Assembly (NCBI GenBank): GCA_028870355.1
Contig: JAGWPU010000061.1
Coordinates: 1-49,095 of the forward strand
DNA from: Gammaproteobacteria bacterium
Lineage (GTDB): Bacteria > Pseudomonadota > Gammaproteobacteria > Steroidobacterales > Steroidobacteraceae
DNA length: 49,095 nucleotides
Reading direction: 5' to 3'
Positions 1 to 49,095 of this stretch are shown here, piece after piece (position 1 is the first letter of the stretch; the number at the start of each line of letters is the position of its first letter). The notes below the pieces were generated by a model that was given only the letters and a program-made list of their open reading frames with translations, was not told the DNA's origin and ran no database searches. Both the position numbers and the translations under genes were made by a program.

Positions 1-2511
<2,511 letters not shown>

Positions 2512-2613
2512 CGCTACCCCAGCGGTGACATCGAGTGCGCCGCATTGTACCCGTTATGCGGTCGACCACGCGGTGGTATGCTGGCGCCAACGAGTTCGAC
2601 GGCCCCGCCAGCG
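2512..2613. promoter_or_regulatory. Divergent promoter region, ThDP enzyme / molybdoenzyme
   Basis: The 102 bp between two divergent genes must hold both promoters. On the minus strand TACAAT at 2549-2544 matches a sigma70 -10 in five of six positions and would start transcription about 25 nt before the ThDP gene. I see no convincing -35 for it. No clear operator palindrome is visible. Confidence 0.3.
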
Positions 2614-4644
2614 ATGACCGAAAAACGCTACGTCCGCGCCGCCTGCCCGCACGACTGTCCGGATACCTGCGCGATCCGTGTGACGGTGGAGGACGGCGTC
2701 GCGGTTCGCGTGCAGGGGGATCCGGATCACCCGCCGACCCACGGCGCGCTGTGCACCAAGGTCGCGAGGTACCCCGAGCGCACCTACCACCCGGAGCGGC
2801 TGCTCCATCCCTTGCGGCGGATCGGTCCGAAGGGCCGCGGGCGCTTCGAGCGCGTCGGCTGGGACGAGGCGCTCGAGGAGATCGCCGCTCGGCTCGCGAT
2901 GCTCGCCGCGCGCGATCCCGAAGCGATACTCCCGTACAGCTACGCGGGGACGATGGGCCTCGTGCAGGGCGATTCGATGTCGGCGCGATTGTTCCACCGG
3001 CTCGGCGCGTCCCTGCTCGACCGGACGATCTGCGCGAGCGCCGGCGCCGCCGCGCTCGACGCGATCTACGGCAACCGCGTCGGGATGCACGTCTAGCGCT
3101 ACGCCGAGAGCCGCGTGATCCTGATCTGGGGCAGCAACAGCATCGCCTCGAGCGTGCACTTCTGGCGCTTCGCGCAGCAGGCGAAGCGGGCCGGCGCGAA
3201 GCTGATCTGCATCGATCCGCGTCGCACCGAGACTGCGGACAAGTGCGACCAGCACGTCGCGCTGCTGCCGGGCACCGACGGCGCGCTCGCGCTCGGCCTG
3301 ATTCGCGAGATCGACGCGCAGGGCTGGATCGATCGGGATTACGTCGACGCGCATACCGACGGCTGGCCGGCGCTGCGCGAGGTCGCGCGCGCGTGGACGC
3401 CCGAGCGCACGGCCGCGGTGTGCGGGATCGGCGCAGAGGCAGTGCGTGGCCTCGCCCGGGATTACGCGACGACCCGGCCGGCGGCGATTCGGCTGAATTA
3501 CGGGATGCAGCGCACCCACGGCGGCGGGAGTGCGGTTCGCCTGATCGCCGCCCTGCCCTGCCTGATCGGCGCGTGGCGGCACCCCGCGGGCGGGATGCTG
3601 CTGTCGACTTCGGGTCTCGCACCGGTCGACTCGCACCGCCTGCAGCGGCCCGATCTGATTCCGGGCCGCCGGCCGCGGACGGTGAACATGAGCACGATCG
3701 GCGACGCGCTGCTCGCGGAGGCGTCGGCGGACTTCGGGCCGCGGATCGACGCACTCGTCGTGTACAACAGCAATCCGGTCGCGGTCGCGCCGGAATCGGC
3801 GAAGGTCGTTCGCGGCTTCGCCCGCGAGGACCTATTCACGGTCGTGCTCGAGCATTTTCAGACCGATACCGCCGATTACGCCGACTTCGTGCTCCCGGCG
3901 ACGACGCAACTCGAGCATTTCGACGTGCACAAGAGTTACGGCCACACCTACGTGCTGGTGAACGAGCCGGCGATCGCGCCGCTCGGCGAGGCGCGGCCGA
4001 ACACCGCGGTGTTCCGGGAGCTCGCCGCGCGGTTCGGCTTCACCGACCCGTGCTTCCTCGACGACGACGTGACGATCGGGGCGCAGGCGTTCGGTGACGC
4101 GATCGACTTCGAGCGCCTGCGGCGGGAGGGCTGGATCCGCTTGCCGGTCGCCGATGCGCCGTTCGCCGCCGGCGGATTCCCGACCGCGACCGGGCGTGCG
4201 CAGTTCGCACCGCCGTCGCTTGGGCCGGCCGATTTCGTGCCACCGTACGAGTCGGCGCTTTCGGCGCCAGCGCTCGCGACCCGCTATCCGCTCGCGATGA
4301 TCTCGCCGCCGGCACGCCACTTCCTGAACTCCACCTTCGTCAATGTGCGCAGTCTGCGCAGCATCGAGGGCGAACCGCTGCTCGAGATGCATCCGCTCGA
4401 CGCGAACGAGCGGGCACTCCGGGATGGGCAGATCGTCCGTGCGTTCAACGACCGCGGCGTGTATCGATGCCGGTTGCGGGTGAGCGACCGCGCGCGACCG
4501 GGCGTCGTGGTCGGTCTCGGGGTCTGGTGGCGCAAGTTCGGCATCGCGGGCACGAACACGAACGAGCTCACCCACCAGCGACTGACCGACCTCGGTCGCG
4601 CGCCGACGTTCTACGATTGCCTCGTCGAGGTCGACGCGGCCTGA
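2614..4644 (+). pseudogene. Molybdopterin oxidoreductase (BisC/acetylene-hydratase-like superfamily) with one in-frame TAG
   Basis: The frame encodes a large-subunit-only molybdopterin enzyme of 677 codons. The N-terminus carries a [4Fe-4S] cysteine set, CPHDCPDTC (residues 11-19), plus a fourth Cys in [20 protein letters not shown], followed by the Mo-bisMGD domain. Codon 161 (3094-3096) is TAG, in the context GMHV-stop-RYAESRVILIWGSNS. The reading frame is unchanged on both sides and both halves are family-typical, so one GAG-to-TAG change explains it. The downstream piece has an ATG at 3115 but would lack the Fe-S domain, so it is unlikely to work alone. Codon use is normal after the stop, so the lesion is either recent or a sequencing error. 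The natural substrate is unknown. Start ATG 2614 places the cysteine motif at the usual distance. Confidence 0.85.
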
Positions 4645-4666
4645 GGCGCCGCGGTCCCCGGGGCCG

Positions 4667-5263
4667 TCAGCCGTTGCGCGCGGCGACTTCCCGGTACAGC
4701 CGCAGGAACTCGAGCGCGGACTTGTGGACGTTGTCCTTCCAGTGCTGCGCGGCCGCCTCGTCCGCGCCGTCGGTCACGTACTTCACGCAAGCGAACGCTG
4801 CGCGCTCGTGCCAGCAGACCTTCGCGAGCGCGTACGCCTCCATGTCGACGACGTCGCAGCCGATCCCGACGTCGCCGGTCGCGAACGAGTCGCCGCTGCC
4901 ACAGGTGGCCGGCGGGAGCGACGTGAAGTAATGCGGGAATTCCAGGCATGCGGGCGTGGGATCAAACGGCGTCGTGCCGAGCGCAAAGCCGAGTCCGCTC
5001 GCGTCCATGTCCCGCTGCACGAAGCGGTGACAGCCGAAGAAGCGATGCGGATCGTGGGTGCGGCTCCCCGCCGAGCCGAAGTTCACGACGAGCGGCGGCG
5101 GCTCCCCCGCGCTCGCATAGCGCAGGAGTTCGCGCGTGAGCGCGCGCGTCGCATTGATCTTGCCGACGCCGCAGTACAGGAGCGGAACGCCCGCGGCCTC
5201 GAAGGCGCCGTCCGACTCCTCCGGGAGCGCGAACACGGCGAGAGTGCGCGGTAGCGACGCCAC
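4667..5263 (-). CDS. Purine nucleosidase of the MTA/SAH nucleosidase - nucleoside phosphorylase superfamily
   Basis: A 198-residue protein of the PNP/UDP superfamily. Visible hallmarks are VVNFGSAGS (phosphate/ribose-binding loop equivalent) and CDVVDMEAYALAKVC, which matches the Val-x-Met-Glu ribose-binding helix of MTA/SAH nucleosidases. It is a little shorter than Pfs (about 230). No ATG is available; the GTG at 5263 is chosen because it gives the expected MASLPRTLAVFALPEE beginning, 23 bp after the apt stop, although its ribosome site is weak. Family members cleave the glycosidic bond of methylthioadenosine, adenosylhomocysteine or other nucleosides. The upstream neighbour apt would convert released adenine to AMP, so the pair reads as a purine salvage unit (inference). 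Confidence 0.8.
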   Translation of the reverse strand: MASLPRTLAVFALPEESDGAFEAAGVPLLYCGVGKINATRALTRELLRYASAGEPPPLVVNFGSAGSRTHDPHRFFGCHRFVQRDMDASGLGFALGTTPFDPTPACLEFPHYFTSLPPATCGSGDSFATGDVGIGCDVVDMEAYALAKVCWHERAAFACVKYVTDGADEAAAQHWKDNVHKSALEFLRLYREVAARNG

Positions 5264-5286
5264 GACCGAACGGCCCAGGGCGGCTC

Positions 5287-5787
5287 TCAGTAGGTGATCG
5301 CGGCGCGTGGCCGAAGCGAGCCCCACGCGAAGCCGTCGGCGAGGCGCAGGTCGATCAGCACCGCGAGCGCCTCGACCTCGTACCCGCCTCGCGCGCACAG
5401 GTCTGCCGCCGCCTTCAGCGTGCCGCCGGTCGCGAGCACGTCGTCGACGAGCAGCACGCGGCCGCGACCGGGCTGCATCTCGAGCACGCCGGTGCCGTAC
5501 TCCAGCGAGTACGCCGCATCGACGACCGGCGGCGGGAGCTTGCCTTGCTTGCGCACGAGCACGAAGCCCTTGCGCCGGCGGGCGGCGAGCGCGGCGCCGA
5601 GCACGAAACCGCGCGACTCGATCCCGGCGAGCAGGTCGATCCGCCCCCACTCCGACGCGTCGAGCAGCGCGTCGAGCGCATCGACCGTGGCCTCGAACCG
5701 TTCGCGCAGCAAGCGCGAGATGTCCCGAAACACGATGCCGGGGCGCGGGAAATCCGGCGCATCGACGATGTAACTCTTCAGATCCAC
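5287..5787 (-). CDS. apt: Adenine phosphoribosyltransferase
   Basis: A 166-residue type I phosphoribosyltransferase that makes AMP from adenine and PRPP in the cytoplasm. The beginning MDLKSYIVDAPDFPRPGIVFRDI is the classic APRT N-terminus, and VLLVDDVLATGGTLKAA is the PRPP-binding loop with its acidic pair. The flexible-loop segment ESRGFVLGAALA and the basic stretch RKQGKLPPPV are also APRT-typical. Length agrees with bacterial Apt (about 170-180). It lies just upstream of the nucleosidase on the same strand and 20 bp after nadB, so nadA-nadB-apt-nucleosidase could be one transcript. Confidence 0.95.
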   Translation of the reverse strand: MDLKSYIVDAPDFPRPGIVFRDISRLLRERFEATVDALDALLDASEWGRIDLLAGIESRGFVLGAALAARRRKGFVLVRKQGKLPPPVVDAAYSLEYGTGVLEMQPGRGRVLLVDDVLATGGTLKAAADLCARGGYEVEALAVLIDLRLADGFAWGSLRPRAAITY

Positions 5788-5807
5788 GGGGTCACCGGTC
5801 GGTCAGG

Positions 5808-7319
5808 TCAATGAGCGCGCATTATACCGACCGCGCCGGCCCCGTCGCGCCGCCGGTCGCGGTTCGGGTAGTCCGCGCGCCAGTGTGCGCCACGGCTCTC
5901 GTGGCGTGCGCGCGCCGCGTGGATCATCGATCGGGCGAGCGCGATGCGCAGCGCGAGCGGGCGCTGCGCCGGCGCGAGCGTCGATTCGAGCTGCTGGAGC
6001 TGGGCGAGCGCGTCCGCGAGGCTCCCGTCGCGGCGCACCGGACCCATCGCGGACCAGAGGAGTTCGCGCAGCTGCCGCCACTCCGGCCGGCTCGCATCGA
6101 ACGGCGCCGGCACCCCGGGCCGCATCGCGACCCGTCGGCTGCGGTGCCCGGCGTGCGCGAGCGCGCGGCCCGCGGCGCTGCCCACGACGACCGCTTCGAG
6201 GAGCGAGTTGCTCGCGAGACGGTTCGCGCCATGCAGGCCGGTGTGCGCGACCTCGCCGACGGCCCACAGGCCCGGCAGGCTCGTGTGGCCGGCCTCGTCG
6301 ATCGCGACGCCGCCCATGTGATAATGCGCGGCGCAGGTCACCGGGATCGGCGTGCGCGCGGGATCGATCGCGTGCGCGACGCACGCGGCCCGGGCGCCGG
6401 GGAACTCGGCGCCGGCGGCGGACCGAAAGATCTCGGTCGCATCGAGGGCGACTTCGAATCCCGCGCTGTGTTCGCTCCAGACGGCGCGTGCGACCACGTC
6501 GCGTGGCGCGAGATCGCCGCGTGGGTCGATCGCGGCCATGAACGGGCGCCCGTCGGCGACCAGTCGCGCGCCGGCGCCACGCAAGGCCTCGGTGAGGAGC
6601 GGCAGCGGGTCGCTGTCGCAACGCAATGCGGTCGGGTGGAACTGCACGAACTCGAGTCCGGCGACCGCGGCACCGTGCGCGAGTGCGATCGCGAGCCCGT
6701 GTCCGGTCGCGTGCGATGGATTCGTGGTCGCCGCGAACAGTTGCCCGATCCCGCCGGTGGCGAGCACGGTCTCGGTCGCGTGGATCACGACCGCGCTGCC
6801 GTCGGCACGCAGCGCGAGCGCGCCGGCGACGCCGTCCGGTCCGGTGAGCAGGTCGACGACTTCGAGGTCGCGCCGGATCGTCACGTGCGCGCTCTCTCGC
6901 GCCCGCGACCAGAGCGCCTGCTGGATCGCCGCGCCGGTGCGATCGCCGTCCGCGTGCAGGATCCGCGGGATCGAATGCCCCGCTTCGAGATGCAGGTGCG
7001 GCTCGCCGGCCGCGCCGTCGAAGTGCAGCCCGCTCTCGCGCAGGAAGTCGATCGCGCCGCCGGCGGCCGAGACGATCGTCGTGATCGCCGCCTCGCTCGC
7101 CGAATGATCCGCCGCCCTCAGGGTGTCGGCCGCATGCAGCGCGATGGAGTCGCCGCGGCCGATCGGGGCGGCGATCCCGCCTTTCGCGAGCGAGGTCGCG
7201 GTCGCGGTGGGTCCCTCGGGCGCGAGCAGCAGCACGCGCCGCGGCGCTGCGTGCAGCGCGACGCTCAAGCCCGCGGCGCCGGCGCCGACGACCAGGATGT
7301 CGGCTTCCCAGGATTCCAT
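5808..7319 (-). CDS. nadB: L-aspartate oxidase
   Basis: FAD-dependent oxidation of L-aspartate to iminoaspartate, the first step of de novo NAD synthesis. The 503-residue protein has the N-terminal dinucleotide fold (DILVVGAGAAGLSVALHA), the substrate-domain motifs ATGGIGQLFAATTNPSHATG and EFVQFHPTAL, and the HYHMGG-type catalytic segment of the succinate dehydrogenase/fumarate reductase flavoprotein superfamily. The C-terminal helical domain is shorter than in E. coli NadB (540 residues). nadA stops 6 bp upstream, so the two enzymes, which pass unstable iminoaspartate between them, are co-transcribed. The tail after the conserved region is Arg-rich and less family-like. Confidence 0.94.
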   Translation of the reverse strand: MESWEADILVVGAGAAGLSVALHAAPRRVLLLAPEGPTATATSLAKGGIAAPIGRGDSIALHAADTLRAADHSASEAAITTIVSAAGGAIDFLRESGLHFDGAAGEPHLHLEAGHSIPRILHADGDRTGAAIQQALWSRARESAHVTIRRDLEVVDLLTGPDGVAGALALRADGSAVVIHATETVLATGGIGQLFAATTNPSHATGHGLAIALAHGAAVAGLEFVQFHPTALRCDSDPLPLLTEALRGAGARLVADGRPFMAAIDPRGDLAPRDVVARAVWSEHSAGFEVALDATEIFRSAAGAEFPGARAACVAHAIDPARTPIPVTCAAHYHMGGVAIDEAGHTSLPGLWAVGEVAHTGLHGANRLASNSLLEAVVVGSAAGRALAHAGHRSRRVAMRPGVPAPFDASRPEWRQLRELLWSAMGPVRRDGSLADALAQLQQLESTLAPAQRPLALRIALARSMIHAARARHESRGAHWRADYPNRDRRRDGAGAVGIMRAH

Positions 7320-7325
7320 CGGGAC

Positions 7326-8336
7326 TTACAGCGCGAGCATGCGTTCGATCGGCCGGCGCGCGCGCGCCGCGATCGCCGGATCGATCTCGATCGTCGCGCC
7401 CGGTCGCGTGAGCACCCGCTCGACGTTGTCCAGGTTGATCGCCTTCATGAAGCCGCACAGGTTGCAGGGCTTCAGGAACTCGATCCGTGGATGGCGCAGC
7501 ATCACGTTGTCGGCCATCGAGCACTCCGTCAGCAGCAGCACGCGCCGCGGGCGCCGCGTCTCGATGTAGTCGTCCATCGCGCCGGTCGATCCGACGAAAT
7601 CCGCTCGCTCCTGCACGTCGCGCGGACATTCCGGGTGCGCGAGCACGACCGCGCCGGTCTGCCGCCGATACGCCTCGATGTCGGTGCCGGCGTACTTCAC
7701 GTGCACTTCGCACTGGCCGCCGGAGGTCGTGACCTCGAGGCCGGTCATGCGGGCGACGTAGTCGGCCAGGTGCCGATCGGGAACCATGATCAGGTGCGGT
7801 CGGCCGAGCGAGCGCGCAACCGCGACCGCGTTCGCCGACGTGCAGCAGATGTCGGCCTCGGCCTTCACCGCCGCCGAGGTATTCACGTAGGCGACTACGG
7901 GGGAATCCGGATGACGTTGACGCAGCCCGCGAATATCCTCGGGCGAGACCGACGCCGCGAGCGAGCATCCGGCGCCGAAATCCGGCAGCAGCACGGTCTT
8001 CTGCGGGCACAGGAGCTTCACGGATTCGGCCATGAAATGCACGCCGCAGACGACGATCACCGGCGCCGGGGATCGCGCCGCGTAACGCGCCATCGTGAGC
8101 GAATCCCCGACGAAATCGGCGATTCCGGCGGTGATCAGCGGGATCTGGTAGTTGTGCGCGACGATCACCGCGCCGTGCGCGGCCTTCAGCGCGGCGATGC
8201 GCTCGAGCTGCGGCAGCGCGATTTCGATTTCCGGCCGCGGGACGACGCGCGCGAGGCGCTCGACCAGCGCGGCGCGTGCCGCGAACGCGCCGTCGTCGGA
8301 CCCGGGCGCCGGAGAGGACTTCGGGATCGATGACAT
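7326..8336 (-). CDS. nadA: Quinolinate synthase A
   Basis: Condenses iminoaspartate with dihydroxyacetone phosphate to quinolinate using an oxygen-sensitive [4Fe-4S] cluster. The 336 residues contain three presumed cluster cysteines, in GAGCSLAASV, in DICCTSANAV and in CNLCGFMKAINLDN, matching the three conserved ligand positions of NadA. VAHNYQIPLI near the N-terminus and HPECPRDV are further NadA hallmarks. It is the first gene of the nadA-nadB unit. Its start lies 35 bp from an FNR-box-like palindrome, so this Fe-S enzyme may be tuned to oxygen together with fnr (inference). Confidence 0.95.
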   Translation of the reverse strand: MSSIPKSSPAPGSDDGAFAARAALVERLARVVPRPEIEIALPQLERIAALKAAHGAVIVAHNYQIPLITAGIADFVGDSLTMARYAARSPAPVIVVCGVHFMAESVKLLCPQKTVLLPDFGAGCSLAASVSPEDIRGLRQRHPDSPVVAYVNTSAAVKAEADICCTSANAVAVARSLGRPHLIMVPDRHLADYVARMTGLEVTTSGGQCEVHVKYAGTDIEAYRRQTGAVVLAHPECPRDVQERADFVGSTGAMDDYIETRRPRRVLLLTECSMADNVMLRHPRIEFLKPCNLCGFMKAINLDNVERVLTRPGATIEIDPAIAARARRPIERMLAL

Positions 8337-8370
8337 CGCGAGAGGGTACGGTCATGCTCGGCTGCGCGAT

Positions 8371-8384
8371 CTGATCCGGATCAG
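8371..8384. promoter_or_regulatory. FNR-box-like palindrome between nadA and fnr
   Basis: CTGATCCGGATCAG is a perfect 14-bp palindrome and matches the FNR consensus TTGATNNNNATCAA in 8 of 10 defined bases. On the plus strand it is followed at 8387-8392 by TACAAT, a good -10. That would put the box centre near -21 of the fnr promoter, a position expected to repress and so consistent with FNR autoregulation as known in E. coli. The same site is 35 bp before nadA. No -35 element is evident. Confidence 0.6.
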
Positions 8385-8458
8385 ATTACAATGCAGGCCG
8401 AGCCGTCGAGGCATCGAGTCCGGCACGGCAACGACGCGGGCGGGACGAGGACGAGCGG

Positions 8459-9211
8459 ATGATGCGCGAGACCAGACGGGGCGATTGCGAGTGGTGCGGC
8501 TTGCGCCGCGTGTGTTTTCCGGGGCGCCTGACCGCCGAATCGCCGGTCGGGGCGGCGTTGCTCAGCATCCGCTGCGTGCGCATCGCGCGGGGCCACGCGC
8601 TGTACCGCGCGGGCGAGCGCATCGAGGCGTTCCACATGCTGCGCAGCGGTTGCATCAAGGAGACGGACGGTTCGGACGGTCGCGAATCCATCGTGAATTT
8701 CTGCCTGCCGGGGGAACTGCTGACGGTGCAGAACGCGGCGAGTGCGAAGAGCCAGCTCTCCAGCATCGCGGTCGAGACGTCGTTCGTCTGCGCGGTGCCG
8801 TGGCGCGTGTTCTATCGAGTCTGCGCGCAGTTCCCGAATGCGACCGGTGAGTTCATCAAACTGATCGCGCGCAGCGGTAACGGCACGCGCGAATTGCTGA
8901 CCCTGGTCCGGGGGCGCGGTGCGCTCGAGCGAGTCGCCGGCTTCCTGTCGAATCTGTGTATGCGGATGCAGTCGCGGGGGTTCCCGGCGCGCGAATTCCG
9001 CCTCGGGATGAGCCGCGAGGACATCGCGCGCTACCTCGGGCTGCGCAGCGAGACCGTGAGCCGCTGCTTCTCCGAGCTGGCACGCCGCGGCGTGCTGCGG
9101 GTGCGCGCGAAGCGCATCCAGATCCTCTCGATCCAGGAGATGCGGCGATTGTCGTTCGCGGACGTGTTCGGCGCGCTCGAGGCGCCGCTGTCGGAGCGCG
9201 AGGCCGTCTGA
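8459..9211 (+). CDS. fnr: Oxygen-sensing Crp/FNR-family regulator, FNR type
   Basis: A 250-residue cytoplasmic activator/repressor. The N-terminal Cys cluster C10-x2-C13-x5-C19 has the same spacing as E. coli FNR (C20, C23, C29). The fourth ligand is C111 in ETSFVCAVP, matching C122 in ETSMVCEIP of FNR. These should hold an oxygen-labile [4Fe-4S] cluster that drives dimerisation. The cyclic-nucleotide-like beta-roll spans about 30-135, followed by the dimer helix and a winged helix-turn-helix (SREDIARYLGLRSETVSRCFSEL). Its recognition helix has the E-x2-S-R pattern that reads TGA half-sites. A palindrome of exactly that type lies 75 bp upstream. The ATG at 8459 follows a GAGGA-like ribosome site. 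Confidence 0.92.
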   Translation: MMRETRRGDCEWCGLRRVCFPGRLTAESPVGAALLSIRCVRIARGHALYRAGERIEAFHMLRSGCIKETDGSDGRESIVNFCLPGELLTVQNAASAKSQLSSIAVETSFVCAVPWRVFYRVCAQFPNATGEFIKLIARSGNGTRELLTLVRGRGALERVAGFLSNLCMRMQSRGFPAREFRLGMSREDIARYLGLRSETVSRCFSELARRGVLRVRAKRIQILSIQEMRRLSFADVFGALEAPLSEREAV

Positions 9212-9217
9212 AAGGAA

Positions 9218-9249
9218 GCGGACCGGACCTGCGTCGGGGTCCGGTCCGC
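9218..9249. terminator. 12-bp hairpin at the fnr 3' end
   Basis: GCGGACCGGACC (9218-9229) pairs exactly with GGTCCGGTCCGC (9238-9249) across an 8-nt loop, starting 7 bp after the fnr stop. It lies between convergent fnr and the HiPIP gene and probably ends or separates both transcripts. There is no T-tract, so it is not a canonical intrinsic terminator. Confidence 0.5.
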
Positions 9250-9304
9250 ATCGCCTGGAAGGCGAGACGACGCGATCGTCGGCGACCGCGTCAACGTTCC
9301 ATCG

Positions 9305-9637
9305 TTACGGCTTCTGCGCCCAGGCCGAGCACCAGCCGGTATCCGGCACGGTGTGCCCCGCGAAGATATTGCAGCCGCCGCGCGCCTGGCCCGGCTTGCC
9401 GAGGTATTGCGCACAGGTGCCGCAGCGCTGGCTCGGCTTGTGCGTCGGATACTTCTTGTCGTCGACCTTCGCGGTGTTCGTCACGAACCCGAGCGCGACC
9501 GCAGTCGGATCGGTCGGGCTGAGCGGTGTCAGGCCCGCGGCCTTCGCCTCGTTCGCGATCAGGCCGAACGCGGGAATGCAGGCGCCGGCGATCAGACCGC
9601 CCTTCAGGAGCGTGCGGCGAGAGATCTTGTCTTGCAT
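9305..9637 (-). CDS. High-potential iron-sulfur protein (HiPIP), Tat-exported
   Basis: A 110-residue periplasmic electron carrier. The N-terminus MQDKISRRTLLKGGLIAGA is a twin-arginine signal (SRRTLLKG) and cleavage is expected near KAAG. The mature part carries the four [4Fe-4S] ligands in HiPIP order: RCGTCAQYL (Cys-x2-Cys), GGCNIFAG and GWCSAWAQ, close to the C-terminus. HiPIPs pass electrons from cytochrome bc1 or substrate oxidation to terminal oxidases or photosynthetic reaction centres; no such partners are visible here, so respiratory use is inferred. It is convergent with fnr. A 7-bp inverted repeat lies 37 bp upstream of its start. Confidence 0.95.
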   Translation of the reverse strand: MQDKISRRTLLKGGLIAGACIPAFGLIANEAKAAGLTPLSPTDPTAVALGFVTNTAKVDDKKYPTHKPSQRCGTCAQYLGKPGQARGGCNIFAGHTVPDTGWCSAWAQKP

Positions 9638-9673
9638 CGTGGATGTCCTCACAGGTTGATACCCGAACCGATT

Positions 9674-9692
9674 GTCGCGCGATTGGCGCGAC
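9674..9692. promoter_or_regulatory. Inverted repeat upstream of the HiPIP gene
   Basis: GTCGCGC (9674-9680) and GCGCGAC (9686-9692) form a perfect 7-bp inverted repeat around GATTG. It lies between the end of the AraC-type regulator gene (9733) and the HiPIP start (9637). It could be an operator for the HiPIP gene or a weak terminator for the regulator gene; the lack of a T-tract favours the former. Confidence 0.35.
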
Positions 9693-9732
9693 CCGTGTCT
9701 TAAAGAACCGTTAATCTGCGCGAAGTTCCCGC

Positions 9733-10797
9733 TCAGCTGAGAATGGGTCTTACTCCCTGGTGCAGCCGGCCGCGATCGGCGGACGGTGGCACCCCGGTCC
9801 AGAGCTTGTACGCGCGTGAAAAGTGCGCGACGTTGCGAAAGCCGCAGGCGACGGCCGTGTCGAGGACGGAGGAACCGGTGTACTGCAGGAACGTGCGGGC
9901 CCGCTGCAGGCGCAGATTCAGATAGTAGCGGCGCGGCGACACCCGCAGCTGCCGGCGGAATCCGCGCTCGCAGCGCCGCACGCTGACGCCGGCGGTCGCG
10001 CACAGGACGTGGATCGGCAGCGGCTCCTCGAGGTTCGCCTCCATGGTTTCCACGACCTTCGCGAGGGAGGGGTCGGTGAGCCCCTGACGCTCGCCGCTGC
10101 CCATGCGTTGATGCTCGCGCGGCTCACGCAGCCGGGTATGGATGAACTGCTCGGCGACCGCGGCGGCGAGGCGATGGCCGTGACTCAGGCGGACCACGTG
10201 CAGCATCAGGTCGAGCGCCGCGGTGCCGCCGGCGCAGGTGAATCGGTTCCGATCGACCACGAACAGATCCGGCGCGATCGCAACCTTCGGAAACTGGCTG
10301 CGCAGCCCTTCGAGCGATTCCCAGTGGGTCGTCGCCCGATAGCCCTCGAGCATCCCGGCCTGCGCGAGCACGAAGCTGCCGGTGTCGATCGCGCCGAGCG
10401 CGACGCCGGCGCGCGCGAGCTGGCGCAACCAGCGCGCGAGCCGTTCCTCGTACAGCGCTTCGGGCTCGAAGCCTGCGCAGATGACCACCCGCGAATACTC
10501 GACCGGCTCGCGGATCGACCGGTCGGCGACCACGGACATCCGGTTGCTCGCGACCACGGGACGGCCCTCGAGCGAGATCGTCTGCCACTGATAGAGCTCG
10601 CGTTGCGCCAGCCGGTTCGCGACCCGCAAGGGCTCGACCGCGCAGGTGAACGCAAGCATCGAGAAGCGCGGGGCGAGCAGGAAGCCGATCGTCTCCGGGC
10701 GGTCGACCGGATGCGACGTCAGCACGGCCTCGGGGCCAGGACCCCGGCGGTCGCCAATCGCGAGATCCGGTTCGAGAGCGCGGTTCGTTCGATCCAT
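9733..10797 (-). CDS. GlxA-family transcriptional regulator (DJ-1/PfpI domain plus AraC HTH)
   Basis: A 354-residue cytoplasmic regulator. Residues of about 35-205 form a DJ-1/PfpI glutamine-amidotransferase-like domain (ETIGFLLAPRFSMLAFTCAVEPLRVAN, then VICAGFEPE and GSFVLAQAG), used here as a sensor rather than an enzyme. Residues of about 245-345 form two AraC-type helix-turn-helix units (LPIHVLCATAGVSVRRCERGFRRQL and SVLDTAVACGFRNVAHFSRAYK). This architecture includes GbdR, CdhR and other regulators of glycine betaine, carnitine and related amine catabolism. The window holds amine-demethylation enzymes elsewhere, so a quaternary amine ligand is a reasonable guess, but no site is proven. 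It is divergent from a TonB receptor, its most obvious target. Confidence 0.88.
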   Translation of the reverse strand: MDRTNRALEPDLAIGDRRGPGPEAVLTSHPVDRPETIGFLLAPRFSMLAFTCAVEPLRVANRLAQRELYQWQTISLEGRPVVASNRMSVVADRSIREPVEYSRVVICAGFEPEALYEERLARWLRQLARAGVALGAIDTGSFVLAQAGMLEGYRATTHWESLEGLRSQFPKVAIAPDLFVVDRNRFTCAGGTAALDLMLHVVRLSHGHRLAAAVAEQFIHTRLREPREHQRMGSGERQGLTDPSLAKVVETMEANLEEPLPIHVLCATAGVSVRRCERGFRRQLRVSPRRYYLNLRLQRARTFLQYTGSSVLDTAVACGFRNVAHFSRAYKLWTGVPPSADRGRLHQGVRPILS

Positions 10798-10927
10798 ATG
10801 ACGGATAGTGTCAATTAATCGTCGTTTACTGGCAAGCCGCTGAAATGCCTGTCGCGAAACAATACCGGCGCAACGAATCGCGGATCGCCGACCGGCGACC
10901 GTCGTCCAAAATCCCGGGGAGTCAGCG
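10798..10927. promoter_or_regulatory. Divergent control region, GlxA-type regulator / TonB receptor
   Basis: A 130-bp gap between divergent starts. It contains a short AT-richer patch (TGTCAATTAATCGTCGTTTA, 10808-10827) next to the regulator start, the likeliest promoter/operator area. GGGGAG about 7 nt before ATG 10928 is the receptor ribosome site. I cannot define an operator motif with confidence. Confidence 0.35.
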
Positions 10928-13282
10928 ATGAGTCAGAAGAGAAAGAGTCGGCGTTCCGGTACCCGCGCCCGCGCCACGGTCGCATTGCTCGCCGCGAGCA
11001 GTTCTCTCGGGACGGGAGCCGCGGCGCTCGCGGCGGCCAACGGCGACGGCGCCTCGGCGGCCGGCACGGAACTGCAGACGATCATGGTGACCGCGCTGAA
11101 GCGCAAGGAGCCGCTCGCGAAGGTCCCCGCGAGCATCACGGTGTTCACCGCGGCGACGCTGCAGAACTACAACATCCAGTCGTTCACCGATTACGCGACC
11201 AAGACGCCGAACGTCTCGTTCGGCTTCGGCGGCGGGCCGACGGGCATCGCGGATGCACGCACGGTCGCGATCCGTGGGATCACCGGACAGAATCTGTTCG
11301 GCACCGGCGGCGCGACCGGCTTCTACATCGACGACACGCCGGTCCCGGGTTCGATCGACCCGCGAGTGCTCGACATCAGCAACATCGAGGTGCTGAAGGG
11401 CCCGCAGGGTACCCTGTACGGCGAGAGCTCGCTCGGCGGCAACGTGCGGCTCGTCACGAAGCAGCCGAACCTGTCGCGGGACTCCTTGAGCGTGATGGCG
11501 CAGGCCGGACTCACCTCCGGCGGCGGCAGCGCCGACGGCGGCGGCAACCTGATCGGCAATCTCGTGCTCTCGCCCGGCGTGTTCGCGGTGCGCGCGGTGC
11601 TGTTCGCGAATCACGACGCGGGCTACCTCACGCGCACCTTCCCGGATCCGACGAGCCCGGCCGTGACCAATCCGCTCCTCGCGGTGCCGCGCCATCGCGT
11701 CGGCAATCAAGGCGCGGACACGACCTACGGGGGTTCGATCGCGGCGAAGTGGCAGCTCTCCGACGCGCTGTTCGCGCGCTTTCGCGTGATGTTCCAGGAC
11801 ACCAAGGATCACGGATTCCCGGCGACGTTCGCGCCGCTGCCGTCGTTCAAGCCGGTGTACACCCTGAACCGCGCGTTCGACGTGCAGCCCGAGGCGAGCG
11901 ACGACTGGGCGCTGCCGTCGCTCGACGTCCACTATCACGGGCAGGGCTGGAGCTTCGTCTCCTCGACGAGCTACTTCCATCGCCACACCCGTGACCTCGA
12001 GGACTCGACCTACGGCACGCAGCAGATCCTCTCCGGGTACTACAAGGTGAGCGGCCTGCCGCCCCAGCCCTTCCTCTGGGACGGCGAGCACTACCAGAAC
12101 CAGATCACCGAGGAGATGCGCGCGAGCTTCGATCCCGTCGACGGGGTCAGCGGGATCGTCGGCGTGTACTACTCGCACACCAACACCCGCTTCACGATCC
12201 CGCCGACGCTCGCGACCGGACTCGTCGCCGCGACCGTCGGTGGCCTGCCCGCCTGGCCGAATGACGTGCTGTGGACGCAGAACAACCCGGGCACCGAGCA
12301 GGACTACTCGGTGTTCGGCGAGCTCTATTACCGGTTCCTGACCCGCTACAAGCTCACCCTCGGCGCGCGCGAGTACTGGCTGAAGCAGGTCGCCGATTAC
12401 ACCGCGGACGGCTTCATGAACTTCGGTCCGACGCCGAGCGATCCGCAGCACAACAACCAGAACGGGTTCGATCCGAAGGTCGGCCTGCAGTACCAGATCG
12501 ACCAGAACGCGATGATCTACGCGTCGGCGTCCAAGGGATTCCGCGCGGGCGGCGCGCAGGCCTCGCTCCCGTTCTGCGCGTTGCCGAACCTGCCGGTGAA
12601 CGACATCACGCAGCTGAAGTCGGACACGCTGTGGAGCTACGAGATCGGCACCAAGGTCCAGCTGCCGCAGCCGGGGCTGCTGGTGTCGGCCGCGGCGTTC
12701 CACATCAACTGGGACAACCTCCAGCAACAGGTCGCCCTCCCCTGCGGCGCGTACTTCGACATCAACGGCAACCACGCGAAGATCGACGGCGGCGAGATCG
12801 ACATCTCCGGCCACCTGACGCGCCGGCTCACCCTGCGCTTCGGTGCGGGCTACGAGAAGACGCGGATCACCGATCCGGGTGCGCTCGCGATCGTCGGGGT
12901 CGCGACCGGTTCGCGGATCGCGGGCGTGCCCGCGTGGAGCGCGACCGTCGGCTCGGTCTACCGGCACTCGCTCACCCCGTCGCTCGACGGCTTCGTGTCG
13001 GCGGATTACAGCTACACCGGCAACAGCATCTCGCTGCTGAACGGCGGTGGCGGCGCGCAGGCGACTCGGCCCGCGTACTCGCTCGCGGACCTGCGCTTCG
13101 GGGTCGACGACGGACCGACCGAGGTGTCGCTGAACGTGCACAACCTGACCAACGAGAAGCCGAACCTCGGCGACATCGGCTACGTCGGGTACGCGCAGTA
13201 CGACGCGTCGGGCACCGTGATCCCGCAGGTGGCGACGTTGCAGCCGCTCACCGTCACGCTGCAGTACCGGCGCAGGTTCTAG
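10928..13282 (+). CDS. TonB-dependent outer-membrane receptor (stand-alone)
   Basis: A 784-residue outer-membrane active transporter. A basic N-terminus and a signal peptide (residues about 1-38, ending GAAALAAANG) precede the TonB box LQTIMVTALKR. The plug domain (about 55-165) includes the conserved VLKGPQGTLYGESSLGGNVRLVTKQP. The remainder is a 22-strand barrel ending VTLQYRRRF with a C-terminal aromatic residue as required for Bam insertion. It differs clearly from the receptor pair at 32-40 kb (TonB box and barrel length) and has no sulfotransferase beside it. The cargo is unknown. The adjacent GlxA-family regulator suggests ligand-induced expression. Confidence 0.92.
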   Translation: MSQKRKSRRSGTRARATVALLAASSSLGTGAAALAAANGDGASAAGTELQTIMVTALKRKEPLAKVPASITVFTAATLQNYNIQSFTDYATKTPNVSFGFGGGPTGIADARTVAIRGITGQNLFGTGGATGFYIDDTPVPGSIDPRVLDISNIEVLKGPQGTLYGESSLGGNVRLVTKQPNLSRDSLSVMAQAGLTSGGGSADGGGNLIGNLVLSPGVFAVRAVLFANHDAGYLTRTFPDPTSPAVTNPLLAVPRHRVGNQGADTTYGGSIAAKWQLSDALFARFRVMFQDTKDHGFPATFAPLPSFKPVYTLNRAFDVQPEASDDWALPSLDVHYHGQGWSFVSSTSYFHRHTRDLEDSTYGTQQILSGYYKVSGLPPQPFLWDGEHYQNQITEEMRASFDPVDGVSGIVGVYYSHTNTRFTIPPTLATGLVAATVGGLPAWPNDVLWTQNNPGTEQDYSVFGELYYRFLTRYKLTLGAREYWLKQVADYTADGFMNFGPTPSDPQHNNQNGFDPKVGLQYQIDQNAMIYASASKGFRAGGAQASLPFCALPNLPVNDITQLKSDTLWSYEIGTKVQLPQPGLLVSAAAFHINWDNLQQQVALPCGAYFDINGNHAKIDGGEIDISGHLTRRLTLRFGAGYEKTRITDPGALAIVGVATGSRIAGVPAWSATVGSVYRHSLTPSLDGFVSADYSYTGNSISLLNGGGGAQATRPAYSLADLRFGVDDGPTEVSLNVHNLTNEKPNLGDIGYVGYAQYDASGTVIPQVATLQPLTVTLQYRRRF

Positions 13283-13294
13283 CGCGGCCAGGCT

Positions 13295-13329
13295 CGCCGG
13301 CGGCCCACGGGTGACCTAGGCCGCCGGCG
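13295..13329. terminator. Bidirectional hairpin between TonB receptor and ScfR-type regulator
   Basis: CGCCGGCGGCC (13295-13305) is exactly inverted in GGCCGCCGGCG (13319-13329) around a 13-nt loop that contains the stop codon of the regulator gene. It sits between two convergent genes and could serve both. There is no T-tract. Confidence 0.4.
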
Positions 13330-14815
13330 CCTCGACCGGTGTGCAACTGCGCGGACTGCGCGGGCAGCCGCCGCTGCGCGGGCAGATCACCGACGCCGGG
13401 GCGCCGGCCGCAGCCGCGATCCACGCGATGTTGAGCACCTGCGAGACCGCCCGGATGCTCGCCGCGGCGGACACCGGGATCGGCGCGTCCCCGCCGCGCG
13501 CGCGGCAGGCCGCCGCGACCTCGGCGACGACGCCGTCCGCATCGAACCCCTGCGCCTCGAGCGCGGGCTGCAGGTCGACGCCGACCGAGAGCACGTGGGG
13601 CACCTGGTTCGCATCCCGGGTGACCATCGAGTGGCAGCAATAGAGCCGGTCGCGGACGCCGTCGTTCATCACCGAGATCTGCGAGGTCGGCACGCTCGCC
13701 CGCGACGCCGCCGGCGTCTTGCGCAGCAAGCGGAACACCGCCCAGCGCGGACACGGATCCGAGACCTTGCTCATGTTGCCCCAGGGCAAGGGGATCCCGT
13801 TCGCGCGGTAGACCGCCCGCAGGTATCCGGGCGGATAGGCGTCGAAGAAATGCCAGTGCCGGTACGGCGATACCGCGGTCATCCGCCGCATCACGAGCGC
13901 CGCGGTCACGTCGAGCTTTCTCGCCGCGGTCACGCTGTGCGCCTCGCGGATCAGGAAGCGACGGAACGGGAGCCGTGGACACAGCAGCGCCCCGGCGAAA
14001 AAACTGCACTCGAAATCGCGCCACGCATGCAGCACGTCCTGGGCGCCCATGCCGGCGGCACTCCCGGGCGCATCCCGGTCGCCCGCCGGCGTCGCGCTGT
14101 GCGGCGAGATCAGCCCGTCGCCGTTGTGCAGGATCTTGTGACCGACGAAGAACGCGAGATCGTACTTCAGGCGTGCGGGCTGATTGCGCAGGCGGGTGTT
14201 CACGAGCACCGTGTCGGGGGCCTCGAAGCGCGCGCGCAACAGCGCGTCGCGTCCGCGGCTCGCCGCCTCGTCGAACCAGCGGATCCTCAGCCCGTGCTGC
14301 TTGCAGATCTCGGCGACCTGCTCCGCGGACAGCGGCATGCGGCGCTGGCCCGCCGCCTCCGCCGCACGTTCGATGTCCGGGAAGTCGTTGTGGTGCGTCT
14401 CCTGCCACACGCGGATCAGCAGTTGCGCGAACTGCCGTCCGGTGGTTCCGGTCTGGGACAGGAGCTCGGGCAGCGCGTTCTGCAGCAACTCGTGAGAGAA
14501 CAGGAACGCGGGTTCGAGCGGCATCGCGGCGAGCCCGCCGCGCTCGCGCTTCGGCGGCAGCGCCTCGATTTGCGTATTCTCGTCGAGGAACCAGCGGGGC
14601 TCCTTGCTGAAGATGCCCGCGAGCATCTCCAGCATGTCAGCGGACGGCATCCGCTTGCCGGTCTCGACCATGCTGAGGTAGGACACCGACGGCGCCGCGG
14701 CCGCATCGATCTGCACGCACCGCGCCGACAGCTCATCGAGGGTGAGCCCGTTGCGCTTGCGCAGCGCGCGCAGCTTCGCGCCGAGGAAATGGCCCTGGCG
14801 GATCAGTCCGGACAT
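13316..14815 (-). CDS. XRE-family ScfR/RamB-type regulator (HTH plus ImmA/IrrE-like plus ScfR domains)
   Basis: A 499-residue regulator. An XRE helix-turn-helix at about 12-75 (LRALRKRNGLTLDELSARC and VSYLSMVETGKRMPSADMLEML) is followed by an IrrE/ImmA-like central region (about 150-290, with FFVGHKILHNGDGL where the metallopeptidase motif would be). The C-terminal ScfR domain contains DPCPRWAVFRLL and a Cys-rich tail (CPRSGGCPRSPRSC). This is the short-chain fatty acyl-CoA regulator family; RamB of Corynebacterium, a relative, controls the glyoxylate shunt. Divergent placement 108 bp from aceA, with two palindromes between, strongly suggests it controls aceA-aceK and itself. It probably senses an acyl-CoA or acetate-derived signal (family knowledge plus inference). 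Confidence 0.88.
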   Translation of the reverse strand: MSGLIRQGHFLGAKLRALRKRNGLTLDELSARCVQIDAAAAPSVSYLSMVETGKRMPSADMLEMLAGIFSKEPRWFLDENTQIEALPPKRERGGLAAMPLEPAFLFSHELLQNALPELLSQTGTTGRQFAQLLIRVWQETHHNDFPDIERAAEAAGQRRMPLSAEQVAEICKQHGLRIRWFDEAASRGRDALLRARFEAPDTVLVNTRLRNQPARLKYDLAFFVGHKILHNGDGLISPHSATPAGDRDAPGSAAGMGAQDVLHAWRDFECSFFAGALLCPRLPFRRFLIREAHSVTAARKLDVTAALVMRRMTAVSPYRHWHFFDAYPPGYLRAVYRANGIPLPWGNMSKVSDPCPRWAVFRLLRKTPAASRASVPTSQISVMNDGVRDRLYCCHSMVTRDANQVPHVLSVGVDLQPALEAQGFDADGVVAEVAAACRARGGDAPIPVSAAASIRAVSQVLNIAWIAAAAGAPASVICPRSGGCPRSPRSCTPVEAPAA

Positions 14816-14826
14816 CGCCGCACCGA

Positions 14827-14839
14827 TGTGAACTTCACA
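14827..14839. promoter_or_regulatory. Candidate operator 1 for the ScfR-type regulator
   Basis: TGTGAACTTCACA is a perfect 13-bp palindrome (6-bp arms, one central base), 12 bp upstream of the regulator start. Binding here would block the regulator's own transcription. The same core (GTGAA...TTCAC) recurs 29 bp away at 14856. The minus strand also shows TTGACA at 14846-14841, a possible -35. Confidence 0.6.
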
Positions 14840-14855
14840 ATGTCAAATTTCATCA

Positions 14856-14868
14856 GTGAAAATTTCAC
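14856..14868. promoter_or_regulatory. Candidate operator 2, aceA side
   Basis: GTGAAAATTTCAC is a perfect 13-bp palindrome with 6-bp arms, centred 29 bp from operator 1 (about three helical turns). It lies in a strikingly AT-rich stretch (14840-14880) for this chromosome, the expected place for the aceA promoter. An overlapping inverted repeat TTTCA-TCAG-TGAAA (14848-14861) could be an alternative binding register. Confidence 0.6.
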
Positions 14869-14923
14869 AACTATTAATTTACGCTAGTCCTCGACCCGAA
14901 TCCACCCAACCGAGGAATGCCCG

Positions 14924-16246
14924 ATGATCGATCTCGCGACGAGTGCGCAGAAACTGGTGGCCGAATGGCGCGACGACCCCCGCTGGCGCGGCGTGCGCCG
15001 CCCGTACTCGGCCGACGAGGTCGTGAAGCTCCAGGGGTCGGTGCGGATCGAGTACACCCTCGCCCGCCTCGGTGCCGAGAAGTTCTGGCGCCAGCTGCAC
15101 GAGCTGCCGGTGATCGGCGCGCTCGGCTGCATGAGCGGCAACCAGGCGGTGCAGGCCGTGCAGGCGGGACTGCGGGCGATCTACTGCTCGGGATGGCAGG
15201 TCGCCGGCGACGCGAACACCGCGGGCGAGATGTATCCCGACCAGAGCCTGTATCCGGTCGACTCGGTCCCGCGCATGGTCGAGCGGCTGAACAACGCGCT
15301 GCTGCGCACCGACCAGGTCCAGACGCTCTCCGGCAAGGGCGCCGTCGACTGGCTGGTGCCGATCGTCGCGGACGCGGAGGCGGGATTCGGCGGGAACCTG
15401 AATGCGTTCGAATTGATGAAGGCGATGATCCGCGCGGGCGCCGCGGGAGTCCACTTCGAGGATCAGCTGTCCTCGGCGAAGAAGTGCGGGCACCTCGGCG
15501 GCAAGGTGCTGGTGTCCACCGAGGAAGCGGTCAACAAGCTCGTCTCCGCGCGCCTCGCGAGCGACGTCGTCGGCGTTCCGACGGTGCTGATCGCGCGGAC
15601 CGACGCGGATGCGGCGAACCTGCTGCTCTCCGACCACGACGCGCGCGACCGGGCGTTCCTCACCGGGGAGCGCTCCAGCGAAGGATTCTTCTACGTGAAG
15701 CCCGGCATCGATCAGGCGATCGCCCGCGGGCTCGCGTACGCCCCTTTTGCGGACCTGGTGTGGTGCGAGACCTCGCGGCCGGATCTCGCGCAGGCGAAGC
15801 GATTCGCGGAAGCGATCCGGCGGGAGTTCCCGGACAAGCTCCTCGCGTACAACTGCTCGCCGAGCTTCAACTGGCAGGCGAACCTCGATGCGGATTCGAT
15901 GAAGCACTGGCGCGAAGAGCTCGCGGCGATGGGATATCGCTTCCAGTTCATCACGCTCGCCGGTTGGCACGCGCTCAACATGGCGATGTTCGAGCTCGCC
16001 TCCGCGTACCGCGACGACGGGATGCTCGGTTACTCGCGCCTGCAACAGCGCGAGTTCGCGTCCGAGGCCTCCGGCTACCGCGCGGTGAAGCACCAGGCGT
16101 TCGTCGGCACCGGCTACTTCGACGCGGTGCAATCCGCGGTCACCGCGGGCCAGAGCTCCACCGTCGCGCTCGCGGGCAGCACCGAGACCGAGCAGTTCAC
16201 CGGGCACGGCGGCGATGCCGGTGCGCGCCAGCGGGTCGCGGGATGA
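14924..16246 (+). CDS. aceA: Isocitrate lyase
   Basis: Cleaves isocitrate to glyoxylate and succinate, the first step of the glyoxylate shunt used on acetate, fatty acids and other C2 sources. The 440-residue protein (E. coli 434) carries the signature [12 protein letters not shown] with the catalytic Cys at about residue 188. Mg-binding and substrate motifs are also visible: [33 protein letters not shown] and YNCSPSFNW. It starts at ATG 14924 behind a GAGGA ribosome site. It is followed directly by aceK and is divergent from its presumed regulator. No malate synthase gene is in the window. Confidence 0.97.
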
Positions 16247-17975
16247 GGCGTCGCGGACGCTGAGGTCCCGGTCGGTGGAGGCGTCGAGCGCCGCGGCGGT
16301 TGAATCGGAACGGGCCGCCACGGCGATCGCCGCGGCGATCGCGGAGCACTTCCGGGCGTACAACGAGGAGTTCGGCCGGATCACCCGGCGGGCGGCCGAG
16401 CACTTCGCGGCGCGCGACTGGCACGCCGCGGAACGCGATTCGGTCGCAAGAATCGAGCTCTACGAACGCTGCGTCGGCGGCTGCCTCGCGGCGCTCGCCG
16501 ACGATCTCGCGGCGCTGCGCGTCGATCGTCGACCGTGGCCGCAGATCAAGCGGATCTATGCGCGGCTCGTCGACGACCGGCCGGACCCGGATTTCTATCG
16601 AACCTTCTTCAATTCGGTCAGTCGCGACCTGTTCGGCACCGTCGGCGTCGATCCCGAACTCGAGTTCTGCGAGAACAGCGGACGCACCGCCGGCGCCGTG
16701 CCGCTGCGAATCTACCGGGTGAGCGGCGCGCTGCCGGCTGCGGTCCGCGAGCTGCTCGCCGATTTGCCGTTCGCCTCGCAGTTGCGCGATCTCGAGACGG
16801 CGGTGCACCGGATCAGCGCCGATATCGGTCGTTACTTCGATGCGTATCGAACCTCGGCCTCGCCCGAGTCGATCGAATGCGTGGAACCGCTGTTCCATCG
16901 CGGCCATTCGGCGTTCCTGGTCGCCCGGGTCGTCGACGAGATCGCCGTCACGCCGCTGGTGATCGAGTTCTCGCACGGCGAGCACGGGGTCGGCCTGATC
17001 GGCGTGATGGTCTCGCGCATCGAGGTCGGGTCGCTGTTCGGCTTCGAGCGCTCCTATTTCCACGGGGACCTGCCGGCGGTCGGCGCGGCGATCACGCTGC
17101 TGCGCACCCTGATGCCGCGCAAGCCGATCGACGAGCTGTACACCGTGCTCGGCCGCGCGAAGCAGGGCAAGACCGAGCGTTACTTCGCGCTGCGCAAGCA
17201 TCTCGACGGCTCGATCGACAGTTTCGTGCACGCGCCGGGCGAGAAGGGCCTGGTGATGATCGTGTTCACCCTGCCCTCGCACGACCTGGTGTTCAAGGTG
17301 ATCCGCGATCGCTTCGGCGCGCCGAAGCGCACCACGCGCGAGGAGGTGGTCGAGCGCTACCGGTTCGTGTTCCAGCACGATCGAGCCGGTCGCCTCGTCG
17401 ATGCGCAGGAATTCAAGCGCTTGCGTCTGCCGAGGGACCGCTTCATGCCGGCGCTCGCCGAGGAACTGCTGGGCGACGCGGCACGAGCCTGTCGGGTCGA
17501 CGGCGAGGATCTCACGATCGAGCATTGCTATGTCGAGCGACGCCTGCGGCCCCTGAACCTGTTCCTGCGGGAAGCCGATCCCGCCGCCGCCGAGGCCGCG
17601 GTGATCGACTACGGTCAGGCGCTACGGGATCTCGCCGCGAGCAACGTCTTCCCCGGCGATCTGATGCCGAAGAATTTCGGCGTGACCGCGCACGGCGACG
17701 TCGTGTTCTACGACTACGACGAGATCTGCCTGCTGAACGAGTGCGTGTTCCGCGAATTGCCGACCGCACCCTCGGAGGACGAGGAGTCGAGCGCCGAGCC
17801 GTGGTTCTACGTCGGTCCGCACGACGTGTTTCCGGAGCAGTGGCTTCCGTTCCTGTCGATCCCCGCGCCGCTGCAGAGCGTGTTCCTCGAGCGGCACGGG
17901 GAATTGCTCACCGCGCAGTGGTGGCGGCGGATGCAGCAGAGCGTTGCCGACCGTCCACGATCCGGCGCCAGTTGA
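16215..17975 (+). CDS. aceK: Isocitrate dehydrogenase kinase/phosphatase
   Basis: Bifunctional enzyme that phosphorylates and inactivates isocitrate dehydrogenase to send isocitrate into the glyoxylate shunt, and reverses this. The 586-residue frame matches AceK along its length: regulatory N-terminal half ([29 protein letters not shown]), ATP-site Lys in [11 protein letters not shown], and the catalytic segment [15 protein letters not shown] followed by [15 protein letters not shown] 16215 overlaps aceA by 32 bp. A GTG at 16275 behind GAGGT would remove the overlap and fits the usual AceK length slightly better, so the start is uncertain. The 3' end overlaps the convergent peptidase gene by 68 bp. 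Confidence 0.95.
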
Positions 17976-20763
17976 TGATCGCGTTCCACAGCAAGCGCTG
18001 ATCGCCACGGTTCAGGTCGCGGTGCATCGGGTTGAAGTCGAACGCGACGACCCGACCCCGCCCGACCGGCATGTCGAAGATCGCCGGCCGACCGATCAGG
18101 TTCGCCGTGCCCCAGGCCTGACCGCTGACCACGAACGGCTCTCCGGGCGGTCCGCCCCAGACCATCACCACGTGGCGCGTGTCGACCGGGCCGTCGAGAC
18201 AGGTCGTGCAGTACGCTTCGTCGAGCCAGCGCCGTGGCATGGAATACAGGGCCTCGCTCTCGCGAAACACCGAGGTGTCTTCCGGGTACCCGTACGCGAT
18301 CGGGTTGTGCGGATGAAGGAAGTGCACGCGGACTTCCGACCCGGGCGTCCGGGTGATCGCGTCGTCCGATGCCGCCGCCGCGGCCCCGCCCGCCCCCGCC
18401 GCGCTGCGAGCGACGCCGCCCGAGACGCGACGAATCCCCTGCACCATGCCGGTCTCGATCGGCAGGAGCGATCCGCTGCTCAGCGTGATGAACAGGCCGC
18501 CGTGATCGACGAAGTGCTGCAGGTGCGCCATGCCGATCCAGCCGATCCCGCCGGTGATGTCCTTCGACGAGGCCGGGGTGCCGAGGTTCGGGGTTTGGGG
18601 CGTCTTCTCGTACGGCATCGGTCCCCAGGCCTTCGGGATCCCATGGATCTGTCCCGCGAGTTCCAGATCGACGCGGCCATAGAGCAGCACGTCGAACTTC
18701 GAGCGCAGGTGGCCGGCGCGGATGTCCTCGTCGCGTACGTAGGTGTACGGGATGTGGCGCCGATCGAGCGAATAGCGGATCCAGCCGATCGAATCGGTGT
18801 CCGCCCACGGAACCCAGAGCCCGAGCCGCGGCACCGGCGCCGCATGCCGGGCGACGTCGGGGACGCGTGACGTGCTCGCGAAGTCGAGATCGAGATGCTG
18901 CGCGACCCGCGCGAGCGCGGGTGCGAGCCCGGATTGCGCCGGCAGGATCCAGCTGCCTTGCGGGTAGTCGGTCCCGTCGACCCGGAACGGGCGCTCGGCG
19001 ATCTCGACGGCGTATTTCGCGAGATCGAATCGCGCCTCGAGGAAGCTTTCCTGTCCGGTGTCGGCGAGCAGGTAGACCGGACCATGGCCCTCGACCGTGC
19101 CGTGCAGCCGCGGCGCGCCCGTGAGGAGCGTGAGCTTCGCGTGCTGGATCGCGCGATCCGCGGTCGGGTACGCCTTCAGGTGATAGTAAGCCGGGAGTTC
19201 CCAGGAGACGTCGTCGTACGGCGGCTTCGCCTCCTTCGGATAGTGCTGGGGCGTCAGCAGGTCGACCGCGTAGTTACGGTAGGGTTGGTCCGCGAGCACG
19301 ACGTAACTGCCGGCCGGATAGTGCCCGTCCGCGAGCGCGAGCGGCGCGTCGGCGACGCGGACCTCGATGTGCTGCTTCTGCAGGCGTTCGACCATCTGCG
19401 CGACCCGGCGCGGGTCGCCCTGGGCGGCGGGGATCACGAAGCCGTACGGCGGTCGCGTGAGGCCCGCCTGCCAGCTGTCGTAGCTCTTGGTGTAGAAGTC
19501 GCGCAGCAGCATCCGGGCGTTCTGGGCGGAGTAGTCGAGCGCGGACAGCAGTCCGGTCTCCTCGTAGTTCACGGTGTCGCGCATCGACCAGAGGAAGTGC
19601 TGCGGCGGCGGCATCAGGCGCCACCAGTGGCGGTTCGTGTTGTGCTTGCCGATCGTCCGCCACATCGTCTCGGCCGAGCCGTTGCCGAAGGTCTCATAGC
19701 CCCGGCCGGTCGAGTTGTGGTTCATCGCGATCGAATCCAGATACAGGTGCGCGAACCCTTCGCCGAAGTTCCAGGTTTCGACTCCTGGCATTCCGAAGCT
19801 GGTCATCGCCGCGACTTCGTGGAAGCTCAGGGCGAGGAACTCGCCGTAGGTGATCGGCGTGATGTGCGGGTTGTACGGTCCGGTCCCGTTCCAGCTCATC
19901 AACAGCGGTTCACTCTCGTGCAGGTCGTGGATCACGACCGGGTGCCACTCGAAGAACATGTGCGCCACCGCCTTGAACGGTGACTGCGTCAGCTGGATCG
20001 CGTCTCGATTGATCCCGACGTAGGTGTAGTGCGCCCAGTAGGGCGGCGCCTGGCGGGGAAGCTTCGCGTAGTCGGTCTTGCCCTTGAGGTAGCGGTAGAA
20101 CCAGTCGACCTGCTTGTCGCGCCCGTCGGGATTCGAGACGGGATTGATCAGGACGACGAGCTTCGATCGAATCCGCCGGATCATCGGGGTGTCGGACACC
20201 GCGAGCCGGTACGCGAGCTCGAGCACCGCTTCGGTCGAGCCGGTCTCGTCGGAATGAAGTGCCGCATTGATGTAGTAGAACGGGCGGGAACCGTGGATCA
20301 GTGCCTTCGCTCGCGCGGCGTCGATGCGCCGCGGATCGGCGAGCAGCGCATTGTCGTGCCGGTAGCGATCGAGCGCACGAATCCCGGCGCGGTTCGCGAT
20401 CGCGATCATGATGATCCTGCGACCCTCGAGCGTGTGTCCGATCGTGAACACGCGTACGCGCGGCGACGCCGCCTGCAGCGCGTCGGCATACGCGTAGGCC
20501 TGCCGGGAGTACAGGAGCTGTCCGGGCGCCCCCATGATCCGGCCGAAGTACGCGAGCGGCGACGGGACGTGCCGGGAGGCCGGCAGGTAGTCGACCCACG
20601 GCGAGGAGAACTGTTTCTCGGTCGTCGCTTTCGCGATCGCGGCGATCGATCCCGGTTCGGCGACGTCGGGCGCCCGAGGGTTCTGGGCCCGGGCCTCGGG
20701 CACGCCGAGCAAGGCCAGCACGAGCACGAGGGGCGCGAGGGCGCGCCGGACGGATAGCGGCAT
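17908..20763 (-). CDS. Exported M14-family (zinc carboxypeptidase-like) metallopeptidase
   Basis: A 951-residue secreted protein. A signal peptide (residues 1-26, ending PEARAQ) is followed by an M14 catalytic domain at about 65-380. Zinc ligands are probably H170 and E173 in NAALHSDETGST and a His in VVIHDLHES (about 279-282). NPVSNPDGRD and INRDAIQLTQ match the substrate-carboxylate-binding motifs of the family. The remaining C-terminal 500 residues contain a glutamine-amidotransferase-like fold, seen in many such bacterial M14 proteins. It probably trims peptides or cell-wall fragments in the periplasm. ATG 20763 is chosen because it begins the signal peptide and has GGGGAG upstream; an in-frame TTG at 20796 is less likely. 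Its last 68 bp are antisense to aceK. Confidence 0.85.
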   Translation of the reverse strand: MPLSVRRALAPLVLVLALLGVPEARAQNPRAPDVAEPGSIAAIAKATTEKQFSSPWVDYLPASRHVPSPLAYFGRIMGAPGQLLYSRQAYAYADALQAASPRVRVFTIGHTLEGRRIIMIAIANRAGIRALDRYRHDNALLADPRRIDAARAKALIHGSRPFYYINAALHSDETGSTEAVLELAYRLAVSDTPMIRRIRSKLVVLINPVSNPDGRDKQVDWFYRYLKGKTDYAKLPRQAPPYWAHYTYVGINRDAIQLTQSPFKAVAHMFFEWHPVVIHDLHESEPLLMSWNGTGPYNPHITPITYGEFLALSFHEVAAMTSFGMPGVETWNFGEGFAHLYLDSIAMNHNSTGRGYETFGNGSAETMWRTIGKHNTNRHWWRLMPPPQHFLWSMRDTVNYEETGLLSALDYSAQNARMLLRDFYTKSYDSWQAGLTRPPYGFVIPAAQGDPRRVAQMVERLQKQHIEVRVADAPLALADGHYPAGSYVVLADQPYRNYAVDLLTPQHYPKEAKPPYDDVSWELPAYYHLKAYPTADRAIQHAKLTLLTGAPRLHGTVEGHGPVYLLADTGQESFLEARFDLAKYAVEIAERPFRVDGTDYPQGSWILPAQSGLAPALARVAQHLDLDFASTSRVPDVARHAAPVPRLGLWVPWADTDSIGWIRYSLDRRHIPYTYVRDEDIRAGHLRSKFDVLLYGRVDLELAGQIHGIPKAWGPMPYEKTPQTPNLGTPASSKDITGGIGWIGMAHLQHFVDHGGLFITLSSGSLLPIETGMVQGIRRVSGGVARSAAGAGGAAAAASDDAITRTPGSEVRVHFLHPHNPIAYGYPEDTSVFRESEALYSMPRRWLDEAYCTTCLDGPVDTRHVVMVWGGPPGEPFVVSGQAWGTANLIGRPAIFDMPVGRGRVVAFDFNPMHRDLNRGDQRLLWNAIINWRRIVDGRQRSAASAATTAR

Positions 20764-20908
20764 GGTGGTGGGCTCCCCGAGACCTGTGAGTTGCAAGCCC
20801 GGTACTCTACCCGGACGGGTCGGACACGAGAATCCCCGAAGGACCGCTCGCGCCGGGGAGGCGTCCCGGGGTGACGGCAGCCGCGTGCCCTCACCCCGCG
20901 ACGGTCGA

Positions 20909-21004
20909 TCAGCGGATCGCGCTGATCACCACGATCGTCAACAGGCCGAGCGACAGCACCAAGGTGTTGTTGCCCCAGCGAGCGACCTTTTCGGTGAAAT
21001 CCAT
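20909..21004 (-). CDS. Putative 31-residue single-span membrane peptide
   Basis: ATG 21004 to TGA 20909 encodes a peptide with a charged amphipathic start (MDFTEKVARWGNN) and one hydrophobic helix (TLVLSLGLLTIVVISAI) ending in Arg. A ribosome site GGAG lies 9 nt before the ATG. The topology resembles small accessory subunits of membrane complexes and stress-induced micropeptides, but I recognise no family. It is on the same strand as the flanking hpnB and peptidase genes and 145 bp before the peptidase. It could be co-transcribed with either. Coding status rests on the ribosome site and the coherent membrane segment only. Confidence 0.45.
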   Translation of the reverse strand: MDFTEKVARWGNNTLVLSLGLLTIVVISAIR

Positions 21005-21062
21005 GATCTCGATCTCCAGTCGGTTGGCGCGGCCGCCGATCGGCCATGCCTCAATGACGGAG

Positions 21063-21077
21063 ATTTTCTCAGAAAAT
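21063..21077. promoter_or_regulatory. AT-rich palindrome upstream of the membrane peptide
   Basis: ATTTTCT-C-AGAAAAT is a perfect inverted repeat with 7-bp arms and one central base. It lies about 60 bp upstream of the 31-codon frame and starts immediately after the stop of the 17-codon basic frame (minus strand). It could be an operator or, in RNA, a short hairpin. Confidence 0.4.
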
Positions 21078-21131
21078 TCAGGGGCTTCGCCGTCTCTTTT
21101 TTTTCAACACCTGATGAAGAAATTTCTTCAT
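21078..21131 (-). CDS. Doubtful 17-residue basic mini-ORF
   Basis: Reads MKKFLHQVLKKKRRRSP: more than half of its residues are Lys or Arg. It begins 31 bp after the hpnB stop within the 20-bp palindrome and ends directly before the second palindrome. AAA/AAG codons in a row are unusual for this chromosome. It could be a leader peptide for attenuation of the downstream frame, or chance in an AT-rich regulatory patch. The ribosome site is poor. Confidence 0.2.
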   Translation of the reverse strand: MKKFLHQVLKKKRRRSP

Positions 21132-21132
21132 C
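21113..21132. promoter_or_regulatory. Perfect 20-bp palindrome downstream of hpnB
   Basis: GATGAAGAAA followed directly by its exact reverse complement. With no spacer it is better suited to binding a dimeric protein than to forming an RNA hairpin. It lies 31 bp after the hpnB stop. The run of eight T precedes it on the plus strand, so it does not make a terminator for the minus-strand operon. Confidence 0.45.
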
Positions 21133-21162
21133 CCGACCGCGCCGTCGAGGGAACTCGCGGGC

Positions 21163-22281
21163 TCAGGACTCGCGGGTATACGCCCGGGCCTTCCAGCGAA
21201 CCCCCTTCCCGCGCCAGGCGTCGATCGCGCTGAGCACGGTGGCGCCGCCGTAGAAGATCGCGATCAACGGCAGGGCGAACACCCACCAGGGCGAGCGCCC
21301 GTAGCGCTGCAAGGTCGGAAAATAGCTGACCGCGGCGAGGCAGAACGCGGCGAGTCCCGCGGCGAAACTCCAGCCCGAGCCGAACAGGATCTCGCCGGGC
21401 GGGACCAGCCACACGAGTGCGAGGCCGGCGATCGTCGCGACGAGCCAGACCGCCGATCCGCGCAGTTGCGTGAAGGCGGTGCGGGCGATCATCCGGCCGA
21501 TGTCGCGAAACTGCGGGTAAGGCCGGATCGAGCGTGCGAGGCCGGAGTGGCCGAGGTAGATCGGTCCGTGGGGCTTGACCGCGCGCGCGAGCGCGACGTC
21601 GTCGATCAGCGCGCCGCGGATCGCGTCGATCCCGCCGGCCGCCTCGAGCACGTCGCGACGGATGAGCACCGTGCCACCGGAGGCGGCGGCGACCCGGGAG
21701 CGCGGATCGTTGACCTTCGCGAACGGGTACAGGAGCTGAAAGAAGTACACGAACGCCGGGACCAGCACACGCTCGGCGAGACTCTCGCAGTTCAGGTGAA
21801 CGATCTCGCTGACCATCGCGGCGCGCGGCTGTTCGAGCCGGGCGACGAGCGATCCGAGGTGCCCGGGGTCGTGCACGATGTCGGCATCGGTGAACAGCAG
21901 GATTGGCGCCTCGGTCGCCGCGACGCCTTGCGCGAGGGCCCAGAGCTTGCCCGACCAGCCGGGCGGCTTCGGTGCGCCGCGCAGCACCCGCAAGGTCGTC
22001 GCACTGCCGGCCGCCCGGTGCGCCGCTTCCGCGGTGCCGTCGCTCGACTGGTCGTCGACCAGCGTCACGTGAAAGGGGCCACGATAGTCCTGCGCGATCA
22101 GCGAGCCGATCGCCGCGCCGATCGTCGCGCGCTCGTCGCGGGCCGGTACGATCACGTCGACCGGCGGGCAGTCGCGGGAACCCGATGCCGGCAGCTGCGG
22201 TGCGGACGCCCAGAACCGCCCGTGAAACGCGAACAGGTAGATCCAGGCCGCGAGCGCCACGAGCGCGAGGGCCAGACTCAA
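21163..22281 (-). CDS. hpnB: Hopene-associated glycosyltransferase-like protein HpnB
   Basis: A 372-residue membrane glycosyltransferase of family 2 type. An N-terminal membrane helix (about 3-22) precedes the GT-A domain with VDVIVPARDERATIGAAIGSL, the DDQSSDGT nucleotide-sugar motif and FTDADIVHDPGHL (DxD). A Q/RxxRW-like region is not obvious. Three or more C-terminal helices follow (about 262-350). This layout and the PPGWSGKLWALAQG segment match HpnB proteins found with hopanoid biosynthesis genes. The precise acceptor of HpnB is not settled in the literature known to me. Here no other hopanoid gene is visible. Its ATG overlaps the stop of the Rieske gene by 4 bp (ATGA), so translation is coupled to a demethylation operon, an unexpected setting. 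Confidence 0.85.
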   Translation of the reverse strand: MSLALALVALAAWIYLFAFHGRFWASAPQLPASGSRDCPPVDVIVPARDERATIGAAIGSLIAQDYRGPFHVTLVDDQSSDGTAEAAHRAAGSATTLRVLRGAPKPPGWSGKLWALAQGVAATEAPILLFTDADIVHDPGHLGSLVARLEQPRAAMVSEIVHLNCESLAERVLVPAFVYFFQLLYPFAKVNDPRSRVAAASGGTVLIRRDVLEAAGGIDAIRGALIDDVALARAVKPHGPIYLGHSGLARSIRPYPQFRDIGRMIARTAFTQLRGSAVWLVATIAGLALVWLVPPGEILFGSGWSFAAGLAAFCLAAVSYFPTLQRYGRSPWWVFALPLIAIFYGGATVLSAIDAWRGKGVRWKARAYTRES

Positions 22282-23432
22282 TCGATCGCCCCTTCCGCGC
22301 GCAACCAGTCGTGGAAGCCGCGAATCAGGTACTCTTCGGGCATCAGCACGCCCTGCCCGTCCGGCGCCGCCCGCAGGCCGCGCTGATTCGTCTCGCAGAT
22401 CGCCGCATCCTCGCCGAGCACGCGCTCGGCGAACGCGATCGCCGGCGCCGGATCGAATCCCGGCGCGGCGAGCGTCTGTCGCGGGAACAGGTAATCCACG
22501 CGCAGCTCGGTCGTCTCCGGCCCGAGCGGGCGCAGGCGCACCGCGCGCGCGTAATCGACGTGTCCGACGACGAACAGCGACGGCATCGCGGTCATGTAGA
22601 CGTGGCCCGCGCGCCGATCCGCCTCGGCGAGGCCCGGAAATTCCGGCCCGACCGGTTCACCGGTCGTCGTCCAGCTGCGCGCGCCGCGACGCAAGCCGTC
22701 CCCGGGTGCCGGACCGCCGTCGACGCCCGTTCGACGCCCGTCCGGGTCGTCGGCGGCCTCGAGCAGGCCCCGGCCGTAGACCGGCACCAGGCGAGAGAGC
22801 TCGGGATGCACGCCCGGACAGTGCAGGCATTCGTTGTAGTTCTCCCAGAACACCTTCCAGTTGCACGCGATCGTGAGGACCGTGCGATGCGCGCTCACGC
22901 AGTCGGCGAGCCGCCAGGCGTCGAGCCGGTCGAGCGGCTGATCGAAGCCCGCGGCGAACGGTGGCGGGTCGGGGTCCAGGCAGACGAACAGGAACCCGCT
23001 CCAGTCGCGCACCGGCAGCGCGCGCAGGCCGTGCGCGTCGCGATCGAAGCCGGCCGGCGGATGCCGCGAGCCCGTGCGCAGGAGCCGCCCCTGCAAGTCG
23101 TAGGACCAGGCGTGATACGGGCACACGATCGCCGCGCGCGCGAAGCGGCCGCGCTCGCTCGCGCACAGCGACGCCCCGCGGTGCCGGCAGCTGTCGAGGT
23201 ACGCGTGCACCTCGCCCTGGTCGTCCCGCAGCAGCAGGACGCCGCGGTCCGCGATGACGAAACGCAGGAAGTCGCGGGCGTTCGCGATCTCCTCGGTACG
23301 GCCCGCGCAGATCCAGTGCCGCCGCCAGATCCGGCGCAGCTCCCGCTCGTGGGAGAGCGGATCGAGGTACGCGCGCGCGGGGAGGCTCGGCAGCGATTCG
23401 CGCAGCAACGGCGCGTCGAGATCGGTCGCCAT
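22278..23432 (-). CDS. Rieske non-heme iron oxygenase, alpha subunit (quaternary-amine type)
   Basis: A 384-residue oxygenase that would hydroxylate an N-methyl or ring carbon with O2 and electrons from a reductase. The Rieske [2Fe-2S] ligands are C82-x-H84 and C104-x2-H107 (CRHRG and CPYHAW). The catalytic iron motif in NWKVFWENYNECLHCPGVHPEL gives E201, H204 and H209. The residue bridging the two metal centres is Glu, as in the carnitine oxygenase CntA, rather than the Asp of aromatic-ring dioxygenases. With the upstream dimethylglycine-dehydrogenase-like gene 7 bp away, this supports a betaine-like substrate (inference). No reductase gene is adjacent, so electrons must come from elsewhere. 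Confidence 0.87.
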   Translation of the reverse strand: MATDLDAPLLRESLPSLPARAYLDPLSHERELRRIWRRHWICAGRTEEIANARDFLRFVIADRGVLLLRDDQGEVHAYLDSCRHRGASLCASERGRFARAAIVCPYHAWSYDLQGRLLRTGSRHPPAGFDRDAHGLRALPVRDWSGFLFVCLDPDPPPFAAGFDQPLDRLDAWRLADCVSAHRTVLTIACNWKVFWENYNECLHCPGVHPELSRLVPVYGRGLLEAADDPDGRRTGVDGGPAPGDGLRRGARSWTTTGEPVGPEFPGLAEADRRAGHVYMTAMPSLFVVGHVDYARAVRLRPLGPETTELRVDYLFPRQTLAAPGFDPAPAIAFAERVLGEDAAICETNQRGLRAAPDGQGVLMPEEYLIRGFHDWLRAEGAID

Positions 23433-23439
23433 CGTCGGC

Positions 23440-25851
23440 TCAGCCGCGCATCCGCGCGCCGCGCGGATCGTACGGGGCGGCGGTCTGCGGCACCGCGCGG
23501 CGCCGCTCGCCGATCAGTTCGACCTCGAACCCGGACGTGGCGTTCGCGAGCGCCTTCGGCACGTAGCCCAATGCGACCGACGCGCCGATGCGATGGCCAT
23601 GGGCGCCCGAGGTGACCCAGCCGACGACCCGGCCGTCGTGCCAGACGGGCTCGTCACCGAGCGCATCCGCATCGCTTGCCTCGACCGTGAACGTGAGGAG
23701 CCGCAGCTCACCGCCGGACTCGCGCTCCTCGAGGGCCGCCGCACGGCCGACGAAGTTCCCCTTCTCGAAGTCGACGAACCGGCCGAGTCCCGCCTCGAAC
23801 GGGCCATAGATCGGCCGGAACTCGCGCGCCCAGCTGCCGAACGACTTCTCGATGCGCATCGCGTTCAGCGCGCGGCCACCGAAGCAGCGGATCCCGTGCT
23901 CCCGGCCGGCCTGCATCAGGGTGTCGAACAGCAGCCGCTGGTAGTCCGTCGTCACCCAGATCTCATAGCCGAGCTCGCCGGTGAACGACACGCGGCCGAC
24001 GAGGGCCGGCACCATGCCGACCTCCAGTCGCCGGAACGTGAGGAACGGGAACGCGGCGTTCCCGAGATCCTCGCGCACCAGGCTCTGCAGCAGCGCGCGG
24101 GACTTCGGCCCGGCGATCGACAGGCCGACGTACTGCATCGCGCAGGGGCGAATCGATACGCCCGCGTCCGGGGCGTGCCGTTCGAACCAGCGCAGATAAT
24201 ACGTCTCCGCGGCGTAGGTGCCGACCAGGAAGAAGTGGTCCTCGGCGATCCGGCACATCGTGAAGTCGCCGATCAGCTTGCCGCGTTCGTTCAGCATCGG
24301 CGTCAGCGCGATCCGGCCGACCGCCGGCACCTTGTTCGCCATGACCGTCGACAGCCATTCGGCGCTGCCGGCGCCGCGAATCTCGAACTTTCCGTAGTTC
24401 GAGATCTCCAGGAGACCGACGCCGTGCGCCACCGCGCGGCATTCGGCCGCGACGTGCGGATGCGCGTTCGAGCGCCGGAAGCTCACGTCGTCGTGCGCCT
24501 CGGCCGCCGACGGCGCGAACCACAGTGGGTGCTCGAGGCCGCAGTAATCGCCGAACACGGCGTGCTCGGCCTGCAGCTTCTCGTAGATCGGCGTCGTGCG
24601 CAGCGGCCGCGCGGCGGGCAGTTCCTCGTTCGGGAACCGGATGCGGAAGCGCCGCGAATAGTTCTCGCGCACCTTCGCGTTGGTGTAGGCGAGCGTCGTC
24701 CAGTCGCCGTAGCGCGCGACGTCCATCCCCCAGATGTCCGCGCCGGGATCCGCATCGACCATCCAGTGCGAGAGCGCGAGGCCGACGCCGCCGCCCTGGC
24801 TGAAGCCCGCCATCACGCCGCACGCGACCCAGAAGTTGCGCAACCCGCGGATCGGGCCGACGAGCGGATTGCCGTCGGGTGCGAACGTGAAGGGCCCATT
24901 GACGACCTTGCGGATCCCGGCCGCGCCGATCGCCGGGAAGTGCTCGAAACCGACTTCGAGGCTCGGCGCGATGCGTTCGAGGTCGTTCGGCAGAAGGTCC
25001 TGCCCGAAGTCCCAGGGCGTCTCGACAGCCGACCAGGGTACCCCGGCGCGCTCGTAGGTCCCCATCAGCATGCCGCCGCGCTCCTGGCGCAGGTAGATCT
25101 CGCCCTCGAAGTCGATCGCGTGCAGCGCTTCCTTCTGGCCGGCGAGCTCCGGGAGGTCGCCGGTGATCAGGTACTGGTGTTCCATCGCGAGGATCGGCAG
25201 CTCCAGCCCGACCATCCGGCCGATCTCTCGCGCCCACAGGCCGCCGGCGTTCACGACGTGTTCGGCATGCACGTTGCCGTGGTCGGTGATCACGTCCCAG
25301 GTCCCGTCGGCGCGCGGCTTCAGGTCGGTGACCCGCGTGCGTCGCACGACCTCGGCGCCGGCGATCTGCGCCGACTTCGCATAGGCGTGCGTGACGCCGT
25401 AGGGATCGACGTGTCCCTCGATCGGGTCGTAGAGCGCGCCGGTGAAGTGCTTCTTGTCCATCAGCGGGAAGAGCTTCGCCGCCTCGTCGACCGAGATGAT
25501 CTCGAGATCCATCCCGAGGTAGCGGCCGCGCGCCTTCGCCATCTTCAGCCAGTCGAGCCGCTCGCGCGTGCCCGCGAGCATGATCCCGCCGGTGATGTGA
25601 ACGCCGCACGACTGGCCCGAGATCCGTTCGATCTCTTCGTAGAGCTTGATCGTGTACTGCTGCAGCTTCGCGACGTTCGGATCGCCGTTCACGGTGTGCA
25701 TGCCGCCGGCCGCGTGCCAGGTCGAGCCCGAAGTGAGTTCCGCGCGCTCGATCAGCAGCACGTCCTTCCAGCCGGCCTTGGTCAGGTGATACAGAACGCT
25801 CGCGCCGACGACTCCGCCGCCGATCACGACCACACGTGCGTGGCTCCTCAT
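23440..25851 (-). CDS. Dimethylglycine/sarcosine dehydrogenase-like FAD - GcvT fusion
   Basis: An 803-residue two-part oxidative demethylase. The N-terminal DAO-type FAD domain starts with VVVIGGGVVGASVLYHL. It carries STWHAAGG, whose His (about H46) matches the covalent FAD attachment site of dimethylglycine dehydrogenase. The C-terminal 380 residues are a GcvT-like aminomethyltransferase domain (GFSQGGGVG at the junction, SFTGELGYEIWV, FGGRALNAMRIEK), which binds tetrahydrofolate and captures formaldehyde as methylene-THF. The length fits dimethylglycine dehydrogenase and sarcosine dehydrogenase. ATG 25851 has GGAG 8 nt upstream; longer upstream extensions lack family similarity. It lies 8 bp after the LysR gene and 7 bp before the Rieske gene. 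Confidence 0.9.
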   Translation of the reverse strand: MRSHARVVVIGGGVVGASVLYHLTKAGWKDVLLIERAELTSGSTWHAAGGMHTVNGDPNVAKLQQYTIKLYEEIERISGQSCGVHITGGIMLAGTRERLDWLKMAKARGRYLGMDLEIISVDEAAKLFPLMDKKHFTGALYDPIEGHVDPYGVTHAYAKSAQIAGAEVVRRTRVTDLKPRADGTWDVITDHGNVHAEHVVNAGGLWAREIGRMVGLELPILAMEHQYLITGDLPELAGQKEALHAIDFEGEIYLRQERGGMLMGTYERAGVPWSAVETPWDFGQDLLPNDLERIAPSLEVGFEHFPAIGAAGIRKVVNGPFTFAPDGNPLVGPIRGLRNFWVACGVMAGFSQGGGVGLALSHWMVDADPGADIWGMDVARYGDWTTLAYTNAKVRENYSRRFRIRFPNEELPAARPLRTTPIYEKLQAEHAVFGDYCGLEHPLWFAPSAAEAHDDVSFRRSNAHPHVAAECRAVAHGVGLLEISNYGKFEIRGAGSAEWLSTVMANKVPAVGRIALTPMLNERGKLIGDFTMCRIAEDHFFLVGTYAAETYYLRWFERHAPDAGVSIRPCAMQYVGLSIAGPKSRALLQSLVREDLGNAAFPFLTFRRLEVGMVPALVGRVSFTGELGYEIWVTTDYQRLLFDTLMQAGREHGIRCFGGRALNAMRIEKSFGSWAREFRPIYGPFEAGLGRFVDFEKGNFVGRAAALEERESGGELRLLTFTVEASDADALGDEPVWHDGRVVGWVTSGAHGHRIGASVALGYVPKALANATSGFEVELIGERRRAVPQTAAPYDPRGARMRG

Positions 25852-25859
25852 TGATTCTC

Positions 25860-26867
25860 CTAGGGGTTGGATACGGCCAGGTGCAGCTTCGAGGGGGTCC
25901 GATCGGCCTGCGCGGCGCTCCCGAATCGCTGGATCAGCCAGGATCGGAACAGCGCGATCGCGGTGTCGCTCAGGCCCTCCGGATGCGTGATCAGGTAGTA
26001 GCCGTAGCCGTCGTCGACGTCGACATCGAACGGCTTCACCAGCCGTCCGTCGTTCACTTCCTCTTCGACCAGCATCGTGTCGACGAGCACGAGCCCGTCG
26101 CCGCTCAGCGCGTACTGGACCGCGAGCAGCGCGGTGTCGAACACCAGTCCGCGCTCGACGGTGGTCACCGGCAGGTTCGCGTGCCGCGCGAACTGGCGCC
26201 AGATGTGGTGCCGGGGCGTGTCCGAGAGGCGCACGTGGACGAGCTCGTTCGCATCGACGAACTCGCCGAGCGTCATGCCGGCGCTGCGCGCGGCGACGTT
26301 CGGATGGCACAGCAGGCTCAGGCGGACCGGCCACAGCAGGTCCCGGATCAGGTCGGTGACCATCGGCTTCGAGTACGTGACCGCGACGTCCACGTCGGTG
26401 AGCGGCGGGCCGACGCCGTAGGGGCTCACGAGGTCGATCTCGACCTCCGGTGCGGCCTGGCGGAAGTCGCGCAGGATCGGTACCGCGAGGCGCGCGGCGA
26501 AGCTCGGCGGCATCTGCACGCGCAGCGTGCGGCGCACCGGGGCGCCATCGTTGCGAATGTCGTCGAGCGCGTATTCCAGCCGGTCGAAAGACTTGGAGAC
26601 CGCGGCGAGCAGATGTTGCCCCGCCTGCGTGAGCGCGAGGGCGTGCGGTCGGCGCACGAACAGCTGCGCGCCGATCAGCTTCTCCAGCGCGATCACGTGA
26701 CGCGACAGTGCGCTCTGGGAGATCAGCAGCGCATTGGCCGCGGCGGTGAAGCTGTTGTGCTTCGCGACGCCTTCGAACGCGCGCAGCGCGTTGAGCGGCA
26801 ACCAGCGCCGATCGAAGTTCGGCTTCGCGGTCGTGGTGCCGGAGGCGCCGGCGGCGCGTCGGGTCAC
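25860..26867 (-). CDS. LysR-family transcriptional regulator inside the demethylation operon
   Basis: A 335-residue LTTR. The N-terminal winged helix (WLPLNALRAFEGVAKHNSFTAAANALLISQSALSRHVIALEKLIGAQLF) is preceded by about 23 less conserved residues. The effector domain covers about 110-310 (RTLRVQMPPSFAARLAVPILRDF, then VDVAVTYSK). The sequence resembles the GcvA-like branch. The GTG start at 26867 overlaps the TGA of the upstream carrier gene (GTGA), so it is translated with the operon and is not divergent as LysR regulators often are. It probably activates the transporter promoter near 28255 or the divergent GMC operon (inference). Confidence 0.88.
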   Translation of the reverse strand: MTRRAAGASGTTTAKPNFDRRWLPLNALRAFEGVAKHNSFTAAANALLISQSALSRHVIALEKLIGAQLFVRRPHALALTQAGQHLLAAVSKSFDRLEYALDDIRNDGAPVRRTLRVQMPPSFAARLAVPILRDFRQAAPEVEIDLVSPYGVGPPLTDVDVAVTYSKPMVTDLIRDLLWPVRLSLLCHPNVAARSAGMTLGEFVDANELVHVRLSDTPRHHIWRQFARHANLPVTTVERGLVFDTALLAVQYALSGDGLVLVDTMLVEEEVNDGRLVKPFDVDVDDGYGYYLITHPEGLSDTAIALFRSWLIQRFGSAAQADRTPSKLHLAVSNP

Positions 26868-28255
26868 GGCGACCAGGCCTTCGTGAGGCCGATCGCCCGC
26901 TCCTGGTCCTTCGCGATCGTCTTCGCGGCGAGATAGAAGTGGTAGGTCGCCCAGAAGCCGGTCGGCGCGAGGATCAGCAGCGCGAGTCGCAGCGACGCCG
27001 CATCGGCGCCGTGCGCGCCGGCGAAGTGATCGCTCAGCATGCCGACGAACTGCGGTGCGACCACGAGATTGAACACATTCGCGACGACCAGCGAGATCGC
27101 GATGAACATCGAGCGCATGTGGCACGGCGCGAGGTTCTGCAGCAGGCCGAAGCACGGGCCGATGTAGAAATAGATCGCCGGAATGAACAGCCAGAACATC
27201 AGCTTCGCGATCCACAGCGTATGCGTGTAGTACGCGAGGAACGACGGGATCGTCGTCAGGCCGACGCCGAGGCCGAGCAGCCAGACCACCCGGCGCGGAT
27301 CGGCCATCCACGGCCGTGAGAGCAGCCACGCCGTGCCGACGGTCGCGATCGAGCCACCGAAGAGGTGGATCCAGCCGAGCGCATCGCCTGCCTGCGCGAC
27401 GTTCAGTCCGTAGGTGCGCGTGAGGAACGCGGGGGTCCACCAGATCAGGCCCCAGCCCCAGAGCGCGCAGACGCCGCCGCCCATCACGACGTGAAAGGCC
27501 GCCTTCTGCTTCCACAGGAAGCGGCAGCTCTCGAGCAGCGTCGCCTTCTCGTCGTCCTCGGTGAGTGCGTCGAGCCGGCCGCGCTTGGGCTCGCGGATCG
27601 TGAGATAGACCAGCACGCCGAGAATCGCGCCGGGAACGCCGAGCGCGAACAGGGCGTAGCGCCAGCCGTACGCATGCGCGATCGCCCCCGCCATGTCGTA
27701 ACCGACCCACGCGCCGAACGGCGCGCCCAGCGCGAGCACGGTGAGCGCCATCGGCCGTCGGTCGGCCGGAAAATAGTCCGACACGATCGCGGTGGACGGC
27801 GGGGTGCCGCCCGCCTCGCCGATGCCGACGCCGACGCGCGCGAACAGGAACTGCCAGTAGTTGCGCGCGAGGCCGCACAACGTCGTCATCGCGGACCACG
27901 CGATCAGCGAGAACGCGAGGATGTTGCGGCGGTTCGCCCGGTCCGCGAGCCAGGAGATCGGGATCCCGGCGGTCACGTAGAAGAGTCCGAGCGACACGCC
28001 GGTGAGCACGCCGATCCCCTGGTCGGTCAGGTGCAATTCGAGGCGGATCGGTTCCAGGATCGTCGACATCACGTACCGGTCGGCGATGTTCACGGTGTAG
28101 ATGAGGCAGGTGACGATCAGCACGTACCAGCGTTCGATGTGCGAGGAATGGCGGGCGGATGTTGCGTCGGCAGCCGTGGTGATCACTCGGTCGAGCCTCC
28201 TTGTCACGTTGGCAGGTGAGCGCGCCGCCCCGGGGCGCGCAGTCTCGTCCACCAT
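26864..28255 (-). CDS. MFS transporter, Spinster-like
   Basis: A 463-residue, twelve-helix inner-membrane carrier. The first helix follows a 40-residue cytoplasmic tail (IERWYVLIVTCLIYTVNIADRYVMSTI). Motif A appears as SWLADRANRRNILAFSLIAWS. GEAGGTPPSTAIVSDYFPADRR is the helix 4-5 signature of the Spinster-type group often linked to catabolic operons. As first gene of the operon it probably imports the methylated substrate processed by the downstream oxygenase and dehydrogenase. The start at 28255 leaves about 120 bp to the divergent GMC gene for both promoters. Confidence 0.88.
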   Translation of the reverse strand: MVDETARPGAARSPANVTRRLDRVITTAADATSARHSSHIERWYVLIVTCLIYTVNIADRYVMSTILEPIRLELHLTDQGIGVLTGVSLGLFYVTAGIPISWLADRANRRNILAFSLIAWSAMTTLCGLARNYWQFLFARVGVGIGEAGGTPPSTAIVSDYFPADRRPMALTVLALGAPFGAWVGYDMAGAIAHAYGWRYALFALGVPGAILGVLVYLTIREPKRGRLDALTEDDEKATLLESCRFLWKQKAAFHVVMGGGVCALWGWGLIWWTPAFLTRTYGLNVAQAGDALGWIHLFGGSIATVGTAWLLSRPWMADPRRVVWLLGLGVGLTTIPSFLAYYTHTLWIAKLMFWLFIPAIYFYIGPCFGLLQNLAPCHMRSMFIAISLVVANVFNLVVAPQFVGMLSDHFAGAHGADAASLRLALLILAPTGFWATYHFYLAAKTIAKDQERAIGLTKAWSP

Positions 28256-28375
28256 ACAATGTTCCCCGCTCCAGTGCGACCTTGGCGCCCGACCGGCGGT
28301 GCGACCTGCGGCGCCACGGAAAATGGCATGCCCGGATCTCGAAAAAGCATCGCCGGCGGCGGGCGTCGCGTTAAA
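28256..28375. promoter_or_regulatory. Divergent control region, MFS-LysR operon / GMC operon
   Basis: About 120 bp separating two divergent operons, so both promoters and probably the LysR binding site lie here. The extent depends on the GMC start. No T-N11-A LysR palindrome stands out clearly, and GGCGCC-rich short repeats dominate. Confidence 0.3.
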
Positions 28376-29995
28376 GTGGCGCCGGTGGAAACCTACGACT
28401 ACATCGTCGTCGGTGCCGGCTCGGCAGGATGCGTGGTGGCCGAACGACTGTCCGCCGACGGCCGGCATCGCGTGCTCGTGCTCGAAGCCGGCGGCCCCGA
28501 CGACAGCTTCTGGATCAAGACCCCGATCGGGTACGGCCGGACGTTCGCCGACCCGCGGGTGAACTGGCGCTACGACGCCGAGGCCAGCGCGGGACTCGGC
28601 GACCGGCGGATGTACTGGCCCCGCGGCCGAGTCGTCGGCGGATCCGGGTCGATCAACGCCCTCGTCTACTGCCGCGGGATGCCTGCCGACTTCGAGGACT
28701 GGCGCCGACTCGGCAACGTTGGCTGGGGCTGGGACGACGTCCGCCCGATCTTCGAGCTCAACGAGCGCCGGGTCGCACCGACCGGTCGTGCGCGCGACGG
28801 CGGACCGGTCGACGTCAAGGACGTGAACCCGTTCCTGCACCCGTTGCGGCGGCACTGGTTCGCGGCCGCGGCCGAGCTCGGGTTTCCGGTCAGCGACGAT
28901 TTCAATGGCGAGCAGCCCGAAGGCGTCGGCTGCTATCAGATCACCGTGCGCGACGGCCGGCGCTGGTCCGCGGCCGACGCGTTCCTGCGGCCCGCGCTGC
29001 AAAGGCCGAACCTGCGCTTGATCGAACGCGCGTGGGTGAGCCGCATCCGGTTCGACGGACGGACCGCGAGCGGGGTCGAGTTCTGGGTGAACGGTGAGCG
29101 GCGCCGCGCGACCGCGGCGCGTGAAGTGATCCTGTGCGGCGGGGCCGTGAACTCGCCCCAGCTGCTGCAGCTCTCCGGGATCGGTCCCGGTGCACTGCTG
29201 CAGAGCCTCGACATTCCGGTGATTCTCGACAATCCGGCGGTCGGTGATCACCTGCAGGATCACCTCGCGGTCAGTTACTCGTTCGTCGCGACCGAACCGA
29301 CGCTCAACGATGAGCTGAGGCCATTTCTCGGAAAGATCCGTAATGGATTGAATTACCTATTATTCAAGAGAGGACTCCTCGCGCTCAGCGTGAACCAGTT
29401 CGGCGGCTTCCTGCGCGCGAATCCCGCGGCGGACCGCCCCGACGTCCAGCTCTATTTCAATCCGATCACCTACGGGGCGGGTGATGCGACTCGCAAGCGG
29501 ATCGACGTCGATCCGTTTCCCGGCTTCATCCTGTGCTTCCAGCCGACCCGGCCGACGAGTCGTGGCCGAATCATCGTGACCCGGCCGGATTTCCGCGCCC
29601 CGCCGTCGATCCAGCCGAACTACCTGTCGACGGCGAAGGACGAGCAGGACGTCGTGTACGGCGGCTTGCTCCTCCAGCGCATCGCCCGGACGCAGGCGAT
29701 GCGCGGATTGATCCGCAACCCACTGCCGCCCGCGCTCGACACGCTCGACGAGGCGGGACTCCTGGCGGATTTCCGGGCGCGGGCCGCGACCGTGTACCAC
29801 CCGGTCAGCACCTGCCGGATGGGCCCCCGGATGGACGGATCCGTCGTCGATCCGGCGCTGCGCGTGTATGGCGTCGATCGTCTGCGCGTGATCGACGCCT
29901 CGGTGTTTCCGACCGTGACCTCGGCGAACACCAATGCCCCGACCCTGATGGTCGCCCGCAAGGTCGCCGACCTGATCGCGAGCGGCCGCGGCTGA
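28376..29995 (+). CDS. GMC-family FAD alcohol oxidoreductase
   Basis: A flavoprotein of about 540 residues of the glucose-methanol-choline family. YDYIVVGAGSAGCVVAERLS begins the Rossmann fold. GRVVGGSGSINALVYCRG is GMC signature 1 and CGGAVNSPQLLQLSGIGP is signature 2. The C-terminus carries the catalytic His region VYHPVSTCRMG and VIDASVFPTVTSANTNAPTLMVARKVADLI. It oxidises a primary or secondary alcohol; choline is possible but the sequence does not prove it. The start is uncertain: GTG 28376 or 28385 begins the conserved part, while in-frame ATGs at 28259 and 28328 would add an unconserved basic leader. It is followed after 21 bp by the enolase-superfamily gene. Confidence 0.88.
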   Translation: MAPVETYDYIVVGAGSAGCVVAERLSADGRHRVLVLEAGGPDDSFWIKTPIGYGRTFADPRVNWRYDAEASAGLGDRRMYWPRGRVVGGSGSINALVYCRGMPADFEDWRRLGNVGWGWDDVRPIFELNERRVAPTGRARDGGPVDVKDVNPFLHPLRRHWFAAAAELGFPVSDDFNGEQPEGVGCYQITVRDGRRWSAADAFLRPALQRPNLRLIERAWVSRIRFDGRTASGVEFWVNGERRRATAAREVILCGGAVNSPQLLQLSGIGPGALLQSLDIPVILDNPAVGDHLQDHLAVSYSFVATEPTLNDELRPFLGKIRNGLNYLLFKRGLLALSVNQFGGFLRANPAADRPDVQLYFNPITYGAGDATRKRIDVDPFPGFILCFQPTRPTSRGRIIVTRPDFRAPPSIQPNYLSTAKDEQDVVYGGLLLQRIARTQAMRGLIRNPLPPALDTLDEAGLLADFRARAATVYHPVSTCRMGPRMDGSVVDPALRVYGVDRLRVIDASVFPTVTSANTNAPTLMVARKVADLIASGRG

Positions 29996-30016
29996 ATTTC
30001 CCTCCGAGGAGAGTGC

Positions 30017-31207
30017 ATGAAACTCGATAGCGTGAAGGTATTCGTCGTCGGCAATCCGCCGCCCGGATTCGGCGGACGCTACTTCATCTTCCTCAAGCTG
30101 CGCACCGCCTGTGGGATCGAAGGGGTCGGCGAGGTCTACGCCGCGACCTTCGGGCCGCACGTGATCGCGCGGATGATCGAGGACCTGTTCGCCCGCCGCT
30201 TCCACGGGCGCGATCCGTTCCAGATCGAAGCGCTCTGGCGCGAATCGCATGGATCGGGATTCTCCGCCCGGCCCGACATCTCCCTGGCCGGGGTGCTGAG
30301 CGGACTCGAGATGGCCTGCTGGGACATCGTCGGCAAGGCGGTCGGCCAGCCGGTCTACAACCTGCTCGGCGGCCGCGTGCACGAGCGCCTGCGCACCTAC
30401 ACCTATCTGTACCCGAAGGAAGGTGAAGGGGACGACTTCTATCTGGATTCCGAGCGCTCGGCCCAGCGCGCGGCCGAATACGTCAAAATGGGATTCACGG
30501 GCCTCAAGTTCGACCCGCTCGGCGGATACTCGGCCTACGATCCGCGGCAACCGACCCAGGAATCGATCGAGCGCACGGTGAAGCACCTGCGCATGATGCG
30601 CGAGGCGATCGGTGGCAAGGCGGATCTGCTGCTCGGCACCCACGGTCAGTTCACCGTGTCGGGGGCGATCCGGCTCGCGCGGCACCTCGAGCCGTTCGAT
30701 CCGTTGTGGTTCGAGGAGCCCGTTCCACCCGACATGCCCGAGGCGATGGCGCAGGTCGCGCGCGGGACGACGATCCCGATCGCAACCGGCGAGCGGCTCG
30801 CGACGAAGTACGAATTCGCGCGGGTGCTCGCGACCGGCGCGGCGAACATCCTGCAGATGGACCTCGGGCGCGTCGGCGGGCTGCTCGAAGCGAAGAAGAT
30901 CGCCGCGCTCGGCGAGGTGCACTACGCGCAGATCGCTCCGCACCTGTACTGCGGCCCGGTCGTCGGCGCCGCGAACATCCAGATCGCGACCTGTTCGCCG
31001 AACTTCCTGATTCTCGAGAGCATCCAGCGTTGGGACGGGTTCCAGGCGCAGCTGCTCAAGAAGCCGATCCGCTGGGAAGACGGGTACGTGATCCCGCCGA
31101 CCGAGCCCGGACTCGGCGTCGAACTGAACGAGGCGGTCGCGCTCGCGCACCCGTACGAGCCGACCGGCAAGCTCCACCTGGAAATGGCCGATCGGCCGTT
31201 GGGATGA
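30017..31207 (+). CDS. Enolase-superfamily (mandelate racemase/muconate lactonising type) enzyme with altered metal site
   Basis: A 396-residue TIM-barrel enzyme with capping domain, probably an acid-sugar dehydratase or cycloisomerase. The second and third metal ligands are clear: E233 in WFEEPVPPD and E259 in ATGERLAT, 26 residues apart as in mandelate racemase. The first ligand, Asp 26 residues earlier, is replaced by Gly in GTHGQFT (G207), so H209 may substitute. The Asp-His dyad (QMDLGRVGG and APHLYCGP) and the Lys of GLKFD are present. The second gene of a GMC - enolase - dehydrogenase operon, it suggests a pathway of alcohol oxidation, dehydration and hydroxyacid oxidation. The substrate is unknown. 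Confidence 0.85.
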   Translation: MKLDSVKVFVVGNPPPGFGGRYFIFLKLRTACGIEGVGEVYAATFGPHVIARMIEDLFARRFHGRDPFQIEALWRESHGSGFSARPDISLAGVLSGLEMACWDIVGKAVGQPVYNLLGGRVHERLRTYTYLYPKEGEGDDFYLDSERSAQRAAEYVKMGFTGLKFDPLGGYSAYDPRQPTQESIERTVKHLRMMREAIGGKADLLLGTHGQFTVSGAIRLARHLEPFDPLWFEEPVPPDMPEAMAQVARGTTIPIATGERLATKYEFARVLATGAANILQMDLGRVGGLLEAKKIAALGEVHYAQIAPHLYCGPVVGAANIQIATCSPNFLILESIQRWDGFQAQLLKKPIRWEDGYVIPPTEPGLGVELNEAVALAHPYEPTGKLHLEMADRPLG

Positions 31208-31220
31208 GGAACGAATCGAC

Positions 31221-32129
31221 ATGCGTTACGGATTCATCGGATTGGGAAATCTGGGCAGGCATCTGGCGGCGAATCTCGCGCGTGCCGGGATCGCGGTCGC
31301 GGTCCACGACCTCGACCGGTCCGCGGCGGACATCGCGCTCGCGGCCGGCGCGACCTGGTCGGCGTCGATCGAGGAGCTCGCGGCCGCCTGTGACGCGCTG
31401 ATCACCTGCCTGCCCTCGCCGAAGGCGACGCGCACCGTGATGGATGCCGCGCTCCCCAAGATGCGCAGCGGATCGACCTGGATCGAGATGAGCACGAACG
31501 ACTTCGCGGACATCGAGGCGATCGCGAAGCGCGCGCGGGAACGCGGGGTCGAAACCCTGGCGTGTCCGGTGACCGGTGGGGTGCACCGCGCCGAAGCGGG
31601 CGAGATCACCGTGCTTGTTGGGGGTGCGCAACAGGTTTTCGAGCGCCATCGGCCGGCACTCGAAGCGATGGGCGGCAAGGTGATCCACCTCGGTGGGATC
31701 GAGCAGGCGGCGGTGACCAAGGTGGTCACGAACATGCTGGCGTTCATCCACCTGATCGCCGACGGCGAGGCGTTGATGCTGTGTTCAAAAGCCGGCGTCG
31801 ACCTCGGCGCCGCGTTCGCCGCGATCGCCGCGAGTTCCGGCAACAGCTTCGTCCACGAGACCGAGGGCAAGGTGATCCTGAACGGCAGCTACGACATTGG
31901 ATTCACGATGGATTTGGCCTGCAAGGACGCCGGCTTCGCGGTCGAGTTCGGGCGCCGGTTCGGCGTGCCGCTGCGCCTCGCGGGGGCGATGGAACAGACG
32001 TTCATCGAAGGCCGCGCCCGCTATGGCGGGGGCGCCTGGTCGTCGATGATCGTGAAGCTGCTCGAGGACGCGACGTCGACGCCGCTGCGCGCGCCGGGCT
32101 TCCCGGCGAAGCTCGGCCCGAATGACTGA
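31221..32129 (+). CDS. NAD(P)-dependent beta-hydroxyacid dehydrogenase (3-hydroxyisobutyrate dehydrogenase family)
   Basis: A 302-residue dehydrogenase. The Rossmann motif GFIGLGNLGRHLAANLARAG is at the N-terminus and CPVTGGVHRAEAGEITVLVGG is the substrate-binding signature. AAVTKVVTNMLAF contains the probable catalytic Lys. The family reversibly oxidises 3-hydroxyisobutyrate, tartronate semialdehyde, L-serine and similar beta-hydroxyacids. It lies 13 bp after the enolase-superfamily gene behind GAGGA and is the last gene of the three-gene operon. Confidence 0.9.
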   Translation: MRYGFIGLGNLGRHLAANLARAGIAVAVHDLDRSAADIALAAGATWSASIEELAAACDALITCLPSPKATRTVMDAALPKMRSGSTWIEMSTNDFADIEAIAKRARERGVETLACPVTGGVHRAEAGEITVLVGGAQQVFERHRPALEAMGGKVIHLGGIEQAAVTKVVTNMLAFIHLIADGEALMLCSKAGVDLGAAFAAIAASSGNSFVHETEGKVILNGSYDIGFTMDLACKDAGFAVEFGRRFGVPLRLAGAMEQTFIEGRARYGGGAWSSMIVKLLEDATSTPLRAPGFPAKLGPND

Positions 32130-32267
32130 GATGATCGAAAAACCGCATGGATCGATCGAAATTCGTCATGCCGACGCGCGGCGAGATCGCAACAAAACGC
32201 TGGCGTTCTGATCGGCGGATGCTATTCTGAATCTTGGACCGGGGGGTCAGATCGTTTATCGATGCCT

Positions 32268-32297
32268 GTCGAACGGGTGCGCGAGCGCCCGATCGAC
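32268..32297 (+). ncRNA. 5'-leader hairpin with GCGA tetraloop before the first paired TonB receptor
   Basis: GTCGA-A-CGGGTGC-GCGA-GCGCCCG-A-TCGAC folds into a 12-bp stem (one G-U pair, one A-A mismatch) capped by a GNRA tetraloop. It ends 38 nt before ATG 32336. It may be a leader structure that controls or protects the receptor mRNA, or a protein site. I see no known riboswitch class. Confidence 0.4.
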
Positions 32298-32335
32298 GTC
32301 CTGTTCACCGACTCTATATCTAGAAGGGATGACGC

Positions 32336-35038
32336 ATGAATCCGAGTTCGAAACTCAACCTTGCGATCGCAGCGATCCTCGGCAGCGGAGCGATGGGCCT
32401 CGCCCACGCGGCCGCGGCGCCATCGAACGACAGCAACGATCAGCTGCAGACGATCACCGTGACCGCGCAGCGCCGTGCGCAGAACATGCAGGACGTGCCG
32501 ATCACGATCCAGGCGTTCACCGCGAAGACGCTCTCGCAGCTGCACATCGAGACCTTCGACGACTACGTGAAGTACCTGCCGAACGTGACCGCGCCGACCA
32601 ACGGCCCGGGCCAAGGCAACATCTTCATGCGGGGCCTGAGCGTCGGCGCCGCGGGTAGCCAGTCGAGCGGCACGATCGGCGGATTCCCGAACGTCGCGAT
32701 CTACCTCGACGACCAGTCGGGCCAGCTGCCCGCGCGCAACCTCGACGTGTATGCGGCCGACCTGCAGCGGATCGAGATCCTCGAGGGTCCGCAGGGCACG
32801 CTGTTCGGCGCCGGCGCCGAAGCGGGCGTCGTGCGCTACATCACCAACAAGCCGGTGCTCGACAAAACCGAGGGCAACGTGTCCGCGGGCTACGGCGTGA
32901 CCGCGCACGGCGACCCGAACACGAACCTGACCGCGGTGCTGAACCTGCCGCTGATCGACGGCAAGAGCGCGATGCGCGTGGTCGTCTACAACGACAGCCG
33001 CGGCGGCTACATCGACAACGTGCCGGGGACGTTCACCCGCCAGAACTCCGACCTCGGCATCGGCTATGCGAACTATCCGGCCGTGAACGGTCAGTGCCCG
33101 AACGGCAAGCCGCCGGGCAATTACTACGGCTCGCCCGTGTGCGTTCCGCCGAACGCGCCGGCGATCAACAATTACAACATCGCGAAGCGCGCGATCAATC
33201 CGGTGACCTACAAGGGCATCCGCGGCGAGTTCCTCTACAAGTTCAACGAGGACTGGAACCTGCTGGTCACGCAGATGTACCAGAACATGGATGCCGAGGG
33301 CGTGTTCTACCAGATGCCCTACTCGTCCGACGGCGTGAAACTGCAGCCGCTCCAGGTCACGCTGTTCAACAACGCGTACAACAAGGACAAGTTCGAGAAC
33401 ACCGCCTGGACCGTGAACGGCAAGTTCGGCCAGTTGAACGCGGTCTACACCGGGGCGTACCTCGTGCGCCACGTCGAACAGGTCGGCGACTACACGAACT
33501 ACGCCCGTGGCGTGTACGCCGACTACTATCAGTGCTATGGACCGGGTGGCGGCCCCTACTCCGGGCATCCGGACGCGAACCTCACGTCGACCTGCTACTC
33601 GCCGAGTTCGATCTGGCAGGAGACCGAGCGCAACGAACACCTGAGCCAGGAGTTCCGGCTGAGCACGCCGACCCACTGGCGGATGCGTGCGATCGGCGGC
33701 GTGTACTGGGAGGACAACAAGCTGTTCGACCAGACCGACTGGGGCTACAAGACGATTCCGGCGTGTACGTCGAACACGGCGCCGGGAACGCCGGGCAACA
33801 GCGGGTGTCTGTCGAACGTCGGCACCGCGCCGGGCGCGAGCGCCGAGAATCCCGGGGCGCAGCCGGACAACATCGCGTTCTTCGAAGATACGCGCCGCGA
33901 CGTCCGTCAGCTCGCCGAGTACCTGTCGGTCGACTACGACATCATCCCGCACACCTTGACCGTGACCTTGGGTACGCGGCATTTCCGCTTCGACAACTCG
34001 TTCAAGGGCAGCGTGACCGGCAGCTTCGGCTGCTTCGAGCAGGGCGCGCCTGCGGGTGGCTGCGTCGCCAGCGCGAACAACCTCGACGCGCGCAATCTGC
34101 AGGACACCGAGTCCGGCTGGCGCAGCCGCGCGAACCTGACCTGGCACGTCAACTCGGACGTGATGGTCTATTACACGTTCTCGCAGGGCTTCCGTCCGGG
34201 CGGGTTCAATCGCACCGGCGGCAACATGTACATCTACGGCCCGGACGGCGTGAAGCAGTTCGTGTTGCCGAGCACGTACAGTTCCGACAGCCTGAACAAC
34301 AACGAGGTGGGCTGGAAGACCCAGTGGTGGCACAACCGCGTGCAGTGGAACGGCGCGATCTATCAGGAGAACTGGAACAACGTGCAGGTCGGCTTCTTCG
34401 ATCCGGGTCAGACGGGTAACCTGACCTTCGGCACGAACGGCCAGAACTTCCGGGTCCGCGGCCTCGAGACCTCGATCATCGCGCGCGTGACGGATCACCT
34501 GACCGTACAGGGCGCGGCGTCGTGGAACCGCAGCGAGCAGACCAACTCGCCGGCGCTGACCGACGGCAATCCGGCGAGCGCGAACTACGGCAAGCCGATC
34601 ACCGAGTCCTGCAACAGCTCCGGCCTGAATTGCACCCCGATCTCGAACCTCTACGGCCCGATCGGCAGCCCGAGCGCGAACTCGCCGCCGATCCAGTTCA
34701 GTCTGCGCGCGCGCTACGACTGGATGCTGAACGATTACCGCTGGTTCGTGCAGGCGGGCGCGACCCACACCGGGCACTCGTTCACCCAGGCCGGCGCGAA
34801 TCCGTCGATCGCGACGGGTGGTGCGATCAACACGACCGTGCTGCGCTTCGAGAACCCGGCGTATTCGTCCTACGACGCCTCGTTCGGGGTCGCGAAGGGC
34901 GCGTGGAACGCGCAGGTCTATTGCCAGAACTGCAGCGATTCGAACGCGAGCGTGTTCACGAACTCCGGGCAGTTCGTGATCGCGCAGACGATCGTGCGAC
35001 CGCGGGTGATCGGCGTCAGCTTCGGTTACGACTTCTGA
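32336..35038 (+). CDS. TonB-dependent receptor, copy 1 of the paired module
   Basis: A 900-residue outer-membrane active transporter. A signal peptide (ends GLAHAAAA, about residue 27) precedes the TonB box LQTITVTAQRRAQNMQDVPITIQ. The plug domain contains IEILEGPQGTLFGAGAEAGVVRYITNKP. The barrel ends VRPRVIGVSFGYDF. It resembles the receptor at 37223 through the plug and much of the barrel, including FRPGGFNR and IYQENWNNVQ, so the two are duplicates. Extra extracellular-loop cysteines (for example CYSPSS, CTSNT, CLSN) distinguish it. A sulfotransferase gene follows after 114 bp and a hairpin. The ligand is unknown. Confidence 0.93.
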   Translation: MNPSSKLNLAIAAILGSGAMGLAHAAAAPSNDSNDQLQTITVTAQRRAQNMQDVPITIQAFTAKTLSQLHIETFDDYVKYLPNVTAPTNGPGQGNIFMRGLSVGAAGSQSSGTIGGFPNVAIYLDDQSGQLPARNLDVYAADLQRIEILEGPQGTLFGAGAEAGVVRYITNKPVLDKTEGNVSAGYGVTAHGDPNTNLTAVLNLPLIDGKSAMRVVVYNDSRGGYIDNVPGTFTRQNSDLGIGYANYPAVNGQCPNGKPPGNYYGSPVCVPPNAPAINNYNIAKRAINPVTYKGIRGEFLYKFNEDWNLLVTQMYQNMDAEGVFYQMPYSSDGVKLQPLQVTLFNNAYNKDKFENTAWTVNGKFGQLNAVYTGAYLVRHVEQVGDYTNYARGVYADYYQCYGPGGGPYSGHPDANLTSTCYSPSSIWQETERNEHLSQEFRLSTPTHWRMRAIGGVYWEDNKLFDQTDWGYKTIPACTSNTAPGTPGNSGCLSNVGTAPGASAENPGAQPDNIAFFEDTRRDVRQLAEYLSVDYDIIPHTLTVTLGTRHFRFDNSFKGSVTGSFGCFEQGAPAGGCVASANNLDARNLQDTESGWRSRANLTWHVNSDVMVYYTFSQGFRPGGFNRTGGNMYIYGPDGVKQFVLPSTYSSDSLNNNEVGWKTQWWHNRVQWNGAIYQENWNNVQVGFFDPGQTGNLTFGTNGQNFRVRGLETSIIARVTDHLTVQGAASWNRSEQTNSPALTDGNPASANYGKPITESCNSSGLNCTPISNLYGPIGSPSANSPPIQFSLRARYDWMLNDYRWFVQAGATHTGHSFTQAGANPSIATGGAINTTVLRFENPAYSSYDASFGVAKGAWNAQVYCQNCSDSNASVFTNSGQFVIAQTIVRPRVIGVSFGYDF

Positions 35039-35082
35039 CGCCGGAGGCCGATCGCGTTTGACCGTCGATCCGAAGAGAACCG

Positions 35083-35116
35083 CAGGAGCCGCGCCCCGAC
35101 CGGGGCGCGGCTCCTG
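35083..35116 (+). terminator. Strong hairpin between receptor 1 and sulfotransferase 1
   Basis: A 15-bp perfect stem (CAGGAGCCGCGCCCC and its complement) with a GACC loop, followed by TCTTTCC. The T-tract is weak but the stem is very stable, so it probably attenuates read-through and gives different receptor and sulfotransferase levels. Confidence 0.65.
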
Positions 35117-35152
35117 TCTTTCCGAGGATCCAGCCAGTCGGGAGGGGCCGCC

Positions 35153-37159
35153 ATGAGCTCACCGCTCGCCGTTCCGCCCTCCCCCCCATCGCCCGGACCC
35201 ATCGAAGCCGAGGTCGCGCGCATCCGCTCGCTCGTCGAGCGACGGGCGTTCCCCGACGCGCGCGACGCGGCGCTCGCACTCTCGGCGCAGGTGCCCGAGA
35301 ACCGCGACGTCCTGTACCTGCTCGCGGTCAGCGAGCGCCACCTGAACCTCATCGACGAGGCGCTCGCGACGCTCGATCGGCTCGAGCGGACACACCCGGA
35401 CTTCAGCCGGCTCTACCAGGAGCGGGGTCACTGTCACATGATGCGGCGCGATGCGCCGCGCGCGATCGAGGCGTTCCTGATCGCCGTGAATCGCAACCCG
35501 GCGCTGCCCGCGAGCTGGCGGGCGCTGGAGGGCCTGTATCGCCTGGTCGGCGACGAGGCCAACGCGCGGACCGCGGCGAGCCACGTCGCGACGCTCGCCC
35601 GCTTGCCGCCGGAGATCGTGACCGCGACCAGCCTGTTCCACGATCGGGAACTTGCGCTCGCGGAACCGATCGTCCGGCGCTATCTCCTGCAACACGGCAA
35701 CCACGTCGAGGCGATGCGCCTGCTCGCGCGCATCGGGATCGAGCGCGAGGCGTTCGAGGACGCCGAGATCCTGCTCGACGCGGTGCTCGATCTCGCGCCG
35801 GACTATCACGCGGCGCGCTTCGATTTCGCGCGTACGCTCCTGCACCGTCACAAGCATCGCCGGGCGATCGAGGAACTCGAGCGCCTGCTCGCGGTCGAGC
35901 CCGAGAACCGCAATTACCGAACCCTGATCGCGACGACCTACGTCGGGATCGGCGATCACGAGCGCGCGCTCGCGCTCTACCGGTCGCTCCGCGCGGACGC
36001 GCCGCAGGCGGCCGCGGTGCAACTGTCGATCGCGCATTGCCTGAAGACGCTCGGACGCCGCGACGAGGCGATCGCCGCCTACCGGGAAGCGATCGCGATC
36101 CGGCCGAATTTCGGCGACGCGTACTGGAGCCTCGCGAACCTGAAGACATTCCGCTTCGCCGACGAGGACGTCGCGGTCATGCGCGAGGTCGAGGCGGCCG
36201 CCGATACCCCGACGGTCGATCGATACCACCTGTGCTTCGCGCTCGGCAAGGGGTTCGCCGACCGCGGCGACTGGGCGGAGTCGTTCCGCTACTACGAACG
36301 CGGCAATGCGCTGAAGCGCGCCGAGATCGACTACCGCCCGGAGGCGGTCGAGGAACAGGCGCGGCTGCAGATGCGGGTGTGCACGCGGGAGTTCTTCGCC
36401 GCGCGGCAAGGGGTCGGCTGCCCGGACCCCGCGCCGATCTTCATCGTCGGCCTCCCCCGCTCCGGATCGACGCTATTGGAACAGATCCTCGCGTCCCACT
36501 CGGCGGTCGAGGGCACGATGGAGCTCGCGGACGTCCCCCGGCTGGTCAACGACCTGCAGGGCCGATCCGCCCGCAGCGAACTGCCGCGCTATCCGCAGGG
36601 ACTCCCCGAGATCGATGTCGAGGAGATCCGACGCTTCGGCGAACGCTACCTCGCCGACACGCGCGCGTACCGCAGCGGGAAGCCGCGCTTCGTCGACAAG
36701 ATGCCGAACAATTTCCGGCACATCGGCCTGATCCATCTGATGCTGCCGAACGCGAAGATCATCGATGCGCGGCGCGATCCGATGGCCTGTGGCTTCAGCA
36801 ATTTCGAGCAGCTGTTCGCATCGGGCCAGGAGTTCACCTATTCGCTCGAGGAGATCGGCCGGTACTACCGCAGCTACGTCGAGCTGATGGATCACTGGAA
36901 CCGCGTGCTGCCGGGGCGGATCCTGCTGATGCGCCACGAGGAGGTCGTCGACGACCTCGAGGGGAGCGTGCGGCGCCTGCTCGCGTTCTGCGATCTTGAG
37001 TTCGAGCCCGGCTGCCTCGAGTTCCACAAGACGCAGCGCAGCGTGCGTACCGCGAGCTCCGAGCAGGTACGCCAGCCGATCTTCACGCACGGCGTCGACC
37101 GATGGCGCCACTACGAACCCTGGTTGGGCCCGCTGCGCGCGGCGCTCGACGGACGATGA
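35153..37159 (+). CDS. TPR-repeat sulfotransferase, copy 1
   Basis: A 668-residue cytoplasmic protein without signal peptide. Residues 1-400 are helical tetratricopeptide repeats (for example DEALATLDRLERTHPDFSRLYQERGHC and DEAIAAYREAIAIRPNFGDAYWSLANL). The C-terminal 240 residues are a Sulfotransfer_3-type domain. The PAPS 5'-phosphosulfate loop is FIVGLPRSGSTLLEQILASH (G433 onward). The 3'-phosphate motif region is IDARRDPMACGFSNFEQLF. The family transfers sulfate from PAPS to hydroxyls or amines; TPRs suggest a peptide or protein acceptor or partner. It is paired with receptor 1. The acceptor is unknown. Confidence 0.9.
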   Translation: MSSPLAVPPSPPSPGPIEAEVARIRSLVERRAFPDARDAALALSAQVPENRDVLYLLAVSERHLNLIDEALATLDRLERTHPDFSRLYQERGHCHMMRRDAPRAIEAFLIAVNRNPALPASWRALEGLYRLVGDEANARTAASHVATLARLPPEIVTATSLFHDRELALAEPIVRRYLLQHGNHVEAMRLLARIGIEREAFEDAEILLDAVLDLAPDYHAARFDFARTLLHRHKHRRAIEELERLLAVEPENRNYRTLIATTYVGIGDHERALALYRSLRADAPQAAAVQLSIAHCLKTLGRRDEAIAAYREAIAIRPNFGDAYWSLANLKTFRFADEDVAVMREVEAAADTPTVDRYHLCFALGKGFADRGDWAESFRYYERGNALKRAEIDYRPEAVEEQARLQMRVCTREFFAARQGVGCPDPAPIFIVGLPRSGSTLLEQILASHSAVEGTMELADVPRLVNDLQGRSARSELPRYPQGLPEIDVEEIRRFGERYLADTRAYRSGKPRFVDKMPNNFRHIGLIHLMLPNAKIIDARRDPMACGFSNFEQLFASGQEFTYSLEEIGRYYRSYVELMDHWNRVLPGRILLMRHEEVVDDLEGSVRRLLAFCDLEFEPGCLEFHKTQRSVRTASSEQVRQPIFTHGVDRWRHYEPWLGPLRAALDGR

Positions 37160-37222
37160 GCACGACGGAAAAGACCACAACGATCGATTGAAACGATAAA
37201 GGCCTAAGGGGGAATACGAACG

Positions 37223-39766
37223 ATGCAATCCAGTGCAAAACTCGCGTGCGCGGTCGCCGCGATACTCGGCGGCGCGACCGGTGGACTCGCGCTCGCCGCC
37301 ACGGCGAAATCGAAGGACTCGAACTCCTCGGATCAGTTGCAGACGATCACGGTGACCGCACAGCGGCGCGTGCAGAACATGCAGGACGTGCCGATCACGA
37401 TCCAGGCGGTCACCTCGAGCACGCTGACCCAGCTCAACGCAACCACCTTCGACCAGGTGCTCAAGTTCCTGCCGAACGTGACGATCGCGGGCACCGGCCC
37501 CGGCCAGAACAACATCTACATGCGCGGCCTGTCGACCAGCAACGCCGGGATCCAGGGTGCGGGCGTCGTCGGCAGCTTCCCTAACGTCGCGATCTACCTC
37601 GACGATCAGTCGGGCCAGAGTCCGGGACGCAACCTCGACATCTATGCGGCGGACCTGCAGCGCATCGAGATCCTCGAAGGCCCGCAGGGGACGCTGTTCG
37701 GCGCCGGTGCGCAGGCGGGCGTGGTCCGGTACATCACCAACAAGCCGGTGCTCGATCGCACCGAAGGCGACGTGAACGCCGGTTACGCGGTCACCGCCCA
37801 TGGCGATCCGAGCACGAACCTCGACGCGACGCTCAACGTGCCGATCATCCGTGACAAGTTCGCGGTGCGCGCGGTGATCTTCAATGCGACCCAGGGCGGC
37901 TACATCAACAACATCCCCGCGACGTTCACGCGGGCGCCGACCGACCGGGGCATCGCGTACTACTTCCACGGCGTCGTTCCGCCCGGCCCCTCGCTGAGCA
38001 ACGACAATCTGGCCGCGCGCGCGATCAACCCGGTCACCTACAAGGGCGGCCGCGTCGAGGCGAAGTACAAGTTCAATCCCGACTGGGACCTGCTGCTCAG
38101 CCAGATGTACCAGAACATGGATGCCGAAGGCGTTTTCTGGCAGGAGCAGTACGACGGCCTCGGCCAGCCGCTGCCGCCGCTGTCGGTGGAGCTCTACAAC
38201 CCCTCGTACAACAAGGATCGGTTCGAGAACACCGCGTGGACCCTGCACGGACGCATCGACAAGCTGCGGCTGGTGTACACCGGCGGCTACCTCGACCGCC
38301 ACGTCGACGAGCAACAGGACTACACGAACTACTCGCGCGGCTCGTACGCCGAGTACTACCAGTGCAACATCCCGGGGTCCTCGGTCAACGGGGTCCCGAC
38401 CCAGCCGAGCTGTTACTCCCCGAGCGGGTTCTGGACCGATCGCCAGCTGATGACCCACCAGAGCCACGAACTGCGGCTCAGCACGCCGGGCGACTGGCGG
38501 CTGCGCGGTCTCGCCGGCGTGTTCTACGAAAACTACACGGTGCACGAGCAGACCGACTGGCACTACGGGTCGAACCCGAACTTCGTGCCGATCGCGCCGC
38601 CGCCCGGCGTGACCACGAACAATCCGAACGTGCGCCAGCCGGGGGACATGTTCTTCGACGACATCACGCGCGGCTACAAACAAAAAGCGGCGTACATGTC
38701 CGTCGATTACGACGTGCTGCCGAAGAAGGTCACGGTCACGCTCGGGACGCGCTACTACAGCATCGAGAACTTCGAAAAGGGCTCGAACGTCGGCAGTTAC
38801 GGCTGCAACCCGGGGGGCATCTACAGCGGCTCGACCGTCGCATCCCCCTGCACCGTGCCGGTCAGCAATGGCAACAACCTGGACGCGAAGAACCTCGACA
38901 AGACCTACACGGGCTTCAAGAGCCGCGCGAACCTCTCCTGGCACGTGACGCCGGACAAGATGGTCTACGCGACCTGGTCGCAGGGCTTCCGTCCCGGCGG
39001 ATTCAATCGTGCGCAGTCGATCATCAAGCCGACCTCGCCGATCTACGGGCTGTTCACCCCGCCGCTCGCGTATGCACCCGATACCCTGACGAACGTCGAG
39101 GCCGGCTGGAAGACCGAGTGGTTCGATCACCGGTTCATGTGGAACGGCGCGATCTACCAGGAGAACTGGAACAACACCCAGATCGAGATCTTCGATCCGG
39201 GCGTGACGGGGAACCTCACGTTCACGACGAACGGGCCGAACTACCGCGTGCGCGGCGTCGAGACCTCGTTCATCGCGCGCGTGACCCACGCGTTGACCGT
39301 GAGCGGCGCGGCGTCCTGGAACAGCAGCCAGGTCGTGAAGACGCTGTCGCTCGTGAATCCGCATACCGGCCAGCCGATCAACATCGCGAACCCGTTCGGC
39401 GCGCTCGGGACGCCGCTGTCGCAGTCGCCGCCGTTCGAGGCGAACATTCGCGCCCGTTATGAGTTCCACCTCGGCGACTACCACGCGTTCTGGCAGGTCG
39501 CGGCGACGCATCAGGCGCACTCCTACGCGACGACCGACCACCTGACGAAGACGCTGCAGGGACTCACCGTGGCGTTCGACGACCCGGGCTTCTCGACCTA
39601 CGACGCGTCGATCGGGATCGGCAAGGGGGCGTGGAACGCGCAGCTGTACGGACGCAACCTCACCGACGTGCGGGCGATCCTGTTCTCGAGCTACGCGGAG
39701 TACGTGAAGATGGACACCGTGAACCGGCCACGCACGATCGGGGTCAGCTTCTCGTACAAGTTCTGA
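37223..39766 (+). CDS. TonB-dependent receptor, copy 2 of the paired module
   Basis: An 847-residue paralogue of the receptor at 32336. Signal peptide to about residue 27 (ends ALAATAK), TonB box LQTITVTAQRRVQNMQDVPITIQ, plug with IEILEGPQGTLFGAGAQAGVVRYITNKP, barrel ending RPRTIGVSFSYKF. It is about 50 residues shorter, mainly through smaller extracellular loops, so the two may select different ligands. The ribosome site GGGGG lies 9 nt before the ATG. It is followed by two tandem hairpins, the second an intrinsic terminator. Confidence 0.93.
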   Translation: MQSSAKLACAVAAILGGATGGLALAATAKSKDSNSSDQLQTITVTAQRRVQNMQDVPITIQAVTSSTLTQLNATTFDQVLKFLPNVTIAGTGPGQNNIYMRGLSTSNAGIQGAGVVGSFPNVAIYLDDQSGQSPGRNLDIYAADLQRIEILEGPQGTLFGAGAQAGVVRYITNKPVLDRTEGDVNAGYAVTAHGDPSTNLDATLNVPIIRDKFAVRAVIFNATQGGYINNIPATFTRAPTDRGIAYYFHGVVPPGPSLSNDNLAARAINPVTYKGGRVEAKYKFNPDWDLLLSQMYQNMDAEGVFWQEQYDGLGQPLPPLSVELYNPSYNKDRFENTAWTLHGRIDKLRLVYTGGYLDRHVDEQQDYTNYSRGSYAEYYQCNIPGSSVNGVPTQPSCYSPSGFWTDRQLMTHQSHELRLSTPGDWRLRGLAGVFYENYTVHEQTDWHYGSNPNFVPIAPPPGVTTNNPNVRQPGDMFFDDITRGYKQKAAYMSVDYDVLPKKVTVTLGTRYYSIENFEKGSNVGSYGCNPGGIYSGSTVASPCTVPVSNGNNLDAKNLDKTYTGFKSRANLSWHVTPDKMVYATWSQGFRPGGFNRAQSIIKPTSPIYGLFTPPLAYAPDTLTNVEAGWKTEWFDHRFMWNGAIYQENWNNTQIEIFDPGVTGNLTFTTNGPNYRVRGVETSFIARVTHALTVSGAASWNSSQVVKTLSLVNPHTGQPINIANPFGALGTPLSQSPPFEANIRARYEFHLGDYHAFWQVAATHQAHSYATTDHLTKTLQGLTVAFDDPGFSTYDASIGIGKGAWNAQLYGRNLTDVRAILFSSYAEYVKMDTVNRPRTIGVSFSYKF

Positions 39767-39775
39767 CGAAGTGTC

Positions 39776-39800
39776 CGGCGGGCGGCTTCGCCGCCCGCCG
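39776..39800. terminator. Perfect 11-bp hairpin just after receptor 2
   Basis: CGGCGGGCGGC (39776-39786), loop TTC, then its exact complement (39790-39800), starting 9 bp after the stop. No T-tract follows. It precedes a true terminator by 23 bp, so it may protect the mRNA 3' end. Confidence 0.5.
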
Positions 39801-39823
39801 ACTTCCGGTAGAATCGCCCGGCG

Positions 39824-39852
39824 GGGCGGGCCGATCGCCCGCCCTTTTTTTT
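39824..39852 (+). terminator. Intrinsic terminator of receptor 2
   Basis: GGGCGGG, loop CCGATCG, CCCGCCC, then eight T (39845-39852). This is the clearest Rho-independent terminator in the window. It lies 24 bp before the next sulfotransferase start, so that gene is transcribed by read-through or from a promoter within or just before the hairpin (TAGAAT at 39809-39814 is a possible -10). Confidence 0.85.
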
Positions 39853-39876
39853 GTCGAGCGCCCCGGTACCAGCGAA

Positions 39877-41886
39877 ATGGCATCCACGCCGTCAGATCTT
39901 CCCGAGAGCCGCGTCGACGCCGAATCGCGGCGCGTCCGCGAACTCCTCGAGCGGCGCGACTTCGGGGCCGCGCTCGAGGCCGCGCGCGCGCTACTCGAGA
40001 GCGCGCCGGATCACCGCGACGCGCTCTATCTGGTCGCGGTTTCGCAGCGCTACTGCGGCCGCGTCGCCGACGCGCTGCGCACGCTCGCGCGCCTGGAGGA
40101 GAAATTCCCGGATTTCGGGCGACTGTACCAGGAGCGTGGGCACTGCTACCGCGTGGTCGGCGAACCGGCTGCGGCGCTCGCGGCCTATGGACGGGCGGTG
40201 GCCGCGAACGGCTCGCTCGCGGCGAGCTGGCGCGCGATCGCGGAACTCTCCCGCGCCGCGGGGCTCGAGGCGGACGCGCGCGCCGCGGAGACGGAAGTCG
40301 CACGGCTCGCGCGCCTGCCGGCCGCAGTCGTCGCCGCGTCCGGCATGATCTCCGAGGGCGATCTCTCCGCCGCGGAGCGCGTGCTGCGGCGCTTCCTGCA
40401 GGCGAACGTCACCCACGTCGATGCGATGCGCCTGCTCGCGCAGATCGGGGTCAAGCACGAGGTGCTCGACGACGCGGAATTCCTGCTGGAGAGCGCGCTC
40501 GCGTTCGAGCCGGACAATCTCGCGGTGCGCTACGATTACGTCTCGGTGCTCGCGCTGCGGCACAAGCACGCGAAGGCCCTCGCGCAAGCCGAGAAACTGC
40601 TCGCGGTCGACCCCGCGAACCGCGCGTTCCGGATCGTGCACGCGAACGCCTGCGTCGGCCTCGGTCGCCAGCAGGACGCGCTCGACACGTTCCGCGCGCT
40701 GCTCGACGACTCGACCCAGAAGGCGGACCTGTACCTGTCGATCGGTCATGCGGAGAAGACCCTCGGGCGCCAGGCCGAGGCGATCCGCGCGTACCGGCTC
40801 GCGGCCGATGCGCGTCCGGGGTTCGGCGACGCGTACTGGAGTCTCGCGAACCTGAAGACCTACCGGTTCGAGGATCGGGAGATCGAGCAGATGCGCCGGC
40901 ACGAGGCGGCCGAAGCGACGCAGCCCGCCGATCGCTATCACCTGTGCTTCGCCCTCGGGAAGGCGCTCGAGGATCGGGGCGAGTACGAGGAATCGTTCCG
41001 CTGCTACGAACGTGGCAACGCACTGAAGAAGCGCGAGTGCCGGTATTCCGCGGATGCGCTCGAACGGACGCTGCGGCAGCAGTTCGAGGTCTGCAGCGCG
41101 CCGTTCCTGCGGGAGCGCGCCGGCCTCGGCGATCCGGATCCCGCTCCGATCTTCGTCGTCGGCCTGCCCCGCGCGGGCTCGACCCTGATCGAACAGATCC
41201 TCGCGTCGCACTCGCAGGTCGAGGGGACGGCCGAGCTTGCCGAGATCCCGCAGATCGTGCAGCGGCTTGCCGGGCGTGAGACCAAGGACGGACCGCCACG
41301 CTACCCGGTGGTGCTCCGCGAACTCGGCCCCGGCGACTGGCGCGCGCTCGGCGAGCGCTACCTCGCCGAGACCCGGGTGTACCGGACCGGCGCGCCGTTC
41401 TTCATCGACAAGATGCCGAACAATTTCCGGCATCTCGGCCTGATCTCGCTGATCCTGCCGAACGCGAAGATCATCGACGCGCGGCGGGACCCGATGGCGT
41501 GCTGCTTCAGCAACTTCAAGCAGCTGTTCGCCGCGGGACAGGAGTTCACCTACGGCCTCGAGGACATCGCCCGATACTATCGGATCTACGTCGAGCTGAT
41601 GGATCACTGGGATGCGGTGCTGCCGGGACGGATCCTGCGGGTGCGTCACGAGGACCTGGTCGAGGACCTCGAGGGCGAGGTGCGCCGCCTGCTCGCGTTC
41701 TGTGGACTCGAGTTCGAACCGGCTTGCCTTGAATTTCACCGCCAGGCGCGCAGCGTCCGCACCGCGAGCTCGGAGCAGGTCCGCCGGCCGATCAACCGCG
41801 AAGGGATCGACCAGTGGCGACATTACGAACCGTGGCTCGGCCCGCTCGCGGCCGCGCTCGGCGACTTGGCGCCGGGACGCGCCTAG
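39877..41886 (+). CDS. TPR-repeat sulfotransferase, copy 2
   Basis: A 669-residue paralogue of the protein at 35153 with the same layout: TPR array to about residue 395, then the sulfotransferase domain with FVVGLPRAGSTLIEQILASH (from G429) and IDARRDPMACCFSNFKQLF. Conserved blocks such as PFFIDKMPNNFRHLGLI and SVRTASSEQVRRPI occur in both copies. The first ATG matching the copy 1 N-terminus is 39877; upstream frame belongs to the terminator region. It ends 14 bp before the lyase-like gene, so ST2, the lyase homologue and the MFS gene probably form one operon. Confidence 0.9.
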   Translation: MASTPSDLPESRVDAESRRVRELLERRDFGAALEAARALLESAPDHRDALYLVAVSQRYCGRVADALRTLARLEEKFPDFGRLYQERGHCYRVVGEPAAALAAYGRAVAANGSLAASWRAIAELSRAAGLEADARAAETEVARLARLPAAVVAASGMISEGDLSAAERVLRRFLQANVTHVDAMRLLAQIGVKHEVLDDAEFLLESALAFEPDNLAVRYDYVSVLALRHKHAKALAQAEKLLAVDPANRAFRIVHANACVGLGRQQDALDTFRALLDDSTQKADLYLSIGHAEKTLGRQAEAIRAYRLAADARPGFGDAYWSLANLKTYRFEDREIEQMRRHEAAEATQPADRYHLCFALGKALEDRGEYEESFRCYERGNALKKRECRYSADALERTLRQQFEVCSAPFLRERAGLGDPDPAPIFVVGLPRAGSTLIEQILASHSQVEGTAELAEIPQIVQRLAGRETKDGPPRYPVVLRELGPGDWRALGERYLAETRVYRTGAPFFIDKMPNNFRHLGLISLILPNAKIIDARRDPMACCFSNFKQLFAAGQEFTYGLEDIARYYRIYVELMDHWDAVLPGRILRVRHEDLVEDLEGEVRRLLAFCGLEFEPACLEFHRQARSVRTASSEQVRRPINREGIDQWRHYEPWLGPLAAALGDLAPGRA

Positions 41887-41900
41887 CTATCGGAGACTCC

Positions 41901-43685
41901 ATGGCGACAATCCACGAACGTCCGGCGCGGCGCGGTCGCACGATCGCGCTGTCCATCGCGCTCGCCGCCCTCGCCACCGCCGCGGCCCGGGCCGACGCGT
42001 TCCGCCCGATCGTGCCGACGATGACGGATCGAACCGTCGTGCTCGACGGCCATCACCTGACGATCGGCGAGGTCGTCGACGTCGCCCGCGACGGGGCGCG
42101 GGTCGCGCTGAGCCCGCAGGCCCGGCAACGATCCGCGGACGCCTATGGGCTGCTCCTCGAGGCGGCCCGCGAGGGCGTGCCGGTCGACGGATTCGATCGC
42201 GGGACCGACGCCAATCGGCGCATCCGCTGGTTCGCGGGCGATCCAACCGCGTCCGGGAACCAGAAGCGCATCGCGGCGCGCGAGCTCGCGCTGTTCCAGC
42301 GCGGTGCGTTCGTCGGGGCTGGACCGCCGATCGCCGACGAGGCGGTGGTGCGCGCGATGCTCGTCGTGCGTGCGAACACGATGACCGCCGAGGCGGCGAG
42401 TCCCGCGCTGATCCAGCAGCTGATCGACCTGCTGAACGACCGGATCACGCCGGTCGTCCGGTCGCGGGGCACGGTCGGCGAAGGCGATCGCGGCCAGTTC
42501 ATGAACGTCGCGGCGACGATGGTCGGCGCCGGCGACGCTTATTATCGCGGCGAACGCATGCCGGCATCCGAGGCGCTGCGGCGCGCGGGCCTGCAGCCAC
42601 TCGCGCCGTTCGGTGCGGACGATCGCGTACTCGAAGGCACGAACGCGTATTTCACCGGCCTCGCGGCGCTGGTGACCTACGATGCGCGCGATGCGCTCTC
42701 CTGGGCGGATCTCACCGACGCGATCGACCTCGACGGCATGAACGCCGATGTCGCGCCGCTCGCGCTGCCGGCCCGGCAAAGCCGGCCTTTCCAGTGGTTG
42801 AACTGGGATGCCGCGCGGGTGCTCGACATGCTCCGCGGCAGCTATCTGTTCGCGCTCGACGGACAGCGCACCGCGCCGGATCCGCAGAGCCTGCGTGCCT
42901 CGAACGTCCGCCAGGGCGCCGCCTGGCAGGCATGGACCACGATGCGCGACGATCTGCTGATCGCGATGAACTCCTCGGATCTCGACTTCACGGTGCGCGT
43001 CGGCAGCTCGCCCGGGGATTCCTGGGAGCTCGGCACGCCGCAGCTGCGCCGGTACTACGTCGTCGGCGGTCCCTTGAGCCACGGTGAGCACGGCTACGTG
43101 TTGCCGAGCGCGAATGCGGACCCCTACCCGCTCGCGAACGACGTCGAGGCGTTCACGATCGCGCTCGCGAACCTGGACGAGGCGGTCGCGCAGCGCATCC
43201 TGCGCTTCACGAGCACCCGCTTCACGGTGATCCCGCCGATGCCGGATCTGCCGGGACGCGCCGACAGTTACGGACTCGCGCGCGCGAGCGACGATGTGGT
43301 CGCGGATCTGGTGCAGGACGCCGTGGCCCAGGCCGTCCCGGTGCCGCCCGCCGGCTACGGACTCGGCAAGGGCGTCCGTGACCTGCAGGCACAGACGCGG
43401 CTCAAGATCGCACGCGCCCGGCGTGCGGTCGACGACAGCGTCGACCTGCTCGCCGAAGATCTCCTGACGGGCACCTACTGGCTCGACCTGCGCAAGCTCC
43501 AGGACGCGCATCGAGCGTTCGGCCCGGCGCCGACCGCCGCCTGGGCCGCGTTCCGGCGGGTCGTGCCGTTCAAGCCCGACGCAGCGCTCACGCTGTCGCG
43601 CCCCGTCGCGACGGTCGCCGCGCAATTCATCCGTTCGCACCCGATCGACCGATTCTACGGAGCCACCACGGGGAAGGCGCGTTGA
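41901..43685 (+). CDS. Exported histidine/phenylalanine ammonia-lyase-fold protein lacking the MIO triad
   Basis: A 594-residue homologue of aromatic amino acid ammonia-lyases with a signal peptide (residues 1-32, AARADA). The alignment to HAL is clear around VVRANTMTAEA...LIQQLIDLLNDRITPVVRSRGTVG and continues through YYRGERMPASEALRRAGLQPL. In place of GSVGASGDLAPL it has GTVGEGDRGQF (190-200), so the Ala-Ser-Gly that cyclises to the MIO electrophile is gone. The active-site Tyr of YGINTGFG is Asp in VDGFDRGTDAN. The Tyr of DPYSLRC is Gln in PDPQSLRAS. It is therefore unlikely to be an ammonia-lyase; a periplasmic binding or non-MIO role is inferred. GGAG lies 7 nt before the ATG. It is coupled to the next gene. 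Confidence 0.8.
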   Translation: MATIHERPARRGRTIALSIALAALATAAARADAFRPIVPTMTDRTVVLDGHHLTIGEVVDVARDGARVALSPQARQRSADAYGLLLEAAREGVPVDGFDRGTDANRRIRWFAGDPTASGNQKRIAARELALFQRGAFVGAGPPIADEAVVRAMLVVRANTMTAEAASPALIQQLIDLLNDRITPVVRSRGTVGEGDRGQFMNVAATMVGAGDAYYRGERMPASEALRRAGLQPLAPFGADDRVLEGTNAYFTGLAALVTYDARDALSWADLTDAIDLDGMNADVAPLALPARQSRPFQWLNWDAARVLDMLRGSYLFALDGQRTAPDPQSLRASNVRQGAAWQAWTTMRDDLLIAMNSSDLDFTVRVGSSPGDSWELGTPQLRRYYVVGGPLSHGEHGYVLPSANADPYPLANDVEAFTIALANLDEAVAQRILRFTSTRFTVIPPMPDLPGRADSYGLARASDDVVADLVQDAVAQAVPVPPAGYGLGKGVRDLQAQTRLKIARARRAVDDSVDLLAEDLLTGTYWLDLRKLQDAHRAFGPAPTAAWAAFRRVVPFKPDAALTLSRPVATVAAQFIRSHPIDRFYGATTGKAR

Positions 43686-45010
43686 GCGCTCACGGCGACC
43701 CGCCGTCGCTGCGGATCCGCTGGCGGATCTTCGCGTTCCTGTTCGCGTTCGGCTGGCTCGCGTACATGCAGCAGAAGAGCATCACGGTCGCGGCGGCGCG
43801 CATCATGCCGGACCTGTCGCTCAGCCAGCTGCAGATCGGTTGGATCGAGCAGGCGTTCGTCGTCGGCTATGCCCTGTTCCAGATGCCGGGCGGGCTGTTC
43901 GGCCAGCGGGTCGGCGCGCGGCGCACGTTCGTGATCATCGGCGTGCTCGCGTGCGTCGCGATGCTCGGGACCGCCGCGGGACCTGCGTGGCTCGCCGGCC
44001 GGACCCTGTTCGTGGAGCTGCTCGGGATGCAGCTGCTGCTCGGCGCGGCGCAGGGCGCGATCTTCCCGGTATCCGCCGGCGTGTTCGAGGCCTGGTTCCC
44101 CGCCTCGCGGTGGGCGTTCGTGCAGGGGTTGCAGACGATGGGCCTGCAGCTCGGCGCCGCGGCGACGCCGCCGCTGGTCGCGACGCTGATGCACGCCTTC
44201 GGCTGGCAGCGCGCACTCGTGTGGACGACGTTGCCCGCGTTCGCGGTGATCGCGCTGTGGGCGTGGTACGGCCGCGGCAGTCCCCGCGAGCATCCGGCGG
44301 TCACGCCCGCCGAGCTCGCGGAGATCGGCACCGCGGACCCGGCGCCGACGGCTTCGCCGCCACGCGCGGGCCGCGTGCTACGGCTGCTTGCGGATCGCAA
44401 CGTGCTGTTGCTCGCGATCTCCTACCTCTGCATGAATTACACGTTCTACCTGCTCGCGAACTGGGTATTCCTGTACCTCGTGCAGGAACGCCACTTCTCG
44501 GTGCTCGAGGGCGGCTGGCTCGCGAGCGCCCCACCCCTCGCGGCGGCGATCGGCGCGGGCGTCGGCGGAATGCTCACCGGTCTCGCCTGCCGTCGTTTCG
44601 GCGAGCGACGGGGCTATCGCCTCGTGCCGCTGATCTCGCTGCCGGCCGCGGGACTGCTGCTGCTCACCGCCGTCGATTCGCCGAACGCCTGGGTCGCCGT
44701 CGCGGTGCTCTCGCTGTGCTACGGACTCGTCGAGCTCAACGAGGGTGCGTATTGGGGCGCCGCGATGTCGGTCGGCCGAGGCGACACGATGGCGGTCAGC
44801 GGCTTCATGAACACCGGCGGGAACCTCGGCGGGATCATCGGGATTCCGATCGTCGCCTACCTCTCGGGACGCGGCGCCTGGCACGCGGCGTTTCTGGTCG
44901 GAACCGGGTGCGCGATCGCCAGTGCGGTCGCGTGGCTCGCGATCGACGCGGACGGCTCGCGCGGCGCCGCGCCGGCGCCGCGCGAGCGACCCTCGTCCCC
45001 GCCGCGCTAG
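43682..45010 (+). CDS. MFS transporter coupled to the lyase-fold gene
   Basis: A 442-residue inner-membrane carrier with twelve predicted helices. SITVAAARIMPDLSLSQLQIGWIEQAFVVGYALFQMPGGLFGQRVGARR covers helices 1-2 and motif A in the style of the anion:cation symporter group. NEGAYWGAAMSVGRGDTMAVSGFMNTGGNLGGIIGIP is the second-half counterpart. The start is TTG 43682, overlapping the TGA of the preceding gene, which implies translational coupling. Its stop overlaps the stop of the convergent hydrolase (shared CTAG at 45007-45010). It probably imports an organic anion made or bound in the periplasm by the upstream product (inference). Confidence 0.87.
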   Translation: MSAHGDPPSLRIRWRIFAFLFAFGWLAYMQQKSITVAAARIMPDLSLSQLQIGWIEQAFVVGYALFQMPGGLFGQRVGARRTFVIIGVLACVAMLGTAAGPAWLAGRTLFVELLGMQLLLGAAQGAIFPVSAGVFEAWFPASRWAFVQGLQTMGLQLGAAATPPLVATLMHAFGWQRALVWTTLPAFAVIALWAWYGRGSPREHPAVTPAELAEIGTADPAPTASPPRAGRVLRLLADRNVLLLAISYLCMNYTFYLLANWVFLYLVQERHFSVLEGGWLASAPPLAAAIGAGVGGMLTGLACRRFGERRGYRLVPLISLPAAGLLLLTAVDSPNAWVAVAVLSLCYGLVELNEGAYWGAAMSVGRGDTMAVSGFMNTGGNLGGIIGIPIVAYLSGRGAWHAAFLVGTGCAIASAVAWLAIDADGSRGAAPAPRERPSSPPR

Positions 45011-46335
45011 CGGCCGCCGTCGCGGCGTGCGGCGAGGTGCCGGACCGCCGAGAACAGCAGGTCGTGGAAGTCTCCGCGGTCGCGTCGCGGTCCCGTCGCG
45101 CCCGTCGGGTCGATCTGGGTCAACAGCACCGCGACCAACCCGGACCGCGGGCTCACGAGCCATTGCGTATCCCAGACGCCGCCCCAGGAAATGTCGCCGT
45201 TCAGCTCGGCCTGCGGCGCATGCGCCGCATCGAGCTCGACCGCGACGCCGAGCCCGTAGCCGAGTCCGGTCGAATCGGGACCGAAATAGCGGTAGAGCGC
45301 GTCCGGCGGAACCTGGTTGTGCGTCATCAACGCGACCGTGACCGGCGAGAGGATCTCATGGCCGTCGAGGGAGCCCCCGTTCGCGAGCATCTGCGCGAAG
45401 CGCAGATAATCGCCGGCGGTCGAGATCATGCCGCCGCCGCCCGAGGGCCACACCCGCGGATCGGTCGGATCCATCAGCCACGGCGAGTGGCTCGGGACGA
45501 GTTCGCCGTCGGGTTGCCGTCGATAGAGGGTCGCGAGCAGCGGCGCCTCGGCCGGACCCAGGTGGAAGCTGGTCGAGTTCATCGCGAGCGGCGCGAGGAT
45601 CTCCTGGTGCACGAATTTCGCGAACGGCATCCCCGAGACGACCTCGACCAGGCGCCCCAGCACGTCGTCGGCAAAACTGTAGCGCCACCCCTCTCCCGGC
45701 TGGAAGTACAGCGGCATCTGCGCGATCTTGCGCACGACGGTCGCGAGCGAGTCGTGCGGCGCGAGGTGCAGCGTCGCATACACCTTGCCGAGCGGCGTGG
45801 TGTCGTCGAACACGTAGCCGAGACCGCTCTGCTGGGTCAGCAGGTCCCGGATCGTGATCGGATGGCGGGCCGGCACGGTCACCGGCTGCCCGTCGGCGCC
45901 CATCCGCACGAACACCCGCGGATGAGCGAACTCCGGCAGGAACCGCGAGACCGGATCGTCGAGCTGGAAGTCGCCGCGCTCGTAGAGCTTCAGCACCGCG
46001 ACCGTCGTGATCGGCTTGGTCATGCTCGCGATGCGAAACCGGGTGTCGAGGGTCATCGGCGCGTGGGTGGCGAGATTCCGATAGCCGCTCGCGCCTTCGT
46101 CGACGAGCTTGCCGTCGCGCGCGACCATCCACACGAAGCCGGCCGCCCGGTGCTGCGCGGCCCGGATCCGGAAGAACTCGTCGAGCCGATGCAGGCGCGC
46201 CCGCGACATCCCGACCGCGCGCGGGCTCGAGCGCGGCAGCGGCGGTGCGTCGTCGCGCGCCGCCGCGGCGAATGCCGACACGGCGAGCGCGCCCAGGGAA
46301 ACGAATGCGGCCCATCGAGGTGCACGTCGAGTCAT
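45007..46335 (-). CDS. Exported serine hydrolase, class C beta-lactamase/esterase fold
   Basis: A 442-residue secreted hydrolase. A signal peptide (residues about 1-26, ends AFAAAARD) is followed by the S-x-x-K motif S104-MT-K107 in FRIASMTKPITT. WRYSFADDVLGRLVEVVSG holds the general-base Tyr region, and the KTG/HxG box position reads GGVWDTQW. Relatives include EstB-type esterases, D-aminopeptidases and penicillin-binding-like proteins, so true beta-lactam hydrolysis is not implied. It is 14 bp downstream of the sarcosine-oxidase gamma gene and probably its operon partner. Confidence 0.88.
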   Translation of the reverse strand: MTRRAPRWAAFVSLGALAVSAFAAAARDDAPPLPRSSPRAVGMSRARLHRLDEFFRIRAAQHRAAGFVWMVARDGKLVDEGASGYRNLATHAPMTLDTRFRIASMTKPITTVAVLKLYERGDFQLDDPVSRFLPEFAHPRVFVRMGADGQPVTVPARHPITIRDLLTQQSGLGYVFDDTTPLGKVYATLHLAPHDSLATVVRKIAQMPLYFQPGEGWRYSFADDVLGRLVEVVSGMPFAKFVHQEILAPLAMNSTSFHLGPAEAPLLATLYRRQPDGELVPSHSPWLMDPTDPRVWPSGGGGMISTAGDYLRFAQMLANGGSLDGHEILSPVTVALMTHNQVPPDALYRYFGPDSTGLGYGLGVAVELDAAHAPQAELNGDISWGGVWDTQWLVSPRSGLVAVLLTQIDPTGATGPRRDRGDFHDLLFSAVRHLAARRDGGR

Positions 46336-46349
46336 CGGGTATCCTCCGT

Positions 46350-46895
46350 CTACAGGTCCGCGAGCGTCTCGCGAATCCAGTCCAGCAAGTGCGCGCAGTA
46401 GGCGCGCTCCACGAGCAATAGGTATTCGTCCGCCTGCCAGCCGGCGACCGTGACCACGACGTCGGCGAACCGGCCGGTTCGGGCCTCGCCGACGCGCGGG
46501 ATCGAGCGTGACGACCCCAGGCGCTGCAGCACCGCGAGGGCACGAGCTCCGGCGAGATGGATGCCGGCGATCCCGCCGCTCTGATCCACGAGCGAGATCT
46601 CCTCGTTCGGCCCGAGACCTCGACGCAGCGCGTCGATCGGCGCCGGTGTGCCGGCGAGCACCCAGGTTTCGCTCGGCGATCTCCACAGCAGCGCGAACGG
46701 ATCGGCGCCGCCCGGCAAGCGCTGCCGCTCCAGGCGGCCGGCGGCCGGCAGAGCGCAGCCGAGCACGGGCGCGACCCTGGCCTCGCCGCGCATCGGATCG
46801 AAATACCGCAGGCTCGCGACGCGAATCGCGCGATCGCGTTCCGCCGTCACGCCGCCGCCGGTCCAGCGCTCGAGGGTGTCGTGAGTGTCAGCCAT
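46350..46895 (-). CDS. soxG: Sarcosine oxidase gamma subunit-like protein
   Basis: A 181-residue small subunit with a GcvT-like (YgfZ-type) fold. Hallmarks are WRSPSETWVLAGTP in the middle, VDQSGGIAGIHLAGARALAVLQRL and a C-terminal ADEYLLLVERAYCAHLLDWI. Heterotetrameric sarcosine oxidase uses this subunit for assembly beside alpha, beta and delta. Its ATG overlaps the alpha-subunit stop by 8 bp, which fits the usual soxBDAG order; B and D would lie beyond the right edge. The identity is moderate, as the subunit is poorly conserved. Confidence 0.8.
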   Translation of the reverse strand: MADTHDTLERWTGGGVTAERDRAIRVASLRYFDPMRGEARVAPVLGCALPAAGRLERQRLPGGADPFALLWRSPSETWVLAGTPAPIDALRRGLGPNEEISLVDQSGGIAGIHLAGARALAVLQRLGSSRSIPRVGEARTGRFADVVVTVAGWQADEYLLLVERAYCAHLLDWIRETLADL

Positions 46896-49095
46896 GCAGT
46901 CGCTTCCCTTCGGGGTCGATGAACGGCGTTGCGACGACGATCGCGTCGATCCGCTGCCCGAGGTGGTGCACGCCGACGGTCTCGCCGAGGCGCTGCGCGC
47001 CGCGTGCGAGCATCGCGAGCGCGACCGGGGCGCGCAGCGTCGGGCTCCAGTGGCTCGAGGTCACGTGACCCTCGGTCGCCGTCGGCGGCGGCGCCTGCGC
47101 GATTTGCGCGCCGACCGGCAAGCGCGTCCGGCCGTCCACGGGCTTCAGGCCGACGAGCCGCAGTCGGTCCGGATCGAGTGCCGCCGGCCGCAGGAGCGAT
47201 CGCCGGCCCACGAAATTCGCGTGCTTGCGCTCGAGCCCGCGCGCGAAGCCGACGTCGCCCGGCAGCGTCGTGCCGTCGGTGTCGACGCCGACGTGCAGGT
47301 AACCCTTCTCGGTCCGCAGGATCTCGAGCGCCTCGATGCCGTACGGGGCACCACCGAGCGGCGCGGCCGCGCCCCAGACGCGCTCGATCAGGTCGTCGGC
47401 CCGCTCGACGGGCACGTTGATCTCGTAGGACAGCTCGCCGGTGAAGCTCGCGCGCAGCACGCGCACCGGCGAGCCGTCGTATTCGCCGTCCGCGATCGTC
47501 ATGTGCTTCATCGATTCCGGCGAGAATCGGCCGTCGAGACCGATCGCGGCGAGCGTCGTCCAGGCTTTCGGGCCCGACACGGTCATGTTTCCCCAGCGCG
47601 AGGTCACCGGGGTGACCAGCACGTCGAACTGCGGGTATTCGCACTGGAGCCATTCCTCGAACGCGGCCGCGGTCCGCTCGACGCCGGCGCTCGTGGTGTT
47701 GACCCAGAAATGGGCCGGCCCCAGCCGTGCAACCACGCCGTCGTCGACGATCACGCCATTCTCGTTGAGCAACAATCCGTATCGGGCCTGACCGGGTGCG
47801 AGCGAGGACATCGTGCCGACGTACATGAGGTCGAGAAACTGCGCGGCGTCGGGTCCCCAGACCTCGATCTTGCCGAGCGGAGACCCGTCGAACACCCCGA
47901 CCACGCTGCGCACGGTCTCGGCTTCGCGCTGCGCCGCGCTCTCCAGCGACTCGTCCGCGCGGGGATACGCGGCCGGTCGGCTCCAGTTGCCGAACAGTTC
48001 GAACAGCGCCCCGTGGCCGGCATGCCAGGCCGCGGCCGGCAGGTGCTTCACCGGACGATAGCGATCGGCGACGCGGCGGCCGACGAGTGCACCGAAGCTC
48101 ACCGGGGCGAACGGCGGCCGGAACGTGGTCGTGCCGACCTCGGCGGGTCCGCGCTGCGTCGCTTCGCCCATCAGCACGAGGGCGTTCACGTTGCTGGTCT
48201 TGCCCTGGTCGGTCGCCATGCCGGTCGTCGTGTAGCGCTTCAGATGCTCGACCGAGCGATAGTTCTCGGTCGCCGCGAGCGCGACATCGGCGACGGTCAC
48301 GTCGTTCTGAAGATCGAGGAAGATCTTGCCGCGCACGCCGGGGATCCGGCTCGACGCGAGCGAGCGCCCGGCCCCGCCGATCGGCGGCGGCGGCACCGTG
48401 AATCCGAGCGCGAGCGATCGTCCGACCTCGGCGGCGTGCTCGAGCGCCGCGCTGCGCGAGAACACCCCGGCGCAGGCGCCGACGCTGTAGAGGCCCGGCG
48501 CCGGTCCGTCCGGTACGAACATCGCCGCCTCCTCGAGCCAGCGCAGCCGTCCCTTCGCCTGGGAGTGCAGGTGCACCGCCGGCGCGAATCCGCCGGCGCT
48601 CAGGATCAGATCGCACTCGAGGCGCTCGGCTCGCCCGCCCGGCTCATTGGCGTCGACCACGAGGCAGCCGCGCACCCCGCGTCCGCCGACGACCCGTCCG
48701 ATCCCGTGGTGCGCGAGGCACCGGACTCCTTCCGCCTGGGCACCGATCGCACCCGCCGGTCGCCGATCGAGCACCGCGACGATCTCGATCCCCGCCGCTC
48801 GCAGCGACCGGGCGACCGCGTACGCGGAATCCCCGTTCGCCGCGATCACCGCGCGGCGGCCACAGGCGGTCGCATAGCCATGCGCGTATTTCTCGGCGGC
48901 ACCGGCGAGCATCACGCCGGGACGATCATTCCCGGGGAAGAGCATCGGTCGCTCGAACGCCCCCTGCGCGGAGACGATCGAGCGTGCGCGGATCTTCCAC
49001 AGACGCTCGCGCAGCGCACCGTGCGTGCCCGGCGCGGCTGCCGCGAGCGATTGCACCGCGCACAGCAGTCCGTGGTCGTAGACGCCGAACGCGAG
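46888..49095 (-). CDS. soxA: Sarcosine oxidase alpha subunit-like protein, C-terminal part (cut by window edge)
   Basis: About 735 C-terminal residues; the N-terminus lies right of the window. The visible order is the end of the FAD/NAD dinucleotide domain (RARSIVSAQGAFERPMLFPGNDRPGVMLAGAAEKY), a linker with CDLILSAGGFAPAVHL and an Fe-S/[2Fe-2S]-type-free connector. Then comes FLDLQNDVTVADVALAATENYRSVEHLKRYTTTGMATDQGKTSNVNAL and a complete GcvT folate domain (SFTGELSYEINVP, APYGIEALEILRTEKGY). This is typical of the 900-1000 residue alpha subunit that oxidises sarcosine or related N-methyl amines to glycine and methylene-THF. It is the second GcvT-type demethylase in the window, in an operon separate from the one at 21-28 kb. 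Confidence 0.93.
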   Translation of the reverse strand, partial: LAFGVYDHGLLCAVQSLAAAAPGTHGALRERLWKIRARSIVSAQGAFERPMLFPGNDRPGVMLAGAAEKYAHGYATACGRRAVIAANGDSAYAVARSLRAAGIEIVAVLDRRPAGAIGAQAEGVRCLAHHGIGRVVGGRGVRGCLVVDANEPGGRAERLECDLILSAGGFAPAVHLHSQAKGRLRWLEEAAMFVPDGPAPGLYSVGACAGVFSRSAALEHAAEVGRSLALGFTVPPPPIGGAGRSLASSRIPGVRGKIFLDLQNDVTVADVALAATENYRSVEHLKRYTTTGMATDQGKTSNVNALVLMGEATQRGPAEVGTTTFRPPFAPVSFGALVGRRVADRYRPVKHLPAAAWHAGHGALFELFGNWSRPAAYPRADESLESAAQREAETVRSVVGVFDGSPLGKIEVWGPDAAQFLDLMYVGTMSSLAPGQARYGLLLNENGVIVDDGVVARLGPAHFWVNTTSAGVERTAAAFEEWLQCEYPQFDVLVTPVTSRWGNMTVSGPKAWTTLAAIGLDGRFSPESMKHMTIADGEYDGSPVRVLRASFTGELSYEINVPVERADDLIERVWGAAAPLGGAPYGIEALEILRTEKGYLHVGVDTDGTTLPGDVGFARGLERKHANFVGRRSLLRPAALDPDRLRLVGLKPVDGRTRLPVGAQIAQAPPPTATEGHVTSSHWSPTLRAPVALAMLARGAQRLGETVGVHHLGQRIDAIVVATPFIDPEGKRLHG

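Follow-up and report, generated by a model that had tools for sequence, protein, structure and literature searches.

The window, as we call the whole 49,095-nucleotide stretch that was analysed, carries on its forward strand a full-length open frame (41901-43685) without internal stops that encodes a protein of 594 aa. This gene, the features within it and its neighbours are listed below.

22281-23432, reverse strand: Rieske oxygenase, a possible N-demethylation gene, 15-20 kb from the lyase
23443-26334, reverse strand: DAO-FAO_M-GCV_T oxidoreductase, a possible N-demethylation gene, 15-20 kb from the lyase
32336-35035, forward strand: second TonB-dependent receptor (gene call, domain search)
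35153-37159, forward strand: second TPR-containing sulfotransferase (Pfam)
37223-39766, forward strand: TonB-dependent receptor (Pfam)
39877-41886, forward strand: TPR-containing sulfotransferase just upstream of the lyase (first ATG at 39877, frame open from 39631; Pfam)
41901-43685, forward strand: 594-aa protein of the Lyase_aromatic family (PF00221), MIO-free, signal peptide predicted (ORF, Pfam, alignment)
41901-41996, forward strand: predicted Sec signal peptide region, about aa 1-32 (by eye; hydrophobic-stretch scan)
42186-42188, forward strand: Asp96 codon, at the HAL Tyr53 position (alignment; Tyr in 36/36 other family rows)
42468-42500, forward strand: GTVGEGDRGQF, short segment at the MIO position, aa 190-200 (in frame; alignment)
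43008-43100, forward strand: insert of ~30 residues relative to ergothionase and HAL, about aa 370-400 (alignment, profile)
43377-43379, forward strand: Arg493 codon, at a position that is Glu in 30/38 family rows, ergothionase and HAL (alignment)
43682-45010, forward strand: MFS transporter with a TTG start and a 4-base overlap with the lyase stop
46891-49095, reverse strand: protein of the sarcosine oxidase alpha type (GCV_T, SO_alpha_A3), truncated at the end of the window

The order TonB-dependent receptor, sulfotransferase, lyase, MFS transporter recurs in the nearest relatives (loci L039-L045) where contigs are long enough. Neighbouring pairs of receptor and TPR-sulfotransferase occur twice in the window (32336-37159 and 37223-41886), and sulfotransferase genes were found in 16 loci, the window included. 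Gene calls for the neighbours came from a simple GC-position script and may be incomplete or wrong in places, and most of the NCBIfam names attached to them score below their cut-offs.

The first-pass annotation had recognised a HAL/PAL fold in the protein, and profile and structure comparisons bore this out. Pfam Lyase_aromatic matches at 229 bits (E 1.2e-67, cut-off 27.3) over a near-complete profile; the NCBIfam histidine ammonia-lyase model reaches 113 bits against a cut-off of 539. The structure prediction and fold comparison that had been proposed were carried out with an AlphaFold2 model (mean pLDDT 85.3, pTM 0.87; residues 487-495, with Arg493, below 50). Foldseek placed the ergothionase of Treponema denticola (6s7j) at rank 1 (E 7.2e-26, target TM-score 0.83), then TAL and HAL, with PAL also matched. 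The same ergothionase was the best PDB match by phmmer (E 2.7e-29) and by profile search (E 5.4e-60), the next profile match being a probable HAL at 7.2e-35.

At the MIO position the window lyase reads GTVGE-GDRGQF, aligned to GSVGASGDLAPL of HutH from the same genome (contig C2). The segment is one residue short and no Ala/Thr/Cys-Ser-Gly triad was found at the aligned position, just as had been described. Two active-site tyrosines had also been read as Asp and Gln, and the alignment agrees: Asp96 and Gln329 (codon 42885-42887, forward strand) stand opposite Tyr53 and Tyr280 of the HAL active site. Set against MIO-dependent HAL, PAL and TAL, the protein has the fold and is without the triad and both active-site Tyr. 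HutH shares with it the fold and counterparts of Arg332 and Asp196; it differs from the window lyase in having the triad, both Tyr and the Glu, in showing no signal peptide and in adjoining a urocanase gene. Since the genome thus has its own triad-bearing HutH, an ordinary HutH was ruled out.

The first-pass annotation knew of no characterised family with these features. This claim did not hold: T. denticola ergothionase lacks MIO, according to passages of PMC13405746, has the same GEGD segment and is the best PDB match. Ergothionase (ergothioneine trimethylamine-lyase, PDB 6s7j/6s7q), which splits ergothioneine into trimethylamine and thiourocanate, has the same PF00221 fold, reads RSSIGEGDITTL with the segment one residue short as in the window, and has counterparts of window residues R100, E194, D196, N281 and R332. 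Identity between the two proteins is about 26% over the aligned pieces. Unlike the window lyase, ergothionase carries Tyr and Glu at positions 96 and 493 as well as an IQK stretch, lacks the ~30-residue insert and shows no signal peptide; the window lyase has Arg493, and no Lys aligns to the IQK stretch. To our knowledge, ergothionase is the only characterised relative. Maurer et al. (2019) reportedly identified its catalytic residues as the Glu of an IEDH stretch and the Lys of the IQK stretch, and work on this enzyme is said to conclude that a tertiary amine leaving group needs no MIO activation, unlike ammonia release.

Export, which had also been claimed for this protein, is predicted here too: the N-terminus, MATIHERPARRGRTIALSIALAALATAAARADA, was judged by eye to have the build of a Sec signal peptide, and the lyase is predicted to reach the periplasm. 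A search for exported PF00221 proteins without Ala-Ser-Gly had been suggested; of the 41 rows of the family described below, 38, the window among them, pass a simple hydrophobic-stretch scan. On the HAL side 2 of 17 rows passed weakly, and the genome's own HutH failed. Relatives' start codons were set by nearness to the window start, the equivalent place being used for the 7 of 41 family rows without Met there. The Rhizobium member of the family is without a signal peptide, and the Paracoccus one has one. Signal-peptide-like N-termini were also seen in the MIO-free lyases L074, L075 and L084, homologues from ergothioneine-utilisation (ert) clusters, which shows that the export signal is not unique.

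The family was collected by searching 200 genomes of the same taxonomic family (Steroidobacteraceae), which gave a group of long matches to the window lyase at 46-89% identity. The 37 relatives are 43-89% identical to it and all keep the GExD segment; the group is set apart from L074 and L075 (33% and 30%) and from the ammonia-lyases (26-35% over shorter stretches). From the search, 37 stretches were fetched, and 38 full or near-full members, the window included, were aligned after a fragment (L061:6892-8448) had been dropped; the cut-short L066 row was left out of alignment A1 and of the 36-row count. Family-bearing genomes numbered 29, G173, with fragments only, being left out. A contig scan of genomes with the single window protein yielded six close relatives.

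Beyond Steroidobacteraceae three further members were found, on pAMI4 of Paracoccus aminophilus JCM 7686, on pRlX3 of Rhizobium ruizarguesonis (plasmid matches being the best 20 of 683 records) and in G609, from the same phylum. Profile searches at E <= 1e-60 matched 3 of 369 class genomes and 2 of 398 phylum genomes (both counts include the window's own genome), as well as 4 of 199 genomes of G609's family; the only further window-family member they returned was that of G609. The other lyases from these searches (L077, L078, L082-L084) are more distant than the window family, and L078, which has internal stops, was not put in the tree. Outside its own taxonomic family the window family looks rare among class and phylum genomes at E <= 1e-60.

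E194 and D196 of the short segment are present in 38/38 rows, with G (30), A (7) or D (1) between them. The annotation had foreseen that a frameshift at 42470-42500 could undo its reading; with these residues conserved throughout, the segment is genuine. R100, R106, R332 and D494 are, like E194 and D196, invariant in aligned family rows. Position 329 is Glu in 34 of 38 rows, Leu in ergothionase and Gln in the window alone; position 493 is Glu in 30 of 38. Within the insert, P371, D373, E376, H397 and G398 are invariant in the 37-row alignment A1 and partly different in the Paracoccus, Rhizobium and G609 rows, and L074 and L075 have a shorter, different insert at the same place. The window lyase itself falls in the family clade and has the GExD segment, R100 and R106, but lacks Tyr96 and Glu493.

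In a maximum-likelihood tree of 67 rows (midpoint root; the program warned of long branches), 18 HAL-side rows separated from 49 rows of the GExD/GQAD/GMAD kind with support 100/100. The window family (41 rows) stands on a long stem, also at 100/100, and ergothionase with seven relatives makes up the other MIO-free group (84/88). The window family is thus a distinct clade beside the ergothionase group. Two HAL-side rows, L094 and L050, are likewise without the triad, through a longer deletion; MIO-free and MIO-bearing proteins are therefore not completely separated by the tree.

The window lyase belongs to a branch of four (with L039, L040 and L041, which are 84-89% identical to it). Position 96 is Asp or Glu in all four members and Tyr in 36/36 other family rows, ergothionase and HAL; position 493 is Arg or His in all four. 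Trp406 and Ser402, kept in 36/36 others, are changed to Ala and Pro. Among 168 well-conserved positions 19 are changed in all four members, compared with 0 to 38 in eight other family rows or small groups; the count of 19 is therefore unexceptional, but the places of change are exceptional. Pairwise dN/dS is 0.13-0.19 within the branch versus 0.17-0.25 among L042-L045. The branch values indicate that the window gene is kept by purifying selection, and a pseudogene was ruled out on the same grounds.

ErtD and urocanase-family genes were sought at E <= 1e-100. In the window's own genome (G000; estimated 92% complete, 162 contigs) and its three closest relatives no match to ErtD was found; ErtD was detected in 6 of the 34 genomes searched and was absent from 26 of the 29 window-family genomes. 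The urocanase family gave a single match in G000, beside HutH, scoring 678 bits against a thiourocanate hydratase cut-off of 930. With ErtD missing from 26/29 genomes and the G000 urocanase match adjoining HutH, the window family is not tied to ergothioneine, and ergothionase proper was rejected as the identity of the window gene. Ergothioneine-utilisation clusters with an exported ergothionase candidate were seen at L074, L075 and L105. The L074 cluster has ErtD (727 bits, cut-off 600) and thiohydantoin desulfurase (543, cut-off 440); ErtD scores 705 bits at L075 and 743 at L105, where thiourocanate hydratase reaches 1017 (cut-off 930). At L074, where the gene call is short, and at L075 the urocanase-type genes score below that cut-off. 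The ert-cluster lyases (L074 and L075 from the same taxonomic family, L084 from another family of the phylum) resemble the window lyase in a one-residue-short segment (GEAD) and a signal-peptide-like N-terminus. They differ from it in keeping the Tyr, the Glu and a QK stretch, in adjoining ErtD and urocanase-type genes, and in being placed by the tree with ergothionase, outside the window family.

Some family loci have MTTB-like methyltransferases, DMGDH/sarcosine-oxidase-like fusions, FolD, aldehyde dehydrogenases and ProP- or ProVW-like transporters. An FAO_M (DMGDH-like) gene lies within 5, 10 and 20 kb at at least 3, at least 8 and at least 18 of 39 family loci, against 0.47, 0.81 and 1.36 expected, and MTTB at 2, 6 and 8 of 39 against 0.43, 0.72 and 1.19 (P 0.07 at 5 kb), in a test that counts genomes as independent, several of them sharing synteny with the gene about 17 kb away. 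Within 20 kb no FAO_M was among the matches listed at 21 of 39 loci, and no MTTB at 31 of 39. Methylamine genes are therefore commoner near the family than expected, yet not at most loci; those of the window itself lie at 22281-26334, 15-20 kb off and outside the lyase operon, with a further gene of this kind at 46891-49095. MTTB genes are many in 28 of the 29 genomes, with 8 matches (some cut by contig ends) in the 2.9 Mb genome of the window and up to 10 in relatives. A phosphonate-type binding protein is encoded directly beside the lyase in L046, L047 and L050-L053. Near the lyase there is also a taurine-dioxygenase-like gene at L046:4254-5171, L047:6955-7785 and L048:12064-12894 (449 bits for L047, cut-off 313; the others by similarity to L047). 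The Rhizobium member lies immediately downstream of a gene whose annotation reads acetate--CoA ligase family and of an ABC importer operon; this company points to a catabolic enzyme with an acid product.

Other lyases without the triad were found alongside the family. A second type reads GS[VI]GYL[ST]HMAH where HAL has GSVGASGDLAPLAH (L107:7186-8685, L108:5637-7136, L109:8066-9628, L110:4530-6044 and L113-L119), and all 11 such genes found in the 29 genomes are without the triad. Those genomes gave 31 other lyase matches; 19 were fetched and every one has A[SC]G. At L107 and L108 the YL-type lyase occurs together with an MTTB gene and a DMGDH-like gene, and at L107 an enoyl-CoA hydratase and a gene of the ADP-forming CoA-ligase type are present as well; a regular linkage with MTTB was weakened as a candidate, MTTB adjoining in only 2 of the 11 loci. 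L109:11006-12499 encodes an MIO-free variant, TSNGV-ADLTPL, near the YL-type lyase, and an MFS gene related to that of the window lies in between. GQAD lyases with signal-peptide-like N-termini were seen in L087 (S. meliloti pSymA, annotated hutH) and L104 (G1073), with genes for an ABC-type binding protein and a cupin of the DMSP-lyase family close by. The types of triad loss are GExD/GQAD/GMAD/GVAD, one residue short, and GS[VI]GYL[ST]HM, three residues short.

The notion of a repurposed lyase scaffold, with which the first-pass annotation had ended, is supported by these results, and, taken together, the members of the window family look like enzymes. We propose, with a probability of about 0.5, that in the periplasm they split a tertiary amine, trimethylamine or another, off a betaine and do so without MIO. 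We would place even odds on the window gene encoding a periplasmic protein of a new MIO-free lyase subfamily with kinship to ergothionase. The betaine would enter through the TonB-dependent receptor, and acid/base catalysis by the lyase would expel trimethylammonium or some other amine that leaves readily. A tertiary amine leaving group would need no activation, and MIO would for this reason be dispensable. The unsaturated acid might then be imported by the overlapping MFS transporter, and the released amine demethylated by DMGDH/sarcosine-oxidase-like and MTTB-like enzymes coded elsewhere. The product proposed being a carboxylic acid, the acetate--CoA ligase family and importer neighbours in Rhizobium fit. 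The sulfotransferases of the operon are not accounted for by a betaine lyase. In the window branch the presumed acid/base residues would have been swapped (Tyr96 to Asp/Glu, Glu493 to Arg/His, with Trp406 to Ala), most likely a change of substrate under continued selection. A wider proposal is more tentative, and we rather doubt that it holds in full: an unnamed class of periplasmic betaine lyases would combine TonB-dependent uptake, MIO-free trimethylamine elimination and import of the unsaturated acid, the triad having been lost more than once in those lyases of the superfamily that release a methylated amine, with a further exchange of Tyr and Glu in the window branch.

Since the shared Tyr, the Glu and the Lys-containing stretch of ergothionase are all absent from it, the window protein may not catalyse at all. 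The four-member branch could have lost catalysis and now serve in the periplasm for binding or sensing, with ligand binding retained, which we hold to be possible though unlikely. Loss of Tyr96 and Glu493 and the change, common to the four, of 19 of the 168 conserved positions, Trp406 and Ser402 among them, speak for such a role, and purifying selection fits it too. However, E194, D196, R100, R106, R332 and D494 are still invariant, the replacements are non-random (every member has an acidic residue at 96 and a basic one at 493), and the same operon surrounds the sisters L042-L045, in which Tyr and Glu are intact. As judged from the sequences, the branch would have either a changed specificity or a non-catalytic binding role.

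It is less probable again, and we consider it improbable, that the family acts on another class of substrate and takes off some other group, such as sulfate, sulfite, dimethyl sulfide or, by a novel mechanism, ammonia. The operon's sulfotransferases would suit this, as would the taurine-dioxygenase-like genes (L046-L048), the phosphonate-type binding proteins (L046, L047, L050-L053) and the DMSP-lyase-family cupin gene near the MIO-free, signal-peptide-bearing S. meliloti relative; the excess of DMGDH-like and MTTB genes near the family argues against it, as does the release of trimethylamine by ergothionase described in passages of PMC13405746. We think it very improbable that the window lyase is simply an exported ergothionase, even though this is its closest solved structure: at 26% identity over aligned pieces the site residues differ, ErtD (E <= 1e-100) is absent from G000 and 26 of 29 family-bearing genomes, the urocanase match lies beside HutH, and the ert clusters of relatives carry a different exported lyase (L074, L075, L084). 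The assembly is fragmented, in 162 contigs, but the chance of a frameshift, an assembly error or a decaying gene is negligible, given a full-length frame, dN/dS of 0.13-0.19 and the same short segment in 37 of 37 relatives; conservation of the segment in these other assemblies ruled out a frameshift or sequencing error.

Listings and abstract openings of the literature on MIO-less, exported or betaine lyases held no description of the window family, and for ert genes no paper was found; passages of PMC3903478 concern a laboratory mutant. Two plasmid-borne family members, among the matches listed, are annotated as aromatic amino acid ammonia-lyases, an annotation that is doubtful because these proteins cannot form MIO. 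If elimination from a betaine is indeed what the family does, it would be a new enzymatic source of trimethylamine outside the cytoplasm. It would also offer a natural series for testing when a lyase needs MIO: single genomes encode both triad-bearing and triad-free proteins, and a single genus includes relatives that have the catalytic Tyr and others that lack it.
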